Origin: Liolophura sinensis
Taxonomy: Eukaryota; Mollusca; Polyplacophora; Chitonida; Chitonidae
DNA: 64,000 nt
Direction: 5' to 3'
Assembly: GCF_032854445.1 (NCBI RefSeq)
Contig: NC_088301.1
Location: 124,001 to 188,000, forward strand
This document shows, one piece after another, positions 1-64,000 of the stretch (its first letter is position 1; every line of letters starts with the position of its first letter). Both the position numbers and the translations under genes were made by a program. The notes under the pieces are model-generated. The model saw only the letters and a program-made list of their open reading frames with translations, was not told where the DNA came from and searched no databases.

Positions 1-1100
1 CTGTTATAAAACCGTCACAGGAGGGGTATCAATATCTGAGGGCTATCAATATCTGTTATAAAACCGTGACAGGAGGGGTATCAATATCTGTTATAAAACC
101 GTCACAGGAAAGGTATCAATATCTGAGGGCTATCAATATCTGTTATAAAACCGTCACAGGAGGGGTATCAATATCTGTTATAAACCGTTACAGGAGGGGT
201 ATCAATATCTGTTATAAAACCATCACAGGAGGGTTATCAATATCTGAGGGGTATCAATATCTGTTATAAAACCGTCACAGGAGGGGTATCAATATCTGAG
301 GGCTATCAATATCTGTTATAAAACCGTCACAGGAGGGTTATCAATATCTGTTACAAAACCGTCACAGGAGGGTTATCAATATCTGAGGGGTATCAATATC
401 TGTTATAAAATCGTCACAGGAGGGGTATCAATATCTGAGGGCTATCAATATCTGTTATAAAACCGTCACAGGAGGGTTATCAATATCTGAGGGGTATTAA
501 TATCTGTTATAAAACCGTCACAGGAGGTGTATCAATATCTGTTATAAAACCATCACAGGAGGGTTATCAATATCTGAGGGTTATCAATATCTGTTATAAA
601 ATCGTCACAGGAGGGGTATCAATATCTGAGGGCTATCAATATCTGTTATAAAACCGTCACAGGAGGGGTATCAATATCTGTTATAAAACCGTCACAGGAG
701 GGTTATCAATATCTGTTACAAAACCGTCACAGGAGGGTTATCAATATCTGAGGGGTATCAATATCTGTTATAAAATCGTCACAGGAGGGGTATCAATATC
801 TGAGGGCTATCAATATCTGTTATAAAACCGTCACAGGAGGGTTATCAATATCTGAGGGGTATTAATATCTGTTATAAAACCGTCACAGGAGGTGTATCAA
901 TATCTGTTATAAAACCATCACAGGAGGGTTATCAATATCTGAGGGTTATCAATATCTGTTATAAAATCGTCACAGGAGGGGTATCAATATCTGAGGGCTA
1001 TCAATATCTGTTATAAAACCGTCACAGGAGGGGTATCAATATCTGTTATAAAACCGTCACAGGAGGGGTATCTATATCTGTTATAAAACCGTCATAGGAC
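1..1100. repeat. Satellite array with 365-bp higher-order period
   Basis: Two building blocks alternate: about 35 bp (CTGTTATAAAACCGTCACAG followed by a GGAGGGGTATCAATAT-type end) and about 17 bp (CTGAGGGCTATCAATAT). Marker variants such as 'gttacaaaacc' recur at 351 and 716, giving a 365-bp higher-order unit repeated about twice. The array runs off the left edge of the window. The short ORF across it is a repeat translation. Confidence 0.93.
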
Positions 1101-4100
1101 GTATATCAAGGATAAATTATTACTTAATACATTCCTGATTAGTGACGTAGTACCCGTGACATCCACCTAAATAGCCTCCACGAAATTTAGAACAGTTCGA
1201 GAGTGTGGAATTCGCTAGTCGTCTATTAACGCTATACATGGCTGGCTTGAAAGGACAAGCTACTGAAACAATCGATTAACACTTAGCGCTGTAATTACTC
1301 GCTAATCAACCGTATAACCGTGAAATTATGGGAAAATTGTTCTGCATTTTACCACTTTCTTTACACATTTAAGAAACTGGTACGCGTCTGTGTTGCGATA
1401 GTTAAGTACTTGTGTGGAAATTTCACAGAAATGATGAAATTCTGACGTAACAAAGAAAGGAATATGAGCTACTGCGACGCTAGTATTCCTCACATCCTCA
1501 GACTAGTCATTTGCACGATTTTCATTCTAATGTTGTCATTTCACCAGTTTTTCTGGCCGTATCAATAGCTCCACAATGAAGTTATGCCAACTTAAATTGA
1601 ACACAGAGCAAGTCATGCAGTATGGACTATGTCGGCATTAGTGTTGGTACAGTTTGGATGTGCTGTTGTTTCTTACTTTACAGTAAAACTGATTAAGGTA
1701 TACGAATTCTTAGTTTCATTCCAATGCACATCTGCCAGAGCAAACCCCATAAGAATTTTGTCGCGGTGCCATTGGTCAAGCGGATTGCAGAGTATTAGTA
1801 CACAACTTCTTTGAGTCTCTAGCCTGGGAGTCTCCGTGGCTGCCTTATTCAAGCCGTCTGCGTCGGTATTGGCTCCAAGCCATCGCCTCTCTCTGTGTTA
1901 ATGCTGGCACCGTCCAGATATGTAGTAAACCATACACATTTTAAGTTGCATAATATACGGCAGGGGAAGAGTTTATGTGATTGTCACAGTTGTAAAGTCA
2001 CAAGTTATGGTCCAGTTGTATGTATATGCGGTCAATTACTGCCCGAAATGAAGTGTAAGATGGCCCCATATCGTTGAAGGATATACAATATACGCACAGA
2101 CACTTGGCCATACATTCGTGCCCGTTGACGGGTACTCACTGATAACAAGTCTCCATGTATCGGCAGTGGAAGAATACAGTGATTAAACCAGCTGTGGAGA
2201 AGACCACCAAATCAGACCGCGACAGTGACCGGGCGGAATACCAGCCCAGGCGAAAAGGTAAATTAGCTAGAAATACACGCCTTATGTCACATAAAGGTGT
2301 TTTATGTTTGAGAAGCAATTTGTTCCATAAACATTTGCTTGTATGCCAAAACATTTTGGGAACTGTTTTCTTCATAAGTAGGCCTACATGCATTTAGCCC
2401 CGTCCCAAAGAGGCAACCTGTTACAATATTCGCACGTTTATTTTCAACAAAAGGTAGTTGTTGTCTTTGCTGGGAAAAACCACCTCTTTGTTGGAACGGC
2501 CACCGTGTTCGGAACTGTCGCTGTGTCAGAAAGACAGCACAACAGACATTTGAACTCTATAAACGGTCGCCAGCTCTCTTACTAAATACTGCTCTGTCCT
2601 AAGGTGAAAAATCAATGGAAAATTAGTAAGAACCAAAGCTAATCTGAGCTTATCAGTGGAACGATAATTTATAGTAGGAACAAAAGAACAGTGCGAGGTT
2701 CCCCTGTATTCCTCTGGGTTGAGTGTAGCCTTGTATCTACGTAGCATGCCTTAGATATATAGCCAAGGCGGTGGAGCCTCGAGTTATAGTCTCCGATATA
2801 ATCGTTGAACACACTATCTAGTTGGCGGCCATTAAACAAAAACCATTAAACATTTAACTATGAGTGTTCAACGACACCAAAAGATACCAGCTTGATAAAA
2901 TGTCTACATGGGCGTGGCTGTCTTCTGCGTTCTGAGTACCAAATAATAAATCAAACAAGTCAACCGGATTTAGGCAAAGAAGCTATTGGCTTGTCGAGGG
3001 TCTAGATATAGTTTACACGTACATATGTGTAGCTAAACTGAGACACGATAACGGTTGTGAAAGTACAGCCGAAAGGTAAAAAGAACTTCTATAAAAAAAG
3101 TTTTGCATCGTTTGTTGTTAGATTAAGCTATATGTTTAAAGTTATTATGATTTATTTATTTATTTATTTGATTGATGTTTTGGGCCACACTCATGAATAT
3201 TAAACTTATCCGACGGCGGTCAGCATAATGATGAGAGGAAGCCGGTTAGAGCTCGGGGGAAAGCCACGATCATCAGCAGATTTGTTTATTATGAGAGACG
3301 ATTTCTATTTCCGTGCTCAACGCAGTGAAAAAGCATAATCACTTCCGGTAAACTAACAGGTCGACTCTTGAAAATGACAAATTAGGTGGAATTCTTTGAA
3401 GCATCAAATTTGCGACTTCTCAGTTTTTTCCAGATTGTACGTGAGTTCAAATTCGGATCTTGCATTTTAACATATCCATTTAATTTCTAAAACGGAGGCA
3501 ATCAGTTTTAGCATGATTTAGAAATGAGGTCAGTTTGTCGGTAGAAACAGAATTATTTTTTCGAATGTGTCAATATTATCTGCCTCGATATTTCCTGATT
3601 TAGTAGGGCACCGCTATCTGTTATATCAATATTTGATTTGGTCTTGTCCCAGCCCGTCACTTACCCATGGGAAATGACGATGATGTCGTATAGATCATGA
3701 CACCAGTATGTAGGCCGCTCCTGTGAGAGGATCACTCTTTTCTACTTGTTCATAGCCCTAAGTAGTTGAGAGTAAAGGTGTACCGCTGCTTTGAGCAACG
3801 TTCACGAAATAGCCGTTTAGACATGGTTAGACCTGTACCTTACATTGGTTTGCATTGACAAGTGCGTGTGTTTCACTTTTGCCCGTGGTTTGCCCGTGTA
3901 AAATGAGCCCATTTGCATAACAGACCTACACCGTACTAAAGGCAAAACATGAATTATTGAATAGCATCCAGCACATAGATCTACATTTCACATCAGCACT
4001 TCAGAAGGCCGATCCGCAAGTAACATATTTGTTGGCGCCATTAAGCTATTGCAGAATTTGTGCGCCATGCGCATTGACCCGCAGCTGTTTTAAAACGTTC

Positions 4101-5948
4101 TTTATGTTGACCGGCAAGGGCAAACATTGCGGTAAATTACTTTCAGCCGATATTTGAAATTCGTCTAATGTAATATGTGGTCTGAAATAATGGACATTTT
4201 CCAAGCATAGCTCACGACATCGTCAAAGATTGTTTGTTACCTCTGATCAAACATTTTTTGATGAGATTAGGTTTTAAATTTGCGATTGTTTAAGACTAAA
4301 ACTTAGGTGAGAACGGAATATATATGGCAAACTGCTTCATAAACTCTTCACTAGCCTGTGGTCTTGAAGGCAATCTCGAAGGCTCCTTAGACTCACTGGC
4401 CATAAAGAGTTCCATAAACCAACTTCATAGTGACACTAAGCCTTAGGCTGAAGGGAAAATAGAACTGGAGGCATTTCTTTCAGCGAGTGACTTCAGGGGA
4501 AATTTTGAATCAGTTAATCATACATCATATATATTTCATTTATCTTAGTTGTAACCTGGAACACAGAACGAATAACAATAAACAAACGTCGTGATGAATC
4601 AAAGCAGGCTAGCGCCTAGAGCTACTCCGTCATTTCCTCCTGGTTAGCATTGTTCCAAGCTGCTGTATTCGTGAACACATACTGGTATCGACCGATTCCC
4701 AAGACAATGGCCTGCGAGACAATTGATACTCTCCGCTAATGACATCTGTGCCATATCAGGAGTTACGCTGACTAGACAGCCCGTAACAGTTGCCCGCATT
4801 GGTAGCGCAAATGCCACGTAACTTACCAAAAAGGGAAGAGAAATGTTTTCTGGGTTCACGCGCAGGGTTCTCGCTCAAGATTCATGCCTCTCTCCCGATT
4901 AATACACATGAAGTTCCCTAAATCACTTTGTCATCGCCATACTTTGTTTCATTCATTTACCATTTGCTGTTTGTTTTATTATTCTTCTAGTTGTAATTTT
5001 GTGATGCTAATCAACGGTATGGGTTGCCATGGTGCCATGAACTACCACATTAGATTACTGTTTGATCTGGTTCCCGTTTGGCCGCATTGTTTAAAAAACA
5101 CAATGACGCCCCCTGGCCGACGGGATATCGCGGGCATGGCACACTGTTCCCTGGGGTTAGATCCGTCATATCACTGCCACAGCTATAGCATGTGGGATCG
5201 TAACAAAAGTCATAAACGCTTAACGTACCAACATAGGCATGGTCATTTTAGAGTCACATTTGACGCCAGGAAAGTAACTTTCTCCCAATAAACATTTAGA
5301 CTGGTATTTAGACCCCTACTCCCTACCCCCGTAATCTCCACCACGGCACTCGCAGTTTCATTTCCCGGTCACCAACTTCAAAGTTCTCTGTTACACGAGA
5401 TCTAGACCATATGTACACTTATGTACCACAGAGGTCTATACAGGTATCTAGGATCTTAAACGTAAAGCTAAATAGTCATACGGCGATACGGATGGTTGAG
5501 CTTCCGCTATTATATTAAACTTAATACTGCAGAAGGCAAGTCAACTGTTAGAAAGAAACTGTTGAAGTGTGACCCAAACAAAGTCGTATCAATCTTCTAC
5601 TTTATGGTCATTCTCGTCTTCTCGGGACGAAGTCAGCAGACCAGAGAGGGGGAATCTACAATATAAAAAATGATTCAATGCTTTTCTGAAGATTTAATAT
5701 TTTCTTCCTAAAGCTTGTTCAGGAATGTTCGTATGTACAGCGCGGCTACAAGCGCAGGTTTGCGCGTTTTCCCAGTCAGGGCAGATTGACCGTATGCCCC
5801 GGTGCTTTGCTGGTATGCACCTGTGTTTTGGTACATACACTTTTGTGCATCGGAGCAAGCGTGACGATCGTAAACTTTCACAAGGCTGTTATGAGGCGAC
5901 TATACGGGATATAAAACCTTAACAATGGATTGTTTCGCTGTTTTACAG
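1101..5948. other. No gene recognised upstream of PDE10 exon 1
   Basis: AT-rich sequence with only short ORFs (at most 135 codons) that lack recognisable domains or paired splice sites. A diverged SINE fragment lies at 3,151-3,285. The promoter and any 5' untranslated exon of the PDE10 gene could lie here or to the left; I see no convincing core promoter. Confidence 0.6.
3151..3285 (-). mobile_element. SINE fragment (diverged, 3' part)
   Basis: Begins with the TTTATT simple tail and continues with a diverged form of the shared SINE body (tail-to-head on the plus strand, so the element is on minus). It has the 'acggcggtcagcataatg' and 'ggggaaagccacgatcatc' blocks but no tRNA head. It is one of the more diverged, presumably older, copies. 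Confidence 0.7.
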
Positions 5949-6023
5949 GCCAAGGTACAAAAATGAACGGCACCATGGTTGGGGGACGATATCTGACTAA
6001 CGATGGCGTGATACCCCCACAAG
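5949..6023 (+). CDS. PDE10A: Putative first coding exon of PDE10
   Basis: A 'gctgttttacag' acceptor precedes it and GTAAGA follows. An ATG at 5963 opens [20 protein letters not shown] and the exon ends with one base of a codon. The next PDE10 exon (15937) needs exactly one preceding base, and the join gives Asp before EVAVFVG. Vertebrate PDE10A also has variable short N-termini and a very long first intron. No homology supports it, so this is a phase-based inference; RNA could place the start elsewhere. Confidence 0.45.
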
Positions 6024-9000
6024 GTAAGATGCCATTAGGCTTATTATTAAAGCACTGGAAGGATTTTCAGATCTGTATATATGTAAGATGTTTTATGTGT
6101 ATTTGGTGTAGTTCTACCTAACATAGATATACGAAACAGTGGCCATTGTTAACTACATTCCACAGGGTATTCAGCATTCTTATAACAAATATAAGTTTTG
6201 TCTTCATTGTTGTTTTTGCATGTTTGTCACACTGTTATGGACGGCTAGCTATTTGGCTAAACTGTTACGCAACACGAATCCTTTTAACCAGACGCTGTTT
6301 TTCACAGATGTCCAAAGAAAATGCTGAAAAAGATCGACTGTATGTGCACCCTGTGGGTATATGAATACACGCGTGTTCAAATTCCTCACGTGACAGATCA
6401 TATGCTTTTCTTATGTACCTGAGAACCAATGGCCATGTAGGAAATACCATGTCATTTAATTACAATCCTCGAGGCTTAATTAACGCGTGACGATCATGGA
6501 CATGTGCCCGGTCGGTATAGTCTTAATTACTTGACATTGTTCACGAGGGACGTGACCGGGACAACTGAACACTGACTAACAACTGCTAGTGTACCGGTTG
6601 GACAGATGCGAAATTGTCCTCTTTACACAGTGTCGCAGCCTTGTACCTCTGCAATGTGAAGGACCGAGTTATTTACAGAAAAATCCAGATAAATAAAGCT
6701 AAGTAAACAGCCGTGGTGTGTTCTTGGTGAAATCAATACTCTCAGTGTTCCGAGACCTGTCTGACAAATCGACCGCAAATTATGATAGACAAAAGATTGT
6801 TCGTCACTCGATCGACAGTAGCAATCACGGTAAAATACACCGTGTCCAGATTGACGAGTGTTAAGTGTTTCCTTTCAGATCTCACTATGGAAAGTTCCAG
6901 ATCTTTCAATCAAATAAGTACGAAAACATCTGTCCACTCGTGGCCGTGGCTTTCCCAGGGCTCTGCTCGCTTTTCTCTTACCAGAATTTATTTATTTATT
7001 TATTTGATTAGGGTTTTACGCCGTACTCAAGAATGTTTCACTTATACGACGGCGGCAAGCATTATGGTGGGTGGAAACCGGGCACAGCCCGGGGGAAACC
7101 CACGACCATCCGCAGGTTGCTGGCAGACCTTCCCACATACGGCCGGGGAGGAAGCCAGCATGAAGGGGACTTGAACTCACATCGACCGCATTGGTGAGAG
7201 GCTCCTGGGTCATTACGCTGCGCTAGCGCGCTAACCGACTGAGCCACGGTGGCCCCGCTCTTACCATAATGCTGGCCGCTGTCGTATAAGTGGAACACTC
7301 TCTTGAGTATGGCGTAAAACGAGAATCGAATAAACAAGTAAATTTGTCCATCGTTCAGGGAATCAGTGCTTGAGAGTGTTTAGTACAAATGGCAACATTT
7401 AGACAGACGTACAAATGGCAACATTTAGACAGACGTACAAATGGCAACATCTAGACAGACGTACAAATGGCAACATTTAGACAGACGTACAAATGCCAAC
7501 ATTTAGATAAAAGTACAAATGCCAACATTTAGATAAACGTACAAATGCCAACATTTAGACAAACGTACAAATGCCAACATTTAAAGAGACATACAAATGG
7601 ACAGACAGACCGACAGTTTTATAACATTGTGTAACATTTACCGTTGGTATTATTTAACCTTCATATTTCTGTGAAAAGCATTGCTTCATTTTTGTGGCCG
7701 CCAGCTTTAGGGTTGATCAACTTAGAGATAGCTGCGTTTGGTGGGCTGAATATTTATTTTCTTGCATTCTTATTTATGAACTTATTAAGTTGTGTAAGTC
7801 TGCGGTATTGGCCTTTGTCCGAGAGTTCATGTTGTGCGTATTCAGCCCTCAAATGTGCGTGACAAATGGTTTGGGGAACGCAACGGGGTTGGAATCTTTT
7901 GGACAAACAAAGCATGTCGTATGGCCCAGTATTCTGATGGCAAGTGCTGGGAATCCGGTCGTGAGTCCAAGCTTGTCGTTTTCATCTCGACAAATTAGGC
8001 GTAACTATTAATAATTAGGACATTGTCTTGACGCACTAATTATATCTGTGTTTGAGTGGAACGCCTTGGCATGGACGGGCAGGGGAAGGGTAATCAAACT
8101 GCACGGCAATTATTGTATATGGCAATTATGGCATATTTGTACGTACCATACAGACATGAATCGATTGAGGAATATCTTTTTTGCTGGCATACACGGGCAA
8201 GGCTGGATATATCCCTGTTGAAATCATGCGTCCGAAGAGTCTGTGTACATATGTAACAATGCAAACTAGCTCGGGGACAATTTACACGCTCGCTTCCAAC
8301 ACTCGACGGCTTCGTTTGAACAAATATATTTTGCTGCAGAGAGCATGACGTCAGCTGTCAGATCAGTAATTTCCCTCCCGATTCAGACTTCACTGAAGCA
8401 TGATAGATCAGCATCTATGGTATTAAGCTAAGATAGTTAAGCTTCCGTGGTATTAAAGCTAAGATACTTCAACATCCGTAGTTTTAAATCTTGTGGTCGT
8501 CAGTTAATTAGGCGTCAGAGTAATGCATGGAGAATAATTTATATTGCCTGTCGCCGATATTCTGCCACGAATCAGTGTCGGTTTGTTTTGTTGTATGACG
8601 GCCCCAGTGAACCAAGTCGTAGGATAGTCACAATGCTGGCAAACCCTGTTGTTGCACGGTCCAAAGCCAGTGAAGTCTTGTTGTAGGTCTATCCTTATGC
8701 CGGTAAATCCTTGCTGTAGGTCTGTCCCAAAGCCAGTGAAGTCTTGTTGTAGGTCTGCATCCATGCTGCTAAACCCTGTTGTAGGATGTTCCCAAAGCCC
8801 TTAAACCCTTTTGTACGACAGTCTCAAGCACTGCTGTATGGTGAACCCTTGCTGTAGGGCAGTCCCACGCCAGTGAATCCTTGCTGTAGGGCGATCCTAA
8901 ATGCTGATGAACCCTTGCTGTAGGGCAGTCCCACGCCTGTGAATCCTTGCTGTAGGGCGATCCTAAATGCTGATGAACCCTTGCTGTAGGGCAGTTCCAC

Positions 9001-12000
9001 GCCAGTGAACCCTTGCTGTAGGGCGATCCTAAATGCTGATGAACCCTTGCTGTAGGGCAGTCCCACGCCAGTGAACCCTTGCCGTAGGGCGATCCTAAAT
9101 GCTGATGAACCCTTGCTGTAGGGCAGTTCCACGCCAGTGAACCCTTGCTGTAGGGCGATCCTAAATGCTGATGAACCCTTGCTGTAGGGCAGTCCCATGC
9201 CAGTGAATCCTTGCTGTAGGGCGATCCTAAATGCTGATGAACCCTTGCTGTAGGGCAGTTCCACGCCAGTGAACCCTTGCTGTAGGGCGATCCTAAATGC
9301 TGATGAACCCTTGCTGTAGGGCAGTTCCACGCCAGTGAACCCTTGCTGTAGGGCGATCCTAAATGCTGATGAACCCTTGCTGTAGGGCAGTCCCAACGCC
9401 AGTAAACCCTTGCTGTAGGGCGATCCTAAATGCTGGTGAACCCTTGCTGTAGGGCAGTCACAATTCTGGTGAACCCTTGCTGCAGGTCAGTCAGAATGCT
9501 GGTAAACCCTTGCTGTAAGACAGTACCCATGCCGGCCATTATATCCAACGTTCTGCCTGACTATAACGTGGGAGCCTCCGTCATCGTGGTGGTTAGCTTG
9601 CCAGCGCGGCTCAATGACCCAGGACGCTGTGAGTTCAAGTCCAGCATATAGTTGCTTCCTTTCTGGTGGCATTTGGGAAGGTTTCCAGCAACCTGTCGTG
9701 GGTTTCCCCAGGCTCAGCCTGTTTTCTTCCCACCCTAACGCTGGCCGCCGTCGCACACATGTAAGTGAAATATTCTTAAATACGCTGTAAAACACAAATC
9801 AAATAAAAAAAAGTCACTACAACCGCTGTATTTGGGCTGTGCGACACGTAGCTTGTTGATCGTTAGAAGGTGTATTTGATAAAATGTAACCGGATCAAGG
9901 CTGCCTTCTATCCGTCCACACAACATCAATCCTGTTACTGCTATAGTCGGTGGCTAATGGAGCTCGTTTGAATGGAAAGAAAGCGTAGATGGGCCATATT
10001 TCGTCAATACATCTTAACTGTAACCAGCTCTAGTCACATACCGCACCAATCAATAACCGTGTGTTTTGCTGAGCAATGTACGCTAACTATAAAGTAAATG
10101 ATCCCTAAACGCGATGGTTTTAGTGTGTCGTAAAACTCTTGGCATGATTTTCCGCTGTTAAGTGCTACGTATGGAAGGCTGAATTCGTCATATATACAAA
10201 CCTAAATATTGTTCCCAAAGTGTTACAGGTAACAAATAATCTAGTTGCTCAATCAAAGAACAGATGAGTACGTGTAACAAACACTCATTCCCCAAAGACT
10301 TGATGTCATCAACTACTGAGTCTTATCAAATACTGGATGTCGTAGAAGAGTGCTTGTCGTAAAAGAATGGGTGTCGTGAATGACTCCATGTCATAAAGAC
10401 TAGATGTCGTCAAAGACTCACTCGTCAAACACTAGCTCTAGTTCTTCTAGGATAGAGGGCGCTTTTATCAGATTTCTGAAAAGGATGAAACTACAATAAA
10501 CTGGCTTGATCTGGTCTGTATCAAGGTTCAATCTGGCACCTTTCGCGTTTGGATGTATTAGCTATGTTGACTGTGTTGCGATAAATACGTGTATAAACAT
10601 ATGTAGTGCACTGATAACAGATGATATGTATGTAGCCCTATAGCTAGCAAGATAATTGCCTCCCGTTTTTAAATGTGATAGCTGCGCCCTCTGCCAATGT
10701 TACGAATGAGTGAGTGACGGATGAGCGTTTGGCGACATCGAGTCTTTCACGAGTAAGACCAGCCATCGAGACTGTATTCGGAACTCGGTTAATCTAGACC
10801 AGAAAACATTACGTCATAAATACAAGAACAGAATGCATTTAAAACTTGTGAATTCCAATGACTGTCTGTCTGTTTTTAACTCCCTTTACTAAATCAATCA
10901 TCTAGCCTATTCTGCCAATGTATTCCATCAAAACGCGCCCATTGCTCTCCTTACCACTTGATTCAAGTTTTCTAATAAGTTCTCACGACCGCTATGGAGA
11001 CCTACACGTCCAGACATCTTGTGGGTAATTGAATTATCTGAACAGCGTGGACAACTCCGTCTGTATTCGCCAGTGGAGTCGTGCTACAAACACCTCTTCA
11101 GCAGGGAGCTGGGCTGTTAGCCGGGACCACTCCGGTAGACGGCGAACCTCTCGTAAATCGGACCACTCTGTCAAAGCACTTGTTTATCGAGGGTCGAGAC
11201 ACACTTACAACACAGCGCTCAGTCCGCGTGCTAACAAACGCCTTCACAAAGAACAAGAGCCTTGTAAATCATTTCTCAATCACTAAATATCTCAGCTGAG
11301 AACAACATAGTGAAACGATCAGCTGTGAACGTCGTGATGAATAGCATTGCCGAACAATATTAACAACATTGCCTACCACTATGAACGGCATTTCACGGGA
11401 TTATGAAAACGTTGCCATGGATCCGCCTAACTACTCTAAGCAATGAATCGTTTGAAAGCATTGCTTGTAAAATTGAACTAATCTTTTTGTAGACTGGCCC
11501 TAGGTCCACTGACCGCAGTTGCATAGAGTTTGAGGAAGGTGTCGAAAATCGTTTTCAACTTTTAAAGCTTACCATTGGTCAAGAATATGACGTCACAAAA
11601 AGTTTTGAAGTTTGGTATAACCTTGACGTATTCGAAAGTATTTCAGTCGGATTATTTCCATTTTGCTCTTAGTTTTTCCGTGTGTTGTGTAGGTTTCATG
11701 AAATAAATAACAAAAGTTTTGAAAACCGTTCAAATGTCAACTACCTGACATACGGGTTTCGTGTAAGACGGCATGAAACTTGTCACTGCAGTTTATCGCG
11801 GGAATCAATCTTCCAACGGTGTAATCCCTCTGTCATTTGTTCTATGAGCAGAATTCATATAATCTTTCTACTGGATTTCAGTGCAAGTCTCGCTGAACGT
11901 AATAACTGGCAGTGTCTGGTTCAAAGCCAGGATATCCCTTTTCATTTTTTCTCCTTTCTTCCGTAGTTATCATTACTATTACCAATATAATTTATTACAG

Positions 12001-15000
12001 AGCCGATCCCCGAATGGCTGTCCTGGACAGCTATATTTAATACAGAAATGTTAGGAAAAAGCCCTGAATTTAATATGATTATTTGAATAAGACACTTTAT
12101 GTGCCATGCCAGAATTTATGGACTGGTCTTATTGAAATAAATGTTTCAGTAAGCGTTGCTAATGTAACCCCTATTGAAATGTTATTTCAAAAAGGGTTGC
12201 CATGGTATTGCAACGCTTAAGGAAATAGTTGTTTCATTAAGAGTTACAATGTAACACTTAATGAAAGAATCTGTATGTGCCGGATTTAAAGTCATGACAT
12301 CAGCGATAGGTAACTGTTTTCAAGGCAACATTAAGCCATTCTCGAACACCTAGATTCGCATTAGCACACACAATTCGAAGATCCATAAAAATTTACTTAC
12401 ACTCTGAGTGAGATACGCTTTGTTCAGCTCCAGGCAACAGATTATCAAGTTTCCGCCAACAGGAAAGTTAACATGAACACAATGCTGAGTTTCAGGTATT
12501 CACAGAAACCTGTCGGAAATGGGGTGTTACATTTTCAAATAAGTATATTTGTTGTATCGACCAGATCGACCTGATAATTTCACGCAGTGTTAATAGTTAA
12601 GATCTCAGCGTAAACTCATAATGCCTGGAAACAGCTGAAACATTAACTAAAACTCCAACGTGTGCGTGTGTATTTAAAGAGGTCAGCTTTGTTTGAGTTG
12701 AATGTGCAGAGACACTCCTGTATTAGAGATTTCGGCTGTACATATATACGTAAGCTAATCTCAGCTGGATCAAAATTCGGGTCAGGTGATTTACTAAACA
12801 CCTTGTGGGTTTACTTGGTATGTACTAGAGGGTCGGTAGTAACCAGGGAGAACACTGAATCTGGGAGAAGGAAAAAACAACGTATACATGAAACTTATGA
12901 GTAGTAATCCAGCAGCATGCGGTTAAAATGACAGGTAAGCTGTTATGTATTAAAGTAAAATGACAGGTACGCTGTTATGTATTAAAGTCAGTCGGTGTGT
13001 TTGCCTCTGTACAGGACACCTATGTCTGTCACAGGTATACGTATGTTTGTCACGAGGGGCACATTTATTCTTTCACAGATGTGCCTTGCTGACGTTTTCG
13101 TCTTGGTATAGAACTTAAGAATCGGCACATAAATCGTTACTGTGGCATATTGTTGTTTTCAGGAAACAAAATAGTCCTGTAATAAATACGAAACCCGGAT
13201 GATGTATAAGTAATCGTCACAGTCATCATTTGCTGAAATTGTCATTTCTGTCACGTGATTAATCTAATTTGAATCGTAACACATTTCTTTATTTTATTCC
13301 TGATAGAATAAAGCCTTTTTTGATTTCCATGACTTTCCACTGTTGTATGGTAGTAGGTGCCATACAGATATGCACAGCACACTGGTGTAAAGACAAGTGT
13401 CTTTACAAGTGTCTCTCCCACACGAGCGTTGCCGACGGCTTATAGTAATCAAGACCTGGCGCGCAAAGAAATCTACCAATTCCCTTTCCCAGACCGGGTT
13501 TGAACCCGTGCTTCGTGTGTCAAAGCGATTCAGAAATACGAAGTGCACCGTTAACCATTAACCACATCAGTTCTTCAGCAGTTACCTATTTCTTGAAAGA
13601 TAGATTTTTATAAGATAAACAACCAATAGACAATGGCCATTTTTTCGTGAGCAATTTATCCTTCACACAAAGACCCAGCAGTACCCGTTATAAATGTGTG
13701 GTTGAGATTGTAATGTTAACAAGACTCCTCCAGGCAGGAGTAACGAAAGTCAGTAACCCTACACCCCCTCCCCCCACCCCCACACACCTAAAACCTCACT
13801 CTCACCTACATTAGCCATACAAGTATAAATACATATAAAGTGGTACCTTGTAACTTAATCCACTGCTGACGTCACGTGTTGACGTCATGCGAAGACCTTT
13901 AAATCTAATTATTACACCTAAGTGAATTGTTGGGAAGTGTTTATCTTAATTGTTGTCAGCTGTTTACATCAATGATATGTCCTAAAGCATGACTTATGAC
14001 GTAGGTCTACAAGCTTAACAACATGTCTTCATTAAAGAGACCAGAATAAAGTAGGGATCGCGTAATTCATTAGGACCATATCGTTGACCTTCGAGTTACA
14101 GTTCTAATTCATTTTCATTTAATTATATCTGCTTGATTATATATTTAGCTTTTACTTCATTTGGTGTCAGATAAATCGCTATCGACCAACTCTCTTTTGT
14201 TGATGTTTGCGCCCTATTGTAAAATCTAGCAATTTGGAAGGACAATTTTCAAAACTATGCCAGATTCTCTCTGTATATCATTTTTTTTAATCAGTAATTT
14301 TCATTTCTTTTCCTTTTTATTCACAATGGATTCAAAGGCGTAAAGCAACGCAATACTGTGCTGTTGCCGCTACGTATCGCGTGGATTCTGTCATGTTCTG
14401 CATGTTCAAGATTTAAACTTTGGTATAGACATGGTTTCCTTTCTGTTCAGTATCGTGCGGTAAAAGTTAAATTTCTGTGAATGTCACAAAAATGAGAGTG
14501 CCATAATTCACATTAGCATTCCGCACAAGCGCACGACATCACGTGAGAGAAAGCGCTTTTACGAAATTTTTTGATCTGTGCCATGGACTTCTTCCCTTTC
14601 TTAATTGTTTTTTATAATTTGAATATTCAATAATATTTCACTTATTCGACGACGGCCAGCATCATTGTGGGAGAAAATTCTTCCGTTTCTTCTTATCATT
14701 CGCAGTCGGGAAACCTGGGTCTTGTCTAGGCCCTGTCTCCCGGAAATCTTATCCGGCAAAAGGGAACCATCATTTTGCCGTTTTACTTTTGTCATGTTGA
14801 AGCTTTCCTGAAAAATGGAATGAAATGGCACTAAACATGGTAATTTGTTTGGATGATATCGAGGTGGTATCCAGTTGTCCTGAACACGTCGTGACGAAAG
14901 CGAAACTTGAGAAGAGATCCGTGTTGCTTTTTGAGAAAGCCTGGAGATATATATGAGGAATAAGAAAGAGGATACCTTCAGGGAAGTCCGGCAGATACGA

Positions 15001-18000
15001 GCTGACCGTTATATGCTGATAGTGTGTGCTGTACGCTACAAACATACGCTTAGGCTTAATCGTCATATACTGGAGAATAAAGATTTCGTGGATAATGAAT
15101 TAACATTGTGAACAGACAAAGACTCGGTTTGTACTCGGTGGTGTGATGATTTTATCAACTTACGTTTGATAACTCATATGTGAGTTTCATTAGACAAAGG
15201 GATTTCTTATTACATAACACCAAATGTAAATATGGAAGTGTACTTTCTAATTACCAAATTGCCGAAGGGGAGACGCAGTGAGATCTGTGCGAAAAACTGA
15301 TAGGCATATACCTGCTAAAATGAAAACGGCTATTTGACCACTCTAGCAGAAATGTCATGTTTTCTACAAAACACCAGTGTTTTGAATAAAACGTGGAAAT
15401 GATTTACTGAAAAGTCAATCTTATAAAATCTTATACCAGCCTATGCAAGGCGTTTGCACATTAATGCGTGAGTGTTTATGTCATGCGTCGTTAATATTTA
15501 CTCCGGTTTCCTCCATCTGTAAATCAGACTGCCGTACACATGAGTTTCCTCCATCTGTAAATCAGACTGCCGTACACATGAGCTTCCTCCATCTGTAAAT
15601 TAGACTTCCCTACACACGAGTTTTCCCTATCTGTAACTCAGGCTCCCGTACACATGAGTTTCGAGCATCTGTAACTCAGGCTCCCGTACACATGAGTTTC
15701 GAGCATCTGTAAATCAGACTCCCGTACACACGAGCTTCCTACATCTGTAAATCAGGCTCCCGTACACATGAGCTTCCTCCATCTGTAAATCAGGCTGCCG
15801 TACACATGAGTGAAAAACTGTTGAGTATGGTACCAAACATCAATCAGATTAATTAATGTAATAAGATAAAATATGTCAATGCTGACACCTGTTCAGGTGC
15901 ATGTCATTGGCTAACTTTCACATATGTTCTCCACAGATGAGGTAGCAGTATTTGTTGGCGTTTCAGATTTGACCACGGAGGTCGTGACACAATATCTCAA
16001 TGAAAATCCCGAATTTCTGGACCGCTACGTCTCAGCACATATCAATAATGAACGCTTGGAGAAATGGTCCAATCGTCGCCTCGCCAACAGCAAGCAGAGC
16101 AACAGACAAAGGTTGACAGAGTCAGGACTGATAAACGGTAAGGCACGATGTTGCTGATAGTACAGAAGATCCTTGGTTTTTATAGTAACCAGAAAGATTT
16201 AAGCATAAAACCCCCATATTCAGTCAGTGTTATATGTCACAAATGCAGTTCGGCTGGTCTCCTCTCCGGCCGAACTTGGGAAGGTCAGCAACTTACGGTT
16301 GTTCGAGTTTCCTCCCACCATAATGTCAGTCGCAATCGTAAAAGTAAAATCTTCTTGAGTATGGCGTAAAATAAATAAATAAACAGATAAATGCATAAAT
16401 ACAATCGGTCCCTTGATAACATGTGAAGGCCTCCATCTTTGCCGCAAAACGAACTCATATTTTGATATGTTGTAGGAGATTCTCAAGAAAACAGAAAACC
16501 AACAATCGCCAAATGGAAAGTAAGTCATTTTTGTTGTTTCGTACACACTGATTGATCATCTGTCCTGTAAACGGTATGTCTCAGGGTTAATCCCCAACTG
16601 AGTCGTACCTAAGACTTTAACGTTGATGTAAGTAATCTCGGCGCTCAAGGTGAGGGGGGGAGGGGGGGGGGATATAATGTGACTGGTCGGGACGTCGTGT
16701 CTGGTGTCTTCGGCATGGCGTTTTAGTAAGACAGGCACTAGTAAGACATTATGTCCGGCATGATACTAACATTTCAGTTTTTCTGATAGAAAAAATTGTT
16801 CAAACTCCACAAAAAACTCTTAACTGGCCCTAAAAGGTGGATAACTCAGTCAGGATCAAGCATTTGTTTACTTCACAGATGGTAATCTGTAGGTGAAATG
16901 CAGTGCCTTTAGTTTTCGGGCAGTGTGTAATAGTCTTTGGTATCTTGTTTACAGTCCTGTCTACAAGCAGACAAATGGAGGCTCCTGCAAGATTTGACGA
17001 GGGACATGAACCAGTTGTCCAACCGGAGTCAAATTCTGTACGAGTTGGCGTGTTGTATGGCGTCAGGTAAGATTTGTAACAACCTGTTTGATTGGTTGAC
17101 TGCTGGGTGCGTGAAGTTAGCGACTCTAGTGTTTCAGCAGTAGTATTACACTAATGTGGTATTATAGCTCTGCTCTCGCCTTAAGATACATTATCTGGTT
17201 TATACCAGGTCATTCCTGAGCTGTCTGCTTGGGATATCTCTGATGGAACGTAAACATGTAAACATGTATTCAATCATCATTGAGAATAGCCTCTGGAAAT
17301 TTTGTAAATATGTCTCTAGTGATATTTTAACTAAATAAAGTGTTATTAAAGCACATACATATATATACATATACATATGTATGGCCCCAAATACAAGGTC
17401 TGACTGTGCTATTCTTTTTACAGCAATGAATGCGGACGGTTTTAACTTGTGCCTGATGGATGAAAACAACGAGGTCAGTGATATTAACCATGCCTTTGGT
17501 CGGCTTACAAAGAACGTAAAATATTGATGAGTTCTTCTTATCTTAAATAATTTTTCAATAAAAGCCATCATGCTGATGGGTCTTATCTCACAGCGGCTTT
17601 ATCTGTAGCTTCTGGTACAGGACTGTTTTTGTTTCCTGTATCGTGTGGATGTCCCTAGGTTTGTGTTATTATCTCGTCATTATTCCTGGGGATTTTTCTA
17701 TGTGTCGATAAAGATATTTGTTTTATTTGTTCTCTAGGAGATTTTCCAGTACAAACCAAACGGTCAGGGGTATGTACTACTTTTATATCTTAGACACGAA
17801 GTATTTTTTTCGATTATTTGGTGACAAACGAAAACTATGTATGCTTTCAAAACAAAAACAACATAAAAACCTCGGGAATAATCTTGCACCATACGAGAGC
17901 TACATGGCGACTTGATTTAAGCTTGCAAGTGTTGGGATATATACAACAAATTTACATTCAGATAAATGTATTAGTCATGCATCACATCCTTATTTAAAGC

Positions 18001-21000
18001 ATTATTATGCAAAGACAATATATACCATATTATACATACATATAAATGTATATACATATACCATATATGTGATCCCAAATATCCACCATACAAAAATATT
18101 TTCAAATACACTTTCCACCTGAAAGAAAAAATTAAAATAAACAAGTTTTATATTAAATAAGTTTTCACGCTCTTTCATCTGATTTTGTCATCATTTTTAT
18201 GTTTTCGTCTCCTTTAATATGGAGATATTTAATATGGAAATTAAGAGCGTGGATATTACTGCATATCACACTAATGTGAATGTCTCTGCTTGACACGTTT
18301 TCAAACGCGTTCATGTGTCAGAGTTACCTCCCTTGAAAGCAGTAAATTGTTAGTTGGAATTCTGTTTGTGTTTTTCACAAAATAATCCGTTGTACTTTGT
18401 TTCTTAACAAAATGATTGTAAACAAAACAATGATATGTTTCAGAAAATCCCAATCAGTGCATTCAAGACACATTGGAAAGGGCAGTACTCTCTCGGCTTA
18501 TGTCGCGTATACAAAGGAAAGCATTCGGCTTAATGATATAATACAGGTAGGTATTCCGTCTACCTTACATGCAAAAAGGAGATTCGGTTTAACGATGTAA
18601 TACAGGTAGGTATTTTGTCTGCCTTACATCCAAAGAGGAGAATCCGTTGTCAGTAGATTTTCTGAGTTTATACACATTGGTTTATTTATTTATTTATTTA
18701 TTTATTTATTTGATTGGTGTTTTACGCAGTATTCAAGAATATTTCACTTATACGACGGCGGCCAGCCTTATGGTGGGTCGAAACCGGGCAGAGCCCAGGG
18801 GAAACCCACGACCAGCCGCAGGTTGCTGCAGACGTTCCTACATATGGCCGCAGAGGAGCTGGACTTGAACTCACAGCGACCGCATTGGTGAGAGACTCCT
18901 GGGTCATTACGCTGCGACATTGGTTTAAATTACTAATAAGGCGCATGAATACTTATATTTACAGAGAAACCATTGTTTAGTTTGCCACCGAATGTTGAAC
19001 TAACCTTCTCAGAGGCACTTACATGAAATTTTTGAGAGTTTGAACCCTTGAAAAAGAATCCTTCTAGGTTAAGACTGAGTAGGTTTTCATTATCTGCATT
19101 GTTGGCCATTTCCATCAGGACTCCCGGTTCCCAGAAGGCTTGGTATCCGGAAGCGACAAGGCCCAGTCAGTGATTGCGCAGCCAATCATATACTCCTCCG
19201 GGGAAGTTCTAGGTAAGTACCGATAGATTTTTACTTCGGGTGGGGGGCCCGAAGTGTAACTATTGTGTGGAATTAAGTCATTTTTGGGAACAAGCCTGGA
19301 GGATTTTCGGCCACTTCTTTGAATAAGGCTATGTGGGTGCTCCATGCTATGTTACTGTATGTTCACGCTGTCATTTGTTTTGTCTGTAGGTGTGGTTGAA
19401 TTATACAGACATATTGGATGTCCTTACTTCAGCGTGGATGACGAAGAGGTATGATTGACCATTCTGACCAGAACATTTTTATGTAGCAATTTTGAAATTT
19501 TACTTATTTTATTTATTTGATTTGTGTTTTACGCCGTACTCAAGAATATTTCCCTTATACACCAGCATTATGGTGGGAGGAAACCGGACAGAGCCAGGGG
19601 GAAACTCACGACCATCCAAAGGTTGCTAGCAGACCTTCCCATGAGTTTTGATTTTCAAAAATCAGTATGTGAAATGCTCGACCATTGAACTTATGTGTGT
19701 TAACAGGCACATTGTCGGGAATTAATTTTATCTTTGATTGAAAGACAAAACTAAAATAACGTTTAAAGAAAGAATTTCACTATGTAATACGTTATGATCC
19801 TGCCACACCATCCCTTAGTGAAAGGCTGACAATGTACATAGCAGTGATATATATGGGCATACAGAAAAACGACTGTAAAATTGTAATACACAGTGGTCTT
19901 TCTGAGTGTAATTGCCCTTGTTTTAACGGTTCTTTTGCCTCCCACCAGGTGGCCAAGTGGTACCTCTTGTGGACTGATATTATTGTGCAATATCACGAGG
20001 TATACCGCTATCTGTGTTATCCATGATTAACACACTGTAAGAGTGGGCTTTTAACTAATACGTATATGTATGATGCAAATATTATACCCTAATATTAACC
20101 AAGCTTGAGCCAATTCTCTCACACATTGCTTTTTCGTCAGATGTCAGGTTTGTTTCATTTCGTTATAGACAGAACAAAATGCCTTTGTTCAAGCAAAAAT
20201 ACCCCAATAAAAAAGAAATGTATCAAGTGAGAGTGTCAGTGAATCGGCTCGCTACGTCATAATATGTCCGATAGCTTTCCTACTAACTTCATGTTTCTTA
20301 TTTTAGATGGTAGCCAAATTCCTGCTCTGGGGAAGCGTAGCTGTTCACTTTGCTGAGGTATCATTCCAAACTTCTTCCAGTATTGTTCACGGATCCTAAA
20401 ATGTCCGTTCACTTGCATGCATGGATCATGAATGTCATTCTGAATGTCACAGGTCAATCATGGTGCCTAAAACGACGCAAAACGTACGCTATACCATAAG
20501 CCCATCGGTATGAGAAGTGAAATAGCAACGCTTAAGCGGCAATGCATAGTATGGCCTAGACTGAATTGCCATCTACATGTTCTTCATGTCACTGAAGTCG
20601 TATGCTGTCCAGAAGTATAAAGTGATATATGAAGACCGTGTAAATGGTTCAACACTGAAAAGTAGACACTCGTTGAGATCGATAATGGCACCGTCATACT
20701 TCCGAGCTATGATCATCATGGGGTATGAAATGGGGTTAGAACTGATTCGAAAATGGAAATGGTTTATTCTGCTATAGGTAAAGAGCAAGATGTCATACTC
20801 TGCTTTTTAACAATGCCTTTTCCTGGATGGCAGTTGCCGTTAAGAACTCCTTAGGAAGTTCACTCAGCTCAACTATATATTTATCTCATCAGCTTCCCTT
20901 GATTTATTGCTGTCTAAAGTCAAACATCACAAAAAAATGATTTGCATTTGTTAATAGATTGTTAATATATTTAACATTAGCCACAAGCAAATTCCGTGTC

Positions 21001-24000
21001 AAATTCCATGATGTATTGCGACTTTATGTAAAGATGTCATTATGCTAGCACCTTATAAACAGGTATAAATTGCAACAGATTTATTGTGAGAGCGTAATTC
21101 GTGTACACTGCTGAATGTGGTCATGTAGGATAATTACATCATTTCCGGGTAATTCGTGTACACTGCTGAATGTGGTCATGTAGGATAATTACATCGTTTA
21201 CGGGTAATTCGTGTACACTGCTGAATGTGGTCATGTAGGATAATTATATCGTTTACGGGTAATTCGTGTACACTGCTGAATGTGGTCATGTAGGATAATT
21301 ATATCGTTTACGGGTAATTCGTGTACACTGCTGAATGTGGTCATGTAGGATAATTACATCGTTTACGGGTAATTCGTGTACACTGCTGAATGTGATCATG
21401 TAGGATAATTACATCGTTTCCGGGTAATTCGTGTACACTGCTGAATGTGGTCATGTAGGATAATTACATCATTTCCGGGTAATTTGTGTACACTGCTGAA
21501 TGTGGTCATGTAGGATAATTATATCGTTTACGGGTAATTTGTGTACACTGCTGAATGTGGTCATTTAGGATAATTACATCGTTTACGGGTAACTCGTGTA
21601 CACTGCTGAATGTGGTCATGTAGGATAATTACATCGTTTACGGGTAATTCGTGTACACTGCTGAATGTGGTCATGTAGGATAATTATATCGTTTACGGGT
21701 AATTTGTGTACACTGCTGAATGTGGTCATGTAGGATAATTACATCGTTTACGGGTAATTTGTGTACACTGCTGAATGTGGTCATGTAGGATAATTACATC
21801 ATTTCCGGGTAATTTGTGTACACTGCTGAATGTGGTCTTGTAGGATAATTACATCGTTTACGGGTAATTTGTGTACACTGCTGAATGTGGTCATGTAGGA
21901 TAATTACATCATTTCCGGGTAATTCGTGTACACTGCTGAATGTGGTCATGTAGGATAATTACATCGTTTACGGGTAATTTGTGTACACTGCTGAATGTGG
22001 TCATGTAGGATAATTACATCATTTCCGGGTAATTTGTGTACACTGCTGAATGTGGTCATGTAGGATAATTATATCGTTTACGGGTAATTCGTGTACACTG
22101 CTGAATGTGGTCATGTAGGATAATTACATCATTTCCGGGTAATTCGTGTACACTGCTGAATGTGGTCATGTAGGATAATTACATCATTTCCGGGTAATTC
22201 GTGTACACTGCTGAATGTGGTCATGTAGGATAATTACATCGTTTTACGGGTAGTTCGTGTAGGCTACACTGTTGAATGTGTTGTCATGTAGGATATGTAT
22301 ACGTGTCACTTGCTTAACTAATTTTTTTAACGAATACTTTTCTGTGATAATGTCCATGTGTGTTAATCCAAGTCACCCTCTGACCGTCTTTTTCCATCTG
22401 TCCCGACGTCACGTGTTCCTACAGGTGTGCTTGTCATTAAAGGTTGGTTGTATCACGTGACTAGAATACAGTCAAAACGACGACGTCACTCCGTTATTGT
22501 TGTTGTTGTCCTAAACTTTTGGGTTTGAGTTTTGTCTGCTGTTACCTACTGAACTGTTACCGCTTCGCCCCACCTCAAAAATCATTTCATTTCGTTTTTA
22601 CTCAAAACGTTTTAATACATTAACAATCGTTTTAGTCTCGTTTTCTACTTTTTACTCCACATAATTTTGAAGCAATGCAGATTTATTTCATCTCTGTGTT
22701 TTGGTATTATATCGATGGTGTGATGATTCTGATATTCCTAATAATTTCTGTCTTTTACTCTAATCTCTCTTTTTATAACCACGAAGGTATTATTTTGCTT
22801 CACCTTTGTATTTCACTTTCATTCACAACTACTCAGGCATCGCCTGTATAATTCACACAAAAATACCTATTTTCTAAAACTGCTTCAAGCTCCCAAAAAG
22901 TGAACACATGTAACTTAATCAACATATGGAAACAGTTTCTCAAGTTAATCCCTGTGGCCGAAAACCACTGTTCACACGGGTATGCACAGAAAAGACGATC
23001 AAAGTCACTGTTTAATGTAGAGTCTATGACATGGTAAATAACTTAACTGAGTATGGTAATACACATGCATGGGCGATTAAGATTACCGATTTGAAAATCA
23101 GTTGCACTTTGGCTTTAATAATAATAATAATAGTGATTGTTTCCAAGAATCACGTATTCTTAAACACGTATAAACCTTGATTTTCACAGATGTACCATGC
23201 AATGACGAGACAGCGGAAACTCAACGATTTCCTATTAACTGTAACTAAGTAAGTACACCACACTTGGTATCGCACTGAGCCCCTCGCCCAGCTTCTCTAT
23301 GTTTTTTTTAACATTTCACACATTTTGAAGTAAACATATATTTGTTGTGTTGCAAACTAATATATTTTTAATTATAACTGATTATACGTAATCGTGTATA
23401 ATTTGACAAAGGACAAACGTTATGCAAACGTTGATCCACGCACCTGATCAGCACACGTTTATGTTTCTTTTTAACTTGTTTCTAATTAATTTATTACAGA
23501 TCAATATTTCAAGATATCGTCAGCATGGACACTCTTATAATGAAGATTATGGTGAGTGGTCGGAGAATGTCTCTTCCCCACATAACTCAATCAGTAGCCC
23601 AAGTTTGTGGCTTTTTTTATAAATTAACAGGTTTTCAGTAATTATTTAAATTTTATTTAAGAATTTGCTGATACATATATGATACATGATACTTATGATA
23701 CAGTGTTGTTATCTGTTCCACGTATTTCTGAAACTGCCAAAGAAAAAATGAATGAGTGTAACGGATCATTTCCAGTTATAGTTTAATGTTTTTGTATCTT
23801 TTCATTGGGATTCATTTTTCCAGTGTAATTGTGATTTGACTTGTTTCTTCACATGTGATTACTTTTTGTTCTATTAATTTAGTTTTTTGATTGTTGTGTA
23901 ACGCCATTTTCCATATTCTACAAAGGTATGAAACTAAATTCTATATCCAAGGAAAATCTGAAATCTATTAAATTTGATCTGTTGTCTGTACTCTACAGGC

Positions 24001-27000
24001 AAGAAATCACCTGTCCATTATTAGCAGTATAGCTAAAGAAAAATTGTCGGCCTACATTAATGATTTAGACATTTCACCGAAAAAAATAAGCTATTAGTGG
24101 ATCAGATATTACACTGATAAAACAAGCTTCCGTTAAAACCTTGTGAGGAGACTTGACAGAATGAATTACATCTCCATGGCCGAGTGCTGCATGTAACATG
24201 ACCTTTTCTTCACTTAGACGATTCCAGTTAACATGAACGGAAGTTTTTATTTTTCATTGTAGAGTTACCGGTTTATTTTATTTGTGGAACCTTATCGTTG
24301 TTATAAAACACGAGGCCGATAATTTTGGTGTGGTAAAAATGTATCATTTAAATGTTTGTGTCCAGAATTTTGCTCAAAAGTTGGTGAACGCAGATCGTGC
24401 CTCCTTGTTTCTGTTGGATAACCACACCCATGAACTGTACGCCCGAATATTTGACGTGGGTACTGAGCAGCGCCAGGACAAAAGCAACCGAGAGATCAGG
24501 TTAGGTTTCGGTGCAGAGGATATATTAACATCAAATCTCGTCGCAAGGGGAGCTGAAGACACTGTTATTTTGACTCGTACATTATTTCAGGCGAAGTGGT
24601 TTGTTCAGCAAAAATCAATAACTAATTGATAAAGCACAACCTCGTGATGTCTCGCGTTGCTTGTAATCAATCACAAGGCAGATGGAACCTATATATAAGC
24701 AAAAATTGCTACATTTGCTAAGAAGGAGCAGTTTGACTCGGCACAGCCTACATTGTCTGAAATAACAGTCTAAATCAAACAGTGATCTAAACAGACATCC
24801 CGCAGACATCGCACAGACATCGCACAGACATCGCGCAGACATCCCGCAGACATCGCACAGACAGAACACACAGAACATAAAATGCATTCTTGTAACAGAA
24901 AAGAACGTGGATTATGTTTGCACGTTTCACAGCAGGAAATGGCTTATTTTGTTCCAAGCGACTGGTACGAGTTCTCTATTAAGCCTTTGTATACAAAACC
25001 ATTATCTGTATTCTTTGACAGAACTATGCAAAAAAGCTTGTGAATGCTGATAGGGCGTCGCTTTTCCTGGTCGATATGCGATCACGTGAACTGTACGCCC
25101 GAATATTTGACACCGGTTCCACGGAGGAGCCAGACAAAAACCCAGTACTTCAGAAAGAGATAAGGTCTGGTTGTGCTCTCAACAAGTATGTAGTGTTGTG
25201 ACCACCGCTAACCAGAAATACAGCTTTCCTTCTAAGTTTTTCTTATTTTATTTATTTTTTTTATTCCTTTTTATGCTTTTTTTCTTATTTCTAAAAAAGC
25301 ACGTTATTATCTTTGAAGATGTTTTTTATGGCACCGTTTTAAGTTTTATTCTAAAAGAAAAACTAACCACAAATTTTTTTGAATTGCACTGTTTTAACCT
25401 AAGCATTTACCCTTTAGACATACAGATGAAACCATCTCCTAAAGTATCCTGTATTAACTGCAACCTGTCGATCAAAATAGGTGACAGAGAAATCGTAGAG
25501 CTCAATTGTGGGACTTAACTGTGGGAAAAGTTTCGAGCAGTTGCATTACTTATACGTTTGTATGTTAGACTAATAGACGTTGCCTAATAGCTTTTACAGT
25601 ATGATTTTGTTCATCTTAATTTGAAAGCGTAATTTCCTATCCAGGTTTTTCAGGTGAATTATTTATTTAGTGACAGAAACGCTGAGGTAGAGCAATTGGG
25701 TTGAAGTTTTGGATGTTTATTAATAAGAAATACTTGAAACAGGTACAGCTTTTTTCAAGTACTTGCGAAATAAACCGTCACGCCAAAGATTTAGCAGAAA
25801 GGAACGGCTGTTTTTATGCTTTGTGGTATTAGTTGTCTCTGTTTTACATATTTTCCTTTCGGTTCGAACTTTTTTGGATAAAATTACAAGCTGTCATGTT
25901 TCACTATTTTGACTGCCACGTTAAACCTTCCGATGTAGGTTGTATACTACCATGCATGCTTTGTGTGTTAGGATGAAAACCTAACACTGCTATACTTTAG
26001 AAAAGGCGCGTGGAGCCTAAGGCAAGACATCTGCTTAGTAGATGACTTCACCTTTGTAACTGCTTGGAATAGCAAAAGCTAGTTAGAGCGTCAACCTTTT
26101 AGGAATGTATAGAGAATTTCGCCTAGTTAGTTAGCGACACAGACGATCAATTGCCCCCCCCCCCCCCCGCCACTACACGTGTGAAACTCCTCTGACTGAA
26201 TCACATCATCATCACTTGTTACAGCACTTTTCTCCGATTATCCCTCACTATTCACCTCACTTCATATTCCAGTTAGTGTCATGTTGTTACTTTTATTATC
26301 GGTATGTCTTCCATCTTGCTGCATTTTCAGTTTGCTACGTTTTGTGGTTAAACATAGTTTAGAATAATGAAGATTTTTGTTAAATTCTTTGTTCATGAAT
26401 TAATTTTAATGCTCGTGAAGTTATTAATTATTTTATCATTAATTTCAATTTATGGCTATTCAAAATGATAAAAATGCTTTGAAAAATATTCAAATGCAAA
26501 CGGTGGCATTTCGTCTGTTGAGATTTGTCCTCAATCCTTTATTAAAACGTTGACACAAGTTAAACCGTCTGCTAACAGCTCTACGAGAAATGATTATGTT
26601 ATATAAGCTTATTTTGACATGTATAATCCGCAGAAAACTGTGTCTAAATAAATAGCACACCGTCTTTACGTTTTTTAGATTCCCCATGGACAAAGGTGTT
26701 GCAGGTCACGTGGCATCTACAGGACAAATTCTCAATATTTCAGACGCATATAAAGATGATAGATTCACAGGTAAAACCACTCCTGTCGCTCGTATATCTT
26801 TACTTGTTTACTTATTTATTTGATTTATGCTTTACGCCTTACAACACGAATATGGCAATTCAGGCTGCCAGCATCACGGTAGGAGGAACCGGGCAAAGCC
26901 CGGAGGAATCCAACGAAGATCCGCAGGTTGCTGCAAGACCTTCCCAGCATGAGTTAGATTTGAACTCACAGTCACTGCCTTGGTGAGACGTTTTATAATG

Positions 27001-30000
27001 CAAGCTTAATTTATTGGACATGACTAGGGGATTGGGTGAACAGTTCCCGGCCATGCATTTTGGTCTACATTGTGGTTTGTTTCCACCTATCTCTTATAAA
27101 TGATGATTCCCAGCTTGGTCACAACGATTCCTCAGACGTATGAGATCACCAAGTGGCCAGTTGGCTGTGGGTCATCCTCATCAAGCAAATAAAGAATTAG
27201 ACTAAATCGCATGATGACAGTTATTGTTCCAGTGATATTTTAGGATTAACCTTTAATTCAATTAAAATTAAAAATCGACTCTAAGAGGGACAATATTGTC
27301 TTGATGCCGCAGAATCCAGTGTTTACTAGATTGAAAACATTGTAAAAAAATCAATTTAACTGTTTTTATGAACAATGTTTTAAGTCTTTCGTCAGGCATA
27401 TACTTAACCGTAAGATGTGAAAATCTTAAATCTTCACACTTGCCGTTAAGATGTGACATTGTAATTATGAGTGCCTTTGAGATCAAAAATCCATGAAACG
27501 TGTTGATGAATAAGTCATGACCAAAGCATGTCTTGCTTTGAAGATCGCGTTCTTGATTATCATGAAAAGCTGGAAACTGAGGATTCCATTCAGTTGACAG
27601 TAAATACAACGGGACACATGACAAAGTCATAGTGTTACCATTGTTATTAGATTCATCTAGTTGTGTCTTTATCTTCTCGCATATTAACTTGCTTTGATTA
27701 ATAACGCTGTGTTCATCATGACTTTTGCTTGTGATCGATTTTAGGCGGTGAAAACACAACATCAGAAATCCCTGATAATCGTTGATTGTTTTTGTCATCT
27801 CTTTCCCAGGGAGGTCGATCTTCAAACCGGTTACACGACAAAAACCATCCTGTGCATGCCTATATACATCCGAGGAATGTAAGTAGAGTGACTTCCCCAT
27901 TACCTACACTGAGTAGTTTGCCTTGTAACAGTACGTGAATTTGAAGTTTTGAGAACATGAATTCTTTCGTTTCACAAACTGAACCATCATCTGTATTCAA
28001 CAGTTTCAAACCAGAGGGCATTTTATTGTATGTAGGAAATATTCTAGGAAAAGAATTTAAAATGTTGCATCTCATTTTGTGAACGCATAGCAAACTTTCA
28101 ACTTTTTTCCATGTTAACATTTGACCTGAAGAGACAGTAAAATAATACAAACGTCTAAATTACACACCCTTAAATATGAAGCGGAAACTTTTAAGTAAAA
28201 TTATTCATATATTTCTTCATTTTGTTTTATTTTGCAGAATTATAGGTGTTGTTCAGATGGTGAATAAACTCAATGGTGTGTTTAATAAAGCGGATGAGGA
28301 ATCGTTTGAGACGTTTGCTGTGTACTGTGGACTGGCTCTCCATCATGCTAAGGTAAACACTCTCTGCATGTCATGCTGGGAAGCAATCAAGTGGTCTTGT
28401 ACGCATTTTCCTCTCAGGGAGGTTTTTTTTATACCATTCTGATAGGTTTGATTCCACATGTTTAACTGGAGCATGTTTGTTTATCATATACCTCTGAACA
28501 AACCAATGGGCCTCCGTGGCTTAGTTGGTTAGGGCGCTAGCGCAGCGTCATGACCCAGGAGCCTCTCAACAATGCGATCGCTATGAGTTATTAGTCCAGC
28601 TTATGCTGGCTTCCTCACCGGCCGTATGTGGGAAGGTCTATCAGCAACCTGCGGATGGTCGTGGGTTTCCCCAGGGCTCTGCCCGGTTTCCACCTACCAT
28701 AATGCTGGCCGCCGTCGTATAAGTGAAATATTCTTGAGTACATTGTTAAACTCCAATCAAATAAATAAATGAACAGCCCCCCACACTGTCAGCCTTCACC
28801 GGGGCTGAGCCGGGCGTCATATCTGGTGTCTGTGACAGGTCATTTGGTACGGAAGATGTGTAAATACGTCGACATTGCGTGACAGCGGAGACACTTTCGA
28901 CATGGAAAGCGAGTTTGAAAACTTCACCAGTCAAGCGGGTCATGGCCTGAGATGGAGAAACATTCCTGCACTGACAAATTTGGCAACAGTACGTTTTTAA
29001 AACCTTATAATCCCTGGCGTTTTCTTTTCCCCACAGCTGTACGACAAGATTCGCAGATCCGAGCAGAAGTACCGCGTAGCTCTGGAGGTTCTGTCCTACC
29101 ATAGTCAGTGTGCTGAGGACGAGTTCGAGGAACTAAAGATGAAGGCTGTACCTGACAAGCTTCCTCATCTAATAGAGTGAGTTTATGACAAAGACCTAAG
29201 GGCAAATTGGCGCCATTGATGTCCAAAGTTTGGGCATTCCATTGATAGATAGCATAGGCCACGCACTGAGACACAACATAAACATACACGTTTGGCTAAA
29301 TAAAGCTATAGACTGATTAACTACAACATAAAATAGTTATCTCTAAAGAAGGAAACTATAGATGACAGAAATGAGGATTGTTATTGTATGAATTGAAATA
29401 AAGTTGTTGTTCATTTCAGCTACAACTTCTCGCCATGGGCGGTAACCGGTGATGAACAACCGCTCTACGTTATTTATATGTTCAGAGACTTATTTGAGCT
29501 GAACAGGTAAGCATTGTCCAAAGGTATGACCCTTAATAGCCTTCAGGATGATTAACATCTATTAAATCAATAACTGTTCCATCTCAAATAAACAGATGCA
29601 GTTTTATCTACGCCAACGCTTGGATTACACCTAGCACCTCACCCATAACATACATATATGCAGTGTACTAGTACGGAACTCTGCAGACGGGAAAACACGG
29701 TTTTCTGTTGACTGACCTGCAAATCGCATAATAATTTATCAAGGCATATGTCCGAAGCTCCTCTTCCCTGTGATTTGACATTGTTAAGTCACATGCCGGA
29801 AGTTCCTCTTCCCTGTGGCCTGGCATTGTTAAGTCACATGACGGCAACTCCTCTTCCCTGTCACTCGGCATTGTTAAGTCTGTCGGCAGTTCCTCTTCCC
29901 TGTGACTCGGCATTGTTAAGCCACATGCCGACAGGTCTACTTCCCCGTGACGTGGCATTGTTAAGTCATGTCGGCAGCTCCTCTTCCCTGTGACCTGGCA

Positions 30001-33000
30001 TTGTTAAGTCATATGTCGGCAGCTCCTCTTCCCCGTGACTCGTGACTTGTTGAGTCATATGTCGGCAGCTTCACTTCCTCATGACCCGGCATTGTTAAGT
30101 CACATATGGGCAGCTCCTCTTCCCGGTGACTCGGCATTGTTAAGTCATATGCCGGCAGTTCCTCTTCCCTGTGACCTGGCATTGTTAAGTCACATGACGG
30201 CAACTCCTCTTCCCGGTGACTCGGCATTGTTACGTCACATGCCGGGTGCTCCTCTTCCCTGTGACCTGGCATTGTTAAGTCACATGACGGCAACTCCTCT
30301 TCCCTGTGACTCCGTATTGTTACGTCACATGCCGGGTGCTCCTCTTCCCCGTGACCCGGCATTGTTAAGTCATATGTTGAAAGCTCCCCTTCAATGTGAC
30401 TCGGCATTGTTAAGTCACATGCCGGCAGTCCCTCTTCTCCTTGACCTGGCATTGTTAAGTCACATGCCGGCAGTTCCTCTTATCCTTGACCCGGCATTGT
30501 TAAGTCACATGTTGAAAGCTCCTCTTCTCCGTGACCTGGCATTGTTAAGTCATATGCCGGCAGTTCCTCTTATCCGTGACCCGGCATTGTTAAGTCATAT
30601 GCCGGCAGTTCCTCTTCTCTGTGACCTGGCATTGTTAAGTCATATGCCGGCAGTTGCTCTTCTCCCTGACCCGGCATTGTTAAGTCGTATGCCGGCAGTT
30701 CCTCTTCTCCGTGACCCGGCATTGTTAAGTCATATGCCGGCAGTTCCTCTTCTCCCTGACCCGGCATTGTTAAGTCATATGTCGGCAGGTCGACTTCCCT
30801 GTGTGCATGATATATGCTGTAAACCTGTGTCTACCCCAATGAAAATTCAGAGGATTTACGGCTATTTATTTTAAACGAAAAGCTAATTTTGAGGATTCTC
30901 TAAATGGTTTATTGGTTTGTATTGGTTTTTGGAGTGTTCATATTCAGAACTAACAGATTGAAAGTCGCAAAGGTCACCGCGTTGACTGACCTTCTGAAAG
31001 ATTGCTGACTAATAATTTGCCGAGTGACAGAACTGGGGCCATTTTGCTGAATCATGGCTCGATGAAAAAAATAACATTTGCGTGCGTCAGTCCTAGTTGG
31101 CCGGAAAGTTACAAATAATATTTAATGTCGCCCTGTCGTTTTATGATGTATGCTTCAAAAACAACGTTTATGCAAATCATTATGGAAAAACGGAAAATAA
31201 TGTTTCACGAAACTGACTAAATACCATATGTCCGTTAAATACACAAATTTTTTTGGTGTCATCTTGCATGGTGATCCATTACGTCTCGGATAACAGCAGG
31301 TATGAAGATTAAAACTTTTTCATTGTAGATCTCCAGAAGACGAAAAGAGGTAACCTTGCTGTTTACAGTTAAAACCTTAAACTGCTCGGCCTTATTCTGC
31401 TTGCTTATTCACGCAATATAACTTTGACTAGTTTCACTATTTTATTTTTATACAGAAACCTTACATGGCACTAACACACATTGTTGCGTTTTGTGATTTT
31501 AAATATTATTCCATTAATTTACTGCTGGTTTAGTCGTTCAAAAATGCATTATGTTCAGCTTGTTCTAAGACATTTCCATTGACTGATATTAATAAAACTT
31601 ACGCATGGCTCAGTTTATAATGCACTTTTGAATAACTGATCCATGATTACTAAATTATAGTCCTATAACATCTTGTTAATCCGTAGTTGACCGACTATCA
31701 CTGCTTTTCACATTCAGCAGGCTAGGTTATCCACTTTTCAATCCTTTGTTTCCGCCGTGAGCATATCCCACACACTAGACTACCTACTGTTAACATTTGT
31801 AACAATAATCTGTATTTGTAAGAATACCGTGTTCAACACAGTTGGCCTACAGAACAGCCATTGATTTGTTCTCGGTGTCCACATCTATATCATCTATATC
31901 ATCTATATCATCTATATCATCTGTATCATCTATACCATCTATATCATCTATATCATCTCCGTGCTGGAAATCAGATGAATGGTGATATCTCAAAATCAAC
32001 TAATTTCCATTCAGAAATTTCAGTTGAATGATTTTCACGATTCTTATTGTGTTTATATAGTCGCATGTCTTAGCATTCTCCTCGTCACTGAGGGAATTCC
32101 ATCACACTCAAAAAATTAATCTGTTGATTTTAATAGAAAGTGTTTTGTCTGACTGACGCTAGAATGTAGTCTGTTATTAGAATACCATATTCTGTCAAAC
32201 TCATCATAGTATCCTGTTAGTCTAGTAGAATCTTTATGCTGAATTAATAGAATATGTGTGTTACATTTCACACAACAATCTGCTGCAATAGCAGAATACA
32301 TCCTAGCATCGCTTAGAAAGCAGACTTTCTGTTAAAATTAACACAAATTAGCATAATCTAGCCACAACAGTAGTATTTTCTTGTAATTTGATTATTTCAT
32401 TCATAATTTATGGAAATAAATTACAAGTTAAGAAAAGGTAAAACCTGTAAGCTGTCTAGAAGTTTTAATTTCTAATTTCGCCGTTTCCTCAGATTTGACC
32501 TTCACGACCTCCTGAGGTTCACCCTCACGGTCAGAAAGAACTACCGAAAGGTGCCGTACCACAACTGGGCGCATGCGTTCTCCGTGGCACATGCGATGTA
32601 CACAGTGATCAAAACCTCCTCACATCAGTTCACCCCTATTGAGGTAAATGTTCTCTTGTCTTCTAGTATTGATTTAGGTTGAAATGAATAACGTTATCCT
32701 TCCGTGGTAAACTGATTCCAAGCTCAGAAACGCCTACACATTCTACACTCCTTCGTACTTTCGCAGGACCTCTGTCTCGGCATGCTCAATCAATCAGTCA
32801 AATACCGCCATGTTTTATTTCTTCTGCCTCAGTGCATCGGTGAAAAATTCTGTAATAGGGGTAAATACGCACCGTGTTAAGAAGTACAAGGTTTGTGTTC
32901 TTCTGCAGTGCTTAGCCTTATTTGTGGCCTGCCTCTGCCATGATCTTGATCATCGGGGGAAGAACAACGCCTTCATGGTGAAGAGTGCCTCGCCTCTAGC

Positions 33001-36000
33001 GGCCGTGTACTCAACGTCCACCATGGAACACCACCACTTCAACCAGACGGTTACCATTCTGCAGGTAAGTTCCACAACTAGCTGTAAAGGCCGAGTGAGT
33101 TACCATTCTACAGGTGAGTTCCACAACTAGCTGTAACGTCCGAGTGAGTTACGATTCTGCAGGTGAGTTCCACAACTAGCTGTAACGTCCGAGTGAGTTA
33201 CGATTCTGCAGGTGAGTTCCACAACTAGCTGTAATGGCCGAGTGAGTTACCATTCTGCAGGTGAGTTCCACAACTAGCTGTAATGGCCGAGTGAGTTACC
33301 ATTCTGCAGGTGAGCTCCACAACTAGCTGTAAAGGCCGAGTGAGTTACCATTCTGCAGGTGAGTTCCACAACTAGCTGTAATGACCGAGTGAGCGCGTGA
33401 GTCACCATTCCTCCTCAACTGGCTGTGATGGCCAAAGTGTCTGATTTGATTATGAGGGCTCAGTTTCCAAATTTTATAACTGGCGATTTTATTCTGGGAC
33501 TGAGTTGTGCATCACGCCTATTGTCTTAAGCACACTGTTTTGGTGAAATGAAATGACACGATAAATATGCTGACATGATTGATGGTGAAATCGACATGTA
33601 GCCTAAAGCAAACAAACTAAGTATCCAATGCGTATTTTTGGTAACTTCAACTGCACTGGTTGATTTTTAGTAACAGTTGCTACACTATAGCAATAAAGAA
33701 CAAGTTTTATTGCCGATTTGCTTTTTCTTTCAGCACGAAGGGCATAATATTTTCAAGCACTTGTCATCAGACGAGTACAAGCAGGTCAGTTGGTCATAAG
33801 CCTGGTAATAGTAATTCAAGGGTCGGATTTAAACGGGCAGGTCAGCTGGTCATATGCATGGTAATATAAGGGTCGTCATCAGACGAGTACAAGCAGATTA
33901 GTTGGTCATAAACATGGTAATATAAGTCGTCACCAGACGAGTACAAACAGTTGAGCTCGTCATAAGCATGGTAATATAAGGGTCGTCATCAGACGAGTAC
34001 AAGCAGATTAGTTGGTCATAAACATGGTAATATAAGAGTCGTCACCAGACGAGTACAAACAGTTGAGCTCGTCATAAGCATGGTAATATAAGGGTCGTCA
34101 TCAGACGTGTAGGTTAGCTGGTCATAATCTCGGTAATATATGGGTCGTCATAAAACGGATAGGTCAGTTGGTCATAGGGATGGTAAAACAGGTATGAGGG
34201 TCGTCATCAACGAGTTCTCGCAATCCTCTATGTATTAAACAACATGGCAAAGGTTGTAAAGTGGGAACGTTAACCCCCATGTATGCATACATGACAAAGG
34301 TGTTGAACACAGAGAAAATTTAAGTGGCAATCTATCAGAGACAACACTGCTGCTTATCCAATCAAAAACCGTTTTGAATAGTTTGAAACCCTGAATGGGA
34401 AAACTTGATTATACACTGTGCTTCTTTTGCATAGGTTCTCGGTGAAATAAGACATTGTATCCTTGCAACAGACCTAGCGCTTTTCTTTGGCAATCGCGCC
34501 AAGCTGAAGGAAACCGCAGAAAAAGGAGAGTTCTCCTGGCAAAACGAGGAACACAGGTAAGAGTGGAAGTATACCACAGAAGATTTGGCTTGTGAACCAT
34601 TACATATTAACATTCTATAAATGAAGTAACATACAAATAATGATACTGACAAACATTTCAAATAAACTATTCCGTCTTTTATTTAGTCATTATTCCATGT
34701 AGCTCTTAAGGTACTGCCTTTAAAGTTTAAGGATATTATCTTTAAAATTGGATGCTATTTCTCATGTTACGAAAGGGTTGGTACTGACAAAAGTGTGTAA
34801 TAATGCATTCGTTAGACCATGTTCAATGACGTGCGTGTTTGAGTGTGTATTCACCATTATTCATTTCACTCACCTTGAAAACTAATATTTTGATTCCATC
34901 TGATAATCTTTTAACTTGATAATCTTTTCACAAGCCATTACAAACATGAATAGCGTTAACAGTCATGCAGAATTATGCAGGCTCAGATATTAAAGACTTG
35001 GGTTGGGATGTACATGAACAACGCAGACAGTGATAGAACTCTGCTTAGGCATTTTATGGAGAGAAAAGGTGAGCTTAAACTCTCGTTAAATATGCATTTT
35101 TTCGGAGTACAGTACACCATTTATTATTTGCTGGCTTCCCACACATTCTGGACAGACTGGCAGCAATTTTAAAGAGGAAAATGTATTGTCTGGAAGAGAC
35201 TTTCAGGAAATATTCAGATTGGGCAACGTGTGACTGACTGCGTCGATGTATTACATTTCAACCTGCGATTTTACAGACATTTTTGGTGTTGATAGAGCAG
35301 ATGGGTATATTCTTTTCTGCACCTTGGTTTTCACTAAAAACAGTTTGCTGTGTTTGTGTGCTAAAGCTCCGTTCCTCTTGTCTCTCTAATCGTCTGTTAG
35401 AAAAATTTTGAGAGCCATTACCATGACCGGATGTGACCTTTGTGCCAACATGAAACCCTGGGACGTACAGGTCGAGACGGTCAAGGTCATCTTCGAGGAG
35501 TTTTACGAACAGGTATGGAGGAAGATTTGTCCTCTTCTTTAGAAATATCCTATCGTCTATGATCCTCTTCCTGCTCTCACCACATAGGTACAGAGTTCGA
35601 TTAGCATCTTTGTGAACAGCAATTGGTAATTCCTCAAATATTTTTCCCAGTTTTCGGCTTCATTAATGACAGAATTAGAAAAAAATACAGCTATCCTACA
35701 TGTACGTTCCTTTTTGTGATGTTGATAAGACCATTACGTCTGGGATGAACCTCACTCCTCGACAATGCGACCCAGTCCATACATATACTGAAAAGCATTT
35801 CAAGTCTTCTAATTTATTTCAACTAGCTCCGGATAGCTTGTGTTTTACCGCTCTGGATGATGGATAATGTATCCACGTTTTGTTTTTCCTTGTTTCGTTC
35901 ACATCTCACCACGCACTATCGTTTGAGCCTTCACCCACTTTTTGTCGTGTGATTGCTCCAGTATTAACAGTCACAAAATATGGCGTCAAATTATACGATA

Positions 36001-39000
36001 GTAAACTTAAATGCCAAAATTGTCGTCGAATTAAACTTACTTTGCTAGAAAAATAATCTAACGATTAATAATCTAATGAAGTCTTTGACTGAAACATATT
36101 TTTTTAGAATCGTTACATATAGCTGTTCAAAGAAGGAAACCAAACTAGCCTTTCTTTGATTGAAATGTAGAACATGTGAACATATCAAAGCAAGTTCAGT
36201 TTGTACCAGATTTGATAAATCAATTCTCATCAACGAAAATCGTGCAAAAGTGATGGGGCGAAATGTTTGATATGCATGACTATGAGTTGTCCCCCTTGGC
36301 TGATGTGTAGAGTTCTCATCATGGACTTGAGCATGACAGTGGCCGATCTGTGTACAATGTACAAGCCATGGGAATTACACCAAGAACTCGTATTCACCAT
36401 TATGGAAGAGTTTTGGCAGCAGGTAATTGGAACGACATTGTGAGAGATTGTGAATTAATTGTTTCCCTGTTTACGAAATGTGAATGTGTTGAATGTCTAG
36501 TGTTCATGGCAATGTTTAGGTTCATTTTCAGCCAGAAATCCATTGTTATCTGTACCTGTCTCATTTCTGTACCTGTCTCATTACTGTACCTGTCTTATTT
36601 CTGTACCTGTCTCATATCTGTACCTATCTCATTTCTTTACCTGTTTCATCCTCATTTTTCCATTCTCCTGAATTGTGTCGCTTAGAACACGATATGCTTA
36701 GAGGTTTACCTTAACTCTCTTAACTAAGCCAATTTATTTTCAGGAAATCCAAACTTTATTTATCAGAAACTTGGTAATTACGCTTTGGCCACATGTCGAA
36801 TACCCTGGCTTTGATCCGGGCACTTGTTATTTTCCATAATAATTTTATTTTTCCTCTGGTCATAATTAAGTGGCTCGCAAACTGTCCAATATTCGGTTTC
36901 CCCTTACCATAATTAACTGTCTAGCAAACGGGACTCCAATCAGGTTCTTCTCGCCACAGTAAAGTGGCTCGCAAACTGTCCAATAATCGGTTTCCTCTTG
37001 CGCTTATGAACTGTCTTGAAACCTGGACATTAATGGGTTTCCTCTTATCATAATAAACTGGCTCTGGGAATCTTTTGGCGAGTGAACTCTTCAGCGTTTT
37101 GGGTGAATATCAGAAGTTGTGTAAGTTGCTGACTTTTCATATCCTGTCTGTTAGGGTGACCGAGAGAAGGAGCTGGGCAGCAAACCCATCCCATTAATGG
37201 ACAGGGATTGCGCCGACGATTTACCTCAGACTCAGGTAGTAGGCCTAATAATGCATGTAGACAGCATATATGTGTAGAACGTGTAGCCTGTGTTAGAAAG
37301 CCTGATGTTCGTTGACTATACCCACATGCACATGCTCTTTTCTGTTGTTCCGGTCCAGCTCACAGCCTGGTTTCTTACCTAGCGCAGCTTTATGCAAGTT
37401 GCTCGCTGGTCTCATGATCAATGCGCATGCTAACTGACCTTTGACCCTGCTGAAACTAGTCTCCCTCAAATAGCAGCAACGAAAGTATTTTCGTCTGATA
37501 TCACATGTAGCCACGCGATGTCAAAAAAGACTTCCATTGTTATCCTAGAAGAGCACGGTATTATAGGGATTGTCTCTTTGACGCCTTTGTTCTGATCCCT
37601 CCAGCCAATGTTTATACTGCGTTACACTGTCAGCACTTGGCACGGCCCCTGCAAGAGTGGGCTTCTACACGAGTTCTTGTGGGAAAAGATTAGTAAATCG
37701 CTCAGATCATATCAAACTCATCTCATAACTACGTTATTGAGAATGAGTTTATACCCTGCGCATAATGCAATAATGCAATAATAACGCATTACTTACATTA
37801 TAGGATGGAGTATTGTCTGGTGCAAGTCTATGTTGTTTTCATCCAATCATTCGTGCATGCAAGCTTCATTCGATGATCGTACCAGTGCAATCATTAATAC
37901 AAACAAACTTCATCGCCACATTTACAATTTCAAACATTTTTACAGTCGATAATTGTACAAATTTCAGTAAACAATACAAAATGTCTATTGTCAACGAATA
38001 GAAATCATTTGAAATGAAAGCCACCTCTCTGGTATAGAAGGATGATGGCGACAAGCCAAATGAGCATGTTGAAAGTCGATATCCACGTCAGACTCAGATA
38101 TCACACAGAAGGAAGACGTGAGGAAGCCACCTTTCTGGTATAGAAGGATGATGGCGACAAATCCAAATGAGCATGTTGAAAGTCGATATTCACGTCAGAC
38201 TATAGACCTTGATATCACACAGAAGGAAGACGTGAGTGTCCCTTGTATAGTGTCGGATGCTTTCTTCGGAAGCAAATGTGCATGTGGTAAGTTGACGATG
38301 GCGGGCTTTCTAATCCCTGCCCGACGTAGAGAAGTGCTGGGAGACAGAGTCAGATAAATCTGTATGTTAGTCACATGTGAGCCCCAGCGACGTCACGTAT
38401 CGCCTTATTTATCCATGAGTATTTCCCCTCACAGGGTGATGAAGAGAAATCCAAAGGGTTAGTTCCGCAGCCAATGATGGACCGGGACAAAAAGCACGAG
38501 TTGCCACAGCTTGAGGTATAACACAGCGCCGTCTGGCGGCTTGGGTACAGGATTCTAACGCTTTGTCTCACAGTATCTATGATTTCCATAACAACAACAA
38601 AACTGTTTAACTCATTATCGAACAATGAAGTAATGCAAGTGCAGATAGGTGTAGAACAATGCATTCCAGGACCATGGTGCATGCTTTGGTCTGTAATTTA
38701 TGTAGAAATCCAGCGGCTATTTCATTCGGTTCATAGTTATGCACAATATTTCAAAGCTTTCTTTACATTATTTGATGACACTTATAACGTCATTTAGTTG
38801 TATTGGTGTGATGCTTGCATTAGATTTTGTGACGTATCTTGTTGTCTGTTAACACTTGCTGTAACATTATGCGCGGGCTTTGAAGGAATTTTGACTATTT
38901 TTTTTTTGCGACTTCCGGTTTCACATAGTTTTTTGGGTGGAATGGATGCTGACATGAGTTGTTGTCTTGTAAACTCATTGTAAGTCATCGCCCACGAGAA

Positions 39001-40883
39001 TTGGCCAAAGCCAAATGCCAGACATCTTTTCAACATTTCCCTTATTACTCTCTGCGGAATTCGGTAAATCCTGATTTGGTGAGGAACTGTCGAATTATTG
39101 CATCGATTTAGGCGGTGTCATCAAGTCCTGGTTCTGGTAAAATGTCAGTTGGCAGTTTTCAGCCGATTATGTGCGACCAGATATAAACCTTAACACGCAA
39201 TTATGGTTTAACTAATGTAGGAAAAAGAGCTTTATTTGAGTACTGGGCATACAAACGCTTTCTATCTCTTCTTATTCTCTCTTTCTGAAAGTGAGTTAAT
39301 ATTTGAATCATTTTAATCTCGGTTTTCAAATAAAGAATTAAATTTTTTAAAATCTTTAAATCTCCTTCCACGTTGAGAAAGAAAACGAATCTAAATCCAA
39401 ATACATATATAATTAAATTAATATATAAATATCGCCATTCCTGGCTGTGTGTAACATGTTGTTTTGTATTTTATTCTTCTGTTACTTAACATCAATGTTT
39501 TCCCGCCTCCAGGTGGGCTTTATTGTGGGCATATGTCTCCCATGTTACGAGCTGATGGCGGATATTTTACCGGAAACGAAGGCAATGGCTGACGGGGCAT
39601 CGTAAGTATGAGTTCCAGATTTTCAACTTGCACGATGGTCGAGCTTGTATCTAGTTGTTGAAAAATGGGGACAAATCATCCAAAATCCGGGTCTGTCAGC
39701 AACCTACGGATGGTCGTGGGTTCCCCCGGGCTTTGCCCGGTTTCCACCCACCATAATGCTTGCCGCCGTCGTATAAGTGAAATGTTCTTGAGTACGGCGT
39801 AAAGCACCAATCAAATAAATAAATAAAATAAATCCAAGATCCGGATGGATTGTCTAACTTACTCATACTGCGTCCAAAATAGACACGGCGTCCAGCATAC
39901 GGAGTAAACGTCCAAGACACATACAGAGCGTCCAAATTTCTGGTTTGCGACAATGTACATGTGTATGATGATGAGCTGCCTGGTGTTCATTTGTACATCT
40001 GTAAACATTGTGAGGTAGTATCTATACATCATACAATCCCCTGATTGATCATGCAAACCCTTGATTAATCATGCAAACCCCTGATTGATCATGCAAACCC
40101 CCTGATTGATCATGCAAATCCATGATCGATCATGCAAACCCCTGATTGATCATGCAAATCCCTGATCGATCATGCAAACCCCTGATTGATCATGCAAATC
40201 CCTGATCGATCATGCAAACCCCTGATCGATTATGCAAACCCCTGATCGATCATACAAACCCCTGATCGATCATGCAAACCCCTGATCGATCATGCTAACC
40301 CCTGATCGATCATGCAAATCCCTGATCGATCATGCTAACCCCTGATCGATCATACAAACCCCTGATTGATCATGCAAATCCCTGATTGATCATGCAAATC
40401 CCTGATTGATCATACAAACCCCTGATCGATCATGCAAACCCCTGATGGACGTACAAACCCTGATCGATTGATGCATACCCCTGAACGGTCATACATACCC
40501 TTGATCGATCACACAAATCCCTAGTCGATCATACAAATCCCTGATCGATCATGCAAGCCCCTGATCGATCATACAAACCCTATCCTCACTTCGGCATCCT
40601 TACTCTATCCTTATCATGCTGACCTTGTCTTTATGATATAGGCCTAAAGGGTTAAAGAGATAAAACGCTAACTAGTATTGTGATGGGATTAAAAACAGGT
40701 CAGAAAAAATACATTACGGTACAAAAAGTTAGTGCGTTGTTTTTAACTTCTTTTTTCAGTGCTAACTTAAGCAAATGGAAGGAACTTTCGGAGACACAGA
40801 AAAAAGAGCGTGAAGAAAAAGATCGCGCCATAAAGGACAAAGAAGGGGACAGTCAACCTGAGAAAAAGGCAGATAACTCGTGA
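5949..40883 (+). CDS. PDE10A: PDE10-type cyclic nucleotide phosphodiesterase, spliced gene
   Basis: Hydrolyses cAMP and/or cGMP to the 5'-monophosphates; a cytosolic or membrane-associated dimer in relatives. Exons in order: 5949-6023 (start 5963), 15937-16137, 16476-16519, 16955-17066, 17424-17473, 17738-17769, 18444-18546, 19119-19212, 19390-19448, 19949-19999 or 20307-20357, 23190-23248, 23500-23551, 24366-24499 or 25022-25164, 26679-26770, 27810-27878, 28238-28352, 29037-29176, 29420-29506, optional 31329-31349, 32493-32643, 32909-33064, 33734-33784, 34435-34556, 35401-35512 or 36311-36422, 37155-37235 or 38435-38515, 39513-39601, 40760-40883. All junctions are GT/AG and all phases agree except one base at 27810. 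One isoform is about 813 residues. Residues such as [28 protein letters not shown] and [11 protein letters not shown] match PDE10A better than PDE11 as I recall those families. The tail after NLSKWKEL is Lys/Glu-rich. Family assignment is confident; the first exon is inferred from phase. Confidence 0.9.
6987..7256 (-). mobile_element. tRNA-derived SINE, near full length
   Basis: Read on the minus strand it begins GGGGCCACCGTGGCTCAGTC and has the A-box (TGGCTCAGTCGGTTAG) and B-box (GAGTTCAAGTCC), a central body with GGAAGGTCTGCCAGCAACCT, and a 3' end TTGAGTACGGCGTAAAACCC plus (AAAT)n. This layout is the reference for all other copies here. RNA polymerase III would drive it; it has no ORF and must borrow LINE machinery. 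Confidence 0.9.
7259..7341 (+). mobile_element. SINE 3' fragment, opposite orientation
   Basis: Contains 'accataatgctggccgctgt' and 'cttgagtatggcgtaaaac' followed by an A/T-rich tail. It abuts the head of the minus-strand SINE at 6,987-7,256, making a head-adjacent inverted pair. Confidence 0.8.
7384..7610. repeat. Minisatellite, 26-bp unit
   Basis: About eight copies of GTACAAATGGCAACATTTAG plus ACAGAC. Later copies carry 'gccaac' for 'ggcaac' and 'ataaac' for 'acagac', so two sub-blocks of variants exist. No exon is nearby. Confidence 0.9.
8640..9530. repeat. Minisatellite, 66-bp dimer of 34 + 32 bp
   Basis: Units alternate between a form ending 'ggcgatcctaaatgctgat' and one ending 'ggcagtcccacgccagt', both starting GAACCCTTGCTGTAGGG. 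The dimer is 66 bp (22 codons), so the minus strand stays open for 190 codons in a periodic 22-residue pattern ([20 protein letters not shown] core). I read this as a repeat artefact, not a protein gene: it lies in a long intron and has no splice or domain support. Confidence 0.9.
9569..9812 (+). mobile_element. tRNA-derived SINE, plus orientation
   Basis: Head GGGAGCCTCCGTCATCGTGG, B-box 'tgagttcaagtcc', body 'gtgggtttccccaggctcag', 3' end 'ttcttaaatacgctgtaaaa' and an A-rich tail. The A-box is degraded, so it is probably silent. It lies directly after the 66-bp minisatellite. Confidence 0.88.
12150..12266. repeat. Adjacent imperfect palindromes (foldback-like)
   Basis: 12,150-12,219 starts TAAGCGTTGC and ends GCAACGCTTA, with further pairing inside (AACCCC..TTGAAAT against ATTTCA..GGGTT). 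12,232-12,266 is a second inverted repeat, TTTCATTAAG..CTTAATGAAA, around a short centre. The arms share the pattern 'taag[ac]gtt'. It could be a small non-autonomous DNA element or its relic; no flanking target duplication was established. Confidence 0.55.
13490..13570 (-). mobile_element. tRNA-like head fragment, possible second SINE type
   Basis: On the minus strand it reads 'gtggttaatggttaacggtg' (A-box-like) and, about 45 bases on, 'cgggttcaaacccgg' (B-box-like with a pairing stem). It does not fold as a clean tRNA in my reading and has no clear anticodon arm, so a pseudo-tRNA or SINE head is likelier than a working gene. Confidence 0.35.
14624..14680 (-). mobile_element. SINE 3' fragment
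   Basis: Short match to the body: 'aatatttcacttattcgacg' then 'cggccagcatcattgtggga'. Head and tail are missing. Confidence 0.6.
15502..15812. repeat. Minisatellite, 38-bp unit
   Basis: About eight copies of 'tttcctccatctgtaaatca' followed by 'gactgccgtacacatgag'. It ends about 125 bases before the acceptor of the first conserved PDE10 exon, so it occupies the 3' end of that intron. Confidence 0.9.
15937..16137 (+). CDS. PDE10A: PDE10 exon: N-terminal region
   Basis: Acceptor 'ttctccacag', donor GTAAGG. Encodes [20 protein letters not shown] then [12 protein letters not shown] and [10 protein letters not shown]. It matches the PDE10A N-terminal segment (LTDEKVKAYL..VLDEFVS..VEKWLKRK in human, from memory). 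The frame is also open upstream to an ATG at 15924, so a start there is possible, but the acceptor and phase favour an internal exon. Confidence 0.88.
16245..16385 (+). mobile_element. SINE, 5'-truncated, in PDE10 intron
   Basis: Starts within the body ('ggtctcctctccggcc'), continues with 'tttcctcccaccataatg' and ends 'cttgagtatggcgtaaaata' with an (AAAT)n tail. The tRNA head is absent. Confidence 0.8.
16476..16519 (+). CDS. PDE10A: PDE10 exon: linker before GAF-A
   Basis: 44-nt exon, acceptor 'gatatgttgtag', donor GTAAGT. It reads [14 protein letters not shown] after a split Gly codon. It joins the previous exon (1 base left over) and the next (phase 0) exactly. Sequence in this linker is not conserved. 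Confidence 0.8.
16955..17066 (+). CDS. PDE10A: PDE10 exon: start of GAF-A
   Basis: Acceptor 'tcttgtttacag', donor GTAAGA. Encodes the helical entry to GAF-A, ending [13 protein letters not shown]; compare LLLYELSSIIKIATKADG in vertebrate PDE10A. Confidence 0.9.
17424..17473 (+). CDS. PDE10A: PDE10 exon: GAF-A strand
   Basis: 50-nt exon, acceptor 'attctttttacag', donor GTCAGT. Encodes [17 protein letters not shown], the first core GAF-A strand (human ATKADGFALYFLGE from memory). Confidence 0.88.
17738..17769 (+). CDS. PDE10A: PDE10 exon: 32-nt GAF-A loop
   Basis: Very short exon ([10 protein letters not shown] plus two bases of Gly). Acceptor 'tttgttctctag', donor GTATGT. Its phases match both neighbours. 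Confidence 0.8.
18444..18546 (+). CDS. PDE10A: PDE10 exon: GAF-A middle
   Basis: Acceptor 'atatgtttcag', donor GTAGGT. Encodes [20 protein letters not shown] and then LNDIIQ, matching [20 protein letters not shown] of PDE10A. The exon's 3' end and donor are copied again 59 bases downstream (see repeat at 18,516). Confidence 0.92.
18516..18650 (+). repeat. 59-bp tandem duplication of an exon end and its splice donor
   Basis: The block 'ttcggcttaatgatataata' + CAG|GTAGGT ends at 18546 and recurs as 'ttcggtttaacgatgtaata' + CAG|GTAGGT with the junction at 18605. Both carry an intact donor. Use of the second would add 59 nt and shift the frame. Confidence 0.85.
18681..18917 (-). mobile_element. 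SINE in PDE10 intron, head truncated
   Basis: Tail (TTTA)n, then GTTTTACGCAGTATTCAAGA, the body, the B-box ('gacttgaactcaca') and 'cctgggtcattacgctgcga', where it stops. The A-box half of the tRNA head is missing. Confidence 0.88.
19119..19212 (+). CDS. PDE10A: PDE10 exon: GAF-A, second half
   Basis: Acceptor 'tttccatcag', donor GTAAGT. Encodes [20 protein letters not shown] and then [11 protein letters not shown], matching [30 protein letters not shown] of PDE10A. Confidence 0.92.
19390..19448 (+). CDS. PDE10A: PDE10 exon: GAF-A strand GVVELYRH
   Basis: 59-nt exon, acceptor 'ttgtctgtag', donor GTATGA. Encodes [20 protein letters not shown]; human has GILELYRHWGKEAF. Confidence 0.92.
19504..19640 (-). 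mobile_element. SINE 3' half in PDE10 intron
   Basis: 'gtgttttacgccgtactcaa' then the body to 'gttgctagcagaccttccca'. Head absent. Confidence 0.85.
19949..19999 (+). CDS. PDE10A: PDE10 alternative exon 1a (51 nt): GAF-A exit helix
   Basis: Acceptor 'gcctcccaccag', non-consensus donor GTATAC. Encodes [17 protein letters not shown], phase 0-0. It aligns without gaps to VATANLAWASVAIHQVQ of vertebrate PDE10A and to the copy at 20307. Confidence 0.85.
20307..20357 (+). CDS. PDE10A: PDE10 alternative exon 1b (51 nt): GAF-A exit helix
   Basis: Acceptor 'tttcttattttag', non-consensus donor GTATCA. Encodes [17 protein letters not shown], the same 17-residue length and phase as 1a, 307 nt downstream. 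It is closer to vertebrate PDE10A (W.SVA.H) than 1a. Including both copies would keep frame but lengthen the helix by 17 residues, so mutual exclusion is inferred rather than forced. Confidence 0.85.
21092..22272. repeat. Minisatellite, 55-bp unit, about 21 copies
   Basis: Highly uniform unit containing 'gtgtacactgctgaatgtgg', 'tcatgtaggataattacatc' and 'gtttacgggtaattc'. Variable sites (acatc/atatc, gttta/atttc, ttcg/ttt) mix between copies, which suggests recent expansion or gene conversion. It fills part of the 2.8-kb PDE10 intron after alternative exon 1b. Confidence 0.95.
23190..23248 (+). CDS. PDE10A: PDE10 exon: inter-GAF linker helix
   Basis: Acceptor 'cttgattttcacag', donor GTAAGT. 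Encodes [19 protein letters not shown]; human has CRGLAKQTELNDFLLDVS. Confidence 0.92.
23500..23551 (+). CDS. PDE10A: PDE10 exon: entry to GAF-B
   Basis: 52-nt exon, acceptor 'aatttattacag', donor GTGAGT. Encodes [18 protein letters not shown]; human has KTYFDNIVAIDSLLEHIM. Confidence 0.92.
24366..24499 (+). CDS. PDE10A: PDE10 alternative exon 2a (134 nt): first half of GAF-B
   Basis: Acceptor 'tttgtgtccag', weak donor GTTAGG. Encodes [31 protein letters not shown] and NREI plus two bases of Arg. In PDE10A the NADR.(A/S)LF and FD.G strands line the cAMP pocket of GAF-B. It starts in phase 0 and ends in phase 2, so splicing it to exon 2b would break the frame. Confidence 0.88.
24790..24862. 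repeat. 12-bp tandem repeat
   Basis: About six copies of CAGACATCGCAC with 'ccg' and 'gcg' variants, between alternative exons 2a and 2b. Confidence 0.85.
25022..25164 (+). CDS. PDE10A: PDE10 alternative exon 2b (143 nt): first half of GAF-B
   Basis: Acceptor 'attctttgacag', weak donor GTCTGG. Encodes [36 protein letters not shown] and QKEI plus two bases of Arg. It differs from 2a mainly after FD.G, with three extra residues, and in the MRSR/NHTH turn. Phases are identical to 2a. Confidence 0.88.
25165..26678. other. PDE10 intron, no further feature
   Basis: T-rich intron with a 16-17 base C run at about 26,153-26,169. The 115-codon ORF starting 25,171 overlaps the donor and is a chance read-through. 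Confidence 0.6.
26679..26770 (+). CDS. PDE10A: PDE10 exon: GAF-B middle
   Basis: Acceptor 'acgttttttag', donor GTAAAA. Encodes [20 protein letters not shown] and then [11 protein letters not shown]; human has [20 protein letters not shown] then IPDAYADPRF. It completes Arg from either exon 2a or 2b. Confidence 0.93.
26808..26992 (-). mobile_element. SINE in PDE10 intron, diverged
   Basis: Tail TTTATTTGATTTATGCTTTA, body 'gaggaaccgggcaaagccc', B-box region 'gatttgaactcacagtcact'. About 60 bases of the centre are missing or changed, and the A-box part is absent. Confidence 0.8.
27810..27878 (+). CDS. PDE10A: PDE10 exon: GAF-B, one-base phase break at acceptor
   Basis: Acceptor 'tctctttcccag', donor GTAAGT. 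From 27811 it encodes [20 protein letters not shown] and RGM; human has [20 protein letters not shown]. The previous exon leaves one base (after FT) but only one base (G) precedes GAG here, so the join lacks one nucleotide. The acceptor runs straight into GGG; one more G would restore the exact spacing RFT-G-EVDL. An assembly homopolymer error is likelier than decay, since every other exon is intact. Confidence 0.85.
28238..28352 (+). CDS. PDE10A: PDE10 exon: GAF-B end
   Basis: Acceptor 'tttattttgcag', donor GTAAAC. Encodes [20 protein letters not shown] and then [16 protein letters not shown]; human has [19 protein letters not shown] and FKMFAVFCALALHCA. Confidence 0.95.
28508..28770 (+). 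mobile_element. tRNA-derived SINE, near full length
   Basis: Head GGGCCTCCGTGGCTTAGTTG with a good A-box. The B-box is altered ('gagttattagtcc'). The body is full and the tail is (AAAT)n. It is the most complete plus-strand copy. Confidence 0.92.
29037..29176 (+). CDS. PDE10A: PDE10 exon: linker to catalytic domain
   Basis: Acceptor 'cttttccccacag', donor GTGAGT. Encodes [36 protein letters not shown] and PHLIE; human has [29 protein letters not shown]. Confidence 0.92.
29420..29506 (+). CDS. PDE10A: PDE10 exon: start of catalytic fold
   Basis: Acceptor 'gttgttcatttcag', donor GTAAGC. Encodes [20 protein letters not shown] and MFRDLFELN plus two bases of Arg; compare [20 protein letters not shown] in human. 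Confidence 0.9.
29740..30800. repeat. Minisatellite, 45-bp unit, about 23 copies
   Basis: The unit contains 'cattgttaagtcacatgccg', 'gcagttcctcttccctgtga' and 'cctgg'. Because 45 is a multiple of three, long ORFs appear on both strands (279 codons plus, 147 minus). These are repeat translations inside a PDE10 intron. Confidence 0.95.
31329..31349 (+). CDS. PDE10A: PDE10 candidate 21-nt cassette microexon
   Basis: Flanked by 'aactttttcattgtag' and GTAACC, and exactly 21 nt. It starts by completing a codon with one base and ends with two, matching the exons on both sides (29506 ends phase 2, 32493 starts with one base). It would insert RSPEDEK between LFELN and RFDLHD. This is a loop of variable length in the family (human has CGTSC there). 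Phase fit and splice signals support it, but chance cannot be excluded. Confidence 0.55.
31881..31957. repeat. 9-bp tandem repeat
   Basis: About eight copies of CATCTATAT with small variants. Confidence 0.85.
32493..32643 (+). CDS. PDE10A: PDE10 exon: catalytic domain, first metal His
   Basis: Acceptor 'cgccgtttcctcag', donor GTAAAT. Encodes [20 protein letters not shown] then [20 protein letters not shown]. The YHNWAHA motif holds the catalytic and metal-binding histidines of class I PDEs. Confidence 0.96.
32909..33064 (+). CDS. PDE10A: PDE10 exon: HD metal-binding core
   Basis: Acceptor 'tgttcttctgcag', donor GTAAGT. Encodes [40 protein letters not shown] and TVTILQ. HDLDHRG supplies the His and Asp metal ligands, and STMEHHHF the conserved helix. 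The exon end and donor are repeated six more times downstream. Confidence 0.97.
33050..33400 (+). repeat. 49-bp minisatellite built on an exon end and its splice donor
   Basis: The unit is 'accattctgcag' | 'gtgagttccacaactagctg' followed by 'taatggccgagtgagtt'. Junctions fall at 33064 (the true exon end), 33113, 33162, 33211, 33260, 33309 and 33358, all CAG|GTRAG. Reading through the second copy meets a stop, so only the first donor gives a productive message. Confidence 0.93.
33734..33784 (+). CDS. PDE10A: PDE10 exon: HEGHNIF helix
   Basis: 51-nt exon, acceptor 'gctttttctttcag', donor GTCAGT. Encodes [17 protein letters not shown]; human has LEGHNIFSTLSSSEYEQ. Confidence 0.95.
33767..34200 (+). 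repeat. About 56-bp minisatellite built on an exon end
   Basis: Copies of 'tcatcagacgagtacaagca' + G, then 'ttggtcataaacatggtaat', starting in the exon at 33,767 and continuing to about 34,200. Most later copies read CAG|AT, so the donor GT is lost. A partial copy near 33,838 keeps CAG|GTCAG. Confidence 0.9.
34435..34556 (+). CDS. PDE10A: PDE10 exon: [11 protein letters not shown] helix
   Basis: Acceptor 'tgcttcttttgcatag', donor GTAAGA. Encodes [36 protein letters not shown] and NEEH plus two bases of Arg; human has [20 protein letters not shown]. Confidence 0.96.
35401..35512 (+). CDS. PDE10A: PDE10 alternative exon 3a (112 nt): metal Asp helix
   Basis: Acceptor 'ctaatcgtctgttag', non-consensus donor GTATGG. 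Encodes [20 protein letters not shown] and [17 protein letters not shown]. The Asp in GCDLC corresponds to the second metal-ligand Asp (TACDLC in human). It needs two preceding bases and ends in phase 0, so it cannot be joined in frame to 3b. Confidence 0.92.
36311..36422 (+). CDS. PDE10A: PDE10 alternative exon 3b (112 nt): metal Asp helix
   Basis: Acceptor 'cttggctgatgtgtag', non-consensus donor GTAATT. Encodes [20 protein letters not shown] and [17 protein letters not shown]. Same length and phases as 3a, with the metal Asp kept (VADLC) but the surrounding helix faces changed. About 40% of residues match 3a. Confidence 0.92.
36545..36650. repeat. 17-bp tandem repeat
   Basis: About six copies of TCTGTACCTGTCTCATT in the intron after alternative exon 3b. 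Confidence 0.8.
36865..37075. repeat. Degenerate tandem repeat, about 64 bp
   Basis: Three or so diverged copies holding 'agtggctcgcaaactgtcca' and 'cggtttcc.cttaccataat'. Confidence 0.55.
37155..37235 (+). CDS. PDE10A: PDE10 alternative exon 4a (81 nt): M-loop, ends in Gln
   Basis: Acceptor 'atatcctgtctgttag', non-consensus donor GTAGTA. Encodes [20 protein letters not shown] and [15 protein letters not shown] is the conserved M-loop motif. The last residue, Gln, sits directly before VGFI of the next exon and is the invariant purine-binding glutamine of PDEs (PQGQ-LGFY in human PDE10A). Confidence 0.93.
38015..38233 (+). repeat. 106-bp tandem duplicate, possible decayed copies of exon 4
   Basis: Two copies, starting near 38,015 and 38,121, share 'ctggtatagaaggatgatgg' and 'catgttgaaagtcgata'. 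Copy 1 reads [18 protein letters not shown], ending in the same 'tcagactcag' as exon 4a. Copy 2 has 'caaatccaaa', like exon 4b. Neither has both the MDRD motif and a donor, so they are at best relics of further exon duplications. Confidence 0.4.
38435..38515 (+). CDS. PDE10A: PDE10 alternative exon 4b (81 nt): M-loop, ends in Glu
   Basis: Acceptor 'tatttcccctcacag', non-consensus donor GTATAA. Encodes [20 protein letters not shown] and HELPQLE. Same length and phase as 4a with PMMDRD retained. The final codon is GAG, so this version places Glu where PDEs have the purine-binding Gln. See findings. Confidence 0.92.
39513..39601 (+). CDS. PDE10A: PDE10 exon: QxxF clamp and last helices
   Basis: Acceptor 'tttcccgcctccag', donor GTAAGT. 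Encodes [20 protein letters not shown] and ETKAMADGA; human has [20 protein letters not shown]. The Phe is the hydrophobic-clamp residue that stacks on the purine. Confidence 0.95.
39688..39832 (+). mobile_element. SINE 3' half in PDE10 intron
   Basis: 'gtctgtcagcaacctacgga', body, 'cttgagtacggcgtaaagca' and an (AAAT)n tail. No tRNA head. Confidence 0.87.
40024..40590. repeat. Minisatellite, 20-bp unit, about 28 copies
   Basis: Unit CCCTGATCGATCATGCAAAC, with frequent ATGCAAAT variants (the canonical POU octamer) and the palindrome TGATCGATCA in most copies. Lies in the last PDE10 intron. Confidence 0.93.
40760..40883 (+). CDS. PDE10A: PDE10 last coding exon
   Basis: Acceptor 'cttcttttttcag'. 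Encodes [20 protein letters not shown], then a highly charged tail ending KKADNS and TGA at 40881. NLSKWKEL matches NLSQWEKV of PDE10A; the tail beyond is not conserved and is probably disordered. Confidence 0.93.
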
Positions 40884-42226
40884 TATTTTAGGGGACCTAC
40901 TGGCAGCGACCTGCACGTCTGTGACATGGAGACATACTTCCTGTATTTCGGAAGCGATCTCATCCGATACGATTGAATTATTTTGTCATTTTACTTATTC
41001 GCCTCTTACGAAATTTGGTGCATGTCTCTGCGCAAGCGTTGCTACAATGTCGCTTCCGATGTGTAAAAGGCAGTTGCACCGTCACAGTTACTTAATAATG
41101 CACGGGTGGTGATTGTTTGGTGTAGTCTTTACTTATTGGCTCATAAAACATAGACTCACAAGCAACAGCCAGTTAAATGGTAGATTTATGTGAGTGTCCC
41201 AGCGGTTACGTTTTCCTGACTATCTTAAATCTAACATAGGCAGTTCTACATAAATAGTTCAGTGACCGTACTGCTCTTTGATAAAAGACAAAGGATTTGT
41301 GACTGACCGCTGGCGAAAATCAACTCAGATAGCCAACTGATTGCTAATGCATGAAAATGCATTGTGGGTAAACACACGAATAACAATTATTGGATGTACG
41401 AGCTCCAGACGTCATCGGGGAATGGAACTCGTCACCAAAAATGGTAAGGACGTCTTTGACCTACATATCTATGAAAGTGACACTGAGATGAATGCCACAG
41501 TTTAGGCTGGCTTGATTTGGAGATTTATATTGCCAACGACCAAAAGCCAATAACAGACATATGGTTTTGATCTATGGACATACTGACCAAAGGTCTTTGT
41601 GTGGCTTTATGAGTGTATATTTAAGAGTAACATAGGCAGCTAACTGAAATACGACAAGTTTAAGCGCAGTGAGTGAGAGTGCTGCGACCGCTACACAAAG
41701 GAAAAAATGTAGGACGAAATATGTACATTTACTGTTGCATTCCTCATGGCAGCTGTTTATGTGTTGGACTTGCGGATTTGTGAGTGCAGACGTACCCACA
41801 CAGGCGTTGGACAATCCAGCTTTGACTGGGCGATCAGGCGAATAATAACTCAAATACAGAAAACGTGCACAAAAGCTGGATGTGTATGGATTAGAGCACG
41901 GTAACGTGTAGTCAACGTGTAGTCAACGTGTAGTCAACACAGGTGACAGGACACCGATGCTGTTCAGCCTGTTGTCATGGACTGCCTTCTGGTGAATGTG
42001 CCACTCAGAGCTACACACTCAACCGTACATGGCGTAATACGCCACAAGCTTACAAACAGCTCCTCTGCGCCAAGATTCAACATATGTGATATTTGACAAT
42101 CCGTTGTGTGTGTAAGTTTGCCTTTATTGTGTGTAATAGAATTTGTTTCATCAATGATCGTAGCTTAATCAAAGTTTTAAATGTGTTCTTTATCCATAGA
42201 AACCTTAGCAAGTGCTACAAATAAAT
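40884..42226 (+). other. Probable PDE10 3' UTR region
   Basis: No coding signal. The first clear AATAAA after the stop that I see is at 42221, with another near 42394. A 12-bp triplicate ('acgtgtagtcaa') lies at 41,905-41,940. The true cleavage site needs RNA evidence. Confidence 0.4.
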
Positions 42227-44190
42227 ATGTGAGATATTGTTTGGTGAAATGACATGGTCTTTTATAGACAATTTAGTCATCATTTCCAGTGATCACGGGT
42301 TATACTTTGAGACATTCAGCTCTTGTAAAACAACTGCCAGATACCGTCCTTTACTTTCATTCGAGTATTTTATCATTCGTAAAAATCTTTTAATAAATGA
42401 ATGAACAGATAGCTACACCCTAGAAATATTGTTTAGAATAGGTTAAACTAGTACCTGGTTTTATCTCTTTTTATATGTACTTAGTAGTAGTGCAGCTTTG
42501 TTAGACAGACGTTTCGAACGGACTTCAATCCCGATGGCAGACACAGATTTGAAAACCAAATGCTTATATCTTTATTGAACAATGTGATATGATTAGATGC
42601 GTTGTTTCCCTAATTAAGGCATAACTCCTGGTCCTGATACCTGTGATGTTTTCCTATGTTTACAAAGTGATAATGATTTCCATTATACGTATTTATTATA
42701 ATAGCTGTGTGTTGAGTATCGTCGCAATGTAACAAAGAAACATATAAGCCTTCTTAACTTTCTGCAGCTTTGTATTCCGATTGCAGTCTCGAACGTATTG
42801 TTCTTATCAAGGAATGGAGTATAACAGTTCGACAGGCTCTATATGAAATCGAAATTCCTAGAACGTTGTAAAGCCAATCTTTGAGGATGATATATTTTCC
42901 CCTAAGGAAGAGGCATTTTGTGAGGTGATACCTATGTCGTTTGAGCTCAGAAACATCGTATGAATGAGTCTTTATTTCCTGTAAGTAGGTCCAGGCCAAT
43001 TTTCTGACTCATCAGGTGTATCGTCACCTCACCACAAATGCATGTACTGTGCACATCAGATTATGGGCTCACATACAAACCCACCTGCGAGAATTGCAAA
43101 AAACCATTGTATGAGCGTGGTTTTATTCTCTTCTTTTAGTGGCCTCTACATTATATTTTACACCAGAGCGTTATTTGTTGACTTTTTATAACAGTGTTGG
43201 CTTTCTTTGTAATAATGTGGCTTTTTAATACCAGTGATTCACTCAGTGGCGTATAAAATATTTCGTACGTCTTCAGTTTGTGAGAAGTGAAGAGCTACTC
43301 TTCTCACGTGCACAGGTACCTAGCTTTTTCAGGAGTTTCTGTGCTATTCGCACATATGTGTGTAAATCACATCAAAACCGAATGATAACTAAAGGGGCGT
43401 TTGATGATATGACTTTCTCTGTATCGCACAAATTCTGCACAATGGTTTGCTCAACCAGGGTGTGTGACAGAATCAGTTCTATAAACCGCTGGATCAGTTA
43501 AACCGTTTCATATCTATACTGTTAACGTTTCAATATTTCGTTCTTTTCAGCTGTACTGTTTGTTTTACTTGACATACTTTCTACACCTCTTAACACCCTC
43601 GTCATATTGTATGGAGTATTTCTGACTAGTAGTTCAGATTTTATTAAAATATGTGTTAACTTATTACCCCATGTCTTCTTCGTGTTTTTTTTATTACGTT
43701 AGTGATATAACAAATGCAATCCTTCATTTTAAAGTTGTGTGATCGGTGATATAATACGAAAAGATATCAACCATTAGGAAATACTGCTTTTTCACATTTG
43801 TAAATCCATACTCCTTACAGCGGATGTGCCGCTTCCTATGCTCACTTTACGTCACAGCCACTACTTTAGAACCTGTGATTAGCTTCACCACTTATATCCT
43901 CGCGCGGAACTATAGTCTGCATTCATACATGAATATTCATCAAAATTGTTTCACCTGTTAGTGCGAGTCATGTTGTGAATCCTTCAGATAAACAGAATGC
44001 TTTTTTATCGAGTATTATCAGCAACAAAGGTTAACACAGAATATTTGTGTTGTCAGACATCACTTTCTGCCTCTTCTCCGTGATCCCTGTGACTTTGGCA
44101 TTGCTCAAGATTTCTGTGCAAAAATTTGCCACTGGGCCTTAAGGAGTATGCTGTACACCAGAGAGCATAATGCCAAATAATGCTACACTG
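42227..44190. other. Intergenic, nothing recognised
   Basis: AT-rich spacer between the convergent ends of PDE10 and the minus-strand peptide gene. Only ORFs under 85 codons and no domain, repeat or RNA gene seen. Confidence 0.6.
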
Positions 44191-44196
44191 TTTATT
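44191..44196 (-). terminator. Poly(A) signal of minus-strand peptide gene
   Basis: AATAAA on the minus strand, about 80 nt after the stop codon of the peptide gene (44275). The paralogue has AATAAA about 40 nt after its stop. Confidence 0.65.
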
Positions 44197-44274
44197 TAAT
44201 CTGACCAATCTGACCAGTGCTTGGCATCCGACGTGTACGCGGATAGTCAAGATAAGGAATACCATGGAACTGTC

Positions 44275-44329
44275 TTAGGTGTCTTCTTGATGCCGGTTCG
44301 ACTTGACGCAGGTGCGAGTTGATGCAGGG
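44275..44329 (-). CDS. Kazal-like gene (minus), exon 3
   Basis: Acceptor 'ccctgtaccatgtcag' on minus. It completes Gly and encodes PASTRTCVKSNRHQEDT then TAA. The sixth Cys followed by VK parallels CYVK in the paralogue's exon 3. Both are 55 nt. Confidence 0.78.
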
Positions 44330-47300
44330 CTGACATGGTACAGGGCCAAGCGTTGCCTTACTAAAGCATCATGCCGAGAACACCGGATAAGACGCCTCAT
44401 GTGATGTCTTCGGCGCAGAGATAAATGAGGCAGAGGTATAAATATGTCGGACTCGAGGAGACAATGAGACAACAATATAGAGTACGCAAACTCTGTCAGT
44501 AGTATACTGCGCTGTTGCATGAGTATTTAATAATATTTTTATTTGACTGGTATTTTACCTCATACTCATGAATGTTTAACTTATACGACGACGGCCAGCA
44601 TTATGGTGGGAGGAAACCGGGCACTGTTTGTGAGGTGATTAGTCTCTATGACTTTCGGTTAGTTAGTCAGTAATTAACGAAGAATACACACATTTATGGT
44701 ATACAGGCATGTGGGACGCGGCGAAGGGTCCCATGAACCGTGAAGATGACTGGATTTCAGAATATCAATGGCCGCAATCCAACCAGGGATGTGTGGTCCA
44801 ATCCTGAATATAATTAATGCCGCGAGTGTACTTAGGACTTGAGTGAAGGGAGATGGAGTTCTGGCGTGTGACGGTGTGAACGTCCCTTCTGTCAGTGATC
44901 CAGCATTCGTTTAGGCTTGACTGAGACTTGAAGCGTACACAGTTCAGGACACAAGATTGCTAGGTTTTCAGTGAAACTTGAGATAAGCCTCCACCGCCTG
45001 GCCGACGGAGGAGAAAACTGTCTGAACAGCCTGGCTTTCAGCAGACGGACTTGGATTACAAGTGTAACGGACATTGGATTACAGGTGTAACGGGACACTT
45101 ACATTGGCGGCATCCGGCACATGCCAAAAATGTGAACTGATGAGTTTCATTAACGGTGGAGATCTCATTTTTTTTTCTTTGGTATATTTGAATAATAAGT
45201 TGCAACGTTTACCCAAGTGTGGCATTGTCTTGTTTGTCTGGGGCAGTCGACATTCACATCGTCACACATGATGCTTCAAGCGGTAAGTCCTCAAGTGCGA
45301 TCAACATTAGGACATTTACCACAAAGGGAAAGCCCGCACAAAAGCACCACCAAATATAAGATGAATTTTCTTTATTTTCAGTTAAACTTTGCTTTCAAAC
45401 ACTGTTCCGGACATACGAACACGGCACTCGTTGGTGCAGGATCGTCTATATAAAATCACATTTTACAGTACTGCTTCACTGAGGTCAGTGAACAAATTTC
45501 CATGGGACATGGGACAAATTTGCGGCAAAATGTTGGTGTCTCATTGCACTCGTTTTCCCCGAAGCCATAGTATATATAGTGGCGAACCTTCTCATATGAA
45601 GTTATACCATGCACCCTGCACATAATTTCTACACGTCACCTCATTGGTTAAGGATGATGGCCTGTATAACCCTCGTCACGTGACCGCTCGATGAATAGTT
45701 TTATATGGTAATAATTAAACACTAGTTTTTCGACGAGGCACTAACCGATCCTTCAGTCCCAAGGTTAAACACATGTAATAAGTGGTGAAGCAGGCTCAAA
45801 TGCCGCCTTAATTCAGAATGATTATTAGTGGGTCAGGCGTGCGATAGTGGGTCAGGTATCCTAGGTGAGGCGTCCCCACTCACGGCCTGAATCAGTGACA
45901 GTCAGTCACTCGTGAAATAGTTAGCGCCTTACTGCAATGCGTTTAGCGGGGATGGGTATTACAACTTAGTAGTAGTCTGGGATAATGCCTTATATCGGAC
46001 ATAACTAGATTTAATGGAAAATGACATCAGTTTGTGTAATTTTGCTTTACTAGCACATTCACGAATGAAAGTGTATCCGCACCCGGATCTCGTGACATCA
46101 TCAGCAAAAACAGTCTGCAACTGACGTCACTGTTGTCTCACACGTGACCGGAAATTGCGCCTCACCACTTTATGTAAGAAACAAAGGAAAAGACAGTGAA
46201 TGTAACAAGTTCATAGAGAGACAGTGAATGTAACAAGTTCATGAAGAGAAAATACGTTGACTTAAGTGAAATGACATGAAAGTTTAGTCTTTAAGACTAC
46301 GAGCTTCCCAAGAGGAGTTACTGATAATGATGTCTAGTATATTCTTTAACATTATAATTTGTTATGATATATACATCAAATATTATTTAGAGGCCTGTTT
46401 TACATGAAGTATTTAATATGACAGCAACACTTGAAGAGCAACATGGCTGATCAGAATACAAGGGTGCGCAGAAATAAGAGCAAGCCTTCGAGACTTCATG
46501 ATACCTTGAAACTGCTGTAGAGTTGTCTATAGTCTATTTCTTTTAGAGAGCCACCTATATCCGGCTGCCTGTAAAATCAGTCATATTTGCTACCAAAAGT
46601 GCCTTTAGCCAGTGACACGTAACAACCCAAGCTCTATACATTGATACGTTGGACGTCCATGTTAGTACAAAGAAAATGCAGTTAGAACACTTTTTCCAGT
46701 TCTTAAATACCATAAGCTTAGTTTCGACACCAAGAACTCATTGCCTTGAGTGACGTCATAATTATTGAAAAGCAAGTGTTATGTAATATGTATTTTTCAG
46801 TTTAGTTGATGTATCCAAAGTGGAGATCTTATTTAGCAGGATGAATAAACTAGCCCGGCGGGTTAGTTTAGCGTCGGAGTACGCCATACATGTGTAGATT
46901 CAACCAATGAGCGGGTTGCTAACGATATCCCCCTCCGAGTGTGTATTTGTGATAGGGACTGTCAGACCATCACTCACCCGCAGCTGTTCAGCTGACACTC
47001 GTTCTCAAACAGCGTCCATGTGGAATCAGCAGTCTGAGCACACATCGGTGCGTAGACAGACGGACAAATGGCGCTTCCACAAGTCACCGAATCTCCAGTC
47101 TTCAACAAAGCTGACATAAACATGACCTATTATAACATTTTGGCTTCTTAAGATCAGCAAACATTATAAGCGGATTTGTGATGAGTGAATATAGATGTTC
47201 TGATTTTATTCCCAGAAAAAGTATCGCTCGCCTTTCAGAAAAATATCGGTGAAGTACAATTTATTTATTTGATGTATTTGATTGGTGTTTTACGCCGTAC

Positions 47301-50300
47301 TCAAGAATATTTCACTTATACGACGGCGGCCAGCATTTATGGTGGGAGGAAAACGGGCAGAGCCCGGGGGAAACCCACGACCGTTCGCAGGTTGCTGGCA
47401 GACCTTCCGACTTACGGCCGAGAGGAAGCCAGCATGAGCTGGACTCACAGCGACCGAATTGGTGAGAGACTCCTGGGTCATTACTCTGCGCTAGCGCGCT
47501 AATCAACTGAGCCACGGAGGCCCCCTGATGTGTAATTGGCAGTCAGCTAAAATGTTTTTCCCCAAAATGTAATAAATATGTTGTCGTTTAAGATGAAATG
47601 GTGTCAAAATGATGAGCAGCCTGAAGACAATCAGGAGATTGAAAGGTATCGCAACGCTTTGAGGGGGTCCTTACAGGAGAAGACAACTCAAACTGTCGTA
47701 AACGGATCTTCTTATGCCTAGTAATACAGTTAAAATCATTTGAAATCAAATAAGAGATCCAGGCCACCATGTCTCAGTGGAAGTATAATTTTTAGCCAGT
47801 CATATTATCTCAAAATTCGAATAAATAAATAAATAAATAAATAACAGTAAATTTCTAATATTCAGGGGTTAAGCTTAAACATTACACTACATGGCAGGTC
47901 TATTGTCGATACTGAATTTGTCAAACTTTAGTCTAATGAATGAAATTATTCGATAAGTTACATTCTGAAACCAGTGTGTGCAAGTTGGCTACACACATGA
48001 AGCATGTAAACGACACGGAGGGACTGATGTTCGAATTAAAACCGGGTTGGTTTACCGGCGGCTTTACGTCAAGTTTGTCATGTGGTTAGTGAAGGGCGGT
48101 GGTTTCCCAGGGTTATGTCTGGTTTCCTCCAATCATAAAATCTAACTACCACCATATTACTTAAAAGTCTGAAACGAATTGATATCAGCAGAGCATAATA
48201 CACTTAGAAATATATACAATACTTCCGGCCAAATGAGCACAAAGATTAAAATCAATTCAGAAAAACAAATAAGCTGTTAATCTGTGTACCTCTGAAGACA
48301 CTTTCATAGATATCCAGCTGTGATGGCGACGTAAGAAATACATAACAATGGCGACGTATCAAAGAATACCGAAGAATGGCTACGTAACACATACAGAAAA
48401 ATTGGGACGTATCACATACAGAAGAATTGCGACGTAAGACATACAGAAGAATGGCTACCTCACACATACAGAAAAATGGCTACTTAACATATACATAAAA
48501 ATAGCGACGTAACACATACAGAACAATGGCGACGTAACACATACAGAACAATGGAGAGGTAACAGATTCACAACAATGCATACGTTACACACACCCAACA
48601 CAACAAGGGATACTTAACACATACAGTCATGGAAAAAATTATTAGACCACTCATATTTTCTTTGGTTTCTTGTTCATTTTAATGCCTGGCAACCCTAAAG
48701 GTGTATTAACCGAAGATTACAATGAATACGATAAAAATCCAGCTGATTCCATAATACTTTGTCGTATTTGATATGCTTTAAGGTCAGTTGTATTCCTAGG
48801 GTGTATGCCAGGCAATTTCATGCTTTCCATTTACATGCAGACTTACATAAAGAGTGGTTTCCTGTTTACATGTAGGCTTACATAAATAGGGGTCTCTTGT
48901 TTATATATTAAGACGCAGCACAACTCGGTAGTTGTCAGCTCTCATAATGCCTAAAACGAAAGAATTATGTGGAGCCAGAAAGGCAGCCATCTTGGCATAG
49001 CTGGATACTGGATTGAGCGAGCGACAAGTGGCCAAAAAACTGAAGATCTCTAAGACAGCAGTTCATTACACCAAGAAAAAGCAAGCCGAACATGGTACTA
49101 CAAAACTGCTAGCTGGTCGAGGCAGGAAACGTCTTTCTACCCCACGAGATGACCGAGCACTCATCCGGTCCTGTATCAAGAATCGTCGTCAGACCTCCAG
49201 AGACCTTAGAAATGAGTGGGCATTGTAAACAAATGTGACTTGTTCAGCAAGAACAGTTCGAAACCGACTTCTTGAAGCTGGTCTAAAGTCGCACAAGGCA
49301 CGGAAGAAGCCCTTCATCAACGAGAGGCAGCGGAAGGCCCGCTTGCGTTTTGCGAGGGATCACAAGAATTGGACTGTTGATGATTGGGCTAAAGTTCTCT
49401 TCAGTGATGAATCCAATTTTGAGTTGATGCCTACTCCAGCCAACTTACTGGTTAGGAGGAAGCCTGGGGAAGCCTACAAACTTGCTCCTACTGTAAAGCA
49501 TGGGGGTGGATCAGTGATGATCTGGGGTTGTTTCAGTATGGGTGGAACAGGACAGATGCAGTTGTGTGAAGGGAGAATGAACCAAGTCACATACAGAGCT
49601 ACTCTTGAAAACAGTCTTCTTCCATCAGCTGCTAAACTCTTTCCTGGCTCGAATGACTGGATTTTCCAACAAGACAATGCCACTTGCCACACGGCAAGGT
49701 CAGTTAAAACCTGGATAGAGAACCGGAACATTCGAACCATGAATTGGCCTGCTCAGTCACCTGATCTGAATCCAATTGAAAACCTGTGGAATATTATCAA
49801 GTTCAAAATGGAGAACCACAAGCCCAAAAACAAAGCAAATTTGTTCGAATTTTTGCAACAGGAATGGGCTGCTGTGACCGCAGGGCAATGTAACAAACTG
49901 GTGGAGAGCATGCCAAGGCGCATGGCTGCAGTCATCAAAAACAATGGGCATGCAATCAAGTACTAACTCCCGTGTGAGACTGAGAGTCATGTGACTACGT
50001 GACTAGGAGACATAAGAAAAAATGAAATGCCAAAATGTTTTTGAGAATACAGTTGCCACATCTACAGATGTATGAACTTAAGTGATTTTGGTCATTGTCA
50101 AGAAAGTCATAGAGAACTGATAGATATCACCTCTTAAATAAAACCCTTATGAACTATTTCTGTTTTCATCACTTTCTTTGCCCAAACAAATGTTCCTTCA
50201 GTTGTGCAAGGTTTTAAAATGAACAAGAAATGGGAGAAAGCAAGGGTGGTCTAATAATTTTTTCCATGACTGTACATAGTAATGACGACATAGCACATTC

Positions 50301-51794
50301 AGAACAGTGGCTATATAGCAAATTCACAACAATGGCAACGTAACACATTTACAACAATGGCTACATAACACATTCAAACATATACAGAATAATAGCGACC
50401 TAACACATACAGAACACATACAGAATAACGGCGACGTCACACATACAGAACAATGGCGACGTAACATGTACAGGAAAATGGCGACATAACACATACAGAA
50501 CAAATGCCAGCTCCACGGAGAACATACAAAGCTATACAAATCCGTGTGCAAAACAGTACACATTTGCTTCTTGAAACTGCAGACAAACAGAACAGACTGT
50601 GAAACAAACATTACTCAAACAAAACGGAATAGACTTGACCAAGCATCGTAAGACTAACGGAAGAGAACACAGAAAACATCTCACAGGCCAGCAGAAGAGA
50701 CTAAAACAAACATTCAACAGTCAAGCGAAAAATACAAGAGCAAGCATCCAACAGAAAAACGGAGGCGACTAGAGCAAACATTCTACAGACGAACAAACCA
50801 GATCCAGATCAAATGAGTGGAAGGGAATGGAGTTAACATTCTGCAGACAAATGGAAGAGGCTAGAACAAACGAACAGAGACCAGATCAAATATATGGAGG
50901 GGAATGGAGTCCACATCATACAGACAAACGGAAGGACAAACACCATATAGATAACCACAGAGAGAAGAACAAACATGCTAAAGACCAACAGAATTTATTT
51001 ATTGATTGATTTATTTATTTATTGATTGATTGATTGATTTATTTATTTATTTGATTGATGTTTTACGCCGTACTCTAGAATATTTCACTTTTACGGCGGG
51101 GGCCAGCATTATGGTGGGAGGAAACCGGGCAGAGCCCGGGGGAAACCCACGGCCATCCGCAGACTGCGGCAGACCTTCCCACGTATGGCCGGAGAGGAAG
51201 CCAGCAAGACCAACAGAGGAGAAGACAACAAAGGGACCGGAGCAAACGGAGACTAAAACAAACATCCTTAAGCTACAGACAAATGGAAGAAATCCTACTG
51301 ACGGAGGAGACTATAGCAGATATCCTACAGATAAACACAAGAGACTAAAACAAACATCCTTAAGCTATAGACAAATGGAAGAAATCCTACTGACGGAGGA
51401 GACTATAGCAGATATCCTACAGATAAACACAAGAGACTAAAATAAACATCCTTAAGCTACAAACAAATGGAAGAAATCCTACAGACAAACTGAGGAAACT
51501 ACAGCAATATACAACAGACAAATTTTCTAGACAAATCCTAGAAAAAAAAACACAGGAGACTATAGCAGATATTATAGACAAATGGAAGAAATCCTACAGA
51601 CAAACGGAAGCAATAAAACAATAAAAAGGAGGAGAGTAGAGAAAATATCCTACAAACGAAAAATTACATTCTGGAGACAAACAGAAACATCGTAAAACAT
51701 TTGAATCAAGTACACGACCGAACTCACCAGCCGCCAAAGCGACGAATAAGGCAAGAGCTGCAGTTCTCATTACGACTGTATGACAGATCCTCAT
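44275..51794 (-). CDS. Secreted six-cysteine Kazal-like peptide gene (minus paralogue)
   Basis: Three exons on the minus strand: 51728-51794 (start at 51794 or 51770), 46978-47110, 44275-44329. The product is 76 residues from MRTAALALFVALAA (84 from the upstream Met), a clear signal peptide. It is followed by TCGSAICPSVYAPMCAQ, STWTLFENECQLNSCG and a tail TRTCVKSNRHQEDT. The pattern C-x4-C-x7-C-x14-C-x4-C-x7-C and the P-(I/M)-C..NEC core resemble Kazal protease-inhibitor domains, but the C3-C4 and C4-C5 spacings are not classical. If Kazal, P1 would be Ser (C-P-S). The paralogue at 53889-56153 has exons 2 and 3 of exactly the same length (133 and 55 nt), strong evidence that both are genes. 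Intron 1 holds two SINEs and a Tc1-like element. Function as an inhibitor is inference; a novel Cys-rich peptide is the alternative. Confidence 0.8.
44534..44625 (-). mobile_element. SINE 3' fragment
   Basis: Tail TTTTTATTTGACTGGTATTT, then 'aacttatacgacgacggcca' and 'ggtgggaggaaaccgggcac', where it stops. Lies in intron 2 of the minus peptide gene. Confidence 0.8.
46978..47110 (-). CDS. Kazal-like gene (minus), exon 2
   Basis: Acceptor 'catgtttatgtcag', donor GTGAGT on minus. 133 nt, encoding ALLKTGDSVTCGSAICPSVY, APMCAQTADSTWTLF and ENECQLNSCG. It aligns without a gap to the plus paralogue's exon 2. Confidence 0.88.
47260..47524 (-). mobile_element. tRNA-derived SINE, full length
   Basis: Complete copy from the (TTTA) tail to the GGGGGCCTCCGTGGCTCAGT head on minus. 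The A-box is intact; the B-box region is shortened ('agctggactcacag'). It lies in intron 1 of the minus peptide gene and has few differences from the consensus, so it is probably young. Confidence 0.92.
48060..48175 (+). mobile_element. Diverged SINE-like body
   Basis: 'ggcggtggtttcccagggtt', 'ctggtttcctccaatcataa' and 'accaccatattacttaaaag' parallel the body of the main SINE but with many changes. It may be an old copy or a related V-type SINE subfamily. Confidence 0.45.
48300..48621. repeat. 25-bp minisatellite, left part
   Basis: Copies of 'acacatacagaacaatggcg' + ACGTA with many variants. The same array resumes at 50,275 after the Tc1-like insertion. Confidence 0.85.
48624..50272 (+). 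mobile_element. Tc1-type DNA transposon, full length
   Basis: About 1.65 kb, flanked by TA on both sides (48622-48623 and 50273-50274), the target duplication of Tc1/mariner elements. The outer 26 bp of the terminal inverted repeats match exactly (CAGTCATGGAAAAAATTATT then AGACCA); a second matching block 'tttcttgttcattttaa' lies about 40 bp in. It encodes a DD34E transposase with two in-frame stops. It has split the 25-bp minisatellite. Confidence 0.95.
48947..49966 (+). pseudogene. Tc1-type transposase, two in-frame stops
   Basis: A single frame from ATG 48947 to TAA 49964, 339 codons, the usual Tc1 length, with no frameshift. An N-terminal helix-turn-helix region (SERQVAKKLKISKTAVHY) is followed by an R-rich linker (GRGRKRLS). 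A second domain (RTVRNRLLEAGLKSHKARKK) leads into the DDE core: LFSDES (first Asp), FQQDNATCHTA (second Asp) and SPDLNPIENLW (Glu), spaced as DD34E. TAG at 48998 (codon 18) and TAA at 49226 (codon 94) interrupt it. So it cannot be translated whole, although an internal start after codon 94 would keep the second DNA-binding part and the catalytic core. Confidence 0.95.
50275..50520. repeat. 25-bp minisatellite, right part
   Basis: Continuation of the array at 48,300: 'acacatacagaacaatggcg' with 'attcacaac' variants. Confidence 0.85.
50521..50994. repeat. Degenerate A-rich repeat
   Basis: Loose repeats of 'cagacaaacggaagagacta' and 'aacaaacattc' about 30-40 bp apart. No gene. Confidence 0.55.
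50995..51207 (-). mobile_element. SINE, head truncated
   Basis: Long (TTTA/TTGA) tail, GTTTTACGCCGTACTCTAGA, body to 'ggccggagaggaagccagca'. The tRNA head is missing. Intron 1 of the minus peptide gene. Confidence 0.9.
51250..51490. repeat. 92-bp tandem repeat, about 2.5 copies
   Basis: 'aacatccttaagcta' recurs at 51,261, 51,353 and 51,445. The unit also has 'ctatagcagatatcctacag'. Confidence 0.85.
51728..51794 (-). CDS. Kazal-like gene (minus), exon 1 with signal peptide
   Basis: On minus: MRICHTVVMRTAALALFVAL then AA and one base of Ala, donor GTGAGT. The inner Met (51770) gives the cleaner signal peptide. The phase (one base left) fits exon 2. A TATA box lies about 50 bases upstream of the outer Met. 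Confidence 0.78.
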
Positions 51795-51842
51795 TAGGGG
51801 AGTGTATCGCGATGAAGTCATCAACTGACGCAACATGACGGC

Positions 51843-51849
51843 TTTTATA
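51843..51849 (-). promoter_or_regulatory. TATA box of minus peptide gene
   Basis: TATAAAA on minus, followed at the expected distance (about 23-31 nt) by an initiator-like TCAGTTG near 51,822-51,828, which puts the start site just ahead of the signal-peptide ATGs. Confidence 0.65.
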
Positions 51850-53817
51850 TGTTAGGTCTTCTAATCAGATCTTACAAAAAACGGCAAATAAATCACAAAA
51901 ATGAAGTAATAGTGAAATGTCGAGTGCTGACTAAAGGCCGGCGTGCTGAAGCGTTACATCTGCTACCATTTGTAGATGGATGACCTGCATAGTGGATTCC
52001 TTCACTAATTCTAAACACCACCCACACACGTCACACTTCTCCCCCCACACGCCCCACCCCTACACACCCCACTTCCTGGCCTCTCAAAACTCCTCTGCAT
52101 GATGACGCTGTATTTTTAAAGTTTGAATTTCCACAAGATATAATTGAAAATGTCGGTGTTTCTTGGCGGAGTTAGATTACGCCTATACGGTTCCACGGCC
52201 GATGCCCACGTTTGTCGAAGTTGTCCGGACAAAATTTGAAAACTAATGTTGACATCACATTATCTGTCATGTCTCATTACTGATCATAATAATAAATGTA
52301 TGTATGAAAAATAAGTCATTCTTCTTGATTCTTCAGTTTATCTTTGATATGGGTTACAGTGTCAAAGAAATATATCTCTGATTTCAAGCAAATAGTATTT
52401 TTGCCCAAAAATATAACATGTTTTATTTCCCAAGCCCCACAGGATAAAAACCACATTTTTAAGAGGATGAGATTTAAATGTACGTTTCAAAAATAAAATG
52501 TATTTACAGAAAGGAGGCTGACGAGCATAACGTAAACCGAGTGGCACATGGCGAGGAAAGGTCAGAGTTGAATCTAGTCTACACGTATTACACCAGCCAC
52601 GTGGCGGTTAAGTACGTTCACTGTTCATACACGATACTTAATTGAAGACCATCATTTGCAATACTAAGTAGTACTCATATTTTATACCTGTCAAAATCCA
52701 CACAGAAGTCACCAGTCAGGAGCTTTTCACCCAGAATACTAACAAGGCTTGTCAAAGTATAGTTTATATATGACTGATAAAATTTGCATCAGAAGCGAGA
52801 TTATGAGCGATCTTATAACACATGGTGGGACTATTAGGCCGTGAGTGAGTCCTCGGCATGTGTCACCTCAGAACACCACTACAAAAGCATCAATTCACAA
52901 AATAACATCGTAAACCCACGCCGAAAGCTGCAATTTTTTTTTGAGTTCAGCTTGTACGATTACTTTCCACAGAACACGTAAATCAAGGCACTTATGCTTC
53001 TAGACGAATGTTTCATCTTCATTTTAAAGGCAACCCAATTTGAAAAAAAAAAGTACTTATTAGTGCGATATATTTGCAGTCGATTAAATTAAGGTGAAAC
53101 CGAATGAAACGTGGCCATCCCAACGGCTGAAAATATTTATCAATTCTACACATATATATTTAAGGCAGGGACTGATACATCTCTGATTACTGAGATTTAG
53201 AGCAAGAATAATGCCATTTTTGTTTGCATGAAAATATGATATCGTTAGACACACAAATAAAAACAAAACAATTAGTACACTCAAGAATATTTCATTTACC
53301 ATTTCATATAATATTAATATTTCATTTATTCACAGCAACCAAGTTTACAAGTGCGGGAGAAGCAACAAATATATGCATAGATCATGTGTGGTAAAAGCAA
53401 CATATATACGAATAGGTCAAGTGTGGGAAAAGCAACATATATACGAATAGTCATGAGTGGGAGAAGCAACATATATACGCATAGGCCAAGTGTGGGAGAA
53501 GAAATATATATACGAATAATCATGACTGGGAAAAGCAACATATATACGCATGGGTCAAGTGTGGGAGAAGCAACATATATACGCATAGGTCATGTGTTTT
53601 CAAAAGTCTGATCGGAGAGCTCATCAGAGAGCTAGATCAGTAATCACCCAACATTACCATAACGAGTAGCATCGCTGACAGCTTTATGTGGAGCTGTCCT
53701 TCATACAGAGTGTCAAAGTGGTAGAGAAGTAGATACAGAAGTGTAACAGTTGGTTAGGTAGCATTTTGTTCAACTGTTTCATTTGTCACAGCGCTAATAT
53801 ACGTCATTGTCGTCTGG
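51850..53817. other. Spacer between the two head-to-head peptide genes
   Basis: About 2 kb shared upstream region. Contains a 35-bp minisatellite (53,345-53,600) and otherwise no gene or recognised element. Any shared regulatory sites would lie here. Confidence 0.55.
53345..53600. repeat. Minisatellite, about 35-bp unit, seven copies
   Basis: 'gtgtgggagaagcaacatat' followed by 'atacgaataggtca', with small variants. Confidence 0.9.
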
Positions 53818-53824
53818 CATAAAA
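53818..53824 (+). promoter_or_regulatory. TATA-like box of plus peptide gene
   Basis: CATAAAA followed by CGG, about 65-70 nt before the ATG at 53889. The context resembles TATAAAAGCCG of the minus paralogue. Confidence 0.45.
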
Positions 53825-53888
53825 CGGAGAGTTTTTTTTGTGTGATTCCTCACCGACTGCAGTCCGTCGATAACCTTACATTCGCATC

Positions 53889-53922
53889 ATGAAATACGCC
53901 GTCATTCTCCTGGCCGCCTACG
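53889..53922 (+). CDS. Kazal-like gene (plus), exon 1
   Basis: ATG in context 'ttcgcatcATG', encoding MKYAVILLAAY and one base of Ala; donor GTAGGT. The start of a hydrophobic signal peptide. Confidence 0.8.
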
Positions 53923-56153
53923 GTAGGTACACGTCAAGTATTTCCATCACGAATTAGCGAAGGTCACGCAGGAAGAGCTGAAACGTGTGTGACTGAATTT
54001 AATGCTGCTGTTTAAATTGTATAGGCAAAATAGACCAGCTACGAACTTCACCGGCTGTGAACTTTTCATATTGGTTAAGGTATATAGGGTAAGAAGCGGT
54101 CCACAAGTATCGCTCGCTATGAGGCGTCCTCAGCTTGTTCTCCTGGAAAACCTTGTGTCGATTGGTGGTGAAGGTAATGCTTTTTAGTTTGTTTTAAGAA
54201 TATATTGGTGTGAAGTTTGTTCTGTACAAGACTGTTCCCTGGTGCTTTGTTCTTAACTATCTGCACACGTAATTATTGCTGCGCTTTTCCTTACAATGCA
54301 TGGATAGTCCGACGTGCTAAAACACTCCACGATTCAGCATTTATATCGTTGAATATCTTTATTTGGTTATGTCCCTTTGTCGATACACCTTATCTGACCT
54401 CTTCACCCTAACCGATGTGGACACAGACCCCTTTAGAACTTCCGTTTTTCGGGAGGGCGAATGTAATTCTGTGTCTTTTAGGGCGTAAAGTCTTTTCTTG
54501 CTGTCAGCCTGCCGTTTTTGGTGTACAGGTGCATGTTTGGTATCAAAATGATGGAAATTGTCTAAGCTTTGGGCAGGTATGAGTTTTACTAATGAAAGTT
54601 TGAAATTCTGGGAGAGAGGACACAAGGAGACAGGTGGTGATGAGGCTGCGTGTGACGCCCCCTTGGCGTTGCTAGGCACCCCTCCCAGCTGCCGGCATAG
54701 AAAGGTCCAGATTTTCAAGGTCAACCTATGTCAGGATGTTTATGGCTTCTTTCTCACAGGCTGGGCCAGGTATGCACCAAAGCTTATTGGCCACAGAATG
54801 TTTGGGGCTGAGCTACAGTGCTAAATGCTAACATTGTCGCTTATGGAAAATTACTGGGGGTCTGTGGCCATGTAGGCCTACAAGTACATGCAAGCTATTT
54901 ACCTGATCACGTATATATTTCTTGGCATGCACAGCCCTGTTCAGTACAGGAAACGCCAGTCCGTGCGGCGATGTATTGTGTCCACAGGATCTGAACCCGA
55001 TCTGCTCTCAGGACGTGAACGGCACGTGGAATCTGTTCACTAACGAGTGTGAGCTGGACAGTTGTGGGTGAGTATTGCTACACAGGGAATGGTGATGTCA
55101 GGTAATGGGGCAGTTGTGGGTGAGTAACGCTACATAGGGAATGGTAGTGCCTGTTAATGGGGAAGTTGTGGGTGAGTCACCAAGTACAGGGAATGATAGA
55201 GTCTAGTGGGACAGTTGAGGGTGAGTGACGCTGTACGGGAAATGGTAGTGTCTGGTAACTCAACAGTTGTGGGTGAGTAACGCTATACAGGGAATGGTAG
55301 TGTCTGGTAATGGGACAGTTGTGGGTGAGTAACGCTACATAGGGAATGGTAGTGTCTGTTAATGGGAAAGTTGTGGGTGAATGACGTTATGTAGAGAGTA
55401 ACAGTGTCTGGTAATGGGACAGTTATGGGTAAATAACGCTACACAGGGAATGATAGGGTCTGGGGGGACAATTGTGGGTGAGTGGCGCTGTACAGGGAAT
55501 GGTAGTGTCTGGTAATGGGGCAGTTGTTGGTTAGTAACGTTATGTAGGGAATAACAGTGTTTGGTAATGGGATAGTTGTGGGTGAGTAACGCTATACTGG
55601 GATTGGTAGTATCTGGTAATGGGACAGTTGTGGATGGGTAACGTGATACAGGGAATGGTAGTGTCTGGTAATGGGGCAGTTGTGGGTGAGTAACGTTATG
55701 TAGGGAATAAAAGTGTCCGGTAATGGGATAGTTGTGGGTAAGTTACGCTATACAGGGATTGGTAGAATCTGGTAATGGGACAGTTGTAAGTGAGTAACGC
55801 TACACATGGAGGGGTAGTGTCCGGTAATGTGACAGCTGTGGGTGAGTAACGCTATACAGGGATTGGCAGTGCCTGGTAATGGGACAGTTGTGGGCACGTT
55901 GGTATGACCAGCCTTTGAAAATGCCAGGTAAATTTGTAGTCCTGTAACGTGGTATTCTTTGATTGCGATGTAAATATGGCGACGACAGGACCGGATACAA
56001 GAGTATAACCGCGGTACCACCGCCTCTATTTCATTCAGTTGTACATGAAGGCCTATATGTGTGTAAAAATCTACCCATTTTTTTTTGCTTTGTTTCAGCG
56101 GTGTCTCTGCTTTCTCCGGGAGTTGTTACGTCAAACGTCAACGACGTCGCTGA
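53889..56153 (+). CDS. Secreted six-cysteine Kazal-like peptide gene (plus paralogue)
   Basis: Exons 53889-53922, 54935-55067 and 56099-56153, product 73 residues. A signal peptide (MKYAVILLAAYALFSTGNA) precedes SPCGDVLCPQDLNPICSQ, NGTWNLFTNECELDSCGG and a tail SGSCYVKRQRRR, with six cysteines. Cys spacing x4, x7, x14, x4, x9. The LNPIC..FTNECEL core resembles Kazal inhibitors, with a would-be P1 Gln (C-P-Q). NGT is a possible N-glycosylation site. The basic end (KRQRRR) could be a processing or binding tail. All phases match. Paralogue of the gene at 44275-51794 in divergent orientation. AATAAA follows at 56193. Confidence 0.82.
54935..55067 (+). CDS. Kazal-like gene (plus), exon 2
   Basis: Acceptor 'tttcttggcatgcacag', donor GTGAGT. 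133 nt with five of the six cysteines. The end of this exon and its donor seed the 52-bp repeat that follows. Confidence 0.88.
55051..55905 (+). repeat. 52-bp minisatellite built on an exon end and its splice donor
   Basis: About 16 copies of 'gacagttgtgg' | 'gtgagtaacgctatacaggg' plus 'aatggtagtgtctggtaatg'. The first copy contains the true exon 2 end (55067); most later copies keep GG|GTGAGT, so the intron opens with many decoy donors. Confidence 0.93.
56099..56153 (+). CDS. Kazal-like gene (plus), exon 3
   Basis: Acceptor 'ttgctttgtttcag'. It completes Gly and encodes GVSAFSGSCYVKRQRRR then TGA. 55 nt, the same as the paralogue. Confidence 0.8.
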
Positions 56154-56192
56154 CTGTGCTTGTTAACGAAACCACTGGTTTTCCAGTACTTA

Positions 56193-56198
56193 AATAAA
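56193..56198 (+). terminator. Poly(A) signal of plus peptide gene
   Basis: AATAAA 40 nt after the TGA at 56151, followed by a GT-rich stretch ('ttgttcctg'). Confidence 0.7.
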
Positions 56199-57820
56199 AT
56201 TTGTTCCTGAGCAATTTAACATGGCCGTGTTTCACGTTTTTTTGCCCTCAATACTCTATAACTTTAACTCAGTTCTGATATTTACATATATAGCAATAAC
56301 CCAAAATAGAGATTAAATAAGCCTCTAATGCCAACATCTGTTACGGGCTAGTATGTTTATTGAGCGAATTAGTGCTTAAATAGTCTAACTCAGAACAATA
56401 CAGAAGTGAAATTGGTGTTCATACAACGTTTTTCAGTAAAGAATCAGTATTCAAACTTTAAACATCCTGGAGCAAAACTTTTTAATTTTTATGAGTTTGA
56501 ATTTTTCACTTAGGACACAGTTGTCTCATTAACACAATCTACTATCAATCGCCATTATATGATTGAAAATCCTGCGAAGCTGACGTAAAACAATTATTAT
56601 TATGGTGCCGGTACCTGGGGGGACGGGGGCGGAGGGTGCTATTAGTGCGGTCTGTTAATCCGTCAGAATATAGCTTTCGGGGCCTTTTCTTCTAAAAAAA
56701 AAGTTTGGAAAAGAATAGAAACTTAAAGGTTTCGCCGTCACAAGCTACAGTTCGAGTTTCTGACCCGTTTACGTCCAAATTTGGATATTTTTACGGCCGT
56801 TTTGTCCAAACAGCTTATCTTATTGAATTAGAGCTTGATACAGTGCCCCGTCTAGTTCTAATCAGGGGTCCCCACATCCATTTTAAGCAAAATTACCATT
56901 GTTTTTATTCAGTTTTGTACTTCAACACTTACCCGTTTTTGGTGTTTTTTTTCCTATTTTCAACAGAAAATTTCCCTGTGTGAATTAAAACTTTTCAGTC
57001 AACCTTAAATTGGCAATTTTTTACCTGCAAAAAACCTCTAGGCCTATATTTAAGTGAAGATATTGCTGTAGTTTCCAGAATGGCCGTTCAGCTACAAATA
57101 TTATTAAAGAAATGTGGAACGGACAAGAAACACGCAAATTATATACAGATGCCCACCTACATTCAGTGCGAAAGTCGCCAGTTGTCGATACGGTCGGGAA
57201 TGCATAGGCTAAAGTCTATTACCTATGGTAAAAAAATACCATGCTTGTCGTAACTGAACACTGAGTGAATGAGTAATCGGGGTTTAACGTCGTACTTAAC
57301 AATTTTTCACGACGACGAGTCCTTAGACTAAACGGTGAGATTGACTGATGGCGCAGATGTACTCCCAGTTCTTATATACCAATCTGAGACAACTCAGATA
57401 GCGAAGACCATTGTAAGATCAGATCTGTCTGAACCCCACCGTCTCTTGGAACTACTTATACAATCCTCCAGCATTCGGAGTACGTTAACCACCAACAAGG
57501 ACAAAAAGGCGATTTTATCCAGGCTCTGCTCCGTTTTCTTCAGACATAAAACTGACTGTAAAGTGAAATGTTCTTCGGACTCTCTTAACTCAAATCAAAT
57601 GAGTAAATGAACACAGGTTCAAGGCAGTATTTTTCCAGTTGTAAGTTACAGGTTGCTAAAATACCCTTGATCCCATTTGGTTCAGCTCTTGTCCCTGACC
57701 AAAAAGTTCGCATTCTCCTGTCCAGCTACGGCTCGAAGTCTGGAGGTGTCCAGTAACAGACTATACCTGACACAAACATATCTTCACAATGTGCCTTGTT
57801 TTAAGGCTTCTCCATTTTCG
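56199..57820. other. Intergenic, no gene
   Basis: No exon seen. A stretch at 57,270-57,340 ('ggggtttaacgtcgtactta', 'cgacgacgagtccttagact') looks like a fragment of another dispersed repeat family, as such wording recurs in lophotrochozoan genomes. The 91-92 codon ORFs lack support. Confidence 0.5.
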
Positions 57821-57844
57821 TTTTTTCTTCTTTAGGGAAGATAT

Positions 57845-58143
57845 ACTGTCTCTGTATTCAAGAATGTTTAACTTATACCATGGCAGTCATTTTGATCAGT
57901 GGAGAAAACTGTAGTGCCCAGGGTAAAGCGAAAACCTATGGTATGTTATAACGAACATATTGCTTTGAATTCGTTGGTATTTCACGTCGTACTCAAGAAT
58001 ATTTCACTTATACGATGAATGCCAGCATTATGGTGGAAGCAAACCCGGCAACTCGGGGGGGGGGGGGGGGGGGGGGAGGGGACCCATGACCATCCGCAGG
58101 TTACTGGCAGAACTCCTAACGCACAGCCGGAGAGGAAATGACG
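57845..58143 (-). mobile_element. Two diverged SINE pieces with a G-run interruption
   Basis: 57,845-57,945 is an old copy ('gtattcaagaatgtttaact'). 57,973-58,143 is a better copy ('tcgtactcaagaatatttca', 'ccatccgcaggttactggca') interrupted at about 58,057-58,080 by a long G run. Confidence 0.75.
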
Positions 58144-58676
58144 AACATTCCAAAAAGTTATATTCCAAAAACATCCACAAAATGATATAAGCAGGTTCAA
58201 CGGAGGTAGTCTTCGACTGCGAAAGGCCAAGGTCCAAAAAAAAAAAAAAAAAAATGAGACCACAACAATCTACTGTCCAAGGCGAGAATTGAATCTGCTC
58301 TTCATGCATTTTGGGGTTATGAGTTGCAAATCTTACCCAAAAAGCTACTTCACCCACACAATAAAGTAGACAGAAATCCAGCTAAAATAGAAGAAAGTTC
58401 AGCATAATTTAATTTTGCTGATATGTAAAAAGTATCAATTGTTAAAAAGACAAGAGAGGCAGGCCTTGAAATAGCCTAAAACATTTACAATATTGCACAT
58501 AACATCGAATACTTCAAACGTTTTATATTCCATACAAACACACTCATTTTTAAGCTGTTGACCCTTACTTAAAAGAAAAAAAAACATATCCTCACTCTTT
58601 ACATCTAACAGTCTTCTTTCATACTCTGAAAAATTTGGTTAGGCTTTGCTGTCCTTTAATCTGTGGAATAAGTTTC

Positions 58677-58974
58677 CTACGAACAGTCTTCTTTGGTTTC
58701 TCTGTCTGCAGTTTGCGTTTTCTTGGATGGTGGCTGAGAAGAAACATCACCACTTTCGAAAGCGTTGATGTCCTTGGATTCAGAAGTAGATGTCTCCACA
58801 GTTTTTAGGTTTGTGTCCCAGTTTCTTCCACTCTTCTTGCTTCCTCCTTTTGTCAGCTTGCTGTTCCTGTCAGACACATTACTTGCGTTTTCTTTGTCCT
58901 TTGCAGATTCCTGAACTCGGCTAGCCACTGAGAGACCCACAATGGTGTTTTCTCCAGGCTGCACCAATGTTTTG
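58677..58974 (-). CDS. Unrecognised gene, last coding exon
   Basis: Acceptor 'cttgttttcttttgcaag' on minus. 98 codons then TAG, starting with Ser completed from the previous exon, then KTLVQPGENTIVGLSVASRV. The rest is polar (SKKSGRNWDTN, TSTSESKD, SQPPSKK). Confidence 0.7.
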
Positions 58975-61900
58975 CTTGCAAAAGAAAACAAGTAATAACA
59001 AATGAAATATCAATGAAAAAACATACAGTTGAAACGCAAAACATAAAAAAGCCAACATGAATTAAATTTACAAGACGAAGGCAGCTTCACATAAACATTT
59101 AGTTAAAAACGTACGGTAGTTATCAGCCAAAATGCCAATGCATAAACACCAGTAAGCTACTTACCTAGGCATTACAATCACCTGGTTGTCATGACACACC
59201 CCGTGAGCTCATCAGCCACGCTGTGTAAGGGCATTGCCCATTCCATCTCAGACCTGTACCGTACAGGCTTAGTCTGAAATATACATGTGCACAGTTAGCA
59301 TTTGTAGAGGTAAATTTAACATCACTCATGTTGTTCCCTATTTCCTCAACATTTTCGCATATTAAAGAGGAACTTTCATTGTGGTTTTAAGTTTTTAAAT
59401 TGATTTTGGAGAGAAAAAATAAAAAAATTGCAAAAAGTATAATTTTAGCAACCTACACAGAACAATGCCCTCTGTATATGCCTGAATAAACACTTTGCAA
59501 ACATGCCAAAACATTGAAGAATTACAGTAGTGTATATTGTGGGTGAATCGCTGCTGGTACTACACAACTTCCAATGCTTAGTTCACTGATGGTACCACAC
59601 AACTTCCAATGCTTAGTTCACTGTTGGTACCACACAACTTCCAATGCTTAGTTCACTCCTGGTACCACACAACTTCCAATGCTTAGTTCACTGCTAATAC
59701 CACACAACTTCCAATGCTTAGTTCACTCCTGGTACCACACAACTTCCAATTGCTGTCTACTGCTGGTACCACACAACTTCCAATGCTTAGTTCACTGCTA
59801 ATACCACAAAACTTCCAATGCTTAGTTCACTCCTGGTACCACACAACTTCCAATGCTGTCTACTGCTGGTACCACACAACTTCCAATGCTTAGTTCACTG
59901 CTGGTACCACACAGCTTCCAATGCTGTCTACTGCTGGTACCACACAACTTCCAATGCTTAGTTCACTGCTGGTACCACACAACTTCCTATGCTTAGTTCA
60001 CTCCTGGTACCACACAACTTCCAATGCTTAGTTCACTGCTGATACCACACAACTTCCAATGCTTAGTTCACTCCTGGTACCACACAACTTCCAATGCTGT
60101 CTACTGCTGGTACCACACAACTTCCAATGCTTAGTTCACTCCTGGTACCACACAACTTCCAATGCTGTCTACCGCTGGTACCACACAACTTCCAATGCTA
60201 AGTTCACCGCTGGTACCACACAACTTTCCAATGCTTAGTCTACTGCTGGTACCACACAACTTGCAATGCTTAGTTCACTCCTGGTACCACACAACTTCCA
60301 ATGCTTAGTTCACTGTTGGTACCACACAACTTTCAATGCTTAGTTCACTGCTGGTACCACACAACTTCCAATGCTTAGTTCACTGCTGGTACCACACAAC
60401 TTCCAATGCTTCGTTCACTGCTGGTACCACACAACTTCCAATGCTTAGTTCACTGCTGGTACCACACAACTTCCAATGCTTAGTTCACTGTTGGTACCAC
60501 ACAACTTCCAATGCTTAGTTCACTGCTGGTACCACACAACTTCCAATGCTTAGTTCACTGCAGGTACCACACAACTTCCAATGCTTAGTTCACTGCAGGT
60601 ACCGACACAACTTCCAATGCTTAGTTCACTGCTGGTACCACACAACTTCCAATGCTTAGTTCACTCCTGGTACCACACAACTTCCAATGCTTAGTTCACT
60701 GCTAATACCACACAACTTCCAATGCTTAGTTCACTGCTGGTACCACACAACTTCCAATGCTGTCCACTGCTAATACCACACAACTTCCAACGCAAAGTTT
60801 ACTGCTAGTACCACACAACTACTTCCAATGCTTAGTTCACTGCTGGTGCCACACAACTTCCAATGCTTAGTTCACTGCTGGTACCACACAACTTCCAATG
60901 CTTAGTTCACTGCTCCTACCACACAACTTCCAACGCTTAGTTCACTGCTGGTACCACACAACTACTTCCAATGCTTAGTTCACTGCTGGTACCACACAGC
61001 TTCCAATGCTGTCTACTGCTGGTACCACACAACTTCCAATGCTTAGTTCACTGCTGGTACCACACAACTTCCTATGCTTAGTTCACTCCTGGTACCACAC
61101 AACTTCCAATGCTTAGTTCACTGCTGATACACACAACTTCCAATGCTTAGTTCACTCCTGGTACCACACAACTTCCAATGCTGTCTACTGCTGGTACCAC
61201 ACAACTTCCAATGCTTAGTTCACTCCTGGTACCACACAACTTCCAATGCTGTCTACCGCTGGTACCACACAACTTCCAATGCTAAGTTCACCGCTGGTAC
61301 CACACAACTTTCCAATGCTTAGTCCTACTGCTGGTACCACACAACTTGCAATGCTTAGTTCACTCCTGGTACCACACAACTTCCAATGCTTAGTTCACTG
61401 TTGGTACCACACAACTTTCAATGCTTAGTTCACTGCTGGTACCACACAACTTCCAATGCTTAGTTCACTGCTGGTACCACACAACTTCCAATGCTTCGTT
61501 CACTGCTGGTACCACACAACTTCCAATGCTTAGTTCACTGCTGGTACCACACAACTTCCAATGCTTAGTTCACTGTTGGTACCACACAACTTCCAATGCT
61601 TAGTTCACTGCTGGTACCACACAACTTCCAATGCTTAGTTCACTGCAGGTACCACACAACTTCCAATGCTTAGTTCACTGCAGGTACCACACAACTTCCA
61701 ATGCTTAGTTCACTGCTGGTACCACACAACTTCCAATGCTTAGTTCACTGATGGTACCACACAACTTCCAATGCTTAGTTCACTGCTAATACCACACAAC
61801 TTCCAATGCTTAGTTCACTGCTGGTACCACACAACTTCCAATGCTGTCCACTGCTAATACCACACAACTTCCAACGCAAAGTTTACTGCTAGTACCACAC

Positions 61901-63225
61901 AACTACTTCCAATGCTTAGTTCACTGCTGGTGCCACACAACTTCCAATGCTTAGTTCACTGCTGGTACCACACAACCTTCCAATGCTTAGTTCACTGCTC
62001 CTACCACACAACTTCCAACGCTTAGTTCACTGCTGGTACCACACAACTACTTGCCAATGCTTAGTTCACTGCTGGTACCACACAACTTCCAATGCTTAGT
62101 TCACTGCAGGTACTAAAAACTTCCAATGCTTTAACAGTTTACTGTAGGACACCTAAGAAAACTATGGAGGCATAAATGTAACACGTAACCACACTTCACC
62201 TCTCTTGGAACCAAAATTCACCCCCCTGGTAACCATGCTTCACCTCTCCAGGAACCACACTCCACCTCCTTGGAACCATGGTTCACCTCTCTTGGAACCA
62301 AAATTCACCTCCCTGATAACCATGCTTCACCTCTCCAGGAACCAAACATCACCTCCCTGGTAACCCTGCTTCATCTCTCTTGGAAACCAAAATTCACTTT
62401 CCTAGCAATCATGCTTCATCTCTCCAGGAACCAAACTTCACCTCTCCAGGAACCATGCTTCACCTCTCCTGGAACCAACACCTCACCTCTCAGGTAGCCA
62501 TGCTTCACCTCTCCATGCAGCACACTTCACCTCCCTGGTAACCAATCTTCCCCTCCCTGGTCAAGGGCATTCCTGGTTGGTCAGTCACTGAGGACTACCA
62601 ACAAGCTGCCATCATATTATACAAGTCACAAGGACATCATACAACATGTACATTTAATTACTTTCATTTATTTATTTGATTGGTGTTTTACGCTGTACTC
62701 AAGAATATTTCACTCATACGAGGGCAGCAAGCATTATGGTGGGTGGAATCCGGGCAGAGGCAGCGGGAAACCCACCGGCCATCCGCGGGTTGCCGACAGA
62801 CCTTCGCACATAGGGCTGGAGAGGAAGCCAGCATGAGCTGGACTTGAACTCACAGCGACTGCACTGGTGAGAGGCTCCTGGGTCATTATGCTGCGCTAGC
62901 GCACTAACCAACTGAGCTGTGGAGGCCCCACACCTAATTAACAAATTTCTTACTTTAGACCGCTTCTGCTCTGCCACCTTTGCTTTCATGCGATCCCTCA
63001 AAGACTGGTTTAGTTTCTCTTCCACTTCTGGTTCTCCTGGTGACCTGAGGCAGCGAGATAGGCCTATTTAATGGGATTCTTGTTTCATATTGTATACTCA
63101 ACTCAGCAATTTTATACTTCATGAATACAATGACTGTCATTTCATAAGCAGGTGAACTACATCTGGCAACTTACTGACAAACTTTTCCACATGCTACTTC
63201 AATGACTTTCACGTAGAGGTCTTCA
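58677..63225 (-). CDS. Unrecognised minus-strand gene, 3' part (four exons)
   Basis: Exons in transcript order: 63175-63225, 62954-63044, 59165-59273, 58677-58974. All have AG acceptors and GTAAGT/GTAAGA donors. Readings: EDLYVKVIEVACGKVCQ; SPGEPEVEEKLNQSLRDRMK..AEQKRSK; TKPVRYRSEMEWAMPLHSVA; then SKTLVQPGENTIVGLSVASR and a Ser/Lys/Asp-rich, probably disordered tail ending ETKEDCS. A charged helix, probably coiled, is followed by a compact hydrophobic patch and a low-complexity C-terminus. I do not recognise the family. The third exon has a one-base phase break at a run of four G. The gene continues beyond what I can resolve, perhaps out of the window. Confidence 0.7.
59165..59273 (-). CDS. 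Unrecognised gene, exon with one-base phase break
   Basis: Acceptor 'atgtatatttcag', donor GTAAGT on minus. It opens TKPVRYRSEMEWAMPLHSVA then DELTG. After the GGGG run (plus 59199-59202) the frame that fits the donor and next exon is shifted by one, giving CHDNQVIVMP plus two bases. The unshifted frame meets TGA within a few codons. One additional G would reconcile both. Confidence 0.6.
59540..62125. repeat. Minisatellite, 35-bp unit, with internal 1,085-bp duplication
   Basis: About 75 units of 'ctgctggtaccacacaactt' + CCAATGCTTAGTTCA, with shorter 'atgctgtcta' units interspersed. The order of variant units repeats: the rare 'cacacagcttcc' unit is at 59,908 and 60,993, and neighbours on both sides match. 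So about 1,085 bp was duplicated as a block. Lies in an intron of the minus-strand gene. Confidence 0.95.
62190..62570. repeat. Degenerate minisatellite, about 24-bp unit
   Basis: Repeats of 'ttcacctctccaggaaccaa' and 'ttcacctccctggtaaccat' in mixed order. Confidence 0.85.
62665..62929 (-). mobile_element. tRNA-derived SINE, full length
   Basis: Complete from the (TTTA) tail to the head GGGGCCTCCACAGCTCAGTT on minus, with the B-box 'gagttcaagtcc'. About 25 bases from the donor of the 62954-63044 exon, so it has inserted at the very start of that intron. Confidence 0.92.
62954..63044 (-). CDS. Unrecognised gene, charged helix exon
   Basis: Acceptor 'tatctcgctgcctcag', donor GTAAGA on minus. 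Encodes SPGEPEVEEKLNQSLRDRMK then AKVAEQKRSK. Phases match both neighbours. Confidence 0.72.
63175..63225 (-). CDS. Unrecognised gene, 51-nt exon
   Basis: Acceptor 'aaataaacaatgcag', donor GTAAGT on minus. Encodes EDLYVKVIEVACGKVC and two bases of Gln, which the next exon completes. Confidence 0.62.
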
Positions 63226-64000
63226 CTGCATTGTTTATTTTTACCTAATTTTGCTTAGGCCATGGTGCCAGGGGGCGTGTAATTTGCTGCTGGTACCACT
63301 TAGAACACTTAGAATAAAACCTTAACTGAGGTAAACTGAAAAAAGGGCTTACTTCAACGGTTATGTGTGGCCATTTGCCAGCTATCACACAATTGTCGCT
63401 CCTATGGTTTTTCTCTCTATTTTGTACATCTTAATTATATTTAATGAACTTTAAACTGCATAAATCGCCACTACGGCATGGTTGTCCACTATTGTCAGCT
63501 AGGCCCCATGAGCAGTGAGAACAAGGCAACCTACTGTCACCTAGGTCCCTCGAGTGGCGAGAACAAGGGAATCTACAAGTCACCTGCCCAAGGAAGGGGA
63601 TTTAACTTGCACCTATCTCTGTGCCCTTGCGATTGAGAGACAAGTTTTTGTTATCATTCGGCCATGAGCTACTCCGTCAAACACTGCCTAAGTACCAACA
63701 GGTTAGTTTGTGCCCTTATCATATAACAGCCCACTAGCTAGCAGGAATTACATGCTATTATTTTTAGCTATGTATTATATATGCTACCATAATCCCTCGA
63801 ACTTTTCAGACATAAAATGGTAACTTTAAGTGAATTTATGCAAATTTTTATTTTATTTGGAGACAAAAGTACATTGGTTGGGTTGGCCAATTTCTGGGCT
63901 TCATAAAAAGTATAATTTTATCAGTCTACGCCGAGTAATGCCCTGACAAACTGCTCGAATAAACACCTCTGTGACGGCAAAAAAGTTGAAGAATTCAGTG
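63226..64000. other. No exon resolved at right edge
   Basis: Contains a two-copy repeat of about 47 bp (63,495-63,590, 'gtgagaacaaggcaacctac'). Earlier exons of the minus-strand gene probably lie further right. Confidence 0.45.

Follow-up and report, generated by a model that had tools for sequence, protein, structure and literature searches.

PDE10 enzymes hydrolyse both cAMP and cGMP, and the glutamine that binds the purine of the substrate is described as invariant in the PDE enzyme family. Tuning of one protein at several places by several clusters of alternative exons is a feature of muscle myosin heavy chain, a motor protein in which, to our knowledge, no invariant catalytic residue is swapped. 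In coq-2, which encodes a quinone prenyltransferase, a single pair of adjacent alternative exons, 6a and 6e, alters the core of the enzyme and thereby its choice of substrate; these mutually exclusive exons occur in helminths, annelids and molluscs (PMC7434440). A change of glutamine to glutamate was made in the laboratory in PDE9A (Q453E). The mutation lowers efficiency about 50-fold on cGMP and 5-fold on cAMP, with the KM going from 0.113 to 2.8 µM for cGMP and from 501 to 1233 µM for cAMP and kcat being about halved; the role of this "glutamine switch" in telling cAMP from cGMP is disputed there (PMC3069055). The chiton gene described below resembles myosin heavy chain in having multiple candidate alternative-exon clusters within one gene, and coq-2 in the adjacency of exon copies that reach into an enzyme core. 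Unlike coq-2, it has four such pairs and encodes a phosphodiesterase, and one of the pairs alters a family-invariant substrate-binding residue. The substitution is the one engineered in PDE9A, at the equivalent position, except that it lies in another PDE family and is encoded by a natural, putatively alternative exon.

The gene (PDE10, invertebrate name pde-5) occupies positions 15937..40883 of the + strand in the window, by which we mean the whole 64,000-nt stretch of Liolophura sinensis DNA analysed here. Exon joins, translation, Pfam searches and homologs define 25 exon positions (E1 to E25), with the upstream start exon or exons lying outside the model. The translated product contains two GAF domains followed by a PDEase_I catalytic domain, the latter scoring 275 bits with the a copies of the duplicated exons and 274 bits with the b copies (cut-off, 24.8). 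That the gene belongs to the PDE10 family, as the first-pass annotation had proposed, is borne out by comparison with solved chains of PDE10A, PDE5 and a PDE5/6 chimera (PDE11 lying outside this comparison): over E21 to E25, human PDE10A is the best match both with the a copies (124 bits vs 101 for the chimera and 99 for PDE5) and with the b copies (122 bits vs 95 and 92). At full length PDE5 chains come out on top, at 437 bits, because the PDE10A chains contain the catalytic domain only; they score 321 bits, and among PDE5 chains restricted to that domain the top score is 253 bits. Human PDE10A shares with the chiton protein its domain order and catalytic sequence (best PDB match), as well as the purine-binding glutamine of one of the two chiton forms; it is not known to have a glutamate form, and we know of no alternative E22 or E23 exons in vertebrates. 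The relatives retrieved carry the names PDE10 or pde-5, the latter being the C. elegans ortholog of PDE10 (PMC12346295).

The amino-terminal portion of the gene comprises E1 (15937..16137; N-terminal segment), E2 (16476..16519; placed by joins and translation), E3 (16955..17066), E4 (17424..17473), E5 (17738..17769; at 32 nt the shortest exon, placed by splice sites and frame only), E6 (18444..18546), E7 (19119..19212) and E8 (19390..19448). E10 (23190..23248) and E11 (23500..23551) separate the first two duplicated exons, and E13 (26679..26770), E14 (27810..27878), E15 (28238..28352), E16 (29037..29176) and E17 (29420..29506) lead to the catalytic exons E18 (32493..32643; YHNW motif) and E19 (32909..33064; HDLDHRG motif), which are followed by E20 (33734..33784) and E21 (34435..34556). 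The gene closes with E24 (39513..39601) and E25 (40760..40883; C-terminus and stop). Between E13 and E14 the reading frame is off by one base; because of this break in the assembled sequence, the gene as written encodes no full protein. A microexon between the two was considered and, from a reading of the sequence, not adopted. None of the alternative E13/E14 borders inspected by eye restored the frame, and the simplest reading is that one base is missing, through a sequencing error or in a real allele.

Four exons are present in two copies, at exactly the positions given in the first-pass annotation, with matching phases and AG/GT borders: E9, covering the end of GAF-A and the linker (E9a, 19949..19999; E9b, 20307..20357); E12, encoding the first half of GAF-B (E12a, 24366..24499; E12b, 25022..25164); E22, a catalytic exon with the metal-binding Asp (E22a, 35401..35512, ...FEEFYEQ; E22b, 36311..36422, ...MEEFWQQ); and E23 (E23a, 37155..37235; E23b, 38435..38515). 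The correspondence of borders and phases is beyond chance, every copy is free of stops, and no second copies of the remaining exons were found. The E9 and E23 copies have lengths that are multiples of three, whereas inclusion of both copies of E12 or of E22 in one message would break the frame, as the annotation had also stated. The pairs could in principle belong to two interleaved genes or to two collapsed haplotypes. We found no point in support of this reading and consider it scarcely credible, as only four exons are doubled, adjacent to each other on one strand and with all others single, and as the copies differ by 40-70% at the protein level.

The main consequence of the arrangement, which the first-pass annotation did not mention, is a glutamine-to-glutamate change at the catalytic glutamine. 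E23a ends in ...PQTQ, its last codon being CAG, and E23b ends in ...PQLE, with GAG as last codon. The final residues of both align, ungapped, with the invariant purine-binding Gln of human PDE10A, which is therefore present in the E23a form and absent from the E23b form; splicing would thus pick either Gln or Glu for the active site. We take this switch position to be that of Q453 in PDE9, by family alignment. Could the Glu isoform be a catalytically poor decoy, retaining GAF ligand binding and dimerisation with scarcely any hydrolysis, so that the splice choice would set the dose of active PDE10? The Gln is critical for substrate binding (PMC3069055), and this speaks for such a role. On the other hand, in a 35-protein alignment the five metal and catalytic residues checked are identical in 14/14 Glu forms and 21/21 Gln forms, and PDE9 Q453E retains about half its kcat (PMC3069055). 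On balance, we regard a decoy as unlikely and prefer an active Glu enzyme.

The switch residue could be scored in 229 of the 298 relatives retrieved, most of the 69 unscorable ones being short fragments. It is Gln in 178 and Glu in 51, and nothing else; all 33 named species with Glu are molluscs, a brachiopod (lamp shell) or annelids. The residue preceding the switch is Leu in all 14 Glu forms of the 35-protein alignment and in none of the 21 Gln forms. Window E22b carries a His 11 residues past the metal Asp, where the 14 Glu forms all have Gln. E23b of the window matches Mya and Mactra at 23 of 27 residues and its own partner E23a at 14 of 27. Both E23 copies are found in two lophotrochozoan gene models only, those of Pinctada and Paralvinella, in the same order as in the window (Gln, then Glu), and the Gln form is found among other molluscs in C. 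virginica only; clustering of the database at 90% may be why such cases are few. The E23 of Ridgeia is b-like yet bears Gln, and a cockroach has two E23 copies with Gln in both. A tree of 70 E23 segments, whose 27 residues are too short for firm branches, broadly parts Glu from Gln forms; in it, the cockroach's second copy, which has Gln, sits next to the Glu copy of the window, and Ridgeia, also with Gln, next to the second copy of Paralvinella, which has Glu. The E22 copy is not tied to the switch residue: with all variants that are "not b" lumped as a, the combinations number 148 for a with Gln, 37 for b with Glu, 15 for b with Gln and 12 for a with Glu. In the parts of the open-licence literature consulted, no description of a natural Gln-to-Glu PDE or of these exons was found, which does not prove that none exists.

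The same kinds of E9, E22 and E23 alternatives occur in relatives, and the copies behave there as alternatives. Biomphalaria glabrata models X1 and X4 differ in their E9 copy and Mytilus edulis models X22 and X19 in their E22 copy. Two contigs of one source (P0123 and P0136) differ in E22 plus E23, being a/Glu vs b/Gln, and are otherwise identical, with identical flanks over 41 and 64 residues. For E12, no other species with both copies was found among the relatives, and the reading frame alone argues for exclusivity. The annotation's claim of mutual exclusivity has to be relaxed for E9: both copies appear in one model of M. edulis (X9), Saccostrea, Tubulanus and Dreissena (P0004, P0010, P0024 and P0037), and neither in M. 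edulis X19 (P0030). These models, together with the multiple-of-three lengths, leave room for the tandem exons, E9 and E23 at least, not being mutually exclusive, with double inclusion giving longer linkers or loops besides the alternatives. We view this reading as possible if somewhat doubtful, given that it would break the frame at E12 or E22 and that a doubled E23 is seen in only three gene models (P0003, P0100 and P0121), in which it would insert 27 extra residues ahead of the switch. The figure of 32 isoforms put forward in the annotation finds no support in these data.

Splice donors of the alternative exons are weaker than those of the constitutive exons (means of 5.4 and 8.4 bits, respectively; p = 0.004), and the acceptors of E22a, E22b and E23a are weak as well. 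Such signals would fit a scenario in which one copy of each pair is an unused, decaying duplicate; the intact reading frames of all copies and the occurrence of both kinds of E9, E22 and E23 in proteins of relatives make decay very improbable. As regards a mechanism of exclusion, the introns between copies (307, 522, 798 and 1199 nt) are too long for steric blocking. For U12 splicing, E9b and E10 alone are weakly suggestive: a U12-like donor occurs at E9b only (7/9), along with a 7/9 branch site before E10, and the match is a weak one, 61 of 4122 GT sites scoring at least 7. Indications of possible competing RNA structures consist of inverted repeats only, and no known RNA family was detected at the gathering score in the 64,000-nt window.

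Altogether, the whole is best explained, and probably correctly so, by a PDE10-type gene with four two-copy exon choices, of which E23 swaps the purine-binding Gln for Glu. The pre-mRNA would offer two copies each of E9, E12, E22 and E23, and the chiton would splice them as alternatives. The weak donors may contribute to exclusion, as may the reading frame in the case of E12 and E22. Choice at E9 and E12 may tune GAF-dependent regulation, and choice at E23 would exchange the family-invariant Gln of E23a for the Glu of E23b. By analogy with the kinetics of engineered PDE9 Q453E, and thus carried over from another PDE family, the Glu form is predicted to remain active, to bind the purine less tightly and to be shifted, in relative terms, from cGMP towards cAMP. 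More tentatively, and at somewhat less than even chance, lophotrochozoan splicing might toggle PDE10 between two catalytic modes, with a Leu-Glu pair replacing the invariant Gln and the residue ahead of it. The Glu mode would then recognise the base in another way: it could favour cAMP, respond to cell pH through protonation of the Glu, or accept other cyclic nucleotides.

Since both versions of the switch lie within one animal gene, the disputed question of the glutamine switch becomes a natural experiment, in which two isoforms stand one exon apart. The arrangement suggests that second-messenger selectivity may be set by splicing, and the further pairs may tune the regulatory domains.

The gene lies on the + strand at 15937-40883, where exon joins and translation define 25 exon positions (E1 to E25; a and b denote the two copies of a pair). 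All internal exons are bordered by AG (5') and GT (3'), and when the exons are joined the reading frame stays open from E1 through E13; after a one-base shift it continues from E14 to a stop in E25. This one-base frame break between E13 and E14 (26766-26770 and 27810), at a junction where relatives read F-N-R-E/D-V-D, reflects either an error in the assembly or a genuinely broken allele. Pfam detects two GAF stretches and a PDEase_I domain in the predicted protein. Comparison of E21-E25 with PDB chains gave human PDE10A as the best solved match (124 bits with the a copies, 122 with the b copies), the best PDE5/6 chain reaching 101 and 95 bits, respectively; across the full length of the protein the top scores go to PDE5 chains, as the PDE10A chains cover the catalytic domain only. 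Among the best 120 of 693 relatives from one homology search, proteins carry the name PDE10 or "probable 3',5'-cyclic phosphodiesterase pde-5"; the top-scoring ones are mostly molluscs, the first-ranked being a sea urchin model in which part of the catalytic domain is present twice. Since the C. elegans ortholog of PDE10 is pde-5, according to a review (PMC12346295), these data together show that the PDE10 identity assigned in the first-pass annotation is correct.

That annotation had also described four exon pairs laid out as mutually exclusive exons: E9 (19949/20307), E12 (24366/25022), E22 (35401/36311) and E23 (37155/38435). All eight exons were recovered at these coordinates, with equal phase within every pair, and both copies of each pair code for the same protein segment. 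Alignments place E9 at the end of GAF-A and the start of the linker, E12 in the first half of GAF-B, E22 in the catalytic segment holding what we take to be the metal-binding Asp, and E23 in the segment ending with the presumed switch residue, aligned with the purine-binding Gln of human PDE10A. Similarity within pairs exceeds chance throughout, being weakest for E9, and no third copies were seen in the window with 18 relatives as queries. Including both copies of E12 or of E22 does shift the frame, as had been argued; E9 and E23 have lengths that are multiples of three and are therefore not policed in this way.

Same-species cases of the copies as ALTERNATIVES were found for E22 in Mytilus edulis, where isoform X22 has E22b and X19 has E22a (Glu E23 in both), and for E9 in Biomphalaria glabrata, where X1 and X4 differ; these X-numbered isoforms are predictions of their source. 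The best single piece of evidence for alternative use is a pair of proteins from one source, P0123 and P0136, both 169 residues long and encoded on contigs of 1585 and 1566 nt, respectively. Their first 41 and last 64 residues are identical and the differences are confined to E22+E23, where one is a+Glu and the other b+Gln. Both look like transcripts, since each runs without introns across positions that correspond to four exon junctions in the window's gene. Models from Pinctada and Paralvinella contain both E23 copies, ordered Gln then Glu as in the window. On the other hand, E9 is doubled in four relatives (P0004, P0010, P0024, P0037) and missing from another (P0030), which counts against strict exclusion. 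The alternation implied by the original proposal is supported in relatives for E9, E22 and the E22+E23 combination, while exclusivity gives way at E9 in some of them. No second species with both E12 copies was found among the relatives retrieved; clustering of the protein database at 90% conceals sister isoforms.

The introns between paired copies measure 307, 522, 798 and 1199 nt, lengths that exceed the range for steric blocking. Donors of alternative exons score lower than constitutive ones (mean 5.4 versus 8.4 bits; 8 versus 20 sites; p = 0.004); acceptors differ only marginally (p = 0.06). A suggestive U12-like donor occurs at E9b only: GTATCATTC (20357-20366) agrees with the U12 consensus in 7 of 9 positions, and a branch-like AACCTTGAT (23150-23190; 7/9 match) lies 10 nt 5' of the E10 acceptor. 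These motifs hint weakly that the E9b-E10 intron could be of the U12 type and part of E9 exclusion. Tandem arrays at 18523-18648, 33050-33393 and 33783-34186 start at the 3' ends of E6, E19 and E20, respectively, and copy the exon end; decoy 5' splice sites comprise five further CAG/GTGAGT in the E19 array and one further CAG/GTAGGT in the E6 array. Other arrays lie in the intron after E9b (55-bp unit x 21; 21094-22261) and downstream of the gene (35-bp unit x 74; 59551-62131), and a 243-aa ORF (49235-49966) presumably resembles, by eye, a Tc1/mariner transposase.

The codon directly preceding the donor is CAG (Gln) in E23a and GAG (Glu) in E23b. In ungapped PDB alignments, dlpqtQvgf of the a form faces evpqgQlgf of PDE10A, and the Glu of elpqlEvgf (b form) stands opposite the same Gln. 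The switch glutamine is termed invariant, and its hydrogen bond to substrate described, in a 2025 review (PMC13095499). Relatives comprised 298 proteins from three homology searches, one contributing its best 120 of 693. The switch was scorable in 229: 178 have Gln and 51 Glu, with no other residue. The 51 are not independent cases, since some species contribute more than one isoform or near-copy; where a model carries E23 twice (three models), its last copy was scored. By names among the matches listed, Glu forms come from 30 mollusc species (bivalves, gastropods), the brachiopod Lingula, the annelids Lamellibrachia and Paralvinella, and 6 other proteins. Gln forms from named lophotrochozoans, again among the matches listed, include Crassostrea virginica, the first copies of Pinctada and Paralvinella, two nemerteans, Owenia, Ridgeia and one bryozoan. 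The residue preceding the switch is Leu in 14/14 Glu forms and 0/21 Gln forms of a 35-protein alignment. The whelks Nucella (P0034/P0042) and Babylonia (P0032/P0043) each have two differing PDE10 proteins on separate contigs, all Glu, probably reflecting gene duplication.

The window's E23b shares 23/27 residues with Mya and Mactra, versus 14/27 with its partner E23a. E22a matches crayfish E22a at 31/38 and E22b oyster E22b at 25/38, versus 15/37 within the pair. Being closer to other species' copies than to their own partners, both E22 copies and E23b belong to lineages older than the window's species; E23a is less clear-cut (best match 16-17/27). A cockroach PDE10 model (P0100) has E23 twice, with Gln in both, and proteins of sea urchins and starfish (P0001, P0058, P0060, P0061) show two E22 types, KPW and KPF, which hints at an E22 pair beyond protostomes as well. 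Exon doubling here may therefore be older or recurrent. Among named sources, Glu at the switch was observed in lophotrochozoans alone.

Switching of an enzyme core by splicing is already known: exclusive exons of coq-2 in helminths, annelids and molluscs do so, altering substrate choice (PMC7434440). Among the matches listed in open-licence literature, no report of PDE10 exon pairs or of a natural Gln-to-Glu PDE was found.

Five checked metal/catalytic residues are unchanged in all 35 aligned proteins, so loss of the metal site is unlikely; low activity is still compatible with this conservation, and the E23b form is possibly a decoy. In the predicted model of a Haliotis rubra Glu form (P0021), 10-residue mean pLDDT is 87-91 over residues 341-390, with the Glu at 382, and among solved structures PDE10A entries come nearest, with a best E of 9.7e-26 and 46-47% identity across the top ten. 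From the family alignment, and from alignments to PDE10A, PDE5 and PDE2, we take the end of E23 to be the Gln453 position of PDE9. Engineered PDE9 Q453E, in one study, is still active, with kcat about halved, KM rising from 0.113 to 2.8 uM for cGMP and from 501 to 1233 uM for cAMP, cGMP/cAMP preference falling from 337 to 29, and ~1800-fold lower affinity for one inhibitor (PMC3069055). Extrapolating between families, E23b would be expected to give a weaker, cAMP-shifted, inhibitor-resistant PDE10.
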